Assembly: GCF_012516315.1 (NCBI RefSeq)
Contig: NZ_CP051185.1
Location: forward strand, 4,903,363-4,967,362
From: Limnospira fusiformis SAG 85.79
GTDB lineage: Bacteria > Cyanobacteriota > Cyanobacteriia > Cyanobacteriales > Microcoleaceae
Length of the DNA stretch: 64,000 nucleotides
Direction: 5' to 3'
Position numbers and translations under genes: made by a program. Positions 1 through 64,000 of this stretch are shown piece by piece. The notes below the pieces were generated by a model that did not search any database, was not told the DNA's origin, and saw only the letters and a program-made list of their open reading frames with translations. Numbering within the stretch: the first letter of the stretch is position 1; each line of letters starts with the position of its first letter.

Positions 1-359
1 AATGTTCCGACTTGAACCATCGTCAATAGTAAGTAGCGAAATAAGTTGATACGCTGCACTCAAAAGAGTAAGGAGAAAAGTAGGAGTCTGAGCACGCTAC
101 CTACACAGACCTTTTTAAGTAACCCGGTGGATAGGACAAGTCTAAAGATGGAATGCCCGTATAAACGGAACGTTTAAACCCCTTTTAGGCTCTCAGTAGT
201 GTTGTGTCTATTGAGTAGTCAAAAGTGTAAGCGTATACCTTTAAGGGGAAAGGATGTGACTGAAAGCTAATGCCTAACTGTAATGGTTAGGATATGCCCA
301 CTAGTCACGGTGTGGATATAGAGACTGCGGTAAGTAGGAGTCCTACGGCGAAAGCGAGA
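1..359 (+). mobile_element. Group II intron, 5' structural part, plus strand (interrupted, 5' end outside window)
   Basis: This stretch is recognisable because it matches, on the opposite strand, the domain I-III region of the intron at 359-2763. Base 1 aligns with about 2624 and the similarity runs almost continuously to the maturase start near 2277. Shared blocks include the segment around CCGACTTGAACCATCGTC and the block ending with GTAGGAG just before the expected maturase start. The copy breaks off at about 359, exactly where the minus-strand intron ends, so it was split by that insertion; its 3' domains V-VI appear at 3072-3147. No open maturase frame remains on this strand. The true 5' end lies left of the window. 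Confidence 0.75.
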
Positions 360-400
360 TTAGGGGTCGAGAGTGAAGTCACCTTCATCCCCTCCCATTC

Positions 401-435
401 AGAACCGTGCATGAAAGTTTCCCTTCACACGGCTC
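401..435 (-). other. Group II intron domain V hairpin (minus-strand intron)
   Basis: On the minus strand the sequence starts GAGCCGTGTGAAGG and ends CACGGTTCT, forming the short, highly conserved domain V stem-loop (GAGCCGU...ACGGUUC) that carries the intron catalytic core. It sits directly after the maturase stop, as expected, and is followed by a domain VI hairpin ending near 359. Confidence 0.85.
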
Positions 436-2277
436 CTAGTCTGATTGTTCCATTGTTAAGGATACAGCGTTGGCGTTGTCAAATGCCGTTTTATCATCAT
501 GACAGTGGCGGTGTAATAGCTGAAGGTTTTTATATTCGTCCTTTCCACCGTGGTTTCGAGGTATAATGTGGTCTACTTCAACTAAATCCGATGGTGCAAA
601 ATATTGCCCACACCAAGAACACCTGCCTTTTTGCTTTTTGAGTAGCTTTGCTACTCTATTTGGCGTGTCGATTGCTTGTCCTTTCCTGGTTGCCCAGTAA
701 GTCCAATTTCCGTCATATAGTGTTGCGTCAGGGCGTATTAGGGTGTGTCTAACAATCTGTGTCCAATTATGTTTCCATAGTTGAAGTCCGTCCTTAGTCT
801 TGAATAACCAGGATTCCTGTCTTTCTTTCCCATGGCTAAGTTTAACCGTTCCTTTATGGAAGTAGTTTCCTAGCTTTTCATAGCTTGCCTTTCCGCATCT
901 TGAGATTGTCCATGCCCGCAACATTTGCCAGATTATATTGTCTAGCTTACTGAAAGTCTCCATTGAGACGACCCCTGAGTAGTAATTTGACCATCCACGA
1001 ATAATCGGGTTTAGTTTACTAATCAGGGCTGATTGAGGTGCTGTTTTATGTTGTTTAATTACACCTTTTATCATTTCTGTGTGGGCTTTGACTGCTTTGT
1101 TACTGGGTTTGATGTGAGTTTTATGACCGATTAATCGGTTTGTTGTCCCACCTATTTTTCCAGATTTATATTTTCCTGCTGGGTATTGCCTGATATTGAA
1201 TCCGAGAAAATCCAACCCTGGTTCTTCAGTTTTGCCATTATACTCAATGGAATTGAGTGTATGACAGATTCGAGTCTTTCCAGGTTTAATCTCTAATCCT
1301 ACAGGTTTTAGCTATTCGGAAATTGCAGTTTTGCACTGTTCAATGATTTCTAGTGATGGTGATATTACTATGAAATCATCGGCATATCTTATTAGGCAGG
1401 CTTTGACAGCCTTACCTTCTTTCTTAGGATACATTGTTTCAATTAGCCTAACCATTCCCAACAGTGCGATGTTGTCTAGGAGTGGGCTTATTACCCCTCC
1501 TTGGGGTGTCCCTGCTTCTGTATCCTCAAATACACCGTTATCCAAAACGCCTGCTTTGAGCCATTGTTTAATATCTCGTTTTAGGCTGCTTGAACAATGA
1601 ATTTTGGACATTAGGTAATCATGGTTTATTCGGTCAAAACATTTCGCTATGTCTGCGTCTAACACGAAGTATTTACCCTTGTTGATACTTGAGTAAATTC
1701 GTGCTATTGCATCATGGGCGGATCGTCCAGGACGGAACCCGTAGCTAGTGCCTTCAAATCTTGACTCCCATTCGGGTTCAAGTGCCGACTTGACCAAAGC
1801 TTGCCTTGCTCTATCTTGGATTGTAGGAATACCTAGTGGGCGTTTTTCATCCCTTCCAGGTTTTGGAATCCATACTCTCCTAAGTGCTTTTGCTTTGATG
1901 TTTCCCTTAATGTTCTCGACGAGTTCAAACCTTTGTTTTGGAGAGATTGCTCTTACTCCATCAACTCCAGCCGTTTTCTTGCCTTGATTATCTTGGAGGG
2001 CGGGTTTATTAAGCTGACTGTTGGGAAGCATGGCTGACCGTGGAACCCGCCCCTACAGCCGCACTGCTAAAAGCCGAGCATAGTATGATTTCACCAATAG
2101 ACGTTGGAACCTTCGTGCCTTCGCGTCCTGTCCCGATTTAGCTGCTTGAAATATCCTCTTTTGGAGTTTGAAAACTTTTCGCTGAACTTTCGCCCACGGA
2201 ATTGCTTTCCATGCGTTTTTCGTAGTCTTGATTGGTTTGGGTTGACCAAATCCTTTCTTTAAACTCGCTTGCGCCAT
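436..2277 (-). pseudogene. Group II intron reverse transcriptase/maturase with HNH endonuclease, interrupted by two stops
   Basis: Three open segments (2277-2053, 2031-1312, and the rest down to 436) lie in the same reading frame and together form one intron-encoded protein of about 610 codons. The N-terminal part begins MAQASLKKGF. The reverse transcriptase carries GTPQGGVISPLL and the catalytic RYADDF. After the X/thumb region there is a C-terminal HNH module with CSWCG, VEVDHIIPRN and a terminal LLHRHCHDDKTA. Two lesions separate the segments: a palindromic insert at 1996-2058 that brings a TAG, and a single in-frame TAG at 1312-1314, probably a former Trp codon (ISE-stop-LKP). All known catalytic motifs otherwise look intact, so inactivation seems recent. 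Translation would need readthrough of both stops, so a functional product is unlikely. Confidence 0.88.
1996..2058. repeat. Short palindromic repeat inserted in the intron maturase
   Basis: A segment of about 63 bp is bounded by GAGGGCGGGTTTATT and the inverted GGAACCCGCCCCTACAG. It falls between maturase codons that would otherwise join LLAVR directly to the conserved QDNQGKKTAG. The insert keeps the reading frame but supplies a TAG. Its ends resemble the repeat at 4020-4080, so both are probably members of one MITE-like or REP-like family. Confidence 0.7.
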
Positions 2278-2763
2278 ATATGCTCCTACTTGGCTCTATT
2301 CTTGGCAATCAAACCGTGACCCGTCTGCATATCCCTACCATTACGGTCGGGCATTGGCTTCTGGTCACATCTCATCCCCTAACAGGCTTGCGCTTACACT
2401 CATCACTTCTGATTACCTCGACCAGATAATCAGAGCCTGGAAGGGGTTACAACGTTCCGTTTATATGGGCATTCCATCTTTAGACTTGTCCTCTCCACCG
2501 GGGTACTTTTAAAGGTCTGTGTAGGTAGGTTTAATAAATCCCTACTTTTCCCCTTACTCTTTTGAGCGCAGCGTATCAACCTATTTCGCTGCTTACTAGT
2601 GACGATGGTTCAAGTCGGAACATTCAGATTTCCTTAGTCATGGATGGTTGGCAGTGGTCGCCTTTGGTAGTAGGTTCTACTTCACGCCTTCCGTTCCCCG
2701 CTTCAGTCCCAGGGTTGTGTATCCTAAAACTGGGGGTGGCTATCGCCGTTACTCTCAACGCAA

Positions 2764-3147
2764 TTGTTAAGGAATTTTAAGATTTCCGATTTTTGCATTT
2801 TGACCTTGAGTTCCCTGCCTTTGTTTTGTATATTTCTATACAAAGCGTTGGGACATATAAACAGTTATGGGGATGGTCAGGAGTACGCTCCATATATTCA
2901 ACCGAGGGGTTAAAATCCCCACCAGGCGGTTATTTCGGGTATTGCAACCCTATTTCATGCCTGAACGTTTCGCACTTTAAAGACTACGTATGTCATATAG
3001 CTCTGAAAGTTGAAGTCATAAAGCGGGGGGTTGTAGTCCCGTTCCTACTGACAATAGGGTATTCACATTAGGAGCCGTGTGATGTGAAAGTATCAAGCAC
3101 GGTTTGGAATTGGAGTTGGGGAAGGTGACTTCCCTTTCGACCATAAC
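2764..3147 (+). mobile_element. Group II intron, 3' part with domains V-VI, plus strand
   Basis: A second domain V lies at 3072-3105 (GAGCCGTGTGATG ... CACGGTTTG). It is followed by a domain VI hairpin, GAAGGTGACTTCCC, and a likely 3' intron end at ATAAC near 3147. Together with 1-359 it represents one plus-strand intron split by the minus-strand copy. The 2764-3070 part is not recognisable maturase. It contains a small inverted repeat (TTTGTATA/TATACAAA near 2825-2845) and two G/C-rich hairpin-like stretches near 2903-2930 and 3020-3043 that resemble IS200/IS605 end structures. I cannot assign it further. Confidence 0.7.
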
Positions 3148-3167
3148 AGGCGGGTTGTCCCATATAA

Positions 3168-3921
3168 ATGATTGTACTGGAGTTTAAAGCCAAAGGGAAG
3201 TCAAATCACGTGCATTGCCATTGATGAGGCGATCCGAACTGCTCAGTCCATCGGCAATAAAGCGATCGGTTTCTGGATGGATAATTCAGGAATTGGGCAG
3301 AATAATTTGTATGGTCTAGGGCAAAACACGCTCGAGATGAATTTCCTTTTGCTAAAAACTTAAACTCCAGCGCCTGTCAAGCGTCCATTGAAAGAGCATA
3401 TTCGGCAATAAGGAGGTTCTACGAGAACTGCCGGAAAGCCATTCGAGGAAAGAAAGGTTTTCCCAAGTTCAAAAAGAACAGCCGTTCAGTTGAATACACA
3501 ACTTGTGGTTGGAAGTTATCAGAAACTCGTAATCAAATCACCATTCCCGTCGATTAATGATGCAAGTTGGTATCAGTTCAGGAAGCTAGAGTATTTTGGG
3601 GTGAAGTTTGGCAAGGTGACGGTTGCGGTTAACCCGGCTTATACTTCCCAAGAATGCTCTAACTGTGGTGCAGTGGTCAAAAAAGCCCTATCCACTCGAA
3701 CTCATGTTTGTCAATGTGGGTTAAACTTGGCTCGGGATGGGAATGCTGCGCTCAACATCCTGTTCGCGCAGCGTTGCGCAGCAAAGTCAGCCTTGTGTAC
3801 GCTAGGGCAAGCGCGAAGGGTCTTATACCCGAACGCTTCAGGAGATTCGACCTATACTATGGCTGGAGCAATCCTGTCAAAGCAAGTTGGGTCTATGAAT
3901 GAAGAATCCCCTCGCCTTTAG
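3168..3921 (+). pseudogene. tnpB: TnpB (IS200/IS605 RNA-guided nuclease) remnant, frameshifted and internally deleted
   Basis: From ATG 3168 the frame reads MIVLEFKAKGK, the usual cyanobacterial TnpB start, then shifts frame to AIDEAIRTAQSI and again to NSSACQASIERAYSAIRRF. It stops at 3555-3557. A third frame resumes at SINDASWYQFRK and continues through the zinc ribbon CSNCG...CQCG and the RuvC-III-like ARDGNAALNIL. The centre of the protein, with RuvC-I and RuvC-II, is missing, so only about 250 of roughly 400 codons remain. The C-terminus also contains the palindromic insert at 3763-3817. Its start lies only 21 bp after the end of the plus-strand group II intron, which may have inserted in the tnpB leader. 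It cannot encode an active nuclease. Confidence 0.87.
3763..3817. repeat. Palindromic repeat inserted in tnpB
   Basis: A 55-bp segment starts TTCGCGCAGCG and ends GCGCGAA. It lies between the conserved NAALNIL motif and the normal TnpB tail (GAILSKQVGSMN), which resumes in a readable frame afterwards. It is GC-rich compared with its surroundings. The family looks different from the repeats at 1996 and 4020. Confidence 0.55.
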
Positions 3922-3930
3922 GCAGGAGAG
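3908..3930 (+). other. IS200/IS605 right-end hairpin after tnpB
   Basis: The sequence around CTCGCCTTTAGGCAGGAG forms an imperfect stem-loop immediately downstream of the tnpB remnant, ending in GTGTCAAG. Such subterminal hairpins mark the right end of IS200/IS605 elements. No matching left end is visible, because group II introns occupy that side. Confidence 0.5.
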
Positions 3931-4019
3931 TGTCAAGATTTGTTAAGATTATTAAGAGGATTTCAATTCCCTGCATATAGGCTCTCAATAACCTGATAGA
4001 CTTGAACACTGGGAGTGCT

Positions 4020-4080
4020 TAGGGGCGGGTTCACAAATAACCGGTTGCAAATAGAGGCTGTTTACTGAACCAGCCCCTAC
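4020..4080. repeat. Palindromic repeat upstream of glpX
   Basis: This is a 61-bp element with ends TAGGGGCGGGTT and AACCAGCCCCTA. Size and ends match the insert in the intron maturase at 1996-2058. It stands 37 bp before the glpX start codon, so it would be transcribed in the glpX leader or sit over its promoter region. Confidence 0.65.
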
Positions 4081-4116
4081 CATCAGGCAGTCTCAGATGT
4101 TGGGAGGATAAAACTC

Positions 4117-5154
4117 GTGGATAACGCTATTGGTTTAGAGATTATTGAGGTAGTCGAGCAAGCGGCGATCGCTTCGGCTCGATGGATGGGTAAAGGCGAA
4201 AAAAATACCGCCGACCATGTGGCTGTGGAAGCCATGCGCCAACGGATGAATCAAATTCATATGCGCGGTCGTATCGTCATCGGTGAAGGGGAGCGCGATG
4301 AGGCTCCTATGCTCTACATTGGTGAAGAGGTAGGTATCTGCACCCAGGAAAATTCGGCGACCTTTTGTAACCCAGAAGAATTGGTAGAAATTGACATCGC
4401 CGTTGACCCCTGCGAAGGAACTAACCTGGTAGCCTACGGTCAAAATGGCTCGATGGCTGTGCTGGCTATTTCTGAGAAGGGGGGACTTTTTGCGGCTCCT
4501 GATTTCTACATGAAGAAACTAGCAGCCCCTCCGGTAGCTCGTGGTCATGTTGATCTTAACAAATCAGCTACAGAAAACCTCCAGATTATCTCGGACTGCA
4601 TGGGTCGCGCGGTTGAGGAATTAGTGGTTGTGGTTATGGATCGCCCCCGCCACAAGGAACTGATTAAGGAAATTCGGGAAGCTGGTGCTAGGGTTCGTCT
4701 GATTAGTGATGGGGATGTGTCCGCAGCTATCTCCTGTGCTTTCTCTGGAACTAACATTCATGCTCTGATGGGTATTGGTGCGGCTCCTGAAGGGGTGATT
4801 TCTGCTGCTGCTATGCGCTGTCTGGGGGGTCACTTCCAAGGACAATTGATCTACGACCCAGAAGTCGTCAAGACTGGTCTGATCGGTGAAAGCAAGGAAA
4901 GCAACATCGCTCGCTTGAAAGATATGGGGATTGAAAATCCTGATAAGGTCTATAATGCAGAAGAACTGGCTAACGGCAGAACTGTTCTATTTGCGGCCTG
5001 TGGTATTACTTCTGGTACTCTGATGGAGGGGGTTCGCTTCTTCGGTGGCGGCGCTCGGACTCAGAGCTTGGTAATTTCCTCTCAGTCGAAAACGGCTCGC
5101 TTTGTAGATACTATCCATATGTTTGAGAAGCCGAAAAATATTCAGCTTCGCTAG
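4117..5154 (+). CDS. glpX: Class II fructose-1,6-/sedoheptulose-1,7-bisphosphatase
   Basis: The enzyme removes the C1 phosphate of fructose 1,6-bisphosphate and, in cyanobacteria, also of sedoheptulose 1,7-bisphosphate, so it serves both gluconeogenesis and Calvin-cycle regeneration in the cytosol. The 345-residue length and the opening [17 protein letters not shown] fit the cyanobacterial F/SBPase family. Metal and substrate motifs include [19 protein letters not shown] (near 56-74), DPCEGTN (near 97-103), VVVMDRPRH and [10 protein letters not shown]. The start is the GTG at 4117, supported by a GGAGG Shine-Dalgarno near 4100 and by alignment with the conserved MDN start. The neighbour hemA follows 134 bp downstream on the same strand. 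A palindromic repeat lies just upstream. Confidence 0.96.
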
Positions 5155-5170
5155 TTTCCAGTCGGGAAAC

Positions 5171-5251
5171 GGGATCAGGGAAATTGCACAGATTTTGTGA
5201 ATTTCTGTGGGCTGAAAGCAGAAACACCGGAGATGGCTGAAACCTGATCCC
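5171..5251. repeat. Inverted repeat between glpX and hemA
   Basis: Arms GGGATCAGG (5171-5179) and CCTGATCCC (5243-5251) are perfect inverted copies separated by 63 bases. RNA from this region could fold into a long hairpin between the two genes. It could be a processing or attenuation element or a small repeat; nothing in the sequence decides which. Confidence 0.45.
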
Positions 5252-5288
5252 ATGCACTAATAAAAAAACCGAAACACTAAACCGTTTT

Positions 5289-6587
5289 ATGAATATTGCA
5301 GTCGTAGGTCTTAGTCACAAAACGGCTCCAGTTAACGTCCGTGAACAACTCAGTATTCCAGAACCTCAGATAGAAGGGGCGATCGCGCATTTGTTGAGCT
5401 ATCCTCATTTGGAAGAGGTGGCGATTCTTAGTACCTGTAATCGCTTGGAAATCTATTTGGTCACAGTTGAGGCTCAACCGGGAATTAGGGAAGTGACTCA
5501 GTTTCTGTCGGAGTCGAGTCAACTACCCCTGGCTGAACTGCGTCCCCATCTATTTACGCTTCTCCATGATGATGCAATTATGCACCTAATGCGAGTGGCG
5601 GCGGGATTGGATAGTTTGGTTCTGGGAGAAGGACAGATCCTCGCCCAAGTTAAGCAAACTCACAAGTTGGGTCAGCAATACAAGGGAATAGGGCGCATTC
5701 TCAATCGTTTATTTAAACAAGCGTTGACGGCTGGGAAACGGGTGCGGACAGAAACTAGCATTGGTACCGGGGCGGTTTCTATTAGTTCTGCGGCTGTGGA
5801 ATTGGTGCAGATGAAAGTTCAGGATATGTCTGATTACCGAGTGGCTATTGTTGGGGCGGGTAAAATGTCTCGCCTATTGGTACAACATCTGCTCTCTAAG
5901 GGGGCTAACCACATCTCTATTATAAATCGTTCGTTAAAGCGATCGCAAGAGTTGGCGGGTCAATTTAGAGAAGCGGATTTGAACTTGTGTCCTCTGTCGG
6001 AAATGATGGCTGTTGTGGCTAATTCCGATATCGTCTTTACTAGCACAGGTGCGACGGAACCGATTTTAGATCGGGCTAAATTAGAGACTACTTTAGCGCC
6101 TAACCAGTCTCTAATGTTGGTGGATATTTCTGTTCCTCGGAATGTGGCGGCTGATGTCACGGAGTTACCAGGAATTCAGGCGTTTAATGTGGATGACTTA
6201 AAGGCGGTGGTAGCCCAAAACTACGAAAGCCGCCGCCAAATGGCGCAGGAGGCGGAGGTTCTTCTTGAAGAAGAGGTGGAAGCCTTTGATGTCTGGTGGC
6301 GGAGTTTGGAAACGGTTCCGACCATTAACTGTCTGCGCGATAAGATTGAAGGCATTAGAGAACAGGAACTGGAAAAAGCCCTATCTCGTTTGGGATCGGA
6401 ATTTGCCGAAAAGCATCAGGAGGTTATTGAAGCCCTGACTAGGGGTATTGTCAATAAAATTCTCCATGATCCTATGGTACAATTGCGATCGCAGCAGGAT
6501 ATTGAAGCCCGCCGCCGGGCTATGCAAACCCTGCAAACTCTCTTTAACCTTGACCCAGAAGCTATATCTGGTCAACAATACAGTTAG
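5289..6587 (+). CDS. hemA: Glutamyl-tRNA reductase
   Basis: This catalyses NADPH-dependent reduction of glutamyl-tRNA(Glu) to glutamate-1-semialdehyde, the first committed step of tetrapyrrole synthesis for chlorophyll, haem and bilins. The 432 residues match the family. The N-terminal catalytic domain has [14 protein letters not shown] and the nucleophilic Cys50 in STCNRLEIY. It is followed by [12 protein letters not shown], the NADPH-binding segment [12 protein letters not shown] near 185-196, and a C-terminal dimerisation helix region that includes a RIV-like [13 protein letters not shown]. The ATG at 5289 gives the canonical [11 protein letters not shown] start. It follows glpX on the same strand after a gap containing an inverted repeat, so co-transcription is possible but not shown. 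Confidence 0.97.
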
Positions 6588-6814
6588 ACTATCAACGGAT
6601 TCAGTCCCCCCCGTCCTCCATAAAAGGGGTTTGGGGTGGGTCTGGGCTGGTCACACCACAGGAAAAACAGGCTCTACAGCCTTGAATAGTAGCGGTTACG
6701 ATGACCGCCAGGGGCGAGAATAACTAATAATCTAATCAACTACTGTAATTTATGCCTTGATGTGGCAAAATATTTAGGAACGAGTAATCAGCTTAAACTG
6801 TCGATTAATCTGCT

Positions 6815-9541
6815 ATGACTGCAACTATTCCCACACTAGCGCCCCAATACGACCCTTTCTCCACCGAAGCCAAATGGCAGCAATACTGGGAACAGAAGCA
6901 GGTCTTTAAAGCAGACCCTAACCATCCAGGTGAACCCTACTGTATCATGATTCCCCCCCCCAACGTGACGGGAAGTCTCCACATGGGTCACGCTTTCAAT
7001 AATTCCCTGATTGATGCGTTAATTCGCTATCATCGGATGCGCGGTTATAATACGCTATATTTACCGGGAACTGATCACGCTAGTATAGCAGTACAGACTA
7101 TTTTAGAGCGACAATTGCGAGAAGAAGGTAAAACTCGCTATGATTTGGGCAGGGATAAGTTTTTAGACCGGGCTTGGCAGTGGAAACAAGAGTCCGGTGG
7201 TACAATTGTTAATCAATTGCGACGTTTGGGGGTGTCCTGTGACTGGACTCGTGAACGGTTTACGCTGGATGAAGGATTATCAAAAGCGGTAATTGAAGCC
7301 TTTGTGCGTTTGTATGAAGATGGCTTAATTTATCGGGGTGAATATTTGGTGAATTGGTGTCCCGCTAGTGAGTCGGCGGTGTCGGATCTGGAAGTGGAAA
7401 ATAAGGAAGTTAATGGCAATTTATGGCATTTTCGCTACCCTCTGAGTGATGGTAGTGGGTTTGTGGAAGTGGCGACTACTCGCCCGGAAACTATGTTAGG
7501 TGATACGGCTGTGGCGGTTAATCCTAAGGATAAACGCTATCAAAATTTGATTGGTAAAACTCTGACTTTACCAATTATGAATCGGGAAATTCCTATCATT
7601 GGGGACGAGTTAGTTGATCCAGAATTTGGGACGGGTTGCGTTAAGGTTACTCCCGCCCATGACCCCAATGATTTCGAGATGGGAAAAAGGCATAATTTGC
7701 CGATGATTAATATTATGAATAAAAACGGTTCTTTGAATGAAAATAGCGGACCGTTTGTCGGACAAGATAGGTTTGTGGCGCGGCGAAATGTGGTGAAACG
7801 CTTGGAAAGCGAAGGGTTTTTGGTGAAAATAGAAGACTATAGCCATTCTGTACCTTATAGCGATCGCGGAAAAGTTCCGGTTGAACCGCTATTATCTACT
7901 CAGTGGTTTGTCAAGATTAGACCGTTGGCTGATCGCGCTTTGGTATCTTTGGATAATCAACATAGCCCGAATTTTGTCCCCCAAAGATGGCAAAAAGTCT
8001 ATCGTGACTGGTTGGTGAAATTAGAAGATTGGTGCATTTCTCGTCAACTGTGGTGGGGACATCAAATTCCGGCTTGGTATGCGGTGAGTGAAACTGGGGG
8101 AGAAATTACTGATCATACTCCTTTTCTGGTGGCGCGGACAGCAGCAGAAGCACAGGAAAAAGCGATCGCCTCCTTTGGAGAAGGGGTAAAACTTCAGCAA
8201 GATCCCGATGTTCTCGATACCTGGTTTTCCTCTGGTTTGTGGCCGTTTTCGACTTTGGGATGGCCGGAAAAAACCCCCGATTTGCAAACCTATTACCCGA
8301 CGAATACTCTGTCTACTGGGTTTGATATCATCTTTTTCTGGGTGGCTAGAATGACGATGATGGGGGGATATTTTACCGACCAAATGCCTTTTCAAACCGT
8401 TTATATCCATGGTTTAATCCTGGATGAAAATGGCAAAAAGATGTCGAAATCAGCGGGAAATGGTATCGACCCCTTATTGTTGATTGATAAATATGGGACT
8501 GATGCGCTGCGTTATACTTTAATGCGGGAAGTGATCGGCGCAGGACAGGATATCCGTTTAGAGTATGACCGCAGCAAGGATGAGTCGCCGTCGGTGGAGG
8601 CTTCCCGGAATTTTACTAATAAACTCTGGAATGCCGCCCGGTTTGTGTTGATGAACCTGAAAGGACAAACTCCCGCACAATTGGGAACACCGAATTTGGA
8701 GGAGTTGGAATTAAGCGATCGTTGGATTTTGTCTCGGTTTAACCAAACTGTCAAGCAAACTTGTGATTATATGAATGCTTACAGTTTAGGGGAAGCCGCC
8801 AAGGGCTTATATGAGTTTATTTGGGGTGATTTTTGCGACTGGTATATTGAATTAGCCAAGTATCGTTTACAGGGAGATGGCGGCGTTTCTCAGAAAGTAG
8901 CCCAGCAGGTACTCGCCTACATTTTAGAAGGCATTTTAAAGCTATTACATCCTTTTATGCCACACATTACCGAGGAAATTTGGCACACCTTAACCCAAAC
9001 CGGGGAACAAGATTGTTTGGCGGTGCAGACTTATCCAGTATTGCAAGAACAGATGATCAGTTCCGACTTAGAAACCGATTTTGATTTAATTATCGGCACA
9101 ATTCGCACTCTCCGAAATTTGCGCGCCGACGCTGATATTAAACCCAAGGTGAAAGTTACCGCGATTCTGCAAAGTGAAAATGCCAAAGAAAGGGAGATTT
9201 TGCAGCGGGGAGAGGTCTATATTAATAAAATTGCTGGGGTGGATAACTTGGTGATTACAGAAGCCCTAACCGGAAATGAAGGTCAAACTATCGCCGGGGT
9301 AGTCGGGACTATTCAAGCCTTAATTCCTTTGGCTGGGGTAGTTGATTTACCAGCCTTGAAGCAACGAACCGAGAAGAAATTGGCAAAAATTCAGAAAGAA
9401 ATTGACAGCTATACCAAGCGTTTAAGTAATCCTAATTTTGTCGATAAAGCCGACCCGCAGGTTGTACAGGGGGCGCGAGATGCTTTAGCAGAAGCTGAGA
9501 AACAAGCAGAAATTCTCCAAAGCCGTTTGAGTGGTTTCTAG
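6815..9541 (+). CDS. valS: Valyl-tRNA synthetase
   Basis: This class I aminoacyl-tRNA synthetase charges tRNA(Val) in the cytoplasm and edits misactivated threonine. The 908 residues cover the expected layout. The HIGH-type motif HMGH is at 56-59, inside [15 protein letters not shown]. The CP1 editing domain contains [15 protein letters not shown]. The KMSKS loop is at 542-546. An anticodon-binding helical domain follows, and the C-terminal tRNA-binding coiled-coil arm is at about 845-905, rich in Lys, Glu and Leu. The start ATG at 6815 gives a normal N-terminus ([14 protein letters not shown]). No truncation or missing motif is seen. The 227-bp gap before it holds no gene that I recognise. 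Confidence 0.97.
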
Positions 9542-9554
9542 GGTTTTCCTAACT

Positions 9555-9572
9555 GTGGGGAATTTTCCCCAC
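9555..9572. terminator. Short palindrome after valS
   Basis: GTGGGGAATTTTCCCCAC is a perfect 18-bp palindrome 14 bp after the valS stop codon. It could act as a weak terminator, although no T-run follows on the plus strand. Confidence 0.35.
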
Positions 9573-9710
9573 TGACCATCATCTATGTACTCAAAAAGTA
9601 TTTGGGAGTTCCAAATATTGTTAACAGATGCAATCTCCGAGCCATATCCTCCCAATACCCCTACCATAGCAGAGTCATAAAAATCTAAAACTCTCACACT
9701 TAAATTATTC

Positions 9711-11111
9711 ATGAAAATCAAGGTTCAAAATTTAGGTGTTATCAAACAAGCCGAACTCGAGTTAGGAGATCTCACGATTATTTGTGGGGAAAATAACTCT
9801 GGCAAAACCTATGTTACCTATGCTTTGTTTGGATTTTTAGCTACATGGAGAGATGGCTTTGAAGTGGAAATTGCCAATGATATTATTGACCAGATTTTAA
9901 ATCAAGGATTGGCGACGATCAACCTCCTAACTGATATTGATTCCCCAGAAAAAATCCTATCCCAAGCCTCCGAAGCCTACGCAGACAGTCTGGGGGAAAT
10001 CTTTGGGACAAACCGAGCCAGGTTTGCTCAGACAACCTTTGAAGTTTTTTTAGATTTCAATAGAGATTTTTTTGATGATGTCTATGAAACCAATATAGGA
10101 GCCAGAGGCTCTGATCAGCAAATCTTTTCACTAATCAAACCTGTAAATAGCCCAGAATTGACGGTTACACTCCTAGCCACAAAGGAAAATCTGAATTTTC
10201 CTCGACAAATCATCAGGAAAATTATTAGTGATTCAATTAAAAATATCCTGTTTTCTCGATTTTTTCCGCGTCCTTTTATCGCCAGTGCGGAAAGAACAGG
10301 TGCGGCTATTTTTCGGAAAGAACTCAATTTTGCCCGTAATCGTCTCCTAGATGAACTGAGCCAAGTTGAAGGGGAAAAAGATAGGTTTCAACTGCTGCTT
10401 TCTAAGGGGTATGGAGATTATGCGTTGCCGATTCATAAAAATGTTGAGTTTCTGCGTAATTTAGAGGGAATATCTAAACGCAGCAGTAATTTAAGCGAAA
10501 TCAATCCTGGTATTTTAGACGATTTTGATGATATTATTGGCGGTCGTTATGTGGTCACCAAAAATGATGAACTCTATTATATTCCTACGGGCAATAAAAA
10601 AGCTCAGTTAACGATGGATCAAAGTTCTAGTGCGGTTCGTTCGTTACTGGATATTGGCTTTTATTTAAAACATATTGCCAAAATCGGCGAATTACTAATT
10701 ATTGATGAACCTGAACTAAATTTGCACCCGGAAAACCAACGTCGAATCGCTCGTTTAATTGCTCGGTTGATCAACAGTGGCATCAAAGTATTGATTACGA
10801 CCCACAGTGATTATATTGTCAAGGAATTGAACACCCTAATCATGCTCAATTCCGATAAACCCCACATTCAACAAATTGCCGAAAAAGCAGGCTATAAACA
10901 AGATGAAATTCTCGCGGCTAGTCGTGTTAGAGTTTATATGGCGGAAGAAGCCCTTATCCAATTACCCGGTAAATCGAGGCGGAGTCGCTGTCAAACGTTA
11001 ACCGTAGCGACAATTACACCGGATTTCGGTATGGAAATTTCCAGCTTTGACACTGCCATTGAAGCCATGAATAAAATTCAAGAAGCGATCGTCTGGGGAG
11101 AAGGGTTTTAG
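9711..11111 (+). CDS. AAA family ATPase (ABC/SMC-like, predicted ATP-binding protein)
   Basis: This 466-residue protein has an ABC/SMC-type ATPase fold. Walker A is GENNSGKT at 26-33, right after a short N-terminal strand as in OLD/RecF-like ATPases. Walker B is LLIIDEPELNLHP with the acidic pair at about D332-E333, and a TTHSDYIVKELN H-loop follows. The DQSSSAVRSLLDIG segment before Walker B takes the place of the ABC signature. The middle, about 60-290, is variable and unassigned. Such ATPases usually work with a nuclease or toxin-like partner encoded next to them. Here the stop codon overlaps a GTG that opens a short, broken frame (11111-11288), suggesting a lost partner. Function is not known; a defence or toxin-antitoxin role is only an inference. 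Confidence 0.75.
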   Translation: MKIKVQNLGVIKQAELELGDLTIICGENNSGKTYVTYALFGFLATWRDGFEVEIANDIIDQILNQGLATINLLTDIDSPEKILSQASEAYADSLGEIFGTNRARFAQTTFEVFLDFNRDFFDDVYETNIGARGSDQQIFSLIKPVNSPELTVTLLATKENLNFPRQIIRKIISDSIKNILFSRFFPRPFIASAERTGAAIFRKELNFARNRLLDELSQVEGEKDRFQLLLSKGYGDYALPIHKNVEFLRNLEGISKRSSNLSEINPGILDDFDDIIGGRYVVTKNDELYYIPTGNKKAQLTMDQSSSAVRSLLDIGFYLKHIAKIGELLIIDEPELNLHPENQRRIARLIARLINSGIKVLITTHSDYIVKELNTLIMLNSDKPHIQQIAEKAGYKQDEILAASRVRVYMAEEALIQLPGKSRRSRCQTLTVATITPDFGMEISSFDTAIEAMNKIQEAIVWGEGF

Positions 11112-11288
11112 TGTGGGAGGTAGATTATCGAATTCTGTCAGAGTTAATTGATGAATCAGCACAAATTAAAGCGATCGCTCTATCCTATAACAATAGACGA
11201 TGACAATATAAAAGAAATACCGAAGCACTATTTATCGGTTAAGTATCAGCAAGAAATTTATTTCCGAGTGTTCTTAGAAAAAGCATAA
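11111..11288 (+). pseudogene. Remnant of a gene co-transcribed with the AAA ATPase
   Basis: A GTG at 11111 overlaps the ATPase stop by one base and reads VWEVDYRILSELIDESAQ before stopping at 11201-11203. In another frame the downstream DNA continues sensibly as IDDDNIKEIPKHYLSV and EIYFRVFLEKA, ending at 11286-11288. One frameshift near 11185 would join the two parts. The 1-bp stop/start overlap is typical of translationally coupled partners. I do not recognise the family. Confidence 0.45.
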
Positions 11289-11322
11289 TTTGAGATGCGA
11301 TCGCCTCAATACCAGTAACCTC

Positions 11323-11492
11323 AAATACTTGACGACAGAATGGAGGTTGTGCTATACTCAGAGAAATCGCTTCCAGGGACTTATTGTAACTACACACCCA
11401 AAAAAACCGTAAACCCTATATATATCGTGAAATCTTAATATTTTGTGGCTAAAATTTAAAATAGCGATGCACGAGTGTTTGAGGATTTGGCT
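11323..11492 (+). repeat. Duplicated promoter/leader block, copy 1
   Basis: About 170 bp, from AAATACTTGACGACAG to GAGGATTTGGCT, recurs at 15291-15461 before the paralogous downstream gene. The best conserved parts are the promoter hexamers, CCCTATATATATCGTGAAAT, TTAATATTTT and GCGATGCACGAG. The block was either copied with the gene or kept for shared regulation. The transcript would have a long leader of roughly 200 nt. Confidence 0.8.
11329..11358 (+). promoter_or_regulatory. Sigma70-type promoter of the first AAA-WD40 gene
   Basis: TTGACG at 11329-11334 and TATACT at 11353-11358 are separated by 18 bp. The same hexamers with the same spacing recur at 15297-15326 in front of the paralogue although the spacer bases differ, which supports function. 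Confidence 0.7.
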
Positions 11493-11570
11493 ATTGACAA
11501 AATCGACATTTTATGCAATGAGCATTTGATAGGCGAATAATTAACTATAATCCATCATCGATGTAATGTC

Positions 11571-14500
11571 ATGAGACTTGGGTACGAATCAATTTATCAA
11601 GTCGGTGGTAGCCTTCATAGGGACTCACCGACCTATGTAGAGAGGGCGGCGGATAGGGAACTCTATCAAGCCTTGAAATCCGGGGAATTTTGCTATGTTC
11701 TCAATAGTCGCCAAATGGGTAAGTCGTCCCTGTTGGTGCGGACTTCCCATAGACTACAACAGGAGTCGCTGAAGTGTATCAGCTTAGATATGACTTGTAT
11801 TGGTAGTGAAAATGTGACACCTTTACAGTGGTATAAAGGGATTTTAACATTTTTATGGACAGGTTTTAAGCTAACCAGTAAATTTCCGCTTAAAAGTTGG
11901 TGGAATGAACGAGAAGACCTATCCTTATTGCAGCGTTTAAGTCAATTTATTGAAGAGTTATTAAAACATTTACCCGACCAAAATCTGTTTATATTTGTGG
12001 ATGAAATAGACAGTATTTTAAGTTTACCATTTCCGGTGGATGATTTTTTTGCTTTCATCCGTTATTGTTATAATGAAAGGGCTGTTAATCCCGAATATAA
12101 TCGGATTACTTTTGCGATTTTTGGAGTGGCTACACCTTCGGATTTAATTAAAGATAAAAATCGCACGCCGTTTAATATTGGTAAAGCTATACAGTTATCA
12201 GGATTTACGTTAAAGGAAGCTGAACCCTTAATGACAGGTTTAATGATGCCGGGTAAAAATTCTCGTCGTCTGCTGAAGAGTATCTTAAATTGGACGAGAG
12301 GACAGCCTTTTTTAACTCAGAAAATTTGTAATATTTTATATATGGAGATATTGAAAGGAGGTAAACATAAGTTATGGAGGTATAAAACAGAGGAAAAGAT
12401 AATCTCGAAAATTGTTCAAGATTACATTATTGATAATTGGGAATATCAAGATGAACCGGAACATTTAAGGACTATCTGTAATCGATTATTGCACAATCAA
12501 AAAAATCTGGCGAATTTGCTAAGTCTTTATCAGCAGATTTTAATAGGTATAATAATTGAGGCTGACGGTAGTTCAGAACAAACGGAATTAATCATGTCTG
12601 GCTTGGTGGTTAAGTACCACAATTGTTTGAGGTTGAAAAACAAGATTTATAAAAGCATTTTTAATCAGGGTTGGGTGGACAAAAAGTTAGGTAATTTACG
12701 ACCCTATTCCCAAACTCTTGAAGCCTGGGTGCTTTCTGGTAAAACTGATGAGTCTCGACTGCTGCGAGGACAGGCTTTAGAAGATGCTCACAAATGGATG
12801 GTGGGTAAGGCTTTAAGTCCGGTAGATTATCAGTTTTTAAATGCTTCGGCTGAATTGGAACAACTCCAAGTTAGACAGCAACTAGAAATTGAGCGATCGC
12901 AAGCTATTGCTAACCAATTACAAGAACAGCAAAAGAGATTATTGCAGGAACGAAAAAATGCTAAAAAACAAAAAGTTTTCCTGGGTATTTTCGCTGTTGG
13001 CTTTGTGATAAATTCCTTGTTAGTATTTCAGACATTTAATTTGTATAGGAAGGCTTCAATCAATGAAAAACAAGCTAGAATTAACGAAATTGTGGCTATT
13101 ATCAATTCTGCCAACACTTTATTCAGCCAAAATTATCACCTGGATGCTTTATTGTCGGCTTTAGCAGCACACCGAAAAATTGAAACTATCCAATCAGCTA
13201 ATCCCGAAATTATTGAGAAAGTTAAAGACACGGTTAGCCGCGCATTTTTCCGCGCTGATGAGTTTAATCGTATTGTAGCCCATCAAAATATGATTTGGCG
13301 AGTTACGTTCTCTCCTGACGGTCAATATATCGCTACTAGCAGTAATGATAGAACTATTAGACTCTGGGATATAAGCGGTAATTTATTACGGGTTTTTGAG
13401 GGTCATGCAGGGGACATTTTTGATGTGGCTTTTTCGCCAGATGGTCAATTTTTAGCCTCAGCTAGTTTAGACAAAACGGCTAAAGTCTGGACTCTTGATG
13501 GTAATTTAGTTACTACCCTAAATCTCCATGAAAATGGTGTCAGAGCGATCGCTTTTTCTCCAGATGGTCAAACCATAGGAACAGCCAGTCAAGACAAAAC
13601 AGCACAACTGTGGCGACGGGGTGACCAGGGATGGACTGATGCTTATCTTTACCTGACTTTAACAGGTCATGATGATGCTGTAGAGGCGATCGCTTTTTCT
13701 CCAGATGGTCAAAATATCGCCACCAGCAGCAAAGACCACACCGTGAAACTATGGGGAATAGATGGCAGTCTAGTTAATACCTTTAGGGGACACCAAAACC
13801 CCGTCTGGGATGTGGTATTCTCCCCTGATGGGAAAACTATCGTTTCCGGTAGCAATGACGGTACAGCCAAAGTGTGGGGACTTGATGGCAGTCTGATTAC
13901 TACTTTACCCTCCCAGGAAGGTTGGGTTTGGTCTGTGGCTATTAGTCCTCCCGATAGCATTATCCGCCGTTTAGGTATCGCTTTTGCTACCGCTGATTTA
14001 GCTAATAATATTAAGCTGTGGGATATAGATGGTAATTTGTTATATACCCTAGAAGGTCATGAACAACAGGTCTGGAATGTTAGCTTTAGTCCTGATGGTA
14101 AAACTCTGGCTTCGGTAAGCAATGATAACAGTCTTCGACTCTGGAGTTTTGACCACCCTAGCCTGACGATTTTGAGGGGACATAATCGAGGTATTTTAGA
14201 TGCGGTATTTTCTGAGGATGACAGTTTTGTGGTAACTGGTAGTGATGATAAAACTCTCAAAATTTGGCGACCTAATGGGGAGTTATTACAGACTATTCCT
14301 ACTAGCGATGGGGGAGTTTTGTCGGTCAGTTTTGATTATCACAATCAGATTTTAGCTACTGGTAGCTATGACAATATTGTTCAACTGTGGCAAATTTCAC
14401 CTGATGGAACCAACATAACTTTACTCAACACTTTAACTGAACATACTGGACCTGTTTGGTCGGTGGCTTTTAGTCCTAATGGTGAATTTCTGGTGAGTGG

Positions 14501-15155
14501 TGGTGGTGATGGCACTATCAAACTTTGGAATAAAGATGGAGTTTTGCAAAACAGTTGGTCTTCACAAGGACAGACTATCCGCACAGTTGCTATTAGCCGA
14601 GATAGTCAGTTAATTGCTTATGGTGGTAGTGGTGAAACGGTGCAAATTTGGGGAGTTGATGGTAGTCTTAAACGGGAACTAAGTCAATACCACACCGGAA
14701 CTATATTAGGCTTAGATTTTTCTCCTGATGGTCGCTTTTTGGCTTCGGTAGCTGAGGATGATATGGTGAAAATTTGGGATGTTAATAGCAATTTAATTAA
14801 CAGTTTTAAAACTTATCATAATGATATTGTATCTGATGTTAATTTTTCCCCAGATAGTAAAATACTGGCGACGGTGGGAACAGATGGAAGTGCGAAACTA
14901 TGGACTGTTAGCGGTGAAAAATTGGCGGTTTTTAATGGTCATCGCACCCGTCAAACTAGGGTTTTGTCGGTGAGTTTTAGCAATGATGGTAAAAAGTTAA
15001 TTTCTACTGATACTGATGGGGTGGCTATTCTATGGAATCTCGATAATTCTATTAATTATCAATCGGTGAAAAATTATGCTTGTGAATGGGTGCGCGATTA
15101 CTTACCAATTAATCCCGATACTCCAAATGGCGATCGCCAAATTTGCCAAAATTAA
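11571..15155 (+). CDS. AAA-like ATPase with transmembrane segment and 14-repeat WD40 domain (paralogue 1)
   Basis: This 1194-residue protein has three parts. The N-terminal AAA-like (AAA_35-type) ATPase starts [11 protein letters not shown], with Walker A around SRQMGKSSL (47-55) and Walker [12 protein letters not shown] near 140. After a charged coiled-coil stretch (about 430-465) there is one hydrophobic transmembrane helix near 468-488 ([18 protein letters not shown]). The C-terminal half has 14 WD40 repeats, mostly VAFSPDG...LW, enough for two seven-bladed propellers. A short cysteine-containing tail ([10 protein letters not shown]) closes it. The architecture suggests a membrane-anchored signalling or scaffolding NTPase. 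The next gene is a paralogue with the same layout and leader. Regulation is likely through the shared promoter block. The target is unknown. Confidence 0.85.
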
Positions 15156-15290
15156 ATAGATTCTTTGGGACTCTCACCCACAGCCTTTAAACACCCCCAA
15201 AAAATAACTTTTACTAATAACTTCATCAAGATAGTTTTGATTTTCCAACTCATGTTAAGATTTAATACAATTTAATTGATAACTCCTCTG

Positions 15291-15461
15291 AAATACTTGA
15301 CGACAGCATGGGGGTTTTGCTATACTCATATAAATTGCAATAAAGGCATTCTTGTGACTACACGCAAAAAAAAAGCTGGAAACCCTATATATATCGTGAA
15401 ATATTAATATTTTTTGGTGAAATTTTTAAATTGCGATGCACGAGTTTTTGAGGATTTGGCT
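15291..15461 (+). repeat. Duplicated promoter/leader block, copy 2
   Basis: This is the second copy of the block at 11323-11492, again ending GAGGATTTGGCT about 150 bp before the start codon. Conserved segments are in the same order and spacing. The remainder of the 15156-15615 gap shows no gene that I can support. Confidence 0.8.
15297..15326 (+). promoter_or_regulatory. Sigma70-type promoter of the second AAA-WD40 gene
   Basis: TTGACG (15297-15302), an 18-bp spacer and TATACT (15321-15326) repeat the arrangement found before the first paralogue. Confidence 0.7.
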
Positions 15462-15615
15462 AGGGCAAAAAATTAGCATCTTGACAAAATAGGCGTTTGG
15501 TGAATCGGATGTTTTCTTTACCAAAATTTAAGATAGAGCTGTTGATGATTTGAGCCATTGTAAGAGTAATTGTAAGAGTCAGATAATTATCATAATTGGC
15601 TATAGATTTTTAACT

Positions 15616-18600
15616 ATGATAACTGAATATCGGTCAATTTATCAAGTCGGGGGTAGTCTGCATACAGACTGTCCTAGCTATGTTAAGCGACAGGCAGACA
15701 CAGACTTATATGAAGCCTTAAAACGGGGAGAGTTTGCTTATGTTCTCAACTCTCGTCAGATGGGAAAATCGTCTCTGTTAGTGCAAACCCGCCACCGTTT
15801 ACAAGCAGAAGGAATACGTTGTGCGACCTTAGACATGACGGTTATTGGTAGTGAAGATGTCACCCCAATGCAGTGGTATAAGGGAATTTTTGTAGAACTT
15901 TGGCGCGGGTTTGGGTTATTAAAATCTATGCCATTTAAAATCTGGTGGCAAGAACAAGGCGAACTTTCATTGGTACAAAAATTAAATCAGTTTATAGTGG
16001 AAGTTTTACTGCCTACATTTAACCAGGATAAATTTTGCATTTTTGTTGATGAAATAGACACTATTTTAAGTTTGCCATTTCCGGTAGATGATTGGTTTGC
16101 CTTTATTCGATTTTGTTATAATCAACGGGCAACTGAACCAGCATATCAGCGGCTAAATTTTGCGATTTTTGGGGTAGCTAATCCCTCCGACTTAATTAGA
16201 GATCGCACCCGAACACCTTTTAATATTGGCACAGCGATCGCACTTTCGGGGTTTACCCTAGAGGAAGCGAAACCCCTACAACAGGGATTAAATGTTCCCG
16301 GTTTTAATGACCAAATTTTGCTGGAAGAAATTTTAAACTGGACGGGAGGACAGCCATTTTTAACTCAGAAGTTATGTTATCTGATTTATTCCCAACATTA
16401 TTACGGTGTAACTTCCCCAAATCTTGCTGATATATTATCGGAAAAACAGTTGATCAAAGACTTGGTAATTGACCAGATAATCACCAATTGGGAGAAACAG
16501 GATGAACCGGAACATTTACGAACCATTAGAAATAGAATAATTAGCAATTCTCAAATCTCGTCAAGATTATTAGGGATTTATCAGAAAATACTCCTAGAGA
16601 CAGAAATACCCTTTGATGGTAGTCGGGAAGAAACGGAGGTTTTGCTATCTGGATTAATTGAAAAATCCGGGAATATGTTAAAAGTAAAAAATCCGATTTA
16701 TGAGCATATTTTTAATTTAGAATGGACTCAATTACAGCTAAATTTACTACGTCCCTATTCCCAAAACTTTGAGGCTTGGATAGCTTCTCATCAAACTGAT
16801 GACTCTCGGCTTTTACGAGGTCAAGCGTTATTAGAAGCGCGGACTTGGGCGTTAGGTAAAAGTTTAAGTGATGGTGATTATAAATTTTTAGCAGCCTCGG
16901 AAAAATGCGATCGCGCCGCTATGCAACAGGCTTTAGAAGCGGAAAAATTAATCGCGGTAGAAGCGAGACTTTTAGAAGAATATAAAAACTCAAGACTACA
17001 GCGACGACTGTTAACGACGGTGGTTTTATCGTTATTCTTCTCCCTAGGATTAGCTGGTTTAGCTTACTCCCAATATCGTCGAGCGATCGCCAGCTACGAA
17101 ATCACCAAAGTCCGAGAAATTGAAGCCCTAATTTCCGCCACAGAGGGTCAGTTTTTATCAAACAATAACCTGAATGCTTTAGTTAATGCTGTGCGGGCAA
17201 AAATCAGGCTAAAGGATGTCCAAAACGTAGAAGATCATCTCCTAAAAAAAGTCAATGCCGTTCTGAGTCAATCTGTTTATGGGATGAATGAATATAATAG
17301 TTTTGGTCGTCACCAAGACCGAGTTTGGGCTTTAAATTGGACGGAAGATGGGGAACAGATAGGAATTATTTCCCGCGCCAATTATCCCCATACTGACGGA
17401 AGGGAGGACATCGACAAAAATAATCAAGTTTTAATTTTTAATCGACGGGGTAAACTACTTAATATTATCGATAACTTTACCTATGAATTACGAACCCTTT
17501 CTTTTTTCCCAGACGGCTATATAGCCACAGGAGACAGCAATGGGGAAGTCAGAATTTGGTCAAATCAAGGTAAGTTGGTGTTCACGTTTTCCGCCCATGA
17601 GGAAGAAATATTGGATCTGATAATTTGGGGTCAAGACACCATAGCCACTACCAGCACTAAGGGTTCTATAAAACTTTGGCGCAGGGATGGGACTTTACTC
17701 AATGAATTTGTGGGTCATACTAAATCGCTGACAAAGATAGCCTTTTCTCCAGACGGTAACCGCCTAGCTTCTGCGAGTAATGATGGCAGAGTAAAACTGT
17801 GGGAAATAGGAGGGGAGTTAGTAGCTAGTTTTGAACATTCTCAACAAGCTGTGGAGGCTTTAGCTTTTTCTCCTGATGGTCAGTATATAGCGGCGGGAGG
17901 TCAGGATAGACAACTGAAATTATGGTCTATTAATGAAAGGTCTGCCATTGTACTCGGAGAACATCAGAATAGTATTAGAACTGTGGCTTTTTCTCCTGAT
18001 GGTAATATAATTGCCTCTGGGAGTTGGGATAGAAGTATTCGTTTATGGAGTCCTGACGGTAGACACCTGCAAACTTTCGCTTCCCATACTGCGCCTATGA
18101 CCCAACTTTCCTTTAGTCCTGATGGTGAAACTCTGGCTTCTGCTGACTTCCATGGGGAGGTTAAACTCTGGAAAGTTAAGAATCGGTTTTTTACTGTGCT
18201 ATCAGGACATCAAGACAATGTGCGGGCGACAGTTTTCACTCCAGACCATCAGCAAGTTTTCTCTAGTAGTTGGGGTGGAGAGGTTTATCGGTGGGATATG
18301 CAGGGTAATTTACTGGGAAGCCTAGAAGGTCATGATCAGGGTGTAATTGGTCTGGCGGTTTCTCCTGATGGTGAAATTTTGGCGACGAGTAGCTGGGATG
18401 AAAGTATTCGCCTCTGGAATATGGAGGGAGAGTTATTAAAGGTTATTAATAATGCTCATTCTATGGGGGGAAATCAACTAGCTTTTTCGCCAAATGGTGA
18501 GGTTATAGCCTCGGTGGGAAATGATAATAAGGTGAAGTTGTGGAGTCGAGTGGGGGAGTTTCTACGGGAGTGGGAATATTCGGAATCCATTACGGGAATT

Positions 18601-19152
18601 GCCTTTAGTCCTGATGGTAAAATGGTGGTTACAGGTAGCGAGGATACGGAAGTCAGAGTTGTATATATAGACGGGTCTGGGACGCGGTTAATTGGTAATC
18701 ATCAGGGTAGTGTTTGGGGGGTGGCTTTTAGTCCCCAGGGTGATATGATTGCTTCTGCTAGTACAGATAACACGCTCAGATTATGGTTTTTAGATGGTAG
18801 AGAACCGATAGTTTTGCATCATCAGGGGACTGTTGATAAGGTGGCTTTTTCACCAGATGGTCAGATGATTGCTTCGGCTAGTTGGGATGGCACTATTCAA
18901 CTTTGGACTAATGAAGGGGTGAAAATAAGAACTTTGATCCGACATCAAGGGTCGGTGCGGACTGTGGCTTTTAGTAATGATGGAAAATGGATGATTTCTG
19001 GGGGAGATGATAATCAAGTCATTATCTGGAATTTGGCTGAGATTATGAATTTAGATGAGTTGAGTTATGCTTGTTATGTCATCCAAGATTACCTGGATTA
19101 TTACCCGGAATTAAAGGATGAGGAAAGAAATTTGTGCGATCGCATTAATTAA
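15616..19152 (+). CDS. AAA-like ATPase with transmembrane segment and 14-repeat WD40 domain (paralogue 2)
   Basis: This is a paralogue of the preceding gene with the same order of parts: AAA-like ATPase ([11 protein letters not shown]; Walker [10 protein letters not shown]; Walker B FVDEIDTIL), coiled coil, a hydrophobic helix near 478-498 (LLTTVVLSLFFSLGLAGLAY), 14 WD40 repeats and a tail with YACYVIQDYL. I place the start at ATG 15616, giving 1178 residues, because MITEYRSIYQVGG aligns with the start of the paralogue; an upstream in-frame TTG at 15550 adds 22 unmatched residues. The first WD40 blade carries a small insertion (NYPHTDGREDID). One blade (TEVRVVY) has lost the final W. The ATPase half is clearly more conserved than the propellers, so the two copies may bind different partners. 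The function is inferred to be signalling or scaffolding. Confidence 0.84.
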   Translation: MITEYRSIYQVGGSLHTDCPSYVKRQADTDLYEALKRGEFAYVLNSRQMGKSSLLVQTRHRLQAEGIRCATLDMTVIGSEDVTPMQWYKGIFVELWRGFGLLKSMPFKIWWQEQGELSLVQKLNQFIVEVLLPTFNQDKFCIFVDEIDTILSLPFPVDDWFAFIRFCYNQRATEPAYQRLNFAIFGVANPSDLIRDRTRTPFNIGTAIALSGFTLEEAKPLQQGLNVPGFNDQILLEEILNWTGGQPFLTQKLCYLIYSQHYYGVTSPNLADILSEKQLIKDLVIDQIITNWEKQDEPEHLRTIRNRIISNSQISSRLLGIYQKILLETEIPFDGSREETEVLLSGLIEKSGNMLKVKNPIYEHIFNLEWTQLQLNLLRPYSQNFEAWIASHQTDDSRLLRGQALLEARTWALGKSLSDGDYKFLAASEKCDRAAMQQALEAEKLIAVEARLLEEYKNSRLQRRLLTTVVLSLFFSLGLAGLAYSQYRRAIASYEITKVREIEALISATEGQFLSNNNLNALVNAVRAKIRLKDVQNVEDHLLKKVNAVLSQSVYGMNEYNSFGRHQDRVWALNWTEDGEQIGIISRANYPHTDGREDIDKNNQVLIFNRRGKLLNIIDNFTYELRTLSFFPDGYIATGDSNGEVRIWSNQGKLVFTFSAHEEEILDLIIWGQDTIATTSTKGSIKLWRRDGTLLNEFVGHTKSLTKIAFSPDGNRLASASNDGRVKLWEIGGELVASFEHSQQAVEALAFSPDGQYIAAGGQDRQLKLWSINERSAIVLGEHQNSIRTVAFSPDGNIIASGSWDRSIRLWSPDGRHLQTFASHTAPMTQLSFSPDGETLASADFHGEVKLWKVKNRFFTVLSGHQDNVRATVFTPDHQQVFSSSWGGEVYRWDMQGNLLGSLEGHDQGVIGLAVSPDGEILATSSWDESIRLWNMEGELLKVINNAHSMGGNQLAFSPNGEVIASVGNDNKVKLWSRVGEFLREWEYSESITGIAFSPDGKMVVTGSEDTEVRVVYIDGSGTRLIGNHQGSVWGVAFSPQGDMIASASTDNTLRLWFLDGREPIVLHHQGTVDKVAFSPDGQMIASASWDGTIQLWTNEGVKIRTLIRHQGSVRTVAFSNDGKWMISGGDDNQVIIWNLAEIMNLDELSYACYVIQDYLDYYPELKDEERNLCDRIN

Positions 19153-19186
19153 AGTTTATTAATTAAAGTTTGATGAAAGTTTAACC

Positions 19187-19207
19187 TAGCCCCTAAAATT
19201 GGGGCTA
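19187..19207. terminator. Bidirectional hairpin between convergent genes
   Basis: TAGCCCC (19187-19193) pairs with GGGGCTA (19201-19207) around an A/T loop. It lies in the 60-bp gap between the converging AAA-WD40 gene and the YrdC-family gene, the expected place for a shared terminator. Confidence 0.55.
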
Positions 19208-19212
19208 TTTAG

Positions 19213-19881
19213 CTATTCTTCTGGCAGATCCCAATCAGCGATCGCCTCCCATCCTTTTCCGCGCCGCACCAACACAGGATCATCAGCACTTAAATCAATA
19301 ATTGTGGAAACTTGATAATCCAAATCAGCGCCATCATCAACAATAATATCAACCAAATTCTCCAAAGCATCAAAAAGCTGAACCTTATCATACTCTTGGG
19401 GAATTTTTTTAATTAAGGCGGAGGGTTCATCTTCTTCTTTAATATGTGCAGAAGTGGAAATTACTGGGTTTCCCAGAGATTCCAAAATAGCTAAACACAC
19501 GGGATGATCAGGAACCCTAATTCCGGTAGTTTTGCGCTTAGGTGACATCACCAATTTCGGCACCAGTTTAGTGGCGGGAAGTACAAAAGTATAACTCCCC
19601 GGAATCAATCTTTTGATGGTGCGATAGGCGGCATCAGTAACTATGGCATAATCGGCAATATTAGATAAGGATGAACAGAGAAAGGTGAGAGGTTTATCAT
19701 TGGAAATCTGCTTAATTTGTCGCACCTTTTGCACGGCAGATTTAACGGTGAGGTCGCAACCGATCGCATAAACGGTATCGGTAGGGTAAAGCATGACTGC
19801 CCCACGCTTGAGGGCATCCTTAATTTGTTCAATGGTGCGTTTTTGGGGATTTTGGGGATGAATTTCGTACAGAGTAGCCAT
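19213..19881 (-). CDS. YrdC/YciO/Sua5-family protein (threonylcarbamoyl-AMP synthase-like)
   Basis: The 222 residues show the YrdC fold: GAVMLYPTDTVYAIGCD near 28-44, then KQISNDKPLTFLCSSLSN, PGSYTFVLPAT and GIRVPDHPVC, ending near PVISTSA. TsaC/Sua5 enzymes make threonylcarbamoyl-AMP for the t6A modification of ANN-decoding tRNAs. The YciO branch shares the fold, but its role is less certain. The DKPLTFLC pattern and the lack of a Sua5 C-terminal domain point to the YciO-like branch. The ATG at 19881 gives MATLYEIHPQNPQ. It converges on the AAA-WD40 gene and diverges from larC, with about 136 bp for both promoters. Confidence 0.85.
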   Translation of the reverse strand: MATLYEIHPQNPQKRTIEQIKDALKRGAVMLYPTDTVYAIGCDLTVKSAVQKVRQIKQISNDKPLTFLCSSLSNIADYAIVTDAAYRTIKRLIPGSYTFVLPATKLVPKLVMSPKRKTTGIRVPDHPVCLAILESLGNPVISTSAHIKEEDEPSALIKKIPQEYDKVQLFDALENLVDIIVDDGADLDYQVSTIIDLSADDPVLVRRGKGWEAIADWDLPEE

Positions 19882-20017
19882 ATAATAAAGTCCATGAACT
19901 AGAATAATGATCGAACCATTAAAAGTTTAAAGTCAGAATGACGATCCGATCATGCCCAATTTTTGAGTAAAATAACTTTAAACTCAAATCGATATCACTC
20001 AAACCAGACGGCGGAAA

Positions 20018-21259
20018 ATGATCAATATAGCCTACCTTCAATGTCCCACTGGAATAGCTGGGGATATGTGCCTCGCAGCGTTAGTTCATGCCGGGGTTCC
20101 CCTGGAGTATCTCACGACACAGCTAGAAAGGCTGGGAATGGCTGAAGAATATCGGCTATGGGCTGAAAAGGTAACTCGCCAGGGTCAACAAGCCACGAAG
20201 GTTCATGTAGACCTGACCAGCCACGATCATCACACTCGCCACCTACCAGACATTGAAGCCATTATCAAGGCGGCAAAACTTCCCCCAAGGGCAGCAAACA
20301 TGAGTTTAGCGGTATTCCGCAAGCTGGCGGAGGCGGAAGGGGCGGTTCATGGTATTGACCCGGAAAAAGTACATTTTCACGAAGTGGGGGCGACAGATGC
20401 GATCGTGGATATTGTCGGAACCTGTTTGGGGTTGGACTGGCTAAAAATCGATCGCCTCTATTGTTCTGCTTTTCCGGTAGGTGGTGGCACATTCCGGGCA
20501 GCCCATGGAATTTTACCAGTACCTGCCCCTGCTGTTCTGAAACTCTGGGAAATGCGTAGTGTTCCAGTTTATAGCAATGGCATTGAACGAGAATTAGTTA
20601 CCCCAACGGGGGCGGCGATCGCTGTAACTTTGGCTACAGAATTCGGACCGCCACCGCCGATGATTCTGAAACGGGTGGGACTGGGGGCGGGTTCGTCAAA
20701 TTTTCCCATCCCTAATATTCTCCGCCTCTGGTTAGGGGAAACTGAGGATACAGATAAACCCAAGGCGGAAAGTCATGGTTTGGCGGGGACTTTCCATAAT
20801 CATGATGAGGAAATGGTGGCAGTATTAGAAACTCAAATTGATGACCTTAGCCCCCAAGCGATCGCCTATGCTTCTCAGGCTTTATTATCGGCGGGGGCGG
20901 TGGATGTTTTTGTGCAACCTGTGACCATGAAAAAGTCTCGCCTCGGAATATTATTAACTGTGATTTGTCACCCGGAAGCTGTGGATACTTGCCGGAATAT
21001 TCTCTTTGCCGAAACTACTACTTTAGGGATTCGTCAAAGTTGGCAATGTCGCACTATTCTTGACCGCGAATTACAGACGGTTGACACTGAATATGGTTTA
21101 GTCAGAATTAAGGTGGCTTTTTCAGGCGATCGCGTTATTAATGTGCATCCTGAATATGAGGACTGCGCTACCCTCGCCCAACAGCATCAAATCCCCTGGC
21201 TAGATATTCATCAAAACGCCTTACAACATTGGCAGTTAATACAACAAAAATTATCATAA
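20018..21259 (+). CDS. larC: LarC-family nickel insertion protein (nickel pincer cofactor biosynthesis)
   Basis: LarC inserts nickel into pyridinium-3,5-bisthiocarboxylic acid mononucleotide, the cofactor of lactate racemase and related enzymes. The 413-residue sequence has family hallmarks: CPTGIAGDMCLAALV at the N-terminus, RHLPDIEAII, VHFHEVGATDAIVDIVG around 125-141, ELVTPTGAAIAV, and the C-terminal LarC2-like half from about 270 (ETQIDDLSPQAIAYA, AGAVDVFVQPVTMKK). In some bacteria the gene is split or needs a frameshift; here both halves are in one frame. No larA, larB or larE is present in the window, so its client enzyme is unknown. The start ATG at 20018 is well placed. Confidence 0.9.
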   Translation: MINIAYLQCPTGIAGDMCLAALVHAGVPLEYLTTQLERLGMAEEYRLWAEKVTRQGQQATKVHVDLTSHDHHTRHLPDIEAIIKAAKLPPRAANMSLAVFRKLAEAEGAVHGIDPEKVHFHEVGATDAIVDIVGTCLGLDWLKIDRLYCSAFPVGGGTFRAAHGILPVPAPAVLKLWEMRSVPVYSNGIERELVTPTGAAIAVTLATEFGPPPPMILKRVGLGAGSSNFPIPNILRLWLGETEDTDKPKAESHGLAGTFHNHDEEMVAVLETQIDDLSPQAIAYASQALLSAGAVDVFVQPVTMKKSRLGILLTVICHPEAVDTCRNILFAETTTLGIRQSWQCRTILDRELQTVDTEYGLVRIKVAFSGDRVINVHPEYEDCATLAQQHQIPWLDIHQNALQHWQLIQQKLS

Positions 21260-21260
21260 A

Positions 21261-21477
21261 AGAAACCCCAGAATCAAAGAAACCCGGTTTCTCTGTATAT
21301 AGGAAATCAACCCTAAAATCAAAGAAACCCGGTTTCTCTGAAGAAACCGGGTTTCTATGTGTATAGGAAAGAAACCGGGTCTCTATGTATATAGGAAAGA
21401 AACCCCAGAATCAAAGAAACCCGGTTTCTCTGAAGAAACCGGGTTTCTCTGTGTATAGGAAAGAAACCGGGTTTCTG
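21261..21477. repeat. Cluster of GAAACCCGG hairpin repeats between larC and uvrA
   Basis: The gap between two converging genes is packed with alternating copies of AGAAACCCGGTTTCTCT and GAAGAAACCGGGTTTCT, linked by short spacers such as GTGTATAGGAAAG and CCCAGAATCAA. Each copy is itself nearly palindromic, and neighbouring copies pair with each other, so both DNA strands can form strong hairpins. I count about seven units in about 217 bp. The position suits a bidirectional terminator built from an intergenic repeat family. It is not a CRISPR array, because the units are palindromic and the spacers are similar and short. Confidence 0.85.
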
Positions 21478-21491
21478 TAACTCGGTTTTTT

Positions 21492-24395
21492 TTAGGAAGT
21501 TGTTAACAGTTGTTTTAAATAAAATCCGGTGTAGGAATGGGGGTTATTAGCAATATCTTCGGGTGTTCCGGTGGCGACAATTTGACCACCGCGATCGCCT
21601 CCTTCTGGTCCCAAGTCCACCACCCAATCAGCACAACGAATCACATCTAAATTATGTTCAATGACCATAATAGAATTACCCTTATCAACCAACCTTTGTA
21701 AAACATTCAATAACTGATGAACATCATAAAAAGATAATCCCGTAGTTGGTTCATCAATTAAATACAGAGTTTTACCAGTAGCGCGTTTTGACAATTCGGA
21801 AGCCAATTTAACCCGTTGTGCTTCTCCCCCAGAAAGGGTAGGCGCAGGTTGTCCTAACTGAATATAACCCAAACCGACATCAACCAAAGTTTGCAGCCGA
21901 GTGGTAGCGCGGGGGATATTTTCAAAAACCTTTAAAGCCTCGTCAGCGGTCATATTCAAGACATCAGCGATAGAATAGCCCTTATATTTAACCTGGAGAG
22001 TTTCCCGGTTATATCGTGCGCCTTTACATACCTCACATTGCACATAAACATCAGGAAGAAAATTCATTTCAATCACATTTACCCCCTGTCCGCCGCAGGC
22101 TTCACAGCGTCCGCCTTTAACATTAAAAGAAAACTGTCCTGGCTTATATCCCCTAGCTTTCGCCTCAATGGTTTCTGCAAACAGTCCTCGGATAATATCA
22201 AATACTCCCGTATAGGTAGCGGGGTTAGATCGCGGAGTGCGTCCTATGGGAGATTGATCAATGACAATGACCTTATCCAAAGCATCTAATCCCTGAATTT
22301 TATCTAATTTTTTAGGAAAGGCAATTTTCCCGTAAAAATGATGTTGGAGGGCGGGATATAATAACTCATTAATTAAGGTAGATTTACCGGAACCTGATAC
22401 CCCAGTAATACAGACTAATTTACCGAGGGGTAATTCGACATCGATATTTTGCAGATTATTACAATGGGCGTTTTTGAGAAATAGCGATCGCCCATTTCCG
22501 GGACGGCGGCTGGGGGGAGTTTCAATTTTTTTGCGTCCAGAAAGATAAGCACCCGTGAGGGATTTTTGAGTAGTTAATAAAGTTTTTAAATCCCCTTGGG
22601 CGACAATTTCTCCGCCATTAACTCCCGCCCCAGGACCGATATCAACCAACCAATCAGCGGCGCGGATAGTTTCCTCGTCATGTTCAACTACAATCAAGGT
22701 ATTGCCTAAATCTCGCAACTTGATTAAGGTATTTAATAGTCTGCCATTATCCCGTTGATGTAAGCCAATACTAGGTTCATCTAAGACATATAAAACACCG
22801 GTTAAACCCGCGCCAATTTGAGTAGCCAATCGAATCCTTTGGGCTTCTCCGCCGGACAAGGTAGAAGCGGATCTAGCGAGGGTTAAATAATCCAAACCGA
22901 CATCTATCAAAAACTGTAATCTTGCCTTAATTTCGCGTAAGACTAAATCCCCGATTTGGGCTTGGCGATCGCTCAATTGTAGCTGATTAATTTTATCCAA
23001 ACAATCCCGAATGGAAACCTCGGTTAAATCTGCTATATTATACTGTCCCAAATAGACAGATAGCGCCTCTGGCTTCAATCGTTTACCGTGACAGACTTCG
23101 CAGGGTTGGTCAACCAAATAAGGGGCTAATTTCTGCTTTTGTGCTTCGGAACCTGTCTCCTCATATTGTCGGAGTAACATGGGAATTGCACCGAGATAGG
23201 GGCGGTAATAACTGCGATTTTCTCGGTAGCGGGAATCAGTTTCTATTAAAATGGGTTCATCACTCCCATAAAGAATAATATGCTGTTGTTCGGGTGTCAG
23301 TTTTTTCCAGGGGGTAGAAATCTCAAAATCGAAGGCTTGGGCGACACTATGAAGTAGGGATAAATAAAAGGAATTGTCCTTGTCTGACCAAGGGGCGATC
23401 GCATTATAAACAGGTTGTGAAGGGTCAGGAATAATCAATTCTGGGGAAAAAGTCCGCCAGTGTCCCAAACCATGACAAGCGGGACAAGCGCCATAGGGAG
23501 AATTAAAAGAAAATAGGCGGGGTGAAAGTTCTTCCATAACCGCCCCATGTTCAGGACAAGCAAAGTTTTCGGAAAATACCAATTGTTGCGGTTTGGGGAA
23601 TTGTTCTTCTGGTGATATACTGAGGTTATCCAAAATCTGAATAATAGCAACACCTTCCCCATGGCGTAAACAGGTAGTTAGGGAATCAACTAAACGTTCC
23701 TGTAACCCCGGTTTCACAATAAGTCTATCAATGACAATTTCAATATCATGGACATGATTTTTGTCTAAGTCTATATGGTCAGACAATTCGAGAATTTCCC
23801 CATCAATTTTGACCCGGACAAAACCTGAAGATGCTAAACTAGATAAGAGTTTGCGATGAGTGCCTTTTTTCCCTCGGACAACAGGCGCAAGAATAAGGAA
23901 TTTAGTGCCTTCAGGAAGTGCCATAACTTGATCGCACATTTGGTCAATAGTTTGGGGGGCAATATGGCGATCGCATATAGGACAATGAGGGGAACCCGCC
24001 CGACCAAATAATAAACGTAAATAATCATAAATTTCGGTAACTGTTCCCACGGTAGACCGAGGGTTATGGGAGGTGGATTTTTGGTCAATAGAAATAGCGG
24101 GACTCAACCCCTCGATCGCATCAACATCGGGCTTATCTAATTGTCCTAAAAATTGTCTCGCATAGGCACTAAGGGACTCGACATAACGCCGTTGTCCTTC
24201 AGCAAAAATGGTATCAAAAGCTAGGCTAGATTTCCCAGAACCTGAAACGCCAGTAAATACAATCAGGCGATCGCGGGGAAGTTCCAGATTGAGATTTTTC
24301 AGGTTATGCTGTCTCGCCCCGATAATTCTAATAGTGTTCAGACTAGCCGGGGATATGGTAGATTGGAGATCGGAAAATTTCGCAGGTTTAGCCAT
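21492..24395 (-). CDS. uvrA: UvrABC excinuclease subunit A
   Basis: UvrA is the damage-recognising ATPase of nucleotide excision repair and loads UvrB on lesions. The 967 residues have two ABC ATPase modules, each with Walker A GVSGSGKS and a signature ending LSGGEAQR(I/V). Three zinc-binding segments are visible: CPIC in GSPHCPICDRHI near 125, CPACHGLG near 295, and CEACGGQG with CEVCKGARYN in the second module. The Q-loops, VVEHDEETIRAADW and VIEHNLDVIRCADW, are typical. The ATG at 24395 precedes NTIRIIGARQHNLKN. It diverges from mtnW with only about 60 bp between start codons. No defect is seen. Confidence 0.97.
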   Translation of the reverse strand: MAKPAKFSDLQSTISPASLNTIRIIGARQHNLKNLNLELPRDRLIVFTGVSGSGKSSLAFDTIFAEGQRRYVESLSAYARQFLGQLDKPDVDAIEGLSPAISIDQKSTSHNPRSTVGTVTEIYDYLRLLFGRAGSPHCPICDRHIAPQTIDQMCDQVMALPEGTKFLILAPVVRGKKGTHRKLLSSLASSGFVRVKIDGEILELSDHIDLDKNHVHDIEIVIDRLIVKPGLQERLVDSLTTCLRHGEGVAIIQILDNLSISPEEQFPKPQQLVFSENFACPEHGAVMEELSPRLFSFNSPYGACPACHGLGHWRTFSPELIIPDPSQPVYNAIAPWSDKDNSFYLSLLHSVAQAFDFEISTPWKKLTPEQQHIILYGSDEPILIETDSRYRENRSYYRPYLGAIPMLLRQYEETGSEAQKQKLAPYLVDQPCEVCHGKRLKPEALSVYLGQYNIADLTEVSIRDCLDKINQLQLSDRQAQIGDLVLREIKARLQFLIDVGLDYLTLARSASTLSGGEAQRIRLATQIGAGLTGVLYVLDEPSIGLHQRDNGRLLNTLIKLRDLGNTLIVVEHDEETIRAADWLVDIGPGAGVNGGEIVAQGDLKTLLTTQKSLTGAYLSGRKKIETPPSRRPGNGRSLFLKNAHCNNLQNIDVELPLGKLVCITGVSGSGKSTLINELLYPALQHHFYGKIAFPKKLDKIQGLDALDKVIVIDQSPIGRTPRSNPATYTGVFDIIRGLFAETIEAKARGYKPGQFSFNVKGGRCEACGGQGVNVIEMNFLPDVYVQCEVCKGARYNRETLQVKYKGYSIADVLNMTADEALKVFENIPRATTRLQTLVDVGLGYIQLGQPAPTLSGGEAQRVKLASELSKRATGKTLYLIDEPTTGLSFYDVHQLLNVLQRLVDKGNSIMVIEHNLDVIRCADWVVDLGPEGGDRGGQIVATGTPEDIANNPHSYTGFYLKQLLTTS

Positions 24396-24457
24396 TAGGT
24401 TAAGGTAGGATAATCAATAATCAGAGAAGTGATAATTTGAGGGCTAGGAACTTATCT

Positions 24458-25552
24458 ATGGTTAGAAGTATTGAGGTAGACTATCGATTTCCCCCGGGAA
24501 TAGATCCAGAACGTCAAGGGAAAGTAATCGCCATTGGACAAACAGCGGGAACTTGGGATGCACGTTTTCAGCACCGGGAAGAGGTGATGCGATCGCATTT
24601 AGGAGAGGTGATCAATATCCAAACAGATGATCAAAAATATAGCATTGTTACCGTTGCTTTTCCAGAGGCTAACGTAGAAAACGATATCCCCAGCCTACTA
24701 ACCATGATTTTTGGCAAATATTCCATGGCGGGTAGTGGAAAGGTAATTGCTGTCCGGCTGGGGGAAAATTACGGGAAACGCCCCAAACTAGGAATTACAG
24801 GAATTCGCGATCGCCTAGCAGTCCCCAACCGACCCCTAATTATGGCGATTTTCAAACCCGCCTTGGGGTTGTCCGCCGCCGACCACGCGGATATTTTGGA
24901 ACAGGTGGCCTTTGCCGGATTAGACCTAATTAAAGATGATGAAATCCTCCCAGACTTGCCCACAGCGCCCACTCTCGAACGCTTAAAGGCCTGTCGGACC
25001 GTGTTAGATAGGGTGAGAAGCGAAACGGGTCGCAACGTCCTCTATGCGGTAAATATCACCGGTTCTGCGATCGCCCTGATCGAAAAAGCCAGGACCCTAG
25101 TTAAGGCCGGCGCAAATGCCCTATTATTAAATGTTTTAACCTACGGATTTTCGGTATTGGAGGCGATCGCCACTGACCCGGAAATCAATGTTCCGATTTT
25201 TGTGCATCCTGCCTTTGCTGGTAGCCTCTGTGCATCACCGGATCACGGTTTGGCTTATTCTGTGGTTTTGGGGACTCTCATGGCCCATGCGGGGGCGGAT
25301 GCGGTTTTATATCCCGCCCATTATGGTAGTTTACCTTTTGACCCCACCGAAGAAGCCAAAATTCGGGATACTTTGCGATCGCGTAATGTTTTCCCAGTCC
25401 CTTCTGCTGGTATCCATGCGGGGATTATTCCCCAGGTATTAGCTGACTATGGCAATGATGTTATTCTCAATGCCGGAACTGGTATCATGGATCATCCAGA
25501 CGGTCCCGCCACTGGTGTGAAAACCTTTACAGAATTAATAGTTAATAATTGA
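24458..25552 (+). CDS. mtnW: RuBisCO-like protein, 2,3-diketo-5-methylthiopentyl-1-phosphate enolase
   Basis: This form IV RuBisCO homologue acts in methionine salvage, enolising 2,3-diketo-5-methylthiopentyl-1-phosphate. With the start at ATG 24458 it has 364 residues. An upstream TTG at 24437 is possible but adds a poor N-terminus. RuBisCO landmarks include KPALGLS, whose K133 matches the base Lys175 region, and the metal-site IKDDE (Lys159 carbamylation site, then D160, D161, E162). FVHPAFAGS and the phosphate-binding NAGTGIMDH follow. Several carboxylase residues are replaced, as expected for the enolase branch. The next gene, mtnB, acts one step earlier in the same pathway but one, which supports the assignment. 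Divergent uvrA lies upstream. Confidence 0.9.
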   Translation: MVRSIEVDYRFPPGIDPERQGKVIAIGQTAGTWDARFQHREEVMRSHLGEVINIQTDDQKYSIVTVAFPEANVENDIPSLLTMIFGKYSMAGSGKVIAVRLGENYGKRPKLGITGIRDRLAVPNRPLIMAIFKPALGLSAADHADILEQVAFAGLDLIKDDEILPDLPTAPTLERLKACRTVLDRVRSETGRNVLYAVNITGSAIALIEKARTLVKAGANALLLNVLTYGFSVLEAIATDPEINVPIFVHPAFAGSLCASPDHGLAYSVVLGTLMAHAGADAVLYPAHYGSLPFDPTEEAKIRDTLRSRNVFPVPSAGIHAGIIPQVLADYGNDVILNAGTGIMDHPDGPATGVKTFTELIVNN

Positions 25553-25568
25553 TAATTAATAATTGACA

Positions 25569-26192
25569 ATGAATACAGACCCCCGTGAATCTTTAATGGA
25601 AGCATCTCGCCAATTTTATCAGCTAGGATGGATGGCTGGGACCGCTGGCAATTTGTCCGCTAGGGTTGAAGATGGCAGTTTTTGGATTACTGCTAGTGGT
25701 AAACAAAAGGGGAAATTGGTAGCTGATGATTTTGTGCGAGTGAGTCTCACGGGGGAATTGTTGGAAACGCCCAATCCTGAGAATAAACCCTCAGCGGAAA
25801 CCAGTATCCATCAGGCGATTTATTCCTGTTTTGCTGAGGCTAGAGCCTGCTATCATGTCCATTCCGTGGAAGCGAAATTAGTGACTAATTTGGTGGAAGG
25901 GGAAAAATTGCCTTTACCTCCGATTGAGATGTTAAAAGGTTTGGGGGTGTGGGAGGAAAATCCCCAGGTGTTTATGCCAGTTTTTCACAACCATTTACAG
26001 GTTCCCAAAATCGCTCAGGAAATAAGCGATCGCTTTCACCGAGAGACCCCCCAAGTCCCGGCTTTGTTAATTCGTAATCATGGCGTGACTGTCTGGGCTA
26101 ATTCCGCCGCCGAAGCCGAAAATCATGTAGAATTAGCCGAATATATTTTCAGATATATTGTAGCAGCCCGTCAGGTAGGCATCAAGTTTTAA
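25569..26192 (+). CDS. mtnB: Methylthioribulose-1-phosphate dehydratase
   Basis: MtnB removes water from 5-methylthioribulose-1-phosphate, giving the diketo substrate of MtnW. It belongs to the class II aldolase/adducin fold. The 207-residue protein (ATG 25569; a TTG two codons earlier is less likely) carries GWMAGTAGNLSAR, FWITASGKQKG, KPSAETSIHQAIY, the metal-binding CYHVHS and IRNHGVTVW. It starts 16 bp after mtnW stops, on the same strand, across an A/T-rich linker of repeated TTAATAATTGA units. The two genes therefore probably form an operon. The other salvage genes (mtnA, mtnC, mtnD, mtnK) are not in the window. Confidence 0.92.
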   Translation: MNTDPRESLMEASRQFYQLGWMAGTAGNLSARVEDGSFWITASGKQKGKLVADDFVRVSLTGELLETPNPENKPSAETSIHQAIYSCFAEARACYHVHSVEAKLVTNLVEGEKLPLPPIEMLKGLGVWEENPQVFMPVFHNHLQVPKIAQEISDRFHRETPQVPALLIRNHGVTVWANSAAEAENHVELAEYIFRYIVAARQVGIKF

Positions 26193-26505
26193 AATCCGAG
26201 TATTTGGGAGGCAAATAATCGGGGTAATTATCAGCAAATCAAGAACCGATCAAGAGAAAGCGCGATCGCCATTTGTGAAGTACCCCACCCCGCCACCAAT
26301 CCCATTTTACCCTGAGAAACCTAATTTCTGCCATACTTGACCATGGCCAGCTATTTCCTGAGTCAAGTTAGCCTGGAACTGCCCTAAATCCCAAATCTTT
26401 GATAAGATACCCCCATAACCGATAATAAACAGGCGCAACCAGCGCAACTGTGGTTCTGGCTAACACCGGAACCAATTATAGGACACCCAACAGCGGCGAG
26501 TCAGG
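26193..26505. other. Intergenic gap without a recognisable gene
   Basis: This 313-bp gap lies between mtnB and the CobH-like gene. I see one GCGATCGC octamer, no tRNA, no convincing riboswitch and no strong hairpin. It probably holds the promoter of the downstream gene. Confidence 0.5.
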
Positions 26506-27135
26506 ATGGAATGGCATATCACCGATGCCCAAAGTTTGGGTATCATCGATCGCGAAATCGGTACTCATGTGTTTTCACCCGCAGAGTACGAAATTGTCCG
26601 GCGGGTGATTTACACCACAGCCGATTTTGAATATAAAAGCCTTGTGCGCTTTTCAGACCAAGCCCTGCAAGCCGGAGCAGCGGCCCTAGCTGCCCGTACT
26701 ACAATTATAGTAGATGTACCCATGGTGCAGGTGGGTATCACTCCCCAAATTTTGTCAACCTTTGCTAATCCAGTGTACTGTTCCCTGGACACAGTGACCC
26801 GACCCCAACGGGAAAAAAGTCGCACGGCTTGGGGTATTCAAACCCTAGCCAAACGTTATCCAGAGGGAATTTTTGTGATTGGTCAGGAACAAACGGCCCT
26901 ATCAGCCTTAGTAGATTTAATTGAGGCTGAGGAAATTAAACCCGCCTTAGTGATTGCTACGCCATCGGGGTTTGTGGGGGCGGATGTAGCCAAATCGCGC
27001 TTAAATGATTCTATGGTATCTCATATCCGTATAGACGGCCGCAAGGGTAGTTCAGTGGTCGCTGTAGCCATAGTTAATGGCTTGGTAGACCTAGCTTGGC
27101 AAGCCTACGGGAGAAATGAGTCAGGGGGGAATTAA
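26506..27135 (+). CDS. cobH: CobH/CbiC-family protein (precorrin-8X methylmutase-like)
   Basis: Precorrin-8X methylmutase moves a methyl group from C11 to C12 to make hydrogenobyrinic or cobyrinic acid in cobalamin synthesis. The 209-residue length and most motifs agree: ALQAGAAALAARTTIIVD, DVPMVQVGI, ATPSGFVGADVAKSRLN and the C-terminal RKGSSVVAVAIVNGL. One point is odd. The segment VRRVIYTTAD places Tyr36 where classical enzymes have the catalytic His (for example VRMVHACG in Pseudomonas denitrificans CobH). The protein could therefore be a cyanobacterial variant with altered activity. No other cob or cbi genes are near. It overlaps the converging downstream gene by 4 bp. The ATG at 26506 is well supported by the MEWHITDAQSLGIID start. 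Confidence 0.8.
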   Translation: MEWHITDAQSLGIIDREIGTHVFSPAEYEIVRRVIYTTADFEYKSLVRFSDQALQAGAAALAARTTIIVDVPMVQVGITPQILSTFANPVYCSLDTVTRPQREKSRTAWGIQTLAKRYPEGIFVIGQEQTALSALVDLIEAEEIKPALVIATPSGFVGADVAKSRLNDSMVSHIRIDGRKGSSVVAVAIVNGLVDLAWQAYGRNESGGN

Positions 27136-27863
27136 TCATAAGCCTGCTGACGGGGAGAAGGACTCCGACGAGGCGATCGCGATTGGGGACGACCATAACG
27201 CGATCGCATCTCCCGGGTAATTTCCATAAACATATCCCGCCGCAAATAGGGATATGACCCCACCCAAATATTTTGGCTAGGAATATACACATCAGACACC
27301 TCATTAATGCTGCTGAGGTCATCCAGGTAGGAAGTTACCAACATCACCGCCACCTGACCCCGACTCAGTCGTTTATGGTTGCGGTTAAGGGGGGCTTCAA
27401 TTTTCACCACAAACCCGGTTTTATCCCCCACTTCTACATTAATCCGCCGCTCTAAGTTTTCAATGATAATTAAATCACCTTTAGAGTTAACCGATTCTTG
27501 CTCATTAGTCACCGCTTCCGAAATATAATAATCCAAAACTTTGCCCTGCCAAAATCCACAATAGGGATATTTGCGAAACTGGCGATTTCGTATACTAGCA
27601 TCCCAAATGGGACCCCACAGCCAGTACAAAGCAAACATCACCAAAGGAATTAACAAAATTTGCCTGCCTTCAAATTGTACTGATAATTCCACTAAGGCGA
27701 AAATCAACGTCCCCACAGCGGAGACTAACAATCTTCTGATGAATTGTGATGGCTTCCCCCAACAGTGTTGATACTGTTCGCTAGTAGCCACAGCCGGAAC
27801 CAGTTCATGGAAAGTTTGACGGGTGAGTGGAATTAGCATATAATTAGCACCATAAATGAGCAT
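27132..27863 (-). CDS. Hypothetical membrane protein with Arg/Ser-rich tail
   Basis: The protein has 243 residues, or 234 if it starts at the second Met (27836, MLIPLTRQTFHELVP). Two hydrophobic helices lie close together near 43-60 (LLVSAVGTLIFALVELSV) and 69-87 (ILLIPLVMFALYWLWGPIW), followed by a cytosolic-looking domain with SKGDLIIIENLERRINVEVG and YIPSQNIWVGSYPYL. The last 25 residues are Arg, Ser and Pro rich (SRSPRRSPSPRQQ). I know similar two-helix proteins only as conserved cyanobacterial hypotheticals, sometimes loosely named phosphate ABC transporter permease; the sequence gives no real support for that name. It converges on the CobH-like gene. Confidence 0.75.
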   Translation of the reverse strand: MLIYGANYMLIPLTRQTFHELVPAVATSEQYQHCWGKPSQFIRRLLVSAVGTLIFALVELSVQFEGRQILLIPLVMFALYWLWGPIWDASIRNRQFRKYPYCGFWQGKVLDYYISEAVTNEQESVNSKGDLIIIENLERRINVEVGDKTGFVVKIEAPLNRNHKRLSRGQVAVMLVTSYLDDLSSINEVSDVYIPSQNIWVGSYPYLRRDMFMEITREMRSRYGRPQSRSPRRSPSPRQQAYD

Positions 27864-27892
27864 AGCCTAATCGAAGCCAGGGCGGGTAGTAA

Positions 27893-27943
27893 TTAATCAT
27901 CCATTATCCATTATCCATGATTAATTATCGATTATCCATGATC
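27893..27943. repeat. Short A/T-rich direct repeats after dapB
   Basis: The unit ATTATCCAT occurs three times in about 45 bp, mixed with ATTAATTATC, in the gap between the minus-strand dapB stop and the next minus-strand gene. Similar A/T-rich repeats occur at the mtnW-mtnB junction. Confidence 0.5.
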
Positions 27944-28769
27944 AGAGAATTTTCTCTAATCCATAAACCAGACTTTTCAGTGATAAGACTTGACGAATTG
28001 CCAGCAAGACACCGGGCATATAGCAACCGCGATCGGTGGTATCATGGCGGAGGGTATAAATTTGACCAGCCGCCCCAAAAATTACCTCTTGGTGAGCAAT
28101 CAAACCGGGTAAACGGACACTATGAATGCGGATTTGTTCATCAGCGATCGCACCTCTAGCACCGGGTAATTGTTCCGTTTCTTTAACTTGGCTTTGGTTA
28201 TAGGTTTTCCCGAACTCTGCCAGCATTTGCGCGGTTTTAACCGCCGTGCCGCTAGGTGCATCAGCCTTTTGATTATGGTGTAACTCAATAATCTCTACAT
28301 GGTCAAAATATTGAGAAGCAGCGATCGCCGCCTGTTGTAAAAGTACAATGCCGATGCAAAAATTAGGGACCAATAAACATCCCATGCTGGCTTTATCAGC
28401 AAATTCGGCTAAATCCTGAATTTTGGCTTCACTTAACCCAGTAGTCCCCACCACCGGACGGACACCATAGGCGATCGCCGCCCGAATATTGTCATATACT
28501 GAGTCTGGGTGGGTAAAGTCCACCATCACGGCTGGCTGCTTTTCCTGAGCCGCCATAACCAGCATTCCTTCGCGATCGTTTGTAATCGGGATCTCTAAAG
28601 GTTCAATCCCCGCGAGACTTCCAGCATCTTCATTCAGATAAGCCGGATTTTTATCAATGGCCCCCAACAGCGTCATATCCTGTGCAGCAGCCACCGCTTT
28701 GACCACTTCTCGACCCATTTTACCGCCAGCACCATTGACCACCACTGGAATTGGAAATTGACCTACCAT
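27942..28769 (-). CDS. dapB: 4-hydroxy-tetrahydrodipicolinate reductase
   Basis: DapB reduces 4-hydroxytetrahydrodipicolinate with NAD(P)H in the lysine/diaminopimelate pathway that feeds peptidoglycan. The 275 residues include the nucleotide-binding [14 protein letters not shown] near 8-21, [35 protein letters not shown], and the catalytic and substrate segment [15 protein letters not shown] with the usual HH and K. The C-terminal half has [16 protein letters not shown] and [13 protein letters not shown]. The start is the ATG at 28769. It diverges from the CHASE2-GGDEF-EAL gene, with about 120 bp between the starts. Confidence 0.96.
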
Positions 28770-28888
28770 GACTTTAAACCAGAAATATCCTTTATTAGAC
28801 TATCAAACCATTTTGTGTCTATCCAGGCTAGAGAACTGCCCCATCGAAATTGGTATGATAGAATCAGGTAGTCCATTTCTGCTGATTA

Positions 28889-31426
28889 ATGCTGCGTCAC
28901 AACTCTGGTTCCCAATGGTCACCGCTATCTAAATGGCGATTGCTAGTCTTACGGATGACTCCGCCATTGTGGTTGATTATCAGCCTCACCAGCACCTTAT
29001 TATTAACTGGTATTAAACTCAGGGGAGATTTGCAACCCGTAGAATTGAGGTTGTTTGACGGGTTAGTTCGCCTCCGACCCGAATCCGAACCTGATGACCG
29101 GATTTTGATTGTCGCTATTACTGAATCAGATATTGCCGCCCAAGAACAATGGCCCATGTCTGATGCCGTATTAGCCCAAGTTTTAGCTAACCTACAACAG
29201 CATCAACCCAGAGCGATCGGTTTAGATATATATCGGGATCTACCTCACCCACCCGGTAGCGCCGAACTAAGTCAACAGTTCCAGGCTCCTAATATATTTG
29301 GGATTACCAAAATTGGCAACCCCGACAATCCCACTATTCCCCCCCCTCCTCAACTACCACCCAAGCAAATTGGCTTTAATGACCTAATTCTCGACCCAGA
29401 CGGAGTAGTGCGCCGCCAACTCTTATTTGCTGAATCTCAGGGAAACACCTTTTTTTCCCTGGGTTTACGATTAGCACTACATTACCTAAAATTTGAGGGT
29501 ATCGAACCCCAAAATTATCAGCAAAACCCCGAATATATGGAGTTAAATAATCGGGTATTTGTGCCGTTAAGGTATCATCATGGGGGCTACTCCAATATTG
29601 ACGATCGCGGTTATCAAATCCTGCTCAACTATCGGGGAGTTCAACCCGCACCCGTCGTCACCTTGAGCGAAGTTTTGGCCGCTACAGTTTACCCAGATTT
29701 AATCACTGATAAAATTGTCTTAATCGGAGCCACCGCCCCCAGTATTAAAGACGAATTTTTTACCCCCTATAGTGTCAGAGAATCAACCGCACCCAAAATG
29801 CCAGGGGTTTTTATTCATGCCAATATAGTTAGTCAGATTTTGGGGGCAGATTCTGGCAATTCTCCGGCTAATAATTTATTCTGGTTTTTGCCTCAGTGGG
29901 TAGAAATTATCTGGTTGACTCTTTGGGGAATTGGCGGCGGTTTTCTGGCTTGGCGTATCCACCATCCAGGAATGCAAGGATTGTACTTTTTCCTGGGGAT
30001 ATTCACGATTTTTGGCGCTACCTACGTCCTGTTTTTATTCAATGCTTGGATTCCCCTAGCCTCTCCGGTTTTAGCCCTGACTTTAGCCGCTACTGGGGTG
30101 ATTGCTTATAAACAAATTCATAACTTCCTGCATGATTCCTTAACCGGATTGCCTAATCGTTCCCTATTTCTCGATCGCACTCAACAAGCGATCGCCAAGT
30201 CTCAACGGAATAAATCTATCTGTGGCGTATTATTTATTAATGTCGATAATTTCCGCCTAATTAATGACAGCTTAGGAGATTTAGCCGGAGATCAACTGCT
30301 CATCCAATTGGTAGAAAGACTCAAAAACTCCGTTCTATTAGGGGATACTATAGCACGTTTAGGCGCTGATGAATTTGCCATTTTGCTGCGGAATTTAAAA
30401 TCAGTAAATAATGCCACAATCGTCGCTGAACGTATCCAAACAGCCTTACTTTCTCCCTTTATTCTCAATGGTCATGAGGTATTTAAAACCGTGAGTATTG
30501 GCATTGCTTTAGCCGATACAGCCGAAACTCGCGCCGAAGATTTACTCCGTAATGGTAATACCGCCATGCTGCGGGCGAAGTCTCTCAAAAATATTCGATA
30601 TCAAGTATTTGAACGCACTATGCAGGTCGGTGGTTTGGATCGCCTGCAATTAGAAACTGATCTGCGTTTAGCCGTAAGCCGTGGGGAATTTGTCATGTAT
30701 TATCAACCTGTAATTTCCCTAAAAACTGGCGAAATTGTCGGCTTTGAAGCCTTAGTGCGTTGGCAGCATCCTCGTCAAGGTTTGGTGACACCAGAACGGT
30801 TTTTAAAAGTCGCTAAAGAAACCGGATTAATTATTCCTATTGGTCGCTGGGCTATGCAAGAGGCTTGTCATCAATTGGCAATTTGGCAGCAGTCCCTAAA
30901 ATCAGATTGTCAGATTATTGTGGGCGTTAATTTATCAGGCAGACAGTTTATTCACCCTGATTTAGTTGACGAAATTAAGGGAATTATTCAAGATTCAGGT
31001 ATTGACCCCAGTGGCTTACGATTGGAGATGACAGAAAGCGTGATTATGGATGATGTCGAAGCTACTATTCGCCTACTTCATCAGTTGAAGAATTTGCAAA
31101 TCAAGTTAAGTATTGATGATTTTGGCACCGGGTTTTCCTCCCTAGGTTATTTACCTCGTTTTCCCGTGGATGTCCTGAAAATTGACCGCTCATTTATTGC
31201 TCATATTGGGGAAGCCACCGAGGTGGAAAATTTGGCAATTGTCAGAACTATTTTGATGTTGGCACAAGCCTTAAATTTAGATGCGATCGCCGAAGGAGTA
31301 GAAACCTTTGAACAATTGGAACAATTGCGATCGCTCGGTTGTGAATATGCTCAAGGTTACTATTTCCAAAGACCTATATCTGCTGACCATGCTACACAAT
31401 TCTTTACATCTCATCCCCATTGGTAA
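28889..31426 (+). CDS. CHASE2 sensor with degenerate GGDEF and intact EAL domain (c-di-GMP phosphodiesterase)
   Basis: This 845-residue membrane protein starts with one hydrophobic helix near 30-45, then a CHASE2 extracellular sensor region (about 50-330) with GLVRLRPE...DDRILIVAITESDI. Three further membrane helices lie at about 335-410. The GGDEF domain follows from LTGLPNRSLFLDR; its signature reads RLGADEF (G492-A493-D494-E495-F496), so diguanylate cyclase activity is probably lost. The EAL domain is complete: GFEALVRWQHP (E620), NLSGRQF, RLEMTES, DDFGTGFSSLGYLPRF, KIDRSF and AEGVET. The expected role is c-di-GMP hydrolysis controlled by an extracellular signal, with the degenerate GGDEF perhaps sensing GTP. 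Output could affect motility or surface adhesion. Confidence 0.9.
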   Translation: MLRHNSGSQWSPLSKWRLLVLRMTPPLWLIISLTSTLLLTGIKLRGDLQPVELRLFDGLVRLRPESEPDDRILIVAITESDIAAQEQWPMSDAVLAQVLANLQQHQPRAIGLDIYRDLPHPPGSAELSQQFQAPNIFGITKIGNPDNPTIPPPPQLPPKQIGFNDLILDPDGVVRRQLLFAESQGNTFFSLGLRLALHYLKFEGIEPQNYQQNPEYMELNNRVFVPLRYHHGGYSNIDDRGYQILLNYRGVQPAPVVTLSEVLAATVYPDLITDKIVLIGATAPSIKDEFFTPYSVRESTAPKMPGVFIHANIVSQILGADSGNSPANNLFWFLPQWVEIIWLTLWGIGGGFLAWRIHHPGMQGLYFFLGIFTIFGATYVLFLFNAWIPLASPVLALTLAATGVIAYKQIHNFLHDSLTGLPNRSLFLDRTQQAIAKSQRNKSICGVLFINVDNFRLINDSLGDLAGDQLLIQLVERLKNSVLLGDTIARLGADEFAILLRNLKSVNNATIVAERIQTALLSPFILNGHEVFKTVSIGIALADTAETRAEDLLRNGNTAMLRAKSLKNIRYQVFERTMQVGGLDRLQLETDLRLAVSRGEFVMYYQPVISLKTGEIVGFEALVRWQHPRQGLVTPERFLKVAKETGLIIPIGRWAMQEACHQLAIWQQSLKSDCQIIVGVNLSGRQFIHPDLVDEIKGIIQDSGIDPSGLRLEMTESVIMDDVEATIRLLHQLKNLQIKLSIDDFGTGFSSLGYLPRFPVDVLKIDRSFIAHIGEATEVENLAIVRTILMLAQALNLDAIAEGVETFEQLEQLRSLGCEYAQGYYFQRPISADHATQFFTSHPHW

Positions 31427-31537
31427 ATACCTTTTCGGGAACCAATCCCTTAATCTTTACGTCAGTGGATAGGTTGATTTTTTGACTACCTATTTGATTT
31501 AGGTCACAAATATCTAGGAGTTTAGTATTTTGATGTC

Positions 31538-32671
31538 ATGGTTCATTCTGCTTCTATTCTCACCGTAGGCGATCCTGCCCCCTGGTTCAGTTTGCCCGAC
31601 TCCAACGGCAAAAATATTGTTCTCCGTTCCCATGCTGGGAAACCAATTCTGTTAGTATTTTATGCAGGGGATCAAATCTCAGAATGCGAAAAAATCGCTT
31701 GTCGATTGCAGGATATTATGTCAATGTGCGATCGCTTTGATCTTCAGATTTTTAGCATCAGTCTCAACCACCCCTCAACTCGCAAAACCTTCGCCGAAAA
31801 TCATCACCTTACCTATTCCTTACTCTCCGATTTAAAAGGAGAAGTTAGCACCAGATACGGAGCCTATATTTGCGACGGAAAAAATAGCAACACCATCGTT
31901 TATAACCGTGTCGCTTTCCTGCTCGATCCCGGTCTTCGCATTCTCAAAATTTACCCATTACATCCCCTCGAAGAATTTACCCAAAAATTCCTAGGAGAAA
32001 TTCAAGATTTAGTCGCCCAAGAACCTCCTCGACTCATTGAAATGCAGGCTCCTGTCTTGCTAATTCCTAAAGTTTTGGATTTACGTTTATGTCGGGAACT
32101 GATCAAGATTTGGGAAACTCAAGGTAATGATGAATCCGGGTTCATGAAAAGAGAGGGAGAAAAAACCGTCGGCTACGTTGACCCCAGTTTCAAGCGACGG
32201 CGCGATCACTTTATACAGGACGGACCTGTTAAAAATTACATCGATTCTATTATGCAGCGGCGGGTATTTCCAGAAATTCTGCAAGCCTTTCAATTCCAAC
32301 TAACTCGCCGTGAATGCTACAAAATAGGCTGCTATGATAGTGAATCAGGGGGCTTTTTCCGACCCCATCGAGACAACACCACTGGGGGAACATTGCATCG
32401 GCGATTTGCGATGACTATTAACCTTAATACTGAAGAATACGAAGGGGGTTGTTTAAGATTTCCTGAACACGCACCCCATTTGTATAAACCTGCCACAGGA
32501 GATGCTATCATATTTTCATGTTCTACCATGCACGAGGCTACTGATGTGACATCAGGGCGACGTTTTGCCTTGCTTTCTTTCTTCTATGGTGATGAAGATG
32601 CCGAAAGACGCAATGCTTACGAAAACCGGGTCAGAAATGATTACAGTCGTGTCATTAAGCTGAATGCTTAA
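31538..32671 (+). CDS. Fusion of peroxiredoxin-like and prolyl 4-hydroxylase-like 2OG-Fe(II) oxygenase domains
   Basis: The N-terminal half of this 377-residue protein (about 1-160) is an AhpC/TSA/Bcp-like peroxiredoxin: GDPAPWFSLPDSNGKNIVLR and FYAGDQISECEKIACRL. The two Cys positions match the BCP-type CxxxxC pair, but the usual Thr before the peroxidatic Cys is absent. The C-terminal half (about 170-377) is a P4H-type dioxygenase with the Fe-binding PHRDN (HxD), distal STMHEAT and the 2-oxoglutarate Arg in GRRFALLSFFY. The predicted partner activity is hydroxylation of a protein or small molecule; the substrate is unknown. The ATG at 31538 gives a natural start. The fusion is unusual because it joins peroxide reduction with an iron oxygenase. 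Confidence 0.88.
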   Translation: MVHSASILTVGDPAPWFSLPDSNGKNIVLRSHAGKPILLVFYAGDQISECEKIACRLQDIMSMCDRFDLQIFSISLNHPSTRKTFAENHHLTYSLLSDLKGEVSTRYGAYICDGKNSNTIVYNRVAFLLDPGLRILKIYPLHPLEEFTQKFLGEIQDLVAQEPPRLIEMQAPVLLIPKVLDLRLCRELIKIWETQGNDESGFMKREGEKTVGYVDPSFKRRRDHFIQDGPVKNYIDSIMQRRVFPEILQAFQFQLTRRECYKIGCYDSESGGFFRPHRDNTTGGTLHRRFAMTINLNTEEYEGGCLRFPEHAPHLYKPATGDAIIFSCSTMHEATDVTSGRRFALLSFFYGDEDAERRNAYENRVRNDYSRVIKLNA

Positions 32672-32737
32672 TTAAGCATCATTTGGGGGGCTAACTTAGC
32701 TCCCTATTTGATCAAGTTTAATCAGGGTGATCATTAT

Positions 32738-33565
32738 ATGAAAGTTCTAAAACAGTCCCCATCTCTGAAAGCCAAATTTAAACAAAATATTAATCGCAAA
32801 GTATCCAGCCAACGGGAGGAAGCTAGTCAGGCTTGGGGTGGTGGTTTCTTGGGGATGATAGGCGCAGGAGTATTTGAATTTAAACAAATCCGAAATCAAG
32901 TTAAGGGTAGTTTAGGGGAAAATTTAATTGCTCTGTTGCTGATGACATTTCCTGACAATTGGGTATTATTTAAAAATGCTCTGATTCCTGCTACTGCTGG
33001 CAGTTTAACAGAAATTGATTTGCTATTGATTGGGAACCGAGGTATTTTTTTAATTGAAGTGAAAACCTGGAAGGGTTCCTTGGCGGGAAATCAAGATAAC
33101 TGGAAACGGCGCGAGGGTTCCCAGTGGGTTCCTGTATCTAACAGTCCTACTTCCCAAAGTCTCTATCATCAACAGATGTTTCAGCGGTGGATTTTTTCAG
33201 AAATCCCTAGCTTACCTACTGATTGTATCACTGCGCCTGTGGTTTTTCCTATAGCTAAATGGGTGGGGGCTAAAAATTGTTCTGTGCCAGTTTTAACCAG
33301 TATGACAGATTTGATATCCATGATCTGGAAATCTCCCGAATATCTGACAGATGAACAGGTTTTTAGGATTAGTAAACATATCCAAGAATATGAATTGTCA
33401 CCCGTATCTAAACCGCAACCGCAACCGCAACCAGAAACCAAGCCTAAGCCTAAGCCTAAGCCTCGCAATTCTCAACCGGAAACGGAAACGGAACCGGAAC
33501 CCAAGCCTAAACCCAAGCCTAAACCTAAGCCTAAACCTAAGCCTAGGTTAAAAAAAGATATGTAA
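32738..33565 (+). CDS. NERD domain protein with Lys-Pro repeat tail
   Basis: From ATG 32738 (a TTG at 32708 is less likely) the protein has 275 residues. The nuclease-related domain occupies about 50-170: KGSLGENLIALLL, then TEIDLLLIGNRGIFLIEVKTW, matching the restriction-like core with Glu, Asp and ExK. NERD domains are linked to DNA processing, but the substrate is not known. The last 45 residues are almost only Lys, Pro, Glu and Gln in PKPKPKP repeats. The following ABC gene starts 12 bp later on the same strand, so they may share a transcript. The Pro-Lys tail could bind nucleic acid or membranes; that is an inference. Confidence 0.82.
   Translation: MKVLKQSPSLKAKFKQNINRKVSSQREEASQAWGGGFLGMIGAGVFEFKQIRNQVKGSLGENLIALLLMTFPDNWVLFKNALIPATAGSLTEIDLLLIGNRGIFLIEVKTWKGSLAGNQDNWKRREGSQWVPVSNSPTSQSLYHQQMFQRWIFSEIPSLPTDCITAPVVFPIAKWVGAKNCSVPVLTSMTDLISMIWKSPEYLTDEQVFRISKHIQEYELSPVSKPQPQPQPETKPKPKPKPRNSQPETETEPEPKPKPKPKPKPKPKPRLKKDM
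33439..33545 (+). repeat. Coding tandem repeat for (Lys-Pro)n tail
   Basis: Hexamers of the type AAGCCT and AAACCT are repeated in two blocks, interrupted by a stretch encoding RNSQPETETEPE. Such simple repeats expand and contract easily, so tail length probably varies between strains. Confidence 0.75.
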
Positions 33566-33577
33566 AATCAATTGTTG

Positions 33578-34552
33578 ATGATGACCTCACCACTGCTACA
33601 AGTTAACAATTTAGAAACTCGTTTTATTACTAATGATGGGGTAGTTAAGGCTGTTAATGGCATTTCCTATCATATTAATGCTGGGGAAACTCTTGGCATT
33701 GTCGGGGAATCTGGCTCGGGAAAAAGTGCCGGGGTGTTATCAATTTTGCGGCTAATTTCTGACAATTCTGGCGGGATTACCGGGGGGGAGATTTGGTTTG
33801 AAAATCAGGATTTACTTAAATTAAATAAATCGGCATTAAGAAAAATTCGGGGTAACCATATTTCCATGATTTTTCAAGACCCGATGACGTGCTTAAATCC
33901 GGTTTTAACTATTGGTAAACAAATTACGGAGGCTATACAATTACATTGCGGCGCGACTAAATTAGAGGCAGAAAAACAGGCGATCGCACTTTTAGAAAAG
34001 GTGGGTATATCACCAGCCAAACGCCGACTTGGTAGCTATCCCCATCAATTATCTGGGGGAATGCGACAGCGAGTTATGATGGCGATCGCTTTAGCCTGTC
34101 ATCCCAAATTATTAATTGCTGATGAACCGACAACCGCTTTAGATGTCACTGTCCAAGCCCAAGTTATTGAGATGATTCAACAGTTGCAAAATGAAATGGG
34201 AATGGCGGTAATTTGGATTACCCATGATTTAGCACTTTTGGCGAGATTTGCCGATCGCATTTTAGTCATGTATGCAGGTCAAATTGTCGAAGAAGCGCCC
34301 GTTAATCAACTCTATAAGCATCCTCGTCACCCCTACACAATGGGATTGTTAAAAAGCCTCCCCCGTCCTGACTGCGACATGGGAGAGACTCTCGCGGCTA
34401 TCCCAGGGACTCCCCCAGATTTGATTAACTATCCTCAAGGTTGCCCGTTTGCGCCTCGATGTCAATATGCGATCGACCGTTGTTTTCAGGAAGATCCGGT
34501 TTTAGAATTAGTTGCCACCCATCATCAAGTCGCCTGTTGGGTTAAACCATGA
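33578..34552 (+). CDS. Oligopeptide-type ABC transporter ATP-binding protein (OppD/DppD-like)
   Basis: This 324-residue ATPase of the peptide/nickel uptake class powers import through a two-permease channel. Walker A is GESGSGKSAG near 44-53, the Q-loop region is SMIFQDPMTCLNP, the signature is LSGGMRQRVMMA, Walker B is LLIADEPTTALD and the H-loop is WITHDLALLARFADRI. The C-terminal oligo/HPY domain has CPFAPRCQYAIDRCF. The start is one of two adjacent ATGs (33578 or 33581); a TTG six bases earlier is less likely. It pairs with the OppF-like gene 65 bp downstream. No permease or binding-protein gene is nearby, so the rest of the transporter must be encoded elsewhere. Confidence 0.9.
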   Translation: MMTSPLLQVNNLETRFITNDGVVKAVNGISYHINAGETLGIVGESGSGKSAGVLSILRLISDNSGGITGGEIWFENQDLLKLNKSALRKIRGNHISMIFQDPMTCLNPVLTIGKQITEAIQLHCGATKLEAEKQAIALLEKVGISPAKRRLGSYPHQLSGGMRQRVMMAIALACHPKLLIADEPTTALDVTVQAQVIEMIQQLQNEMGMAVIWITHDLALLARFADRILVMYAGQIVEEAPVNQLYKHPRHPYTMGLLKSLPRPDCDMGETLAAIPGTPPDLINYPQGCPFAPRCQYAIDRCFQEDPVLELVATHHQVACWVKP

Positions 34553-34617
34553 CTTGACAAAAGGATGATTTTATGCTAGTTAAAATCTATCTATTTTCTT
34601 GGAATGTTTGAGACCTG

Positions 34618-35649
34618 ATGGTTGCCAAAACACAGCCCAGTAACCCAGAAACCGATACCCTATTAAGGGTTGATAATTTGCAGGTACACTTTCCGGTCAC
34701 TGGGGGGATATTTCGACAGAAACAGGTAGGGATAATTAGGGCAGTAGATGGGTTAACATTTGCCATAAAACGGGGTGAAACTCTTAGTTTAGTTGGGGAG
34801 TCTGGCTGCGGGAAAAGCACCACAGGTAAAGCGATTTTACAGCTTCAACCTCCCACAGGTGGCCGGGTTTATTTTAATGATATTGAACTGACTAAATTAG
34901 AACCCGAAAAGTTGCGAGTTATGCGCCGCCAAATGCAGATAATTTTCCAAGACCCCTACGCCTCCCTAAATCCGCGTATGACCATTAAAAAAATCATTGG
35001 GGAACCCCTATTAATTCATGGATTAGCTAAGGGTGAATCCCTGATTCATCGAGTGGAAGAGTTATTAGAATTAGTGGGACTAAATCGGCAATTTATTAAT
35101 CGTTATCCCCACGAGTTTTCGGGTGGTCAAAGACAGCGAATAGCTATAGCTAGGGCTTTAGCGGTTGACCCGGATTTTTTGGTCTGTGATGAACCGATCG
35201 CCTCTTTGGATGTTTCTATTCAAGCACAGGTAGTGAATTTAATGCGATCGCTACAAAAACGCCTAAATTTAACCTATCTATTTATCGCCCATGATTTAAG
35301 TGTAGTCCGCTACATTTCCAGTCGGGTAGCAGTCATGTATTTAGGTAAAATCGTCGAAATAGGGGAGTGCAATTCTGTCTATGATTATCCCCTTCATCCC
35401 TATACTAAAGCCTTACTTTCTGCTGTCCCTATTCCTGACCCAGAAATCGAAGCCAAACGGGAAAGAATTATCCTGAAAGGAGATGTTCCCAGCCCTTTAT
35501 TACCCTCCTGTGGATGTCGATTTTATAGCCGCTGTCCTTCCGCGCATTTAGTTGGCGATCGCTGTCGGGTCGAGGAACCCCAATTGCGAGAAATTAATCC
35601 CGGACATTTTGTTTCCTGTCATCTATGGGATTCCCAAAACCCTCCATAA
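34618..35649 (+). CDS. Oligopeptide-type ABC transporter ATP-binding protein (OppF/DppF-like)
   Basis: This 343-residue partner ATPase has LLRVDNLQVHFPVTGG followed by the FRQKQ insert typical of OppF. Walker A is GESGCGKSTTG, the Q-loop is IFQDPYASLNPRM, the signature is FSGGQRQRIAIARAL, Walker B is FLVCDEPIASLDVS and the H-loop is FIAHDLSVVRYI. The C-terminal cysteine region, GCRFYSRCPSA...DRCRVEEP, is the oligo/HPY domain. It would form a heterodimeric motor with the preceding gene. The stop lies 2 bp from the converging atx1 stop. Substrate could be peptides or nickel; the ATPases alone do not decide. Confidence 0.92.
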   Translation: MVAKTQPSNPETDTLLRVDNLQVHFPVTGGIFRQKQVGIIRAVDGLTFAIKRGETLSLVGESGCGKSTTGKAILQLQPPTGGRVYFNDIELTKLEPEKLRVMRRQMQIIFQDPYASLNPRMTIKKIIGEPLLIHGLAKGESLIHRVEELLELVGLNRQFINRYPHEFSGGQRQRIAIARALAVDPDFLVCDEPIASLDVSIQAQVVNLMRSLQKRLNLTYLFIAHDLSVVRYISSRVAVMYLGKIVEIGECNSVYDYPLHPYTKALLSAVPIPDPEIEAKRERIILKGDVPSPLLPSCGCRFYSRCPSAHLVGDRCRVEEPQLREINPGHFVSCHLWDSQNPP

Positions 35650-35651
35650 CC

Positions 35652-35849
35652 CTAGGATTCTGTAGTGTGACCAGCTTTAGCGATCGCCGCCTTTAGCGCC
35701 GCCTCAGAAGCCGTTGCTTCCACAGTCACCACCTTTGTATTTAAGTCAATATTGACAGTAGCATCACTATCAACACTATGAATAGCCTTGGTTACACTGT
35801 TAGCACAAGCATCACAAACCATTGAAGAAACCGTAAGTTTTATGGTCAT
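35652..35849 (-). CDS. atx1: Atx1-type copper metallochaperone
   Basis: This 65-residue HMA-fold protein closely resembles cyanobacterial Atx1, which carries Cu(I) to the P-type ATPases CtaA and PacS and so helps supply plastocyanin in the thylakoid lumen. The metal site is MVCDACANS (Cys12 and Cys15). The cyanobacteria-specific histidine on loop 5 is present in AKAGHTTES. The start MTIKLTVSS agrees with known homologues in length. It converges on oppF with a 2-bp gap, so the two genes share no operon. Confidence 0.9.
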   Translation of the reverse strand: MTIKLTVSSMVCDACANSVTKAIHSVDSDATVNIDLNTKVVTVEATASEAALKAAIAKAGHTTES

Positions 35850-36042
35850 AACTAGCCTCGCAAAATACTCGCAAAATACCTGTATAGTATAGCATTACCC
35901 TAGGATTTTACCATTGTCTTGACAGAAATATCCTGAAATCGAGGTAAATATCATAACCTGATACCCGCCGAATCACACTAATAGGCTATAATGGTAAATA
36001 TCCACCCCTAATCAATGTTAAATTCTAGTCTTAGGTCACATC

Positions 36043-36720
36043 ATGTCCCTAGTTCCTCCTAATGATATCAGACAAAAAATTCGAGAAATGGTCGAAAATT
36101 CTCAATCCCATCCTACCGCATGGTTTGAAACCCTTTATGCTGAATCCCAAGGCGACCCATCCTTGATTCCTTGGGCTACCTTAGCGACTCATCCCCAACT
36201 AGAAAAATGGCTAGAAAATCAGGCAATTGAGGATAATAATCAAACCGCTTTAGTGTTAGGTTGCGGGTTAGGAGATGATGCAGAAGCCTTAGCAGATTTT
36301 GGCTTTCAGGTGACGGCTTTTGATATTTCTCCAACAGCGATCGCTTGGTGTCGCCAAAGGTTTCCTAATTCTCAGGTTAATTATACAGTCGCGGATTTAT
36401 TAGACCCCGATCCTAACTGGCTAGAAAAGTTCGATTTTGTACTCGAATCTCGGATTACTCAATCCATGCCTTTGGAAGTCAGATCCCAAGCAATTAAGGC
36501 GATCGCCAATCTGGTAGCCCCCCATGGTATTTTATTGTTAATTACCCGATTTCGTGACACCGAAGCCGCACCGGAAGGCCCCCCATGGCCTTTGTCAGAG
36601 GCAGAATTATCGGCATTTAAAACCTGCGGCTTGACCGAAATCAATCGCCATAAATTTGTCGCCGAAAACCGTCCTGATGCCCAGCAATTATGTATTGAAT
36701 ATCGGAAAGATGTTTTTTAA
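36043..36720 (+). CDS. Class I SAM-dependent methyltransferase (TPMT-like)
   Basis: A 225-residue protein with the Rossmann methyltransferase fold. Motif I is ALVLGCGLGDDAEALADFG near 69-87, followed by VTAFDISPTAIAWCRQRFP (acidic motif after strand 2), VADLLDPDP and FDFVLESRITQSMP, then LVAPHGILLLITRFRD. The order and the N-terminal WFETLYAE resemble the thiopurine/thiol S-methyltransferase group. The real acceptor is unknown. The esterase gene starts 7 bp after its stop on the same strand, so the two are probably co-transcribed. Confidence 0.85.
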   Translation: MSLVPPNDIRQKIREMVENSQSHPTAWFETLYAESQGDPSLIPWATLATHPQLEKWLENQAIEDNNQTALVLGCGLGDDAEALADFGFQVTAFDISPTAIAWCRQRFPNSQVNYTVADLLDPDPNWLEKFDFVLESRITQSMPLEVRSQAIKAIANLVAPHGILLLITRFRDTEAAPEGPPWPLSEAELSAFKTCGLTEINRHKFVAENRPDAQQLCIEYRKDVF

Positions 36721-36727
36721 TAAATAG

Positions 36728-37672
36728 ATGAACCATTCAGTTAATCCCGAAACCCAATCATTTCTCAATCATGTATTGGCAGCTAATCACCCCCCAATTA
36801 GTGCCATGGAACCCGCCGAATTGAGAAACCTTAATAAGATGTTTGTTAAAGCCAGTCACCCACCGGAAGCGATCGCCAAAGTCGAAAATCGCACCATTGC
36901 GGGTCCCGCTGGAGAATTACCAATCCGCATTTACACCCCCAAGGGAAATCAACCTTTTCCGGTTCTAGTTTATTTTCACGGTGGCGGTTATGTAATCGGT
37001 AATTTAGACATGGTAGATAGTATTTGTCGCAGCCTCGCCAATGGCGCAGAATGTGTGGTTATATCAGTAGACTATCGCCTAGCACCAGAACATCCATTTC
37101 CAGCCGCCATTGAGGATGGTTTGACCGCGACTGAGTGGGTTTTTAATCAGGCTAAAACTTGCAACTGGGATAGCGATCGCATTGCGGTGGGGGGAGAAAG
37201 TGCGGGGGGAAATTTAGCGGCGGTGGTAGCCTTAAAACGGCGAGATCAAAAACTAGCCCCCCTAGTTTATCAATTGTTAATTTATCCCATAACTCAGATA
37301 GAAATTGATAGCGAATCTCGCCGCCTATTTGCGGAAAATTACTTTCTGAGAACGGATGATATTAAGCATTTGTGCAGTTTTTATATCACCAACCCTGCCG
37401 ATAAAAATAATCCATATTCTTCCCCCCTGTTAGCGGAAGATTTATCAAATTTGCCTCCCGCTTTGATTATCACGGCGGAATTAGACCCCCTACGCGATGA
37501 GGGACAGGCTTATGGCGATCGCCTCCAAAAAGCCGGAGTTCCCGTGAAAATATCTTGCTATCCAGGAACCATTCATGCTTTCATTAATTTAGCCGGATTT
37601 ATCAGTCAAGGACAGGAAGCACTAGCCGAATGTGCGATCGAATTAAAACAGAGATTTTCCCATAAAAGCTAA
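36728..37672 (+). CDS. Alpha/beta hydrolase, hormone-sensitive-lipase family esterase
   Basis: This 314-residue enzyme has the HSL-family oxyanion motif VYFHGGGYVIGN near 81-92. The nucleophile elbow is VGGESAGGN, with Ser near 161. The acid is probably Asp in AELDPLRDEGQAYG, and the catalytic His is in GTIHAFI. YRLAPEHPFPAAIED is another family signature. It hydrolyses short-chain esters, substrate unknown. It follows the TPMT-like methyltransferase after 7 bp. Confidence 0.92.
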   Translation: MNHSVNPETQSFLNHVLAANHPPISAMEPAELRNLNKMFVKASHPPEAIAKVENRTIAGPAGELPIRIYTPKGNQPFPVLVYFHGGGYVIGNLDMVDSICRSLANGAECVVISVDYRLAPEHPFPAAIEDGLTATEWVFNQAKTCNWDSDRIAVGGESAGGNLAAVVALKRRDQKLAPLVYQLLIYPITQIEIDSESRRLFAENYFLRTDDIKHLCSFYITNPADKNNPYSSPLLAEDLSNLPPALIITAELDPLRDEGQAYGDRLQKAGVPVKISCYPGTIHAFINLAGFISQGQEALAECAIELKQRFSHKS

Positions 37673-37733
37673 TCCCATTTATTCTGCGCCAATTGACCCG
37701 AATTTAATCATCAGCCAGAGGTGATAATTAATC

Positions 37734-39446
37734 ATGGCAACCCTAAATTTCCACACCACCAACACCACCTTCCGCCAACTTCTGGGTAATGGCTTAATCT
37801 ATCATGTACCTCCCTTTCAGCGTGACTATTCCTGGGGAAATGACGAATGGGACGACCTGTGGCAAGATCTGACTGCTTTATTTGAAGAAGATAGCGAACC
37901 CGCTCATTATATGGGCTACCTCGTGCTACAATCATCTGATAGCAAACACTTCGATATTATTGATGGTCAACAACGAATGACTACCATCAGTATTATGATC
38001 CTGGCTGGTTTGTCTTATTTACAAGATTTAGTTAAGGCGGACTTGGATGCACTCAACAACAGTCGCCGCCAATACCAACTGCAAAATAGCTACATTGGTT
38101 ATGTCGATCCCGTCACCCTCATTCCCCAATCAAAACTCAGACTAAATCGCCATAATGATCGTTTTTATCAAACCTACTTGGTTCCCCTAGAACCCCTCCC
38201 CCAACGAGGTCTAAAAGCCTCCGAACATCAACTACGCCAAGCATTTATTTGGTTTAAAGACAAAATCAGAGTCCGACTGGGAAATCAATCTGATAGTGGA
38301 CAAAATTTTGCGGCTTTTATTGATTCCCTAGTAGACAAACTCTTTTTTACTGTGATCACCGTTACAGATGAATTGAACGCTTTTAAGGTTTTTGAAACTC
38401 TCAACGCCAGAGGGGTGCGTCTTTCCGCCACTGATCTACTCAAAAACTATGTCTTCTCACTAATTAATAACGCAGATACTCATGAGCTAGAAATGCGTAG
38501 CCTAGAAGATAAATGGGAGAGGATTGTTGGTTTATTGGGTAGTGAGAGTTTCCCGGAATTTCTGCGTATTTTTTGGAATAGTCGCCATAGACTTGTCCGT
38601 AAATATGATCTGTTCAAAACCATTCGACGACAGGTGAAAAGCCGTAAAGATGCCTTTGGCTTAGTCCGCAGTTTGGAGCATGATGCTGGAGTTTATGCGA
38701 GTCTTGGAGACCCATATTATGCCAGTTGGAAACCCGAGGAAAAACAAGCATTAAAGCAACTGTTAATGTTTCGTGTGCGTCAGCCTTTGGCAATACTTTT
38801 AGCTTGTTATCATCAATTTTTTGACAACGATAGAGATGCCTTTACCCGCATCCTGAAAGCGATCGCTGTGATTTCATTTCGCTATAATGTTATTTGCAAC
38901 TTGCAGACCTATGAACAAGAACGTTTGTATAATGAGATTGCTGTGAAGGTTTCCCATGGTCACTATAAGACTGCTGAGGAAGTTTTGGCGGCGCTGGGTG
39001 TTGTGTATCCAGATGATAATCAGTTTAAGGGAGCTTTTACTGAAAAAGAACTCCGCACTACCGACACCCGCCATAAGAAAATTGTCCGCTATATTCTCTT
39101 TGAAATTGAGAAACAGCGCTCCGGGAAAGCGTTTGATTTTGAGAGTTCCACCTATAATTTAGAGCATATTCTCCCGGAAAATCCCTCGGATGCCTGGGCT
39201 TATATCGAGGAAAGTAAACAGGAACGCTTAATCTACCGCCTCGGTAATATGACCCCCCTCGAAGCGACTAAAAACCGTGAAGTTGGGAATCAGGATTATG
39301 GGACTAAGCGGGATGTTTATGCGGAGAGTGATTTTCAAATTACTAAAGCGATCGCTGAACATTATGATACCTGGGATGAACATAAAATTGAGTCTCGGCA
39401 AAAGCGATTAGCTGCCATAGCTGCTGGCATTTGGCGCATTGGGTAA
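37734..39446 (+). CDS. GmrSD-like DUF262-DUF1524 protein (putative modification-dependent restriction enzyme)
   Basis: The 570-residue single chain carries DUF262 at the N-terminus ([19 protein letters not shown], then the nucleotide-binding [12 protein letters not shown] near 73-84). DUF1524 at the C-terminus has a His-Asn nuclease-type motif, [10 protein letters not shown], and [13 protein letters not shown]. In GmrSD these halves form a type IV restriction system against modified phage DNA. Many bacterial homologues are only inferred to be defence genes. [21 protein letters not shown]-like text in the middle ([16 protein letters not shown]) is also typical. It appears intact and stands alone; neighbours are metabolic. 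It could be active in phage defence, but the sequence does not show the target modification. Confidence 0.88.
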
Positions 39447-39472
39447 ATTGACAAGATCAGCGACTAAATTCT

Positions 39473-40357
39473 TTAACGTAAAATTTGCTGAATCATCTGA
39501 TTGGCTTGGGAACCATAACCGCCACCAAATAGGTTAAAATGATTCAAAATATGGTAGAGATTGTAAAGAATTTTGCGGCGAGAATAACCGGAGTCTAAAG
39601 GGTAAACTTGATTATAACCCTGATAAAATGCGGGGGAAAATCCGCCAAATACTTCGGTCATGGCGATATCAACTTCTCGATCGCCAAAATAGGCAGCCGG
39701 GTCAAAAATGACTGGTTCTCCATCATTGGTAACAGAGGCATTACCCCCCCATAAATCCCCATGAACTAAAGCAGGTTTAGGGTGATGACCGGACAACAAT
39801 TCTGGTATTTTGTCAAGTAGGCGATCGCTATTTTCAAACGATCCTCCCCGCCGTCTAGCGAGTTTCAGTTGATAACCAATGCGATGATCTCGCCAAAATT
39901 CTCCCCAGTCAGTCGTCCAGGTATTAATTTGGGGAGTTGATCCGATAGTGTTGTTGATATCCCAACCAAATTGCTGAGATCCGGGATAGTCTCGCGGGGG
40001 AGTCCACTGGTGTAGTCGCGCCAATTGTCGCCCCATTTTCTCCATAGCCTGAGAATTGCTACGACCCCCTAGCTCTAACCATTCTAGGACGATATAAGCA
40101 GAATTGCCAGCAGTACCCCAACAAATGGGTTTAGGGACGCGAATAGTTTGGGTTTCCCACATTTGTTTAACTCCCAAGGCTTCCGCTTCAAACATGGCAA
40201 CTTGAGAGGCGCTATTGAGTTTCACAAAATAGCTGCGATCGCCATGAGTAAGGCGATATCCCTGGTTAATGCAGCCGCCACCTACAGAAGTAGGGTTGTT
40301 GGCTTTAAAGGTTTGGGAGGTAGCAGTGGTTATGTGTTCGCAAATTTGATTCCACAT
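39473..40357 (-). CDS. Fructosamine/ketosamine-3-kinase family protein
   Basis: This 294-residue aminoglycoside-phosphotransferase-fold kinase has family features: GGCINQGYRLTHGDRSYFVK near 28-47, EAEALGVKQMWETQTIRVPKPI, the catalytic LVHGDLWGGNASV (Asp and Asn) and the metal-binding FDPAAYFGDREVDIAMTEVFGGF. Family members phosphorylate ketosamines on glycated protein lysines and so start deglycation; bacterial members often prefer ribulosamines. The ATG at 40357 starts MWNQICEHIT. It converges on the GmrSD-like gene with 26 bp between stop codons. Confidence 0.92.
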   Translation of the reverse strand: MWNQICEHITTATSQTFKANNPTSVGGGCINQGYRLTHGDRSYFVKLNSASQVAMFEAEALGVKQMWETQTIRVPKPICWGTAGNSAYIVLEWLELGGRSNSQAMEKMGRQLARLHQWTPPRDYPGSQQFGWDINNTIGSTPQINTWTTDWGEFWRDHRIGYQLKLARRRGGSFENSDRLLDKIPELLSGHHPKPALVHGDLWGGNASVTNDGEPVIFDPAAYFGDREVDIAMTEVFGGFSPAFYQGYNQVYPLDSGYSRRKILYNLYHILNHFNLFGGGYGSQANQMIQQILR

Positions 40358-40467
40358 GGTAATTTTTAGCGATCGCTTTCAGTCTATATTTTAGATCAAC
40401 TGTGACTCAGCTCTGAATAACCCATTGGGATTATGGGAATTTCTGCCATGAAATCGAGGAGCAGATT

Positions 40468-41385
40468 TTAGGCGATCGCCTTAATTCCCCATAACACCAA
40501 AGGCAGAGTTAGGAATGATAATATAGTAGAAACTACCACCACGCGAGCGGTGCGTACTTGGTCGCCGCCAAATTCATTAACCATCAGAAAAGCCGTGATA
40601 GCTGTTGGCATAGCACTCTGTAAAATTAACACCTGTAAATCTAAATCACTCAGTCTTAATAATGAACCGACACTATAGGCAATAATCGCACCACCGATTA
40701 ATCTGAGAAAACTGGCTCCCACTTCATAAAGGCTAATTTTCCACTGACTTTCGGCAATTTCTAAGCCCAACAATAACAAGCCGAGGGGAATAGCCGATTC
40801 CGCCACCAAATTCAATCCCTCATCAATATTAAAAGGTAATTTTATCGGAAGTGCGTAAAGTACCAAAGCCGCGATAATTGACCAAAATAGCGGTAATTTG
40901 AGGGTAAATTTTAAGGACGATTGCCAACCTCCCCCTTTGATGATAGCTGGCGCTGTGATTAAAACCACTAAATTCCAGGCGATTAAATAAACAATCGCCC
41001 TTTCTAGTCCGGCTTCTCCTAAAGCTAAGAGGGTGACAGATAACCCCATATTGCCAACATTTGATAGGGAGGTGGTGGCAATTAAACTTTTTTCCGTTGA
41101 CCGAGACAGGTTTAAATAACGTGCGATCGCCCAAGCTACCAAACACAATAATATATAAGTCAAAATAAACCCTATCCCCATTCCCGCCATATTTTGGGGG
41201 GTCAGAGTGGTTCTATATAGTGTGTCAATAATCAGTATGGGAAACAGAACATACAGCAGCAAACGGGAGATGGTTTGGCGATCTATGATCAGGGTTTTCC
41301 CGGCAATAAAACCAATCAGAACAATGCACCCAACGGGGATAACAGCAGAAAATAAAGCAATCATCAAAGGTAGTAAAGGCTGCAA
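40468..41385 (-). CDS. AEC family (auxin efflux carrier) permease
   Basis: This 305-residue integral membrane protein is hydrophobic throughout, with about ten helices in two halves, starting IALFSAVIPVGCIVLIGFIAG. The first half contains SLSNVGNMGLSVTLLALGE near 107-125. The second half has SAIPLGLLLLGLEIAE and a SAMPTAITAFLMVNEFGGD segment typical of the family. AEC proteins export small carboxylates, amino acids or related solutes; the substrate here is unknown. The IscB element starts about 80 bp upstream of its start codon. Confidence 0.9.
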   Translation of the reverse strand: MQPLLPLMIALFSAVIPVGCIVLIGFIAGKTLIIDRQTISRLLLYVLFPILIIDTLYRTTLTPQNMAGMGIGFILTYILLCLVAWAIARYLNLSRSTEKSLIATTSLSNVGNMGLSVTLLALGEAGLERAIVYLIAWNLVVLITAPAIIKGGGWQSSLKFTLKLPLFWSIIAALVLYALPIKLPFNIDEGLNLVAESAIPLGLLLLGLEIAESQWKISLYEVGASFLRLIGGAIIAYSVGSLLRLSDLDLQVLILQSAMPTAITAFLMVNEFGGDQVRTARVVVVSTILSFLTLPLVLWGIKAIA

Positions 41386-41492
41386 AAAACAGCCAGATCT
41401 GATCTGACTGCTATACTTTGGCGATAGTCTAACGCAACTTTCGACAATTGGGGAAGGTTAATGGGTGATTCACGTAAACCTCTTGGGAGCGT

Positions 41493-41526
41493 GGAAGCCC
41501 CGTGTCTTTAGACCGGGGAGGAAACG
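41493..41526 (-). other. Right-end hairpin of the IscB element
   Basis: CCCCG (41498-41502) and CGGGG (41514-41518) form a stem with the loop TGTCTTTAGAC; a second small stem, GGGGAC/GTCCCC, lies near 41533-41550. These are typical subterminal structures read as single-strand DNA by Y1 transposases. Confidence 0.65.
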
Positions 41527-41557
41527 CGACAGGGGGACTTTAGTCCCCGTCAATCTT

Positions 41558-42829
41558 TCAAGCATAGGCGTAACCATCCTTCCTGTGAATGGGTTGGCAG
41601 TATTTGTGGCTGATGCCTGCCACCCGTACCGAAGCGGTGGTAATATCAAAACTACCAGACGCACGGCAGAGAACCCGTCCTAGATATGAGCCAATTTTCT
41701 TCCCCGCTGTGACCAGTGCCGTCACCATGTCGCCAGTCTGAAAGCCTTTATGAATTTGCCTCCTGGAGCGGTGACGATTCGGGAATCCGTACTTATTCGT
41801 CCCGCACATCTGACGGGTTCCATGCCCCTTTGCTAAAATCAGCAACGGTTTTGAAGTCAGAACTTCGAGTGATTCGACTGGTCCAACACAGGCAGCATCA
41901 AGCCAGTGAGCTTTAGGTAGGTTGAGCCTCAGTCGATTGAACTTCGTTTGTCCGCCCGTTCCTGTGGTAACTGGGAGTCCTGTTGCTTTCAGAGCCTTGA
42001 ACAAGGCCCATCGGGTCGAGTTAACGGCAGCCGCATCTTTAAGGGGTGATTTGGCCTGCCTGAGAAGACGACTCAGGACATCAGGCTGGCCCGATAAAAA
42101 ATCCCGAATGTCCCCATTGCCTTTGGCTTGATTGCATGAGTGGCAAGCCATCGTCAGGTTAGAAACCCGGTCAGAGCCACCCTTAGACCGAGGCTGGATC
42201 TGCTCAACTTCAAGTGGTACATTTTGAGCCCCACAGTAAGCACAGGTTCTGCCCCACTTTTCCAACAGGTATTCCCTGATTTCATAGCCTTGTAATTCTC
42301 CCTGCTGATACTCAACACCTGATATCTCAGGGTTTTCCATCAATTGCAGGTCGAACCGTACTAGCTCTTGGGTAATGCGGCCAACTGGGGCAAGTCTACG
42401 AAATCGGTGAACCCAGGTCATTAGAGTATCTACTCGATGCTGCAAGCTGGGAGCTAACCAACCCTTGCTCCGAGTCCGATTCAAGAACCGAGCTGGTCGA
42501 TATCGGGTCTTGCGGTTTCGTCGAGAACGTCGGAGTTGACGACGAGAGAGCAATGCTTCTTTAATCTGCTGTCCTCGGTGCTGCAACTCGGCAGCAAAGA
42601 TAATATGATTCCCTTGCTTTAAGGCAATTCCAGTGACTTTAGAGCCTGGGTCTAATTTGAGTTCGAGGGGTTCAGGATTAGCGTCAACCTCCTTGTTTAG
42701 AATAATGGTGAATGGGTAGCGTCGAAATACCGATGCTTTCCCGGCTTTGAGCAGTGATCGTGCCACCCCTGGCTTGCACGGTGTCAGGGGCTTGCGGTTG
42801 GTATCTAAAACGAAAATATGGTTAGACAT
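41558..42829 (-). CDS. iscB: IscB RNA-guided nuclease with altered HNH catalytic residue
   Basis: IscB is the ancestor-like relative of Cas9. From ATG 42829 (an upstream in-frame ATG at 42871 adds 14 residues not usual in the family) it has 423 residues. The PLMP-type N-terminus is IFVLDTNRKPLTPC. RuvC-I is LKLDPGSKVTGIAL with D60. The arginine-rich bridge helix is about 96-114 (RRQLRRSRRNRKTR). RuvC-II is TQELVRFDLQ with E155, and RuvC-III is HWLDAACVG with H308 and D311. The HNH insert (about 192-250) has the zinc cysteines CAYCG and CHSC, but the catalytic position reads EVEQIQPRS: Gln210 (codon CAG at 42202-42200) replaces the usual His. The RuvC site looks intact, so it may cut one strand only. 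The omega RNA lies directly upstream. Confidence 0.9.
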   Translation of the reverse strand: MSNHIFVLDTNRKPLTPCKPGVARSLLKAGKASVFRRYPFTIILNKEVDANPEPLELKLDPGSKVTGIALKQGNHIIFAAELQHRGQQIKEALLSRRQLRRSRRNRKTRYRPARFLNRTRSKGWLAPSLQHRVDTLMTWVHRFRRLAPVGRITQELVRFDLQLMENPEISGVEYQQGELQGYEIREYLLEKWGRTCAYCGAQNVPLEVEQIQPRSKGGSDRVSNLTMACHSCNQAKGNGDIRDFLSGQPDVLSRLLRQAKSPLKDAAAVNSTRWALFKALKATGLPVTTGTGGQTKFNRLRLNLPKAHWLDAACVGPVESLEVLTSKPLLILAKGHGTRQMCGTNKYGFPNRHRSRRQIHKGFQTGDMVTALVTAGKKIGSYLGRVLCRASGSFDITTASVRVAGISHKYCQPIHRKDGYAYA

Positions 42830-43076
42830 TGTTGCGTCTGTTCTGATTGCTCGTAACGTTTGCTTCGCCAAGGTTCAGAGTCGGTACTTTCCAAATCGCA
42901 CTGTCTTAACCCCTTAGGACTGTTTAACGATTTGGTTCTAGTGCCTGGAACTAGCACGCATTCCAGGGTAGGAACTTTAACTCTTGCTCTGAACGTAGCC
43001 AGTTAAGGCTTAAGCTGGTCAGCTACCTGAAAGCGGGGGGCACGAAGCCCCCGTGCTTCAGCCGGGGGTGCTGACT
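42830..43076 (-). ncRNA. Putative omega RNA (IscB guide RNA)
   Basis: In IscB loci the guide RNA is transcribed in the same direction, ends at or near the iscB start codon, and takes its guide from DNA just outside the left end. Here about 245 nt of non-coding, structured sequence lie in that position: the left-end hairpin CCCCCGGCTGAAGCACGGGGG with GGGGGCTTCGTGCCCCC, the pair TAGCTGACCAGCTTAAG/CTTAACTGGCTACG, and CCTGGAATGCGTGC/CTAGTTCCAGG. The assignment is by position and structure, not by alignment to a known omega RNA. Confidence 0.6.
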
Positions 43077-43082
43077 TCGTCA

Positions 43083-43772
43083 TTAATACATTCCCTCAAA
43101 GGGTCCTAGGAAGGTGGGTTTAGGGCGAAGAATATGGACTTGGACAACAGCTTTGACAACGGCTAGAAGTTCTCGCCGGGTATAGAATCGCATGGAATCA
43201 TCCCGAAATTTGCCCCAGTCCGGTGTCCCAAAACCGATCGCATCAATCCCTAAACGATTGCATATATACACCGCACGGGGTAGGTGATATTGTTGGGTGA
43301 TTAGTACCGCCGTCTCGATGCCAAAAATTTCCCTGGCGCGATAACAGCTTTCGTAGGTACTAAATCCCGCATAGTCCAGGCGAATGTCGTTTGCGGGAAC
43401 TCCTTGGTCGATCGCATATAGCTGCATGGCCACTACCTCATTATATTCGGGAGTGCCATTGTCTCCGGTCATTAAAATCTTTTCAACCCGTCCCAGTTTG
43501 TACAGGTCGATCGCCCCCTGAATGCGATCGGCTAACATCGGTGTAGGGGTTCCATCCGCCCAAAGTCCCGCCCCAAACACGATCGCCACCGGTTTGTCAG
43601 GAACATCGGCGATCTCAGTGTAGCGGCGAGTTTGGGTGATCAAGTTAATATATAAGTTCAGCACAAATGGCGTAAGCAGTCCGCCAATAACTGATAACAC
43701 CAATAATAAACGCCAGTGTAGTATTAACCATTTGGGCAACATAGTTTCAATCTGAGCGTAGCAGTTCAACAT
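43083..43772 (-). CDS. SanA/YdcF-family DUF218 membrane protein
   Basis: The protein has 229 residues, or 218 if it starts at the second Met (43739, MLPKWLILHW). One N-terminal membrane helix is near 20-42 (LLLVLSVIGGLLTPFVLNLY). The DUF218 domain follows: PVAIVFGAGLWADGTPTPML, DRIQGAIDLYKLGRVEKILMTGDN and VLITQQYHLPRAVYICNRLG. SanA affects envelope permeability to vancomycin in enterobacteria; the biochemical role is not known. Its stop codon borders the left end of the IscB element, so the element inserted just after this gene, or perhaps replaced its last codons. Confidence 0.87.
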   Translation of the reverse strand: MLNCYAQIETMLPKWLILHWRLLLVLSVIGGLLTPFVLNLYINLITQTRRYTEIADVPDKPVAIVFGAGLWADGTPTPMLADRIQGAIDLYKLGRVEKILMTGDNGTPEYNEVVAMQLYAIDQGVPANDIRLDYAGFSTYESCYRAREIFGIETAVLITQQYHLPRAVYICNRLGIDAIGFGTPDWGKFRDDSMRFYTRRELLAVVKAVVQVHILRPKPTFLGPFEGMY

Positions 43773-43940
43773 TTTACCAAAAAATTGCCGTGGCCGGGGA
43801 GCCTAGCTAATTTTTATAATTTACCCTCCCAGGGGCCTAGTTTCAGCAACATTGCCTAAATATAAACTATTCCCAGATACCTGGAAAATCCCACACAGAG
43901 AGGTTTGGCAACAAATTTGCCAAAAATTTGGTGAAAGGGG

Positions 43941-43969
43941 TTGACATATATCCGATAACCTACTACTAT
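43941..43969 (+). promoter_or_regulatory. Promoter of the 5S rRNA gene
   Basis: TTGACA (43941-43946), a 17-bp spacer and TACTAT (43964-43969) make a near-consensus sigma70 promoter about 65 bp before the 5S gene. An rRNA-like leader with GCGAGAGCGACTTTCC follows. Confidence 0.65.
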
Positions 43970-44034
43970 TATTAATTGTGCGAGGGAAACAAGCGAGAGC
44001 GACTTTCCAGCAACCTCGAAAGATTTTAAGTCTT

Positions 44035-44152
44035 TCCTGGTGTCTATGGCTCAGTGGAACCACACCGATCCATCCCGAACTCGGATGTGAAACGCTGAAA
44101 CGGCGAAGATACTTGGCGGGTAGCTGCCTGGGAAAATAGCAAGATGCCAGGA
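44035..44152 (+). rRNA. rrf: 5S ribosomal RNA
   Basis: About 118 bases from TCCTGGTGTCTATGG to GATGCCAGGA, whose ends pair as helix I. The internal landmarks CATCCCGAACTCGG and GTGAAACGCTGAAACGGC, then GGCGAAGATACTTGG and GGGTAGCTGCCTGGG, fit the 5S loop B, C and E structures. The gene stands alone: upstream is the SanA-family gene on the other strand, and no 23S or 16S sequence is present. A separate promoter precedes it. Confidence 0.9.
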
Positions 44153-44220
44153 TTAATATAAACTATAGCTTCCTTCCAGTGATAAACGGAGGGGGGCTTT
44201 AGTTTTTAAGGAACAATAGC

Positions 44221-45135
44221 ATGATTAAACCCAAATCAGCAATCTTACCGCCCTGGATCGTCCTAGACCCTCAGCTAAAACAGTGGTTAACTGAAGATAT
44301 TGGTAGGGGCGATCGCACTACTGATGGTTTGTTGAGGGGGGAAAGTTTATGGGGAACAGCGCATTGGTCCGCGAAAGCGCCAGGAATTATGGCGGGGTTA
44401 GCAGTGGCGGCGCGGGTTTTTCAACTGTTAAGCGATCGCCTTGAGGTGACACCAACGGTGAAAGATGGCGATCGGTGCGATCGTGGACAAGTAATCCTAC
44501 AATTAGAAGGACCCCTAGATGCTTTGTTGATGGGGGAAAGGGTAGCCCTAAATTTGGCGATGCGACTGAGTGGGGTAGCCACTTCCACCCGTGAATATGT
44601 GGATGCGATCGCTGATTTACCGACTCAACTGGTGGATACCCGCAAAACTACCCCAGGACTGCGACTGTTAGAAAAATATGCCGTCCAAGTCGGGGGGGCG
44701 AAAAATCATCGCATGGGACTTGATGATGCGGTTTTGATTAAAGATAATCATATTTTGGCGGCTGGGGGTATTGAAAAAGCGATCGCCCTAATTCGCGAAA
44801 CTATGCCTTATCCTCTGACCATTGAGGTGGAAACCGAAACTATTGAACAGGTGAAAACGGCGGTAAATGCGGGGGCGGATATTATCATGTTAGATAATAT
44901 GTCCGTAGCTATGATGCAAGAGGCGATCGAGATGATTCGCCAGTATAATAGCCGCATTAAAATTGAGGCATCAGGAAATATTACCCTACAAACTATTCGC
45001 CAAGTTGCCGAAATTGGTGTTGATTATATCTCCACTAGCGCTACTATTACCCGTTCCCCCTGGTTAGATATCAGCATGAATTTGGGACCCGGAAACTTGG
45101 GGATTAATGACCCTTCCAAAATTAGAATGATTTAA
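44221..45135 (+). CDS. nadC: Nicotinate-nucleotide pyrophosphorylase (quinolinate phosphoribosyltransferase)
   Basis: NadC joins quinolinate and PRPP to give nicotinate mononucleotide in de novo NAD synthesis. The 304-residue sequence has EDIGRGDRTTDGLL near the N-terminus, ALNLAMRLSGVATSTREYV, VDTRKTTPGLRLLEKYAV, GGAKNHRMGLDDAVLIKDNH and the phosphate-binding IEASGNITLQTI with GVDYISTSATIT. The ATG at 44221 follows the 5S gene by about 70 bp, so transcription might read through from the 5S promoter. Its stop lies 2 bp from the converging methyltransferase stop. Confidence 0.96.
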   Translation: MIKPKSAILPPWIVLDPQLKQWLTEDIGRGDRTTDGLLRGESLWGTAHWSAKAPGIMAGLAVAARVFQLLSDRLEVTPTVKDGDRCDRGQVILQLEGPLDALLMGERVALNLAMRLSGVATSTREYVDAIADLPTQLVDTRKTTPGLRLLEKYAVQVGGAKNHRMGLDDAVLIKDNHILAAGGIEKAIALIRETMPYPLTIEVETETIEQVKTAVNAGADIIMLDNMSVAMMQEAIEMIRQYNSRIKIEASGNITLQTIRQVAEIGVDYISTSATITRSPWLDISMNLGPGNLGINDPSKIRMI

Positions 45136-45137
45136 CC

Positions 45138-46328
45138 TCAAACATCACAGCGCACTTGACAGGATGTTAAACCCAGAGCCTGTAGCATCTGGGTGATTTC
45201 CTGTTCATAAATAGGGTTCATGATAATCACCACATCTGGTTTATAGTCTACTAAAAATGCAGGGGGGACAATTTTTTGACCAGTTCCCGCTACATACATT
45301 CCCTGTTTGCGAGGGTTAATATCAACAACATATTCAATTGCTGTCTTGGCTGCTTTCATAAAGTTTAAGAATGTCACACCTTTGGAACCACTGCCCCAAA
45401 TGACCACCCGCTGGCCTTGGTTAACCAGATCACCTAGTTTTTGTTCCCACTCTGATAACTTATCCTCAAACTTTTGTGAAAATTCAGCAATGCTGTTAGC
45501 TAACTGATTAACCTGTTCGGTTTCCGGTTTAATCGTGCGATCGCTATTAAGACTAGGCTGCGCTTCCAGACATAAAAATTGCCCTCGGAATTCTTCGGTT
45601 ATTTGTTTAACCTCAAAACCACAGGATGAGAAAGCATAGGCTAAACTGACGGGCGCAAAATAACAGCAATGTTCATAAATAATATCCCAAACTGCCAGAT
45701 TATCAAAAATATCTAAGGCATTAGGAACCTCAAAGAAAATCCCGGTTTCTGGTTTATTTCCCACTATTTGTGCTAGGGATTTTAGCAGGTTTGTGGGGGT
45801 GGGTATGTGTTCTAATGTGTGGCGACAGCAGATAAAATTTCCTTGGTAATCAGCATATTTTTCCGAATATAAATCCCGAATAAACTGGAGGCGATCGCCC
45901 AATTTTTCATGGTCAGGTAAAGGCACATAAGTCGGGTCAAAACCGATGCCGCGATTGTTCCCCAATTCACACAACAGCGTCAGAAATTCCCCTTTACCAC
46001 ATCCGATCTCAATAATAGTCTTTTCCTGTAAATTGTAGGTATTGATTAACCTTTCAGCTAAATTCTGAGCATACTGCTGAAACCGAGGGGAAAAATCCAG
46101 AGCATTTTCATAGACTTGCGTATATTCTAAACGTTGTGGGTCAAAAGCTATATTATCAATAAAACCGCAATCTTCACAGAAAGCCAGTTTCAAGTCCCCA
46201 CGATTACAATTAATAGCCCCATCACGATCCGACCATAGGATATTACAAAAAACCGGAATATCCAACATTTCCCAAAATACCTGGCGATGTTCCGAACCGC
46301 ATACCGGACAGATAGGTGTTTCTAACAT
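45138..46328 (-). CDS. Class I SAM methyltransferase, sugar C-methyltransferase-like
   Basis: This 396-residue protein has the three-part layout of NDP-hexose C-methyltransferases. The N-terminal zinc-binding segment has CPVCGSEHRQVFWEML and AFCEDCGFIDN. The central SAM domain contains TIIEIGCGKGEFLTLLCE near 101-118 and CCRHTLEHIPTPTNLLKSL. The C-terminal Rossmann-like domain has VVIWGSGSKGVTFLN near 311-325. Members methylate deoxysugar intermediates or related groups in polysaccharide or antibiotic pathways. Its position at the start of a glycosyltransferase/adhesin locus suggests surface-glycan decoration. The substrate is not shown by sequence. Confidence 0.85.
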   Translation of the reverse strand: MLETPICPVCGSEHRQVFWEMLDIPVFCNILWSDRDGAINCNRGDLKLAFCEDCGFIDNIAFDPQRLEYTQVYENALDFSPRFQQYAQNLAERLINTYNLQEKTIIEIGCGKGEFLTLLCELGNNRGIGFDPTYVPLPDHEKLGDRLQFIRDLYSEKYADYQGNFICCRHTLEHIPTPTNLLKSLAQIVGNKPETGIFFEVPNALDIFDNLAVWDIIYEHCCYFAPVSLAYAFSSCGFEVKQITEEFRGQFLCLEAQPSLNSDRTIKPETEQVNQLANSIAEFSQKFEDKLSEWEQKLGDLVNQGQRVVIWGSGSKGVTFLNFMKAAKTAIEYVVDINPRKQGMYVAGTGQKIVPPAFLVDYKPDVVIIMNPIYEQEITQMLQALGLTSCQVRCDV

Positions 46329-46529
46329 AGTTATAGGTGCTAATATTTACCTACTAACATATCATTGTCCTGGTGATTTGCCTAGTAACGTTTCCCCAAG
46401 ATACAAATCACAATGTAAGTTAATCAAACTTGACTTGCCAAACTGCTATAGAGTCGAGTATACTTGTAGTAAACATATTGCTCTATTTTTTGTTGAACAA
46501 CTTATTTATATTAAAGTTATATAAAAACT

Positions 46530-47729
46530 ATGAGCTTACCTATTCGCCAAGTGAAAGTTGTAGGATCTTATATTACCGCTCTCCAGTTCAGAGACCAAAT
46601 TGAAACTATTTTGGAGTGGGGTTCTCGGCGACAAAGCCGGGTCGTTTGTGTGGCAAATGTTCATATGCTCATGGAAGCCTATTGGAATCCTGTATTTGCT
46701 CGGATATTAGAAAATGCTGATATGGTAACTCCTGACGGAATGCCTCTAGTCTGGATGATTCGGCAAGTAGGTATTCCTCAAGACCGAGTGGCAGGAATGG
46801 ATATGCTCCTGAGTTTGTGTAACTTAGCACCCTTATATAATGTCAGCGTTTTTTTCTTAGGTTCTAAACCAGAGGTTCTGGAAAAAATGCAAACCAAAGT
46901 CCTCAATGAATTTCCCCATTTAAAGGTCGCGGGGTTTAAATCTTTGCCATTTCGCCCCCTGACTCAAGCCGAAGATGACGCATTAATTAAAGAAATTAAC
47001 AATAGTGGGGCGGGGTTAATATTTGTTTCTCTGGGATGTCCTAAACAAGAAAAATTTATTCATCAGCATCGAGGCAAAATTCGGGCTGTGATGATTGGAA
47101 TTGGGGCGGTGTTTCCCGTTTATGCAGGTTTTCATAATCGCGCCCCAGAGTGGGTGCGAGAGTCCGGCTTAGAATGGTTTTACCGATTAGTTCAAGAACC
47201 TAATCGTTTGTTTGGTCGCTATGCTAAGACTATTCCGCCGTTTATTTTATTAGCAACTAAACAACTATTAACTGAGTATCATTGGTTAGACCGGGTTAAA
47301 AAACAATACTCGGAAATTCCTAGTAATGTATTAATTGAAGCGCCCAGGGGTTTAGTCTATCGACCTGTGGGGCGTGTCTTACAAAGGGCGGGTTTACTTT
47401 CTCCAGATCAAGTACAGATGGTTTTACAAACTCAGCGAGCCGGAAAAAACCTGCGTTTTGGAGACATTTTAACTTCCCAAGGTTTACTGAAACCGGAAAC
47501 CATAGAGTTTTTCACAGAGCAGTTACCTGAATTAGCTATTCACAGAGAACAGCATCCTTTAGGGTACTATTTAAAATCAGCGGCTTTATTAAATGAACAT
47601 CAAATTCAGATAATTTTAGAAAAGCAACATAAAACCGGACTGAGGTTTGGAGAAATGGCAATTAGTAAGGGATGGGTTAAACCGGAGACCGTGGACTTAT
47701 TTTTGGAGTTTATGGAACCGGAAATGTAA
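46530..47729 (+). CDS. WecG/TagA/CpsF glycosyltransferase with duplicated C-terminal domain
   Basis: Residues 1 to about 245 form a GT26-type transferase: VVCVANVHMLMEAYWNP, ADMVTPDGMPLVWMIR, VAGMDMLLSLC, IFVSLGCPKQEKFI and IGIGAVFPVYAG, ending RAPEWVRESGLEWFYRL. Such enzymes add ManNAc(A) or a related sugar to a lipid-linked acceptor in exopolysaccharide assembly. The extra C-terminal 140 residues are unusual and contain two copies of a 60-residue unit: LLSPDQVQMVLQTQ...RFGDILTSQGLLKPETIEFF and LLNEHQIQIILEKQ...RFGEMAISKGWVKPETVDLF. These resemble short helical domains at the N-terminus of type II secretion/pilus ATPases, perhaps for docking or ligand sensing. That reading is an inference. 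Confidence 0.87.
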   Translation: MSLPIRQVKVVGSYITALQFRDQIETILEWGSRRQSRVVCVANVHMLMEAYWNPVFARILENADMVTPDGMPLVWMIRQVGIPQDRVAGMDMLLSLCNLAPLYNVSVFFLGSKPEVLEKMQTKVLNEFPHLKVAGFKSLPFRPLTQAEDDALIKEINNSGAGLIFVSLGCPKQEKFIHQHRGKIRAVMIGIGAVFPVYAGFHNRAPEWVRESGLEWFYRLVQEPNRLFGRYAKTIPPFILLATKQLLTEYHWLDRVKKQYSEIPSNVLIEAPRGLVYRPVGRVLQRAGLLSPDQVQMVLQTQRAGKNLRFGDILTSQGLLKPETIEFFTEQLPELAIHREQHPLGYYLKSAALLNEHQIQIILEKQHKTGLRFGEMAISKGWVKPETVDLFLEFMEPEM

Positions 47730-47784
47730 TTAATAGGTTATGGTCATTAAAGGTGTAAAGTCTTTGATGGCTTGCTCAAATAAA

Positions 47785-48729
47785 TTAAGTATTTTGGGTT
47801 TTTGGGAAAAATACACTAGGCGCTTGGACAGCAGCTTGCATCAACTCCCAACCCAGCCTTTTCCACTTCCACGAGACCCACCTACCCATTTGACCATAGC
47901 AATATAGCTTTTCGGAAAATGTGATAGGAACCCGATTAATCACTTTGATATATTGAAATAAAAGCGTCCAATTGGTGAGTGAAAACTTTCTAGTTGTCTG
48001 AGAGTTATACCAATTCAAAAGAGCCAAACTACCAGCATCTTTGCGGATGGCTCGTGAGGTTTGGGAATGCTCCCTATAAAAGAAAAGAGGTTGAGGAATT
48101 TCATAGAACTCGCCTCTAAGTGCGAGTTCAGCAGCCAAGGGTAAGTCAGCCCATATATAATCTCCAATTAGCTGAGTTTTTCTCAGTTCATCAGTTCTCA
48201 TTAAGCCAAATACCATGTGTCCTGGCATATACTTACGTTGTTGCCAAAGGTCATGATATTGTTTAAATCGCTCCGTGGGTTTTGGCGATCGCAAATTGAG
48301 AATATCAGCATGAGATTTGAGCGGATTTCCTTGTTCATCAATCCAGTATTCTTGAGGGTAACACAAAACAGCAGACGGGTGACTATCCAAGGCTTCTACA
48401 CAGCGTTCTAAAAACTCGGGAGCATATAAATCATCGTGTGCTGCCCACTTAAAATATTCAGCGGTAGACAATTCAAAAGTTCGATTATAATTTTTAGCGG
48501 CACCCAAATTTTCTGGATGGCGATAGTAACGGATACGTTTATCCCTAGCCGCATAATCTCGGCAAATTTCCTCAGTCCTGTCCGTGGAAGCATTATCACA
48601 AATAATCAGTTCAAAATCATCAAAAGTCTGAGACAATAGACAATCTAAAGTTTCCTGTATAAAATTTTCCCCATTGTAGACAGGCATACCAATGCTAACG
48701 CGGGGATGAGGAGGATAAGTTTGTACCAT
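47785..48729 (-). CDS. Glycosyltransferase family 2
   Basis: A 314-residue GT-A enzyme with VSIGMPVYNGENFIQETLD near 10-28, ELIICDNASTDRTEEI, ENLGAAKNYNRTFE and the metal-binding AAHDDLYAPEFLE (DD pair near 97). The C-terminal half, with ADLPLAAELALRGEFYEIP and FFYREHSQTSRA, is typical of polysaccharide-locus transferases. No membrane helix is seen. It lies on the same strand just downstream of the giant adhesin gene (90 bp gap), so both may share transcripts. The sugar donor is unknown. Confidence 0.9.
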   Translation of the reverse strand: MVQTYPPHPRVSIGMPVYNGENFIQETLDCLLSQTFDDFELIICDNASTDRTEEICRDYAARDKRIRYYRHPENLGAAKNYNRTFELSTAEYFKWAAHDDLYAPEFLERCVEALDSHPSAVLCYPQEYWIDEQGNPLKSHADILNLRSPKPTERFKQYHDLWQQRKYMPGHMVFGLMRTDELRKTQLIGDYIWADLPLAAELALRGEFYEIPQPLFFYREHSQTSRAIRKDAGSLALLNWYNSQTTRKFSLTNWTLLFQYIKVINRVPITFSEKLYCYGQMGRWVSWKWKRLGWELMQAAVQAPSVFFPKTQNT

Positions 48730-48818
48730 ATTTTACCTGTAGCCTCTCATGTGAATAAAAGTTGAATAAGCAGATCTCAACTCAACCGTCAATCAACCAT
48801 CAATCCTCCTTTTCAGGA

Positions 48819-51800
48819 TTACACATAAACAAAAGAGGAACTATTTAAACTGATATTGTTCATTCCTTGCACAATACCAATAAGTTCATCAGTAACATCG
48901 CCTTTATAGAAGATAGCCAACCCATTAGGTAAGCCTTGGGGACTATCTGCGAGGCGATAATCTTCTGAGCTACCGTGAAGCTGAATCACATCATTATCAA
49001 AATCAGTAATCAGAGCATAATCTTGCCAACCGGGTTGGTCATCAATGCCATCATCATAGTACACAGAATTACTGTCACCTAAGACAAATGTATCAAAACC
49101 GCCATTTCCTGTCAATATATCTATTTGTCCGCGTCCAGGATTAGAGGAATTGGGGTCTGTTCCATTCAGCCAATCATCGCCTTGAGTACCAACTATGGTA
49201 TTAACGGGAACCCGATTTAAAGAGGTAGAACTATAGTAGCCAGGAAGTCCCACAGTTCGTCTGGTTTCCAGGTTCTGAATTTCCTCTACTCCGACAGCGG
49301 GTAAAGGCTCACCCTTGAAAGATCGGAAACTGGCTGCGACATAGCTTAGAGAGGATTCATTATTAATAAAAACGGGGATATCTCCAAATTCTCCATGGAG
49401 TATATAAGCGCCCAAAACTTCAGTTTTTCCACCATTAACAGTCTCAACTAATGTCCCCTCATCCTCAGTTTTGTAGCCAAGAATCCACAAATTACCGCCA
49501 TCATTCTTAATTCGGGGAGTGTGAATAGTCTCGGGATTAATTTGACGAGCCCAAACATTTTGATTAGTGAAAGACCAAGGACCGCCACTGATATCTTCAA
49601 TATATAAATCCCCAGTTCCTTGACTGGTGTTAAAATACTGATTAATAATCATATTGGACATAACCATAGTCCGATCGCTGTCTTGAACAAAGGTAATATT
49701 TGGAGCTTCCAAACGCTCCACAGAGACGACATCGGTAGTGCCATCAGCGACAGTAATTGTGCCACTACCTAGAATAGTAGCTTCTGTGCCAATAAAGCGC
49801 TGTAGATTATTTCTTAACTGAAGATTACCACCAATATTCCATACCCCATTAGGTAGGTAAACGGTACTAGCACCAGAATCGATCGCCGCCTGAATTGCCA
49901 GGGTATCATCAATGCCATCATTAGGCAAACCACCAAAAGCCAAAGGACTGACCCAATCAGACAAATCATCCCAAGGGACTACGGGAGTTGGCAAAACTTC
50001 CAGTTCAAAAGCCTGAGTGGGAGCATCAAATAGGGTATTAAAGCCACCACGCGCCATCCACTCAGCCACATAACCATCAGGTTGAGACAAGTTACCTCGT
50101 CCATTATCATCCTGTAGAATAGCCAGTTCATAACCAGAGGTATTGAGATTATTAACATACATCCCTTTTTGATTATGAATAGCAGGTTGAGTGGCGGCTG
50201 CACCGACCCCAGTTAAGTTAGCATCCATAATCGTAAAATCACTGGAACCATCAGGCATATTCCAAATGACGGGAACGGCATTAGTGCTTTCTAAGTCTCG
50301 CACAAACAGAGTTTGATTAAAATTCTGCCAACCATAAACATTTTGATTAACAAGTTTAACGCCTTCGAGTGTTTGAGTAGCGGTAGGATTCCAAGTCCGA
50401 ATACCGACATCAAATCCGACGACTTCGACATCCTTAACCAGTAGAGGTCCATTTTCATCGGTGGCGAGATCAAGACCGATCGCACCTTGTCCATCACGGG
50501 AAACTATGCGAACATTATTGAGAGTTCCCTGGTTGTTTGCTATAAAATTAATAGCGATCGCATCTGGGTTTCCCTGACCCACATCAACAGTCAAATCCCT
50601 GATACTATTGCGGAACCTTTGAGCGGGTGGATTTCCGGTATCAATAACCGCAGTATCAAAACCCAAATTATCTTGAAGTCTAATAATAGTGCCATCACGG
50701 CTTTCCCCCTGAAGAATATTGCGCTTTTCACTGCCAGGGTATGCAATCCTTCCACTAACATCATAAACCCCATTAGGGAAGTAAATAATCCGATTTTGAC
50801 CAGCATTCTCATTAATAGCTTGCTGAATAGCAGCAGTATCATCTATACCATCATTAGGAATCGCTCCATAATCCCTAACATCAACCACACCTGCATCAGC
50901 CGGGAAAACAATATTTTGAGTCGGTGTATTAGCGCTAAAATCAACGGTAAAACTACCCAAAGTGGCAGTTGGGATAAAATTACCTGCCATATCACTAACA
51001 GCATTGGGTTCCATGATGACGGTATAAGTTCCGCCGTCGGAGACATCCCAAACGCCGCCAGAAGGTGTAATTTGATAGGTAGCATTCCGGGTGTTTCCAT
51101 TTTCCTCACCGTAGACACGCACCAAACTAGCCAGTTGCTGAACCCCTAATGGTCCTATAACCCGGATATCGGCATCATCTAAAGTAGATTCTTGAATTTC
51201 CCAGTCATCAGAGTAGCTAACCGTGAAAGCATATCCGGTATCACTACCCAAGATAGGAGTCAAATCAGGAGCCAGTAAAGCCGCCGTTGGGGGTGACAGG
51301 TCTGGGGTATCTTCTGGGATAATAGGAGCGGCTGTATTGAAGAAGTAATCGACCTGGCTGGTAAAGGTAGGAGATGATGAACTTCCGGCATTTCCCGCAA
51401 ATAACCCCACCTGTTGCACTTGTAAGGCTTGGGTAAAACTCCCGGCGGTCGTCCAAGTTGAACCATCTGGGGAATAGTTGAGAGTCCAGACATCCCCAGT
51501 GCGGTTAACTTTCAGGTGTCGCGCTTGTCCGGGTTCTACCCCCATACGAATCATTGACCGGGAACCACCGTTACGGGTTGAAGCTGCAAATAAGGCTAAA
51601 CCTGAATTAGTCTTAAAGACATCAAACCTGACCCAGTTATTATCATCTTGCTCTACCAAAATCCCCTGTATTTGCTTATCTAAGGCGGGGTCGGCGGCAA
51701 ATTTGATTTCTAACTCAAAATCTTCATTTTGAGCCGGCTGCATGAGTCTGGCGGCGCTACGGTTGCTATTCCACATATCAGTACCACCAGGGACTGATAG

Positions 51801-54800
51801 TTCTACATAAGCATCTGGTGTACCTGTTCCGGTGAGTAGGTAGGAACTGTTATTGTTGGGACTGATAAAATTCCAGCGGGGGTCTAGGCTATTGCTGTTG
51901 AAGTCGTCGGACTCAAAGGCTAAGTCTAACTCGGAAACGGTTAGGGAGACGGTAGCTGGGTTAGAGATAGCGCCATCATTATCCTCTACGGTATAAGTAA
52001 AGCTATCCGTACTGGTAGATGAACCGTCATGGCTATAGGTGATGGTTCCGTTAGGGTTAACGGTGATATTACCGTAGTTGGGAGAGTCAACTACGGTGAC
52101 GGTATCTGGGACTAAAACACCATCGGGGTCGCTATCGTTATTGAGGACGTTAATGGTAACGGTGTTACCTATGAGGACGGTGGCGTTATCATCGTTAGCG
52201 GTGGGGGGTTGATTTTCCTCGATAGTCAGGAAGACGGTAGCTGAGTTGGAGATAGCGCCATCATCATCCTCTACGGTATAAGTAAAGCGATCGCTATTGG
52301 TAGATGAACCGTCATGGCTATAGGTGATGGTTCCGTTAGGGTTAACGGTGATATTACCGTAATCTGGTAAATCAACTACGGTGACGGTATCTGGGATTAA
52401 AACACCATCGGGGTCGCTATCGTTATTGAGGACATCAATGGTAACGGTGTTTCCGGTTTTGACGGTGGCGTTATCATCGTTAGCGGTGGGGGGTTGATTT
52501 TCCAGTTGTTCATCTTCTGGAATAACAGGCGGTTCATCTTCGGGAATCACAACCTGACCATCTTCTGGAATAATAGGAGCGGCCGTATTGAAGAAGTAAT
52601 CGACCTGGCTGGTAAACGTAGGAGATGATGAACTTCCGGCATTTCCCGCAAATAACCCTACCTGTTGCACTTGTAAGGCTTGGGTAAAACTCCCGGCGGT
52701 CGTCCAAGTTGAACCATCTGGGGAATAGTTGAGAGTCCAGACATCCCCAGTGCGGTTAACTTTCAGGTGTCGCGCTTGTCCGGGTTCTACCCCCATACGA
52801 ATCATTGACCGGGAACCACCGTTACGGGTTGAAGCTGCAAATAAGGCTAAACCTGAATTAGTCTTAAAGACATCAAACCTGACCCAGTTATTATCATCTT
52901 GTTCTACCAAAATCCCCTGTATTTGCTTATCTAAGGCGGGGTCGGCGGCAAATTTGATTTCTAACTCAAAATCTTCATTGGCGGCCGGCTGCATGAGTCT
53001 GGCGGCGCTACGGTTGCGATTCCACATATCAGTAGCACCAGGAACTGATAGTTCTACATAAGCATCTGGTGTACCTGTTCCGGTGAGTAGGTAGGAACTG
53101 TTATTGTTGGGACTGATAAAATTCCAGCGGGGGTCTAGGCTATTGCTGTTGAAGTCGTCGGACTCAAAGGCTAAGTCTAACTCGGAAACGGTTAGGAAGA
53201 CGGTGGCTGGGTTAGAGATAGCGCCATCATTATCCTCTACGGTATAAGTAAAGCTATCCGTATTGGTAGATGAACCGTCATGGCTATAGGTGATGGTTCC
53301 GTTAGGGTTAACAGTGATATTACCGTAGTTGGGAGAGTCAACTACGGTGACGGTATCTGGGACTAAAACACCATCGGGGTCGCTATCGTTATTGAGGACG
53401 TTAATGGTAACAGTGTTTCCAGTGCGGACGGTGGCGTTATCATCGTTAGCGGTGGGGGGTTGATTTTCCTCGATAGTCAGGAAGACGGTAGCTGAGTTGG
53501 AGATAGCGCCATCATCATCCTCTACGGTATAAGTAAAGCGATCGCTATTGGTAGATGAACCGTCATGGCTATAGGTGATAGTTCCGTTAGGGTTAACGGT
53601 GATAGTACCGTAATCTGGTAAATCAACTACGGTGACGGTATCTGGGACTAAAACACCATCGGGGTCGCTATCGTTATTGAGGACGTTAATGGTAACAGTG
53701 TTTCCAGTGCGGACGGTAGCGTTATCATCGTTAGCGGTGGGGGGTTGATTTTCTTGGATAGTCAGGGAGACGGTGGCTGGGTTAGAGATAGCGCCATCAT
53801 CATCCTCTACGGTATAAGTAAAGCGATCGCTATTGGTAGATGAACCGTCATGGCTATAGGTGATAGTTCCGTTAGGGTTAACGGTGATAGTACCGTAATC
53901 TGGTAAATCAACTACGGTGACGGTATCTGGGACTAAAACACCATCGGGGTCGCTATCGTTATTGAGGACGTTAATGGTAACGGTGTTTCCAGTGCGGACG
54001 GTAGCGTTATCATCGTTAGCGGTGGGGGGTTGATTTTCTTGGATAGTCAGGAAGACGGTAGCTGAGTTGGAGATAGCGCCATCATTATCCTCTACGGTAT
54101 AAGTAAAGCTATCCGTACTGGTAGATGAACCGTCATGGCTATAGGTGATAGTTCCGTTAGGGTTAACCGTGATAGTACCGTAGTCTGGAGAGTTAACTAC
54201 GGTGACGGTATCTGGGATTAAAACACCATCCGGGTCGCTATCATTGCTTAACACATCAATGACAACAGATTGGCTTGGCTGTACTCTGGCTGTATCATCA
54301 TTGGCTATGGGTGGCTGATTTCCTAGGGAGACATCTTCCGGGACAATGGGAGCCGCCATATTGAAAAAGTAATCGACCTGGGTGGTAAACATTGCTGGTG
54401 AATTTCCAGCATGACCCGCAAACAACCCCACTTCTTGGACTTGTAAATCACGGATAAAACTGCCAACTGTGTTCCAATTGATACCATCTCCAGAAGATTT
54501 GAGAGTCCATAAGTTTCCTTGTCGATTTACATTCAAATATCGAGCTTGTCCAGCAGCCACGGAACCAGAAACCATCACACGGGAACTACCATTAGTCGTA
54601 GAAGCAGCGAATACTGATAAACCTGACCCGGTTTGAGATACATTAAACCTTAACCAGTTCCGCTCATCTTGCTCTACCAAAATTCCTTGCATTTGTTTGG
54701 ATACAGTGGGGTCGGAAGCGAATTTAATTTCTAATTCAAAATCTTCGTTGGCGGCGGGTTGCATGAGTCGCGCCGTGGTCCGATTTTGATTCCATAGATC

Positions 54801-57800
54801 AGTTTGAGCGGGAACAGAAAGTTCTAAATAAGCATCACTTGTTCCGGTTCCAGTTAAAGCATAGGAGGAATTGGCTAGGGGTTTAATAAAATTCCATTCT
54901 GGCTTGAGGGTGCTGCTATTAAAATCATCGGAGTTGAAGGCTAAATCTAATTCCGAAATACCCAGAAATACAGTGGCTTCATTGGAGGTAGCGCCATGAT
55001 TATCTTCGACGGTATAAGTAAAGCGATCGCCACTGGTATAGGAACCATTATGATTGTAAGTAACTACCCCATTTTGAATACTAACAGTGCCGTGATTTGG
55101 TTCAGTAACGATAGTTACAGTATTCGGCATCAAGCTACCGTCAATATCTTCATCATTACTGAGAACTCTAATATTAACACTATTTCCTTGGCTAACTCTA
55201 GTGTGATCATTATTGGCGATCGGTGCGAGGTTAGGTCGCTCTTCTCCATAGGGAACAACTGTAACATCACCAAAAGTGGCATCATAATAGTGAGCAACTA
55301 GCAGCAACGAACCATGAGACAAGGCTCTGATGTCTGATGATGATTTAAAGGATTTACGATCCCATTCTGTGGGTTCCGGTTCGCTTTCCTCCCAAACTTT
55401 AAAGCTATAAATACTACCATCATCCACAGTTTGCGATCGCATCTTGAAATTGTAGGTATTCCCCGCTTCCAGCGTGATATTTCTGCCACTATTAAAGAAC
55501 GTTGTTCCTTCTAAAGACAAGCCACTGCTCATGTGATAAAAACCAATTTCCCCATGGGTGCGCCACTGAACATAAGGCTGAGTCCCACCATCAGGTTGAT
55601 GTCCTTTCCATCGCATTAACAGACCGATTATCCCATTAGTATTAGTTTCATGAATCGTAATGGGAACAGTGGCTTCGTAGTCATCCCATCCAATGTCACC
55701 AATAGCAATTAAGCGGTCATAACCTGTTTCAGCCGTGCGGACTCCATCATCTGTTAAAGTCCACAGACCATCTACTACTTGTGCTACATCGTTAATTTGA
55801 TCAACTTCACTCCAGTCAATGGAATAAGTTTTCGGCCAAGCATTTCCTAATTCATGTTTAATAGTGACAGATTCGGTAGCAATATGACCCAGTGTATCAA
55901 CTGCTGTAATAACAACTATATCATCCTGATCAGATGCGGGGTTGAGATCTGTGTAAGCAATTTCAACGTTAAAGTCGCCATTTCTTGATAAACGAGGATT
56001 CCTGGGTTGACCATGAACATTAAGACGAAGAGGAATTTCTGGTCCTCCATTGAGTGAGTAGCTTAGAGAAGATATACCGTCTGGGTCGAAAGCGTAACCA
56101 AGGATATTGACCCAAACTAGAGGCTTACCAATATGACCAAAACTCTGTTCTGAACCATACCAGATATCAAGAACGGTGGGATTTGGGTCTGCTGATGGTT
56201 CTTGAATGGTGATGCTAACATTGGCTAGGTTGGAGATAGCGCCATCATCATCCTCTACCGTATAAGTAAAGCTATCCGTACCGGTAGATGAACCGTCATG
56301 GCTATAGGTGATAGTTCCGTTAGGGTTAACGGTGATATTACCGTAATCTGGTAAATCAACCACCGTCACCGTATCCGGGACTAAAACACCATCCGGGTCG
56401 CTATCATTACTAAGGACGTTAATGGTAACAGTGTTTCCGGTGCGGACGGTAGCGTTATCATCATTGGCTATGGGTGGCTGATTTTCCTCGATAGTCAGGA
56501 AAACGGTGGCTTCGTTAGAGGTAGCGCCATCATCATCCTCTACCGTATAAGTAAAGCGATCGCTATTGGTAGATGAACCGTCATGGCTATAGGTGATAGT
56601 TCCGTTAGGGTTAACCGTGATAGTACCGTAATCTGGTAAATCAACTACCGCGACGGTATCCGGGATTAAAACACCATCCGGGTCGCTATCATTATTGAGG
56701 ACGTTAATGGTAACAGTGTTTCCGGTGCGGACGGTAGCGTTATCATCATTGGCTATGGGTGGCTGATTTTCCTCGATAGTCAGGAAAACGGTAGCTTCGT
56801 TAGAGGTAGCGCCATCATCATCCTCTACCGTATAAGTAAAGCTATCCGTACCGGTAGATGAACCGTCATGGCTATAGGTGATAGTTCCGTTAGGGTTAAC
56901 CGTGATAGTACCGTAATCTGGAGAGTCAACTACCGCGACGGTATCCGGGACTAAAACACCATCGGGGTCGCTATCATTATTGAGGACGTTAATGGTAACA
57001 GTGTTTCCGGTTCTGACCGTCGCGTTATCATCGTTAGCGGTGGGTGGCTGATTTTCAATTGGTTCTGGAGTAACAACCTGACCATCTTCTGGAATAATAG
57101 GAGAGGCTGTATTAAAAAAGTAATCGACCTGGGAGGTAAACTGAGGAGATGATGAACTGTCAGCATTAGCCGCAAATAACCCCACCTGTTGGACTTGTAA
57201 GGCTTGCGTAAAACTCCCAGCCGTAGTCCAACTCACACCATCAGCGGAATAGTTGAGAGTCCAGACATCCCCAGTGCGGTTAACCTTCAGGTGTCGCGCT
57301 TGTCCGGGTTGTACCCCCATACGAATCATCGACCGGGAACCACCGTTACGGGTTGAACCCGCAAATAAGGCTAAATCTGAATTAATTTTAAAGACATCAA
57401 ACCTGAGCCAGTTATTATTATCTTGCTCTACCAAAATCCCCTGCATTTGCTTATTTAAGGCGGGGTCGGCGGCAAATTTGATTTCTAACTCAAAATCTTC
57501 ATTTTGAGCCGGCTGCATGAGTCTGGTGGCGCTACGGTTGGCATTCCACATATCAGTAGCACCGGGGACTGATAGTTCTACATAAGCATCTGGTGTACCT
57601 GTTCCGGTGAGTAGGTAGGAACTGTTATTGTTGGGAGTGATAAAATTCCACCAGGCGTTGAGGCTGTTGGTGTTGAAGTCGTCCGACTCAAAGGCTAAGG
57701 TGTGGCTGTAGGTTGCCATTGTGACTGGGGAAAATATGGAATTGGTATCGATAGGGTTTCCTATGTTGATCTGAAAATCCCAGTCTCCCCCCAATTGGTG

Positions 57801-58289
57801 ATTACCTGTGGGGGTAGTTGAGGCGGTAATATTGGCTCTTGTAAGTTGATGCAGTTGTTTAAGGAAGGTTTCCCCCTTAGGTCCGGCGGCGACTTGGCAA
57901 CCATAGAGGATAATAGAGCTATCGTGCAGTTTATCGTTTAAGGTTCCTAGGTGTTGGCTGTAGTGGGGGAGGGTTTCTGAGGTTAGTTCCACATTCCCCA
58001 ATTTCAGACAACCTGGTGAGCCATGGCAGATTATATGAATTTGTGCGATCGTATTATATTGGTATAGGGTCTCCGCTATCTGTAGGACACCATCTCTGTT
58101 GGGGGACAAAATTATGACATCTGCCACCGCGCGAAGGCCACTAATCAACTCCCGATAATCTTTAACCCCGGAGTCAATTATTACTACCTGTTGACCAGTT
58201 TTAAGCGTTTCGGATACTCTGAACGCCGAGAATAGCCATTCCAAGGGGAAGGACTTTGAGTTAATATCGGTGGCTGTGGGGTTAATCAT
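48819..58289 (-). CDS. Giant modular surface adhesin: DUF4347, lectin-like and cadherin-like repeats, two pectate-lyase-like domains, RTX-type C-terminus
   Basis: This 3156-residue protein starts with DUF4347 (about 15-185; VVIIDSGVKDYRELI, IHIICHGSPGCLKLG, IILYGCQVAAG), common in cyanobacterial type I-secreted proteins; no Sec signal is seen. Four LamG/DUF1349-like modules of about 200 residues (SDDFNSNSLDPRWNFI ... QVDYFFN) lie near 200, 1112, 1702 and 2120. Ten cadherin-like modules of about 95 residues (NQPPTANDDNATV ... DSFTYTVEDDDGA) stand in groups of 3, 1, 4 and 2. A unique part fills about 697-1020. Two pectate-lyase-like beta-helix domains follow (DVRDYGAIPNDGIDD near 2470 and GGLPNDGIDD near 2780). 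The end has GTQGDDWLNGTD and GNGGFDTFVLGD calcium-binding motifs. Likely role: surface adhesion or glycan binding. Confidence 0.88.
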   Translation of the reverse strand: MINPTATDINSKSFPLEWLFSAFRVSETLKTGQQVVIIDSGVKDYRELISGLRAVADVIILSPNRDGVLQIAETLYQYNTIAQIHIICHGSPGCLKLGNVELTSETLPHYSQHLGTLNDKLHDSSIILYGCQVAAGPKGETFLKQLHQLTRANITASTTPTGNHQLGGDWDFQINIGNPIDTNSIFSPVTMATYSHTLAFESDDFNTNSLNAWWNFITPNNNSSYLLTGTGTPDAYVELSVPGATDMWNANRSATRLMQPAQNEDFELEIKFAADPALNKQMQGILVEQDNNNWLRFDVFKINSDLALFAGSTRNGGSRSMIRMGVQPGQARHLKVNRTGDVWTLNYSADGVSWTTAGSFTQALQVQQVGLFAANADSSSSPQFTSQVDYFFNTASPIIPEDGQVVTPEPIENQPPTANDDNATVRTGNTVTINVLNNDSDPDGVLVPDTVAVVDSPDYGTITVNPNGTITYSHDGSSTGTDSFTYTVEDDDGATSNEATVFLTIEENQPPIANDDNATVRTGNTVTINVLNNDSDPDGVLIPDTVAVVDLPDYGTITVNPNGTITYSHDGSSTNSDRFTYTVEDDDGATSNEATVFLTIEENQPPIANDDNATVRTGNTVTINVLSNDSDPDGVLVPDTVTVVDLPDYGNITVNPNGTITYSHDGSSTGTDSFTYTVEDDDGAISNLANVSITIQEPSADPNPTVLDIWYGSEQSFGHIGKPLVWVNILGYAFDPDGISSLSYSLNGGPEIPLRLNVHGQPRNPRLSRNGDFNVEIAYTDLNPASDQDDIVVITAVDTLGHIATESVTIKHELGNAWPKTYSIDWSEVDQINDVAQVVDGLWTLTDDGVRTAETGYDRLIAIGDIGWDDYEATVPITIHETNTNGIIGLLMRWKGHQPDGGTQPYVQWRTHGEIGFYHMSSGLSLEGTTFFNSGRNITLEAGNTYNFKMRSQTVDDGSIYSFKVWEESEPEPTEWDRKSFKSSSDIRALSHGSLLLVAHYYDATFGDVTVVPYGEERPNLAPIANNDHTRVSQGNSVNIRVLSNDEDIDGSLMPNTVTIVTEPNHGTVSIQNGVVTYNHNGSYTSGDRFTYTVEDNHGATSNEATVFLGISELDLAFNSDDFNSSTLKPEWNFIKPLANSSYALTGTGTSDAYLELSVPAQTDLWNQNRTTARLMQPAANEDFELEIKFASDPTVSKQMQGILVEQDERNWLRFNVSQTGSGLSVFAASTTNGSSRVMVSGSVAAGQARYLNVNRQGNLWTLKSSGDGINWNTVGSFIRDLQVQEVGLFAGHAGNSPAMFTTQVDYFFNMAAPIVPEDVSLGNQPPIANDDTARVQPSQSVVIDVLSNDSDPDGVLIPDTVTVVNSPDYGTITVNPNGTITYSHDGSSTSTDSFTYTVEDNDGAISNSATVFLTIQENQPPTANDDNATVRTGNTVTINVLNNDSDPDGVLVPDTVTVVDLPDYGTITVNPNGTITYSHDGSSTNSDRFTYTVEDDDGAISNPATVSLTIQENQPPTANDDNATVRTGNTVTINVLNNDSDPDGVLVPDTVTVVDLPDYGTITVNPNGTITYSHDGSSTNSDRFTYTVEDDDGAISNSATVFLTIEENQPPTANDDNATVRTGNTVTINVLNNDSDPDGVLVPDTVTVVDSPNYGNITVNPNGTITYSHDGSSTNTDSFTYTVEDNDGAISNPATVFLTVSELDLAFESDDFNSNSLDPRWNFISPNNNSSYLLTGTGTPDAYVELSVPGATDMWNRNRSAARLMQPAANEDFELEIKFAADPALDKQIQGILVEQDDNNWVRFDVFKTNSGLALFAASTRNGGSRSMIRMGVEPGQARHLKVNRTGDVWTLNYSPDGSTWTTAGSFTQALQVQQVGLFAGNAGSSSSPTFTSQVDYFFNTAAPIIPEDGQVVIPEDEPPVIPEDEQLENQPPTANDDNATVKTGNTVTIDVLNNDSDPDGVLIPDTVTVVDLPDYGNITVNPNGTITYSHDGSSTNSDRFTYTVEDDDGAISNSATVFLTIEENQPPTANDDNATVLIGNTVTINVLNNDSDPDGVLVPDTVTVVDSPNYGNITVNPNGTITYSHDGSSTSTDSFTYTVEDNDGAISNPATVSLTVSELDLAFESDDFNSNSLDPRWNFISPNNNSSYLLTGTGTPDAYVELSVPGGTDMWNSNRSAARLMQPAQNEDFELEIKFAADPALDKQIQGILVEQDDNNWVRFDVFKTNSGLALFAASTRNGGSRSMIRMGVEPGQARHLKVNRTGDVWTLNYSPDGSTWTTAGSFTQALQVQQVGLFAGNAGSSSSPTFTSQVDYFFNTAAPIIPEDTPDLSPPTAALLAPDLTPILGSDTGYAFTVSYSDDWEIQESTLDDADIRVIGPLGVQQLASLVRVYGEENGNTRNATYQITPSGGVWDVSDGGTYTVIMEPNAVSDMAGNFIPTATLGSFTVDFSANTPTQNIVFPADAGVVDVRDYGAIPNDGIDDTAAIQQAINENAGQNRIIYFPNGVYDVSGRIAYPGSEKRNILQGESRDGTIIRLQDNLGFDTAVIDTGNPPAQRFRNSIRDLTVDVGQGNPDAIAINFIANNQGTLNNVRIVSRDGQGAIGLDLATDENGPLLVKDVEVVGFDVGIRTWNPTATQTLEGVKLVNQNVYGWQNFNQTLFVRDLESTNAVPVIWNMPDGSSDFTIMDANLTGVGAAATQPAIHNQKGMYVNNLNTSGYELAILQDDNGRGNLSQPDGYVAEWMARGGFNTLFDAPTQAFELEVLPTPVVPWDDLSDWVSPLAFGGLPNDGIDDTLAIQAAIDSGASTVYLPNGVWNIGGNLQLRNNLQRFIGTEATILGSGTITVADGTTDVVSVERLEAPNITFVQDSDRTMVMSNMIINQYFNTSQGTGDLYIEDISGGPWSFTNQNVWARQINPETIHTPRIKNDGGNLWILGYKTEDEGTLVETVNGGKTEVLGAYILHGEFGDIPVFINNESSLSYVAASFRSFKGEPLPAVGVEEIQNLETRRTVGLPGYYSSTSLNRVPVNTIVGTQGDDWLNGTDPNSSNPGRGQIDILTGNGGFDTFVLGDSNSVYYDDGIDDQPGWQDYALITDFDNDVIQLHGSSEDYRLADSPQGLPNGLAIFYKGDVTDELIGIVQGMNNISLNSSSFVYV
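51334..51945 (-). repeat. Adhesin LamG-like module, copy 4
   Basis: This block is nearly identical, without gaps, to 52585-53196 (constant offset 1251 bp), even at silent positions. Only a few bases differ, for example where the copy 4 residues PAQNED are PAANED in copy 3. Very recent duplication or gene conversion is likely. Confidence 0.85.
51946..52500 (-). repeat. Cadherin-like repeats 9-10 of the adhesin
   Basis: Two tandem units of about 290 bp encode NQPPTANDDNATV-type modules. They differ mainly at VKTG/VLIG and at NSDRF/STDSF. They join LamG copies 3 and 4. Confidence 0.85.
52585..53196 (-). repeat. Adhesin LamG-like module, copy 3
   Basis: This is the partner of 51334-51945 at constant offset. 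LamG copies 1 (about 57100-57700) and 2 (about 54350-54950) are more diverged, copy 2 most. Confidence 0.85.
53197..54330 (-). repeat. Cadherin-like repeats 5-8 of the adhesin
   Basis: Four tandem units of about 290 bp. Units 6 and 7 are almost identical, including at silent sites. Unit 5, nearest the LamG copy 2, is the most diverged (TARVQPSQSVVIDVL). Confidence 0.85.
56200..57060 (-). repeat. Cadherin-like repeats 1-3 of the adhesin
   Basis: Three tandem units. Repeats 1 and 2 share TVAVVD instead of the TVTVVD seen in the later units, suggesting local copying within this group. Confidence 0.85.
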
Positions 58290-58744
58290 GGGTGAGTTGC
58301 TAGGAACCTAAAAAGCTGATGGCAAGCTGCCTGAACAATAGCTAAAGCCCCAGTCTCAACTGACTGATGGGCTTAATTTCTTAGATTTTGTCATATATCC
58401 GTGAAAATACGGAGTAGTTTACAGAATCTTTACTTAAAAGTTTAAATAAGGGTGCTGATTGTAAAGCTAGGGTGAAATGTAACCAGACCTTCTGGCTTGA
58501 CCCCGGAGAGTAAGTTAGCCAAGAGGTTACTGTAGCCTAGTATGATACATCAGTAGTTAGTCAGACAGTCTGAGCGACCACCGTACTGGTATAAGTAGAG
58601 TTGAGGAGACTTTACATAACATTTATTATTGCTATAGTTAGGGTAAAGTCCATATAATGGGTGGCTATCATCTGGGGTATCATGGTACTGGTCTATTTTG
58701 GTCATTAAAAATATCCAAGGCACTGGGAGTCAAATATAGCGACA
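58290..58744. other. Intergenic region between divergent adhesin and ABC exporter genes
   Basis: The 455-bp gap must contain both promoters. TATAAT at 58653-58658 lies about 90 bp before the exporter start, but its -35 region is weak. A hairpin-like CATATATCCGTGAAAATACGGAGTAG stretch sits near 58390-58415. No gene or RNA is recognised. Confidence 0.4.
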
Positions 58745-60544
58745 ATGCAGAATTTTATAAATCGGTTTTTTTTCATTCTTCCGGCTTCCCCAAAACAGTT
58801 AGTAATTTTAGTAATTTTATTTGTAGTCATGTCAGTGCTGGAAGCATTTGGGATTGGCATGATAGGACCTTTTTTGAATTTAGCTAGTCATCCCAATTTA
58901 GTCAATGAAAGTGAATTTGTAGCCTCTATATATGCTGGCTTAAATTTAACAGAAGCATCCCACGGTATAGCATTATTGGGATTGTTTATTATTGCTTTAT
59001 TTGCTATTAAATCTTTCTTAAACTGGCAGATTAAAACCTATGTATTTGGGTTTTGTCTGAAAGTTCGTGGGAAATTGTGTGAAAAATTAATCCAAGAATA
59101 TCTGTCTGTTCCTTATACTTTCCATTTGTCGAAGGATAGTGCTGCGGTCATTCAATGTATAATTATTTATACCCAGGCTTTTGCACTAGATATTCTTATG
59201 CCTATACTCAATTCGGCTGCCAATTTAATGATTATTATAGCTTTGAGTGGATTGCTATTGATGACCAGTCAATTGGTGGTAATTGTTTTAATATTTCTGT
59301 TTTTACCTTTAATTTTAATCCTGAATGCTTTTAAAGATAAAATTAAATACTGGGGTAAGCGTGTTAGTTATGCTGATGAATCGATAATTCGTATTGTTAA
59401 TCATAGTTTAGGGGGGATTAAAGAAACTAAGGTAATTGGCTGTTCTGGCTTTTTTGAAGAACAACTGAGTGAGCAATCACGGGAATATATAGAGGCGGGA
59501 ACTTTCTTACTTTCTTTTCAAGTTGTCCCCAGAATATTAGTTGAGGCAATTCTCATTTTATTTTTAGTGGGAATCACATCAACTATGATTCTACTGGGAC
59601 AAGATATTGATGGATTTATTCCGGCATTAAGTATATTCGCTTTGTCATCAATTCGTTTACTACCAGCTATTTCTAATTTGAGTAAAGATGTGAGTAAATT
59701 GCGGAGTATGACCTATGTATTAGAAAGATTAAGTCATGATTTACGAGAAATTGAAACTCTCAAAAACAGCGAAGTTTCAAATCGCACCGTAGTTACAAAA
59801 ATCAGTCAATTAGCTGACCATAAATTCAAGAATAAAGATTTTGGTCAGATTATTTTTGACGGTGTAACTTATCAATATCCTGGTTCTGAATCGCCAGCCA
59901 TTTCCGACGTTTCTTTGTCGATTAGGAAGGGAGAATCGATTGCTTTTATTGGTCAGTCTGGAGCCGGAAAGACTACGTTAGTTGATATCATGCTGGGGTT
60001 ATTAATACCCCAAGGTGGTGATATTAAAATTGATGATATTTCTATTTATAATAATTTGCGATCGTGGCAAAATATGATTGGCTATATTCCCCAGTCTATT
60101 TTTTTAATGGCAGATACAATAGAGAGAAATATTGCTTTCGGGGTGGCTGATGATTTAATTGATCATAAACGTCTACAACAGGCTTTAGAAATGGCTCAAC
60201 TTATGGATTTGGTCAAAGAACTTCCCGATGGAATAAATACCATGGTCGGGGAAAGAGGAGTGCGCCTTTCTGGGGGTCAACGCCAACGGATTGGTATTGC
60301 TCGCGCTCTTTACCATGAACGGGATATTCTGGTGTTAGATGAGGCGACTTCGGCGTTAGATAATGAGACGGAAAGTTTGGTCACTGAGTCTATTAAATCT
60401 CTGAGTGGAATTAAAACTATGATTATGATTGCTCATCGTTTGACGACTATACAACATTGCGATCGCCTTTATGTCATGGAAAAAGGCCGCATTGTTAGGT
60501 CGGGGACTTATAACGAAATTGTCCTAGGAAATATTCAATCATAA
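58745..60544 (+). CDS. ABC exporter, fused permease-ATPase (lipid-linked glycan flippase type)
   Basis: The first half of this 599-residue half-transporter has about six membrane helices, from QLVILVILFVVMSVLEAFGIG to IDGFIPALSIFALSSIRLLPA; the last of these, together with ESIIRIVNHSLGGIKETKVIG, resembles PglK-type lipid-linked oligosaccharide flippases. The ATPase has Walker A GQSGAGKTTLVD near 411-422, IGYIPQSIFLMADTIERNIAF, the signature LSGGQRQRIGIARAL, Walker B ILVLDEATSALD and the H-loop MIAHRLTTI. It probably works as a homodimer. The GT4 gene follows after 17 bp, which fits glycan assembly and export. Export of the adjacent adhesin is less likely because no C39 or HlyB-type N-domain is present. 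Confidence 0.88.
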   Translation: MQNFINRFFFILPASPKQLVILVILFVVMSVLEAFGIGMIGPFLNLASHPNLVNESEFVASIYAGLNLTEASHGIALLGLFIIALFAIKSFLNWQIKTYVFGFCLKVRGKLCEKLIQEYLSVPYTFHLSKDSAAVIQCIIIYTQAFALDILMPILNSAANLMIIIALSGLLLMTSQLVVIVLIFLFLPLILILNAFKDKIKYWGKRVSYADESIIRIVNHSLGGIKETKVIGCSGFFEEQLSEQSREYIEAGTFLLSFQVVPRILVEAILILFLVGITSTMILLGQDIDGFIPALSIFALSSIRLLPAISNLSKDVSKLRSMTYVLERLSHDLREIETLKNSEVSNRTVVTKISQLADHKFKNKDFGQIIFDGVTYQYPGSESPAISDVSLSIRKGESIAFIGQSGAGKTTLVDIMLGLLIPQGGDIKIDDISIYNNLRSWQNMIGYIPQSIFLMADTIERNIAFGVADDLIDHKRLQQALEMAQLMDLVKELPDGINTMVGERGVRLSGGQRQRIGIARALYHERDILVLDEATSALDNETESLVTESIKSLSGIKTMIMIAHRLTTIQHCDRLYVMEKGRIVRSGTYNEIVLGNIQS

Positions 60545-60561
60545 CCCATGGAAATACACAG

Positions 60562-61794
60562 ATGAAACCAGTAATTCTCAGTTCAACTGATGTCGAAGGC
60601 GGTGCGGCTAGAGCCGCGTATAGAGTACATCGAGGTTTAATTTCTATGGGGGTTGAATCTCGAATGTTGGTGCGGGGAAAATTTAGTGGCGATCGCACTG
60701 TTATAGCCGAAAAAAGTATCATCACTAAACTAGGTCCTGGTGCTAATAGTATCCCCCTGAGACGCTACCCAAAACGCGATCGCCTGCTTTTTTCTCCTCA
60801 ATGGTTCCCCGATGTCATAGCTAGTAGAGTAACTAAAATTAACCCAGATGTGGTAAATTTACACTGGGTTTGTAATGGCTTTATCCAGATTGAAACTTTG
60901 GCTAAATTGAACAAACCCTTAGTGTGGACTCTTCAAGATATGTGGCCTTTAACTGGGGGTTGTCATTACAGCGAGGGATGCGATCGCTACCAAAATTCCT
61001 GCGGTCAATGTCCGCAACTGAAAAGTGGTCGCGATCGGGATTTATCTCGACAGGTTTGGAAACGGAAATTTAAAGCCTGGAAAAATCTCAACTTAACTAT
61101 TGTAACTCCTAGTAGTTGGATGGCGGATTGTGTGCGTTCAAGTTCCTTATTTGGACAGCGGCGAGTAGAGGTGATTCCCTTCTGTCTGGATACCCAAATT
61201 TATCGACCTATAGAAACGAAAATCGCCCGACATTTACTGAATTTACCCCAGGACAAACAACTGGTTTTATTTGGGGCGATCGCTGCGACTGCTGACCCCA
61301 GAAAGGGTTTTAATTTGCTACTTCCGGCGCTGCAAAAGCTGAGTCAGTCAGGGTGGCAAAATCAGCTTGAATTAGTAGTTTTTGGATCTGCGGAACCGGA
61401 AAACCCAGTAGATTTAGGTTTTCCAGCTAATTATCTAGGCAGTTTCTCTGATGATATTGCTTTGGCTTTGGTCTATTCTGCCGCCGATGTGATGATTGTT
61501 CCATCCTTGCAAGAATCCTTCGGACAAACGGCCTCTGAAGCCTTAGCCTGTGGTACTCCGGTGGTGGCTTTTAATGCTACTGGACTCAAGGATATTGTTG
61601 ATCACCAAGTTAATGGTTATCTGGTCAAACCCTATGAAATTGATGATTTAAGCGAGGGGATTAAATGGGTATTAAATGATAGCGATCGCCTGCAAAAACT
61701 CAAAGAAAAAGCCAGAGAAAAAGCTATACAAGTATTTCCCCTAGGAAGACAAGCCCAGCAATATTTATCACTATTCCATCAGATTATCACCTAA
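60562..61794 (+). CDS. Glycosyltransferase family 4
   Basis: This 410-residue GT-B enzyme has the nucleotide-sugar E-x7-E motif ESFGQTASE near the C-terminus, inside PSLQESFGQTASEALACGT. Before it lies the donor-domain sequence LVLFGAIAATADPRKGFNLLLPAL. The acceptor half includes DVEGGAARAAYRVHRGL, VNLHWVCNGFIQIE, WTLQDMWPLTGGCHYS and four cysteines in CDRYQNSCGQC, a pattern known from WcaC-like exopolysaccharide transferases. It is in an operon with the ABC exporter. Confidence 0.9.
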   Translation: MKPVILSSTDVEGGAARAAYRVHRGLISMGVESRMLVRGKFSGDRTVIAEKSIITKLGPGANSIPLRRYPKRDRLLFSPQWFPDVIASRVTKINPDVVNLHWVCNGFIQIETLAKLNKPLVWTLQDMWPLTGGCHYSEGCDRYQNSCGQCPQLKSGRDRDLSRQVWKRKFKAWKNLNLTIVTPSSWMADCVRSSSLFGQRRVEVIPFCLDTQIYRPIETKIARHLLNLPQDKQLVLFGAIAATADPRKGFNLLLPALQKLSQSGWQNQLELVVFGSAEPENPVDLGFPANYLGSFSDDIALALVYSAADVMIVPSLQESFGQTASEALACGTPVVAFNATGLKDIVDHQVNGYLVKPYEIDDLSEGIKWVLNDSDRLQKLKEKAREKAIQVFPLGRQAQQYLSLFHQIIT

Positions 61795-61830
61795 CCTAAT
61801 TGTAGGATGAATTACCACTAATAATTAGGA

Positions 61831-62946
61831 TCAATTGCGGCAATCAAGTCCTAAAATTTTCAGATATTCTTGGGTTGCTATTTTCTGGCTAAACTGTTCT
61901 AGCCATGAGGTGTTTACAGTCGGGGTGTTACCTTCAATGGTGGCTAAAATCGCCTCTGCCATTGCTGTAGCATCGCCCACCGGAACTAGGGAACCATATC
62001 GACCCTCTGCTAAAATTTCTGCGGCCCCACTTTTACAATTAGTGGAAATTACCGGAGTGCCAACCGCCATAGCTTCAATTAAAACTGTTGGTAAACCTTC
62101 CCAGCGAGAAGATAACACAAATACTGCAGCATTTGCCATATAAGGATAGGGATTATCAGCATATCCTAATAGGGCGGCATCATCTCCTAAACCATGATCT
62201 TGGATGAGATTTTCGAGGCGATCGCCATCAGGTCCCCAACCTAAAATTCCTAGGCGCACTTGTCGCACTTGTCGCACTTTAGCAAAGGCTTTAATTAAGG
62301 TGGGAAAATCTTTTTGTGCTTCCAGTTTTCCGACTCCTAAAATTACTGGAGGTTCCCCCGGTTGAAACCAAGGATGATCTAAAGTTTCTCCAGCTTTTTG
62401 CCATAGTTCCGGCGTGATAACTGGGTTATAAATATATTGAATGCGATCGCTATTTAAACCCGTACTTTTAGCTAAGTTCTCAGCCGCCCCTTGAGAAACA
62501 GCTACAATTCCATCCGCCCATGGGTAGAAATAGCGAACAAACAAAGGCAGCAAAATTTTTCTAAGTTTAGTAGTATGTTGTATTGCCTCCGAAAAAGTAT
62601 TATGTTCAGACACCACCACGCGGGTGGAAACTCCCCCTAGACGTTTTGCCCAAACCGCAATTTCATTAGCATAATGGAGGGCAGAAAGTAGGGACTTAGG
62701 CTGTGATTCCTGCAAATAATTTCTCAGGGCAAAAATAGTACCCAAAACCCCGGAAGCCCCCAAATCAACTATCCTTATTTCTGGTGGTACTTTTTCCAAG
62801 TGAGGCCCCCAGCCTTTACCCAAAACTAAGTCTACTTTCAAGCCTTCTGCAATCAAACCACGACCCAGATTTAGCATAACCCTCTCCGCACCACCTCCGC
62901 CGATATAACGAAGGAAAAGTGCCACATCGGGCTGAACTACAGCCAT
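61831..62946 (-). CDS. Glycosyltransferase family 4
   Basis: This 371-residue GT-B transferase begins with the donor-independent LRYIGGGGAERVMLNLGRGL, then VVVSEHNTFSEAI, DGIVAVSQGAAENLAK, ILGVGKLEAQKDFPTLIKAF and the E-x7-E motif EGLPTVLIE in SSRWEGLPTVLIEAM. A short triplication, VRQVRQVR, before LGILGWGPDG reflects a small DNA repeat (GTGCGACAA type). It converges on the preceding GT4 gene. It probably adds a hexose to a surface glycan; donor and acceptor are unknown. Confidence 0.92.
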   Translation of the reverse strand: MAVVQPDVALFLRYIGGGGAERVMLNLGRGLIAEGLKVDLVLGKGWGPHLEKVPPEIRIVDLGASGVLGTIFALRNYLQESQPKSLLSALHYANEIAVWAKRLGGVSTRVVVSEHNTFSEAIQHTTKLRKILLPLFVRYFYPWADGIVAVSQGAAENLAKSTGLNSDRIQYIYNPVITPELWQKAGETLDHPWFQPGEPPVILGVGKLEAQKDFPTLIKAFAKVRQVRQVRLGILGWGPDGDRLENLIQDHGLGDDAALLGYADNPYPYMANAAVFVLSSRWEGLPTVLIEAMAVGTPVISTNCKSGAAEILAEGRYGSLVPVGDATAMAEAILATIEGNTPTVNTSWLEQFSQKIATQEYLKILGLDCRN

Positions 62947-63273
62947 AGTTAATAATTCCCAACAATGCTTTAATTATTCTATAATAATTAATATTGATTT
63001 GATTGTTAAATATTTATGATTAACTTTAATTATTAAAAAAGCAACTATATATTAGTTATTGATAACTATCAACAGATGACTTCCGATGAAAACCGTGCCA
63101 TAATCTACATCAAATTTTATGATAACCGCGCCTAGTATCACCCCGACAATAAGTAGAATTTATGCCTAGTTTGAGTCTAAACTAGGCTAAGATAAACATC
63201 TAAATTTCAGAAATTTATTTAATGTTTATCGTATTTTACCCAATTCGTATCACCTCAATTTTACCTATTAGTT
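62947..63273. other. A/T-rich intergenic region
   Basis: The 327-bp gap between divergent genes is very A/T-rich near the GT4 start, with repeated TAATAATTAATATT units, and otherwise shows only the hairpin at 63164-63187. No gene is recognised. Confidence 0.5.
63164..63187. terminator. Perfect hairpin upstream of the methyltransferase gene
   Basis: GCCTAGTTT (63164-63172) and AAACTAGGC (63179-63187) pair with a 6-base loop. It lacks a T-run, so it may instead be a protein-binding site or part of the leader. Confidence 0.35.
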
Positions 63274-64000
63274 ATGACTGCTAAAACTAACACCAATACA
63301 ACTCAGGTTTCTACTCCCAAAACTGATGCTAGAGATAGTCGCACCTGGGAGCAAATTCGAGAACATTATGAAATTGAACAAGAACTAGCCCGCCAGTTAA
63401 TGAATTCTACCAGAGAGGAACGCATGGGTGGGCATTTATACACTCAGGTATATAATCAACTCTTCCAAAAAGTCCCGCATCATCCTCAACTTACCCGAAA
63501 ATCTAGCCCCGAAATTCAAACTTGGATTGTTAACCAGCGTCTGCAATTATTAGCCCGTTTTCTTAACCCAGAAATCACCTATTTAGAAATAGGTCCTGGT
63601 GATTGTAGTTTATCCATAGAAGTCGCTCAACGAGTCAAACGAGTTTACGCAGTTGATGTATCAACTGAAATTACTAAACTACCGAATATTCCCGATAATA
63701 TGGAAATTTTTATTTCCGATGGTTGTAATATTCCCGTCCCTAAAAATACAGTTAATTTAGCCTATAGTCATCAATTAATGGAGCATTTACATCCTGATGA
63801 TGCCCTAGAACAGCTTGAAAATATCTACAATACTTTAGCTGCAAATGGTAAGTATATTTGTATCACACCTAATTGGTATTCAGGTCCCCATGATGTTTCT
63901 CGCCACTTTGATCAGCAAGCTACTGGCTTTCATTTAAAAGAATATAAACTCAGTGAAATGTATGATATTTTTAAGAAAGTAGGTTTTTCTAAGATAATTT
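63274..64000 (+). CDS. Class I SAM-dependent methyltransferase (3' end outside window)
   Basis: The frame opens at ATG 63274 (MTAKTNTNTTQVSTPK) and stays open to the window edge, 242 codons. Motif I is YLEIGPGDCSLSIEVAQRV near 110-128, then VYAVDVSTEI, the acidic ISDGCNIPVPKNTVNLAYSH and LMEHLHPDDALEQLENI, then KYICITPNWYSGPHDVSRHF. This is a Methyltransf_11-type enzyme. An N-terminal stretch of about 70 residues with YEIEQELARQLMNSTREER resembles that of methyltransferases in glycan loci. The position beside glycosyltransferases suggests sugar or lipid methylation. The C-terminus is unseen. Confidence 0.85.
   Translation, partial: MTAKTNTNTTQVSTPKTDARDSRTWEQIREHYEIEQELARQLMNSTREERMGGHLYTQVYNQLFQKVPHHPQLTRKSSPEIQTWIVNQRLQLLARFLNPEITYLEIGPGDCSLSIEVAQRVKRVYAVDVSTEITKLPNIPDNMEIFISDGCNIPVPKNTVNLAYSHQLMEHLHPDDALEQLENIYNTLAANGKYICITPNWYSGPHDVSRHFDQQATGFHLKEYKLSEMYDIFKKVGFSKII

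Follow-up and report, generated by a model that had tools for sequence, protein, structure and literature searches.

The window analysed here is a stretch of 64,000 nucleotides from Limnospira fusiformis SAG 85.79 (contig NZ_CP051185.1), and two consecutive genes within it code for AAA-WD40 proteins that are 60% identical at the amino-acid level in their AAA part. An intergenic block precedes each gene on the same strand, and a first-pass annotation had singled out both blocks as a conserved promoter and leader. The TTGACG-18-TATACT promoter and the common leader motifs that it described are indeed present in both (Table 1), and the blocks are 83% identical across about 175 nt (E=3.2e-45 in a BLAST search of the own genome), so that their likeness is not due to chance. 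The extent of about 170 bp that had been assigned to them encloses sequence that is genuinely conserved; however, it is too short, as it omits the terminal TTGACAAAA block from both copies and, from copy 2, the conserved sequence of about 95 bp that lies upstream and starts at 15201. In copy 1 the upstream blocks are absent and there is an 18-bp gap ahead of TTGACAAAA. It had also been proposed that the similarity would reflect nothing but a recent duplication if the leaders and the synonymous sites of the coding parts had diverged equally. We found a coding pS of 0.71 in the AAA part and a dS above 2, against 83% identity for the element; because the synonymous sites are saturated, the likeness of the two blocks is not a trace of recent duplication.

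Table 1. Positions in the window of the two element copies, their component blocks and the adjoining genes.
Feature	Positions	Strand	Basis and remarks
Element copy 1, without 5' blocks and shorter ahead of the terminal block	11320..11520	+	R1 match positions 90-309, 106.5 bits; also R2 match positions 2-216
Promoter P1 of copy 1, TTGACG-18 bp-TATACT, TG ahead of -10	11329..11358	+	Sequence; -35 box 11329-11334, -10 box 11353-11358
Block g of copy 1, CCCTATATATATCGTGAAAT	11414..11433	+	Sequence, alignment
Block i of copy 1, GCGATGCACGAG	11464..11475	+	Sequence
Terminal block j of copy 1	11494..11515	+	165 bp past TTGACG
AAA_35-WD40 gene, downstream neighbour of copy 1, outside element	11571..15155	+	Pfam PF14516, PF00400
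Element copy 2, full length	15201..15507	+	R1 match positions 3-309, 196.7 bits, E 9e-58; contig 4918563-4918869
Upstream block c of copy 2 (TGTTAAG..TTnnTACAATTT.ATTG)	15253..15278	+	Pattern match, 2 mismatches
Promoter P1 of copy 2, TTGACG-18 bp-TATACT, TG ahead of -10	15297..15326	+	Kept in alignments A1, A3; -35 box 15297-15302, -10 box 15321-15326
Block g of copy 2, CCCTATATATATCGTGAAAT (usual family form AACCCnnATTnTnTCG)	15383..15402	+	Sequence, alignment
Block i of copy 2, GCGATGCACGAGTTTTT, including GCGATGCACGAG at 15433-15444	15433..15449	+	Little divergence between orthologues
Terminal block j of copy 2, TTGACAAAA-n-TTTGGTG (usual family form TTGACAAAAnnnnnATTTTGTG)	15481..15502	+	184 bp past TTGACG
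AAA-WD40 gene, downstream neighbour of copy 2, outside element	15616..19152	+	Pfam WD40 and other propeller families (best 25 of 56)

Sequence comparison places the two blocks among about thirty copies of an intergenic, non-coding element of ~310 bp in this cyanobacterium. When copy 2 was used as a BLAST query against the own genome, 40 matches came up at E up to 10, and 16 of these had an E-value of 2e-6 or below; a search with R1, a sequence-only model built from 19 copies, gave 27 near-full-length and two partial copies above 100 bits. At laxer thresholds R1 finds 47 matches (E up to 0.01) and R2, a core model built from 30 diverse members, finds 51 (E up to 0.001), the E-values of these models being rough. 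The models also revealed two tandem arrays of a diverged form, one of 13.6 units of 324 bp and one of about 7 units of 351 bp, both of which are also found in the relative genome G001 (25 and 6 units matched). No open reading frame runs across the family, since stops occur in all six frames, and there is no period of three in its conservation, both of which argue against a small protein.

Counting the own genome each time, R1 was positive in seven of 40 relatives and in 23 of 291 genomes of the order, and R2, with a cutoff of E 1e-5, in 12 of the 388 class genomes; the order and class scans used strict filters and scored few candidates per genome, so that these counts are lower bounds. With laxer filters (E up to 0.001), R2 matched 14 of 39 chosen genomes, some of them weakly. 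Named matches to a single promoter pattern came from Arthrospira sp. PCC 9108, from two assemblies of Planktothrix and from two of Oscillatoriales. For each of the 30 own loci, at least one flank matches that of a G001 locus with an element, but similarities between genera were confined to isolated flanks; the copies are therefore old and stable within the genus. In the 3.8 Mb of one further genome, G062, R2 with the laxer filters gave 31 matches, and the amplification there looks independent because none of the six loci compared has flanking genes in common with Arthrospira copies. Searches of the open-licence literature with exact element strings gave an unrelated match only, and among the matches listed for Arthrospira repeats and multicopy sRNAs there was nothing on the element.

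The element opens with an AT-rich upstream part that contains the blocks CATAAGTTTTGCTAAT and TGTTAAGAATTnnTACAATTTTATTG, followed by a promoter of the form TTGACG-18-TGnTAnnnT in which the T, the A and the last T of the -10 box are kept. Downstream of this lie blocks around CCAAGG, TGTGTCTA, AACCCnnATT and TCG, then GCGATGCACGAGTTTT, some 30 bp of variable spacer and finally TTGACAAAAnnnnnATTTTGTG. The promoter signature is kept in alignment A1 and largely in A3, where three of the 30 rows, L109-L111, lack TTGACG. The array units differ in sequence, yet they too have extended -10 promoters, TTGACA-17-TAACAT and TTGACA-18-TATTTT, with TG ahead of each -10. As a scan of the window region found 22 promoter-like sites against a shuffle mean of 14.6, a single promoter match is weak evidence, and the weight therefore rests on conservation. 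A second promoter at TTGACAAAA was rejected, as no conserved -10 signature lies 16-18 bp on, and an inverted repeat inside the element, with one arm in the promoter spacer and the other in the AACCC block, was plain in only one of seven loci (L057, 78% over 18 nt).

All 21 genome matches to the pattern of upstream block c fall in element copies (reversed-pattern control, 0), and this 26-base pattern does not occur elsewhere in the genome with up to three mismatches. We compared the block with HLR1, the site bound by RpaB, which is given as KTTACAWW-N2-KTTACAWW at -66 to -45 (PMC13421787, PMC9241938). Block c fits 14 of the 16 positions in the best own copies; however, its first half reads NTTAAG rather than KTTACA in 21 of 21 pattern-matched own copies, and it would sit near -80 to -62, taking an inferred distance to the start. 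An RpaB/HLR1 site was rejected, as the first half-site deviates from the published consensus.

Orthologous copies in the own genome and G001 were compared in 22 pairs. Where the paralogues agree (information above 1.6 bits), 1.2% of 2294 sites differ between the orthologues, against 17.2% of 1816 sites where the paralogues vary (below 0.8 bits; r=-0.67). These 22 of the 30 own loci exclude the degenerate loci L076-L079 and L081 and the 5'-truncated window copy, L080, and do not count L053 and L058, the tandem partners of L052 and L057, a second time. The whole element diverges by 8.7% between the species, compared with 6.5% in the largely coding flanks (26 pairs, including L076-L079), and since it is not better conserved than its flanks as a whole, the constraint is confined to the blocks. 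We conclude from this pattern of divergence that purifying selection acts on the element blocks today.

It can be seen that the length of the element is also kept. For 524 substitutions the core has three indels, whereas the homologous flanks of 60 bp have 41 for 212 (25 per 75 upstream, in 17 of the 22 pairs, and 16 per 137 downstream, in 20 of the 22; Fisher p 4e-18), a comparison limited to flanks with a homologue; when non-homologous flanks are included the flank values are 34/103 and 25/157. Two of the three core indels belong to the same pair (L069), where they are separated by two positions and have opposite signs. Likewise, the variable spacer diverges by 15-19% and keeps its length. 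Three families supply 88 motif-intact copies, those with TTGACG, TAnnnT and a TTGACA 150-260 bp on, and 80 of these have TTGACG 184-187 bp ahead of the terminal TTGACA. By group, this spacing holds for 24/25 own and 32/34 G001 copies, which are orthologues and so not independent, for 14/16 copies of g3 and g4, which belong to the same family, for 4/5 in f8 and 6/6 in f12, and for 0/2 more distant copies. Window copy 1, with 165 bp, is the sole own exception, and in more distant members insertions lengthen the distance, for instance to 191 and 231 bp rather than 184. Helical periodicity of conservation was not significant, as the value was reached by 19% of shuffles at 10.5 bp and by 12% at 10.75 bp.

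A frozen length across freely varying spacers indicates DNA geometry, and the promoter indicates transcription. On these two grounds we prefer to see the element as an autonomous promoter unit with a short non-coding transcript, held in a fixed helical phase by flanking proteins, a reading to which we would give a little under an even chance. Transcription would be driven by the extended -10 promoter, of sigma70 type, at the centre of the element. From this promoter and the spacing rule, both read at the level of sequence, we infer that proteins bind the upstream blocks, which are AT-rich and have the look of direct repeats, and the downstream blocks, in particular the TTGACAAAA..ATTTTGTG inverted repeat. 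The bound proteins would build a phased nucleoprotein structure, or a loop, round the promoter, and the complex would control a short non-coding transcript that may begin near 15333 in copy 2.

A rather unlikely alternative is a plain multicopy sRNA gene family in which an RNA of 150-180 nt is the product and the blocks CCAAGG, TGTGTCTA, AACCC and GCACGAGTTTT serve for pairing or for the binding of proteins, as in families of the NsiR1 type. By sequence each copy has an individual promoter, as expected of such a family, and the intergenic location, the two tandem arrays and the conserved blocks downstream of the expected start all fit as well; however, the variable spacer is nearly free of indels, for which an unstructured RNA has no need. 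PMC9045159 describes NsiR1 of Nostoc sp. PCC 7120 as 12 tandem copies of an sRNA of ~60 nt, in one array beside hetF and with DIF1 promoters. On that description NsiR1 and the element are both multicopy and non-coding, with a promoter per copy and a tandem array of identical and divergent units, but the element is dispersed, measures ~310 bp and has a frozen spacing and different motifs, a comparison that leaves DIF1 aside. NsiR1 is the closest described parallel that we found in cyanobacteria for an RNA gene present in many copies, each with its own promoter.

Structural tests, including the covariation check that the first-pass annotation had recommended, did not support a conserved RNA fold. 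In 46 non-redundant rows the best helix scored 1.18, above all 20 column shuffles (at most 0.94), which favours an sRNA family, but below a control by parallel pairing that keeps relatedness (1.44), this test being blind to fully invariant pairing. RNAalifold proposed six pairs, none of them with a double change. A GGGGTT/AACCCC stem looked compensatory by eye in distant members; however, many copies read GGGCTT against AACCC, and the stem was rejected as no helix rose above the parallel control. We also analysed 36 non-redundant copies with standard spacing, drawn from 91 matches. In 36-nt windows they folded no better than dinucleotide shuffles, with a z that averaged between -0.64 and 0.56 at every place covered by at least 35 copies, and terminator-like sites were found in 5/36 copies against 2/36 in the reversed control, so there is neither an excess of local hairpins nor a conserved terminator. 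A variable 3' hairpin or terminator that was convincing by eye in the folds was rejected on these grounds. At E up to 2, a search of Rfam 15 over window positions 9600-21500 turned up 11 matches that all fell far short of the gathering scores; among them, SNORA33 (E 0.97, 15486-15607) overlaps the end of copy 2. Nine loci searched at E up to 0.5 gave no match.

ERIC, BIME and MITE-type repeats lie between genes in tens of copies, in many cases where the genes converge, and at places common within a genus, and the element resembles them in all of these respects. We nevertheless think it unlikely that the element is an old dispersed MITE-like repeat that carried a promoter and spread once within lineages. 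Such a repeat would account for the ~30 Arthrospira copies and the apparently separate 31 in G062, and for places that are shared within the genus and hardly between genera. Against it, seven loci have no terminal inverted repeat in common, L098 alone having imperfect 20-nt end arms, and the present-day purifying selection restricted to motifs, including those of the promoter, and the frozen length are features that distinguish the element from these repeats. Nor was there any element match on plasmids or phages, or any exact match in viral contigs to one 20-base promoter pattern, and spread by plasmid or phage was rejected accordingly.

Fixed element spacing with free spacers resembles the anatomy of oriC-type sites, and this likeness raises the very improbable alternative of a DNA site for chromosome upkeep, such as a DnaA-independent replication start or an anchoring site, with the promoter as primer or opener. 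Among the 40 relatives dnaA is missing or split in 4/7 R1-positive genomes against 5/33 others (Fisher p 0.03), three of those four being of one genus, and in 6/10 against 3/30 (p 0.003) when R2 matches, sought in only part of the 40, are added. However, the link fades in the 388 genomes of the class (2/12 against 18/376, p 0.12), the own genome and G001, both Arthrospira, have the dnaA domain, and of 13 good dnaA-less genomes searched with laxer filters nine had no match, two a weak one (E above 1e-4) and two a clear one. A DnaA-independent origin, promising in the relatives, is therefore not supported.

The original proposal of a regulatory leader or common operator of AAA-WD40 genes is most unlikely as a general account: the window copies do stop 50 and 108 bp short of the ATG codons of AAA-WD40 genes (11571 and 15616) on the same strand and could still serve these neighbours, but 27 of the 29 own copies lie beside dissimilar genes, and a reverse-strand gene follows in 19 of the 29. 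Only the other two adjoin AAA-WD40 genes, judged by similarity of flanking frames within 1.5 kb, and with overlapping loci set aside the window pair is the only one with clearly related downstream genes. Three further copies have neighbours with weakly similar proteins (24-32% identity). The copies at L064 and L077 have related neighbours, which we take to be IscB-like; a link to IscB/omega-RNA was rejected, as a scan of Rfam over the window region and nine loci, L064 and L077 not among them, gave no such match. A forward gene lies downstream in only 10/29 copies, and 13/29 copies are between convergent genes, against 6/37 gene junctions in the window; these counts are based on open reading frames, and tandem pairs have flanks in common. 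The sequences thus reveal no tie of the element to neighbouring genes. The earlier observation was real and is larger than described, but its interpretation mostly fails; it was correct in preferring selection to a recent duplication and, as far as sequence shows, in naming a promoter.

The element might belong to an undescribed class of geometry-locked nucleoprotein sites, about 30 per chromosome, with the promoter as a working part, that were apparently amplified independently in several cyanobacterial lineages and that serve not an adjacent gene but the chromosome, by regulating it globally, titrating a regulator or organising it; we regard this wider proposal as doubtful. The frozen spacing predicts that insertions of half a helical turn would break the element and that insertions of a whole turn would be tolerated. 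With about 30 places in Arthrospira (spirulina) and 31 matches in an apparently independent lineage, selection on both blocks and length, and no Rfam match, the element points to a global DNA-protein or RNA system in cyanobacteria.

Two copies of the promoter element in the L. fusiformis genome, L162 and L163, are interrupted by a few hundred additional bases, and at the corresponding sites in the second Arthrospira genome (G001) the copies are not split. The proteins adjoining two further copies, L064 and L077, which look IscB-like by sequence, are 97% identical to one another over 372 aa. Within each of the tandem arrays L176 and L177 the units match at 96–98%, and the number of units differs between the two species compared.

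Coordinates of the features described
Feature	Location	Strand	Organisation
Split element copy L162	G000:C1:5886772-5890603
Split element copy L163	G000:C1:3481490-3485167
324-bp non-coding units	L176 3581-7989		tandem array
351-bp non-coding units	L177 3780-6328		tandem array
92-bp copies	window 21276-21459		tandem pair, AAAGAAACCCGGTTTCT-type inverted repeats
3156-aa ORF	window 48819-58289	(-)	many 285-nt repeats

The DnaA domain (PF00308) was absent from 13 of 334 good cyanobacterial genomes; the search did not recover it from three genomes of genus g3 (G012, G017 and G022), and in the relative G004 it lies in two pieces.

Within the window, the 92-bp tandem pair gave only sub-threshold Rfam matches, the majority to miRNA models. 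Pfam assigns the 3156-aa ORF an N-terminal DUF4347 domain together with bacterial Ig/cadherin-like repeats, DUF1349 and a pectate-lyase-like domain, and with this domain content it probably encodes a giant protein that is either secreted or located on the cell surface.
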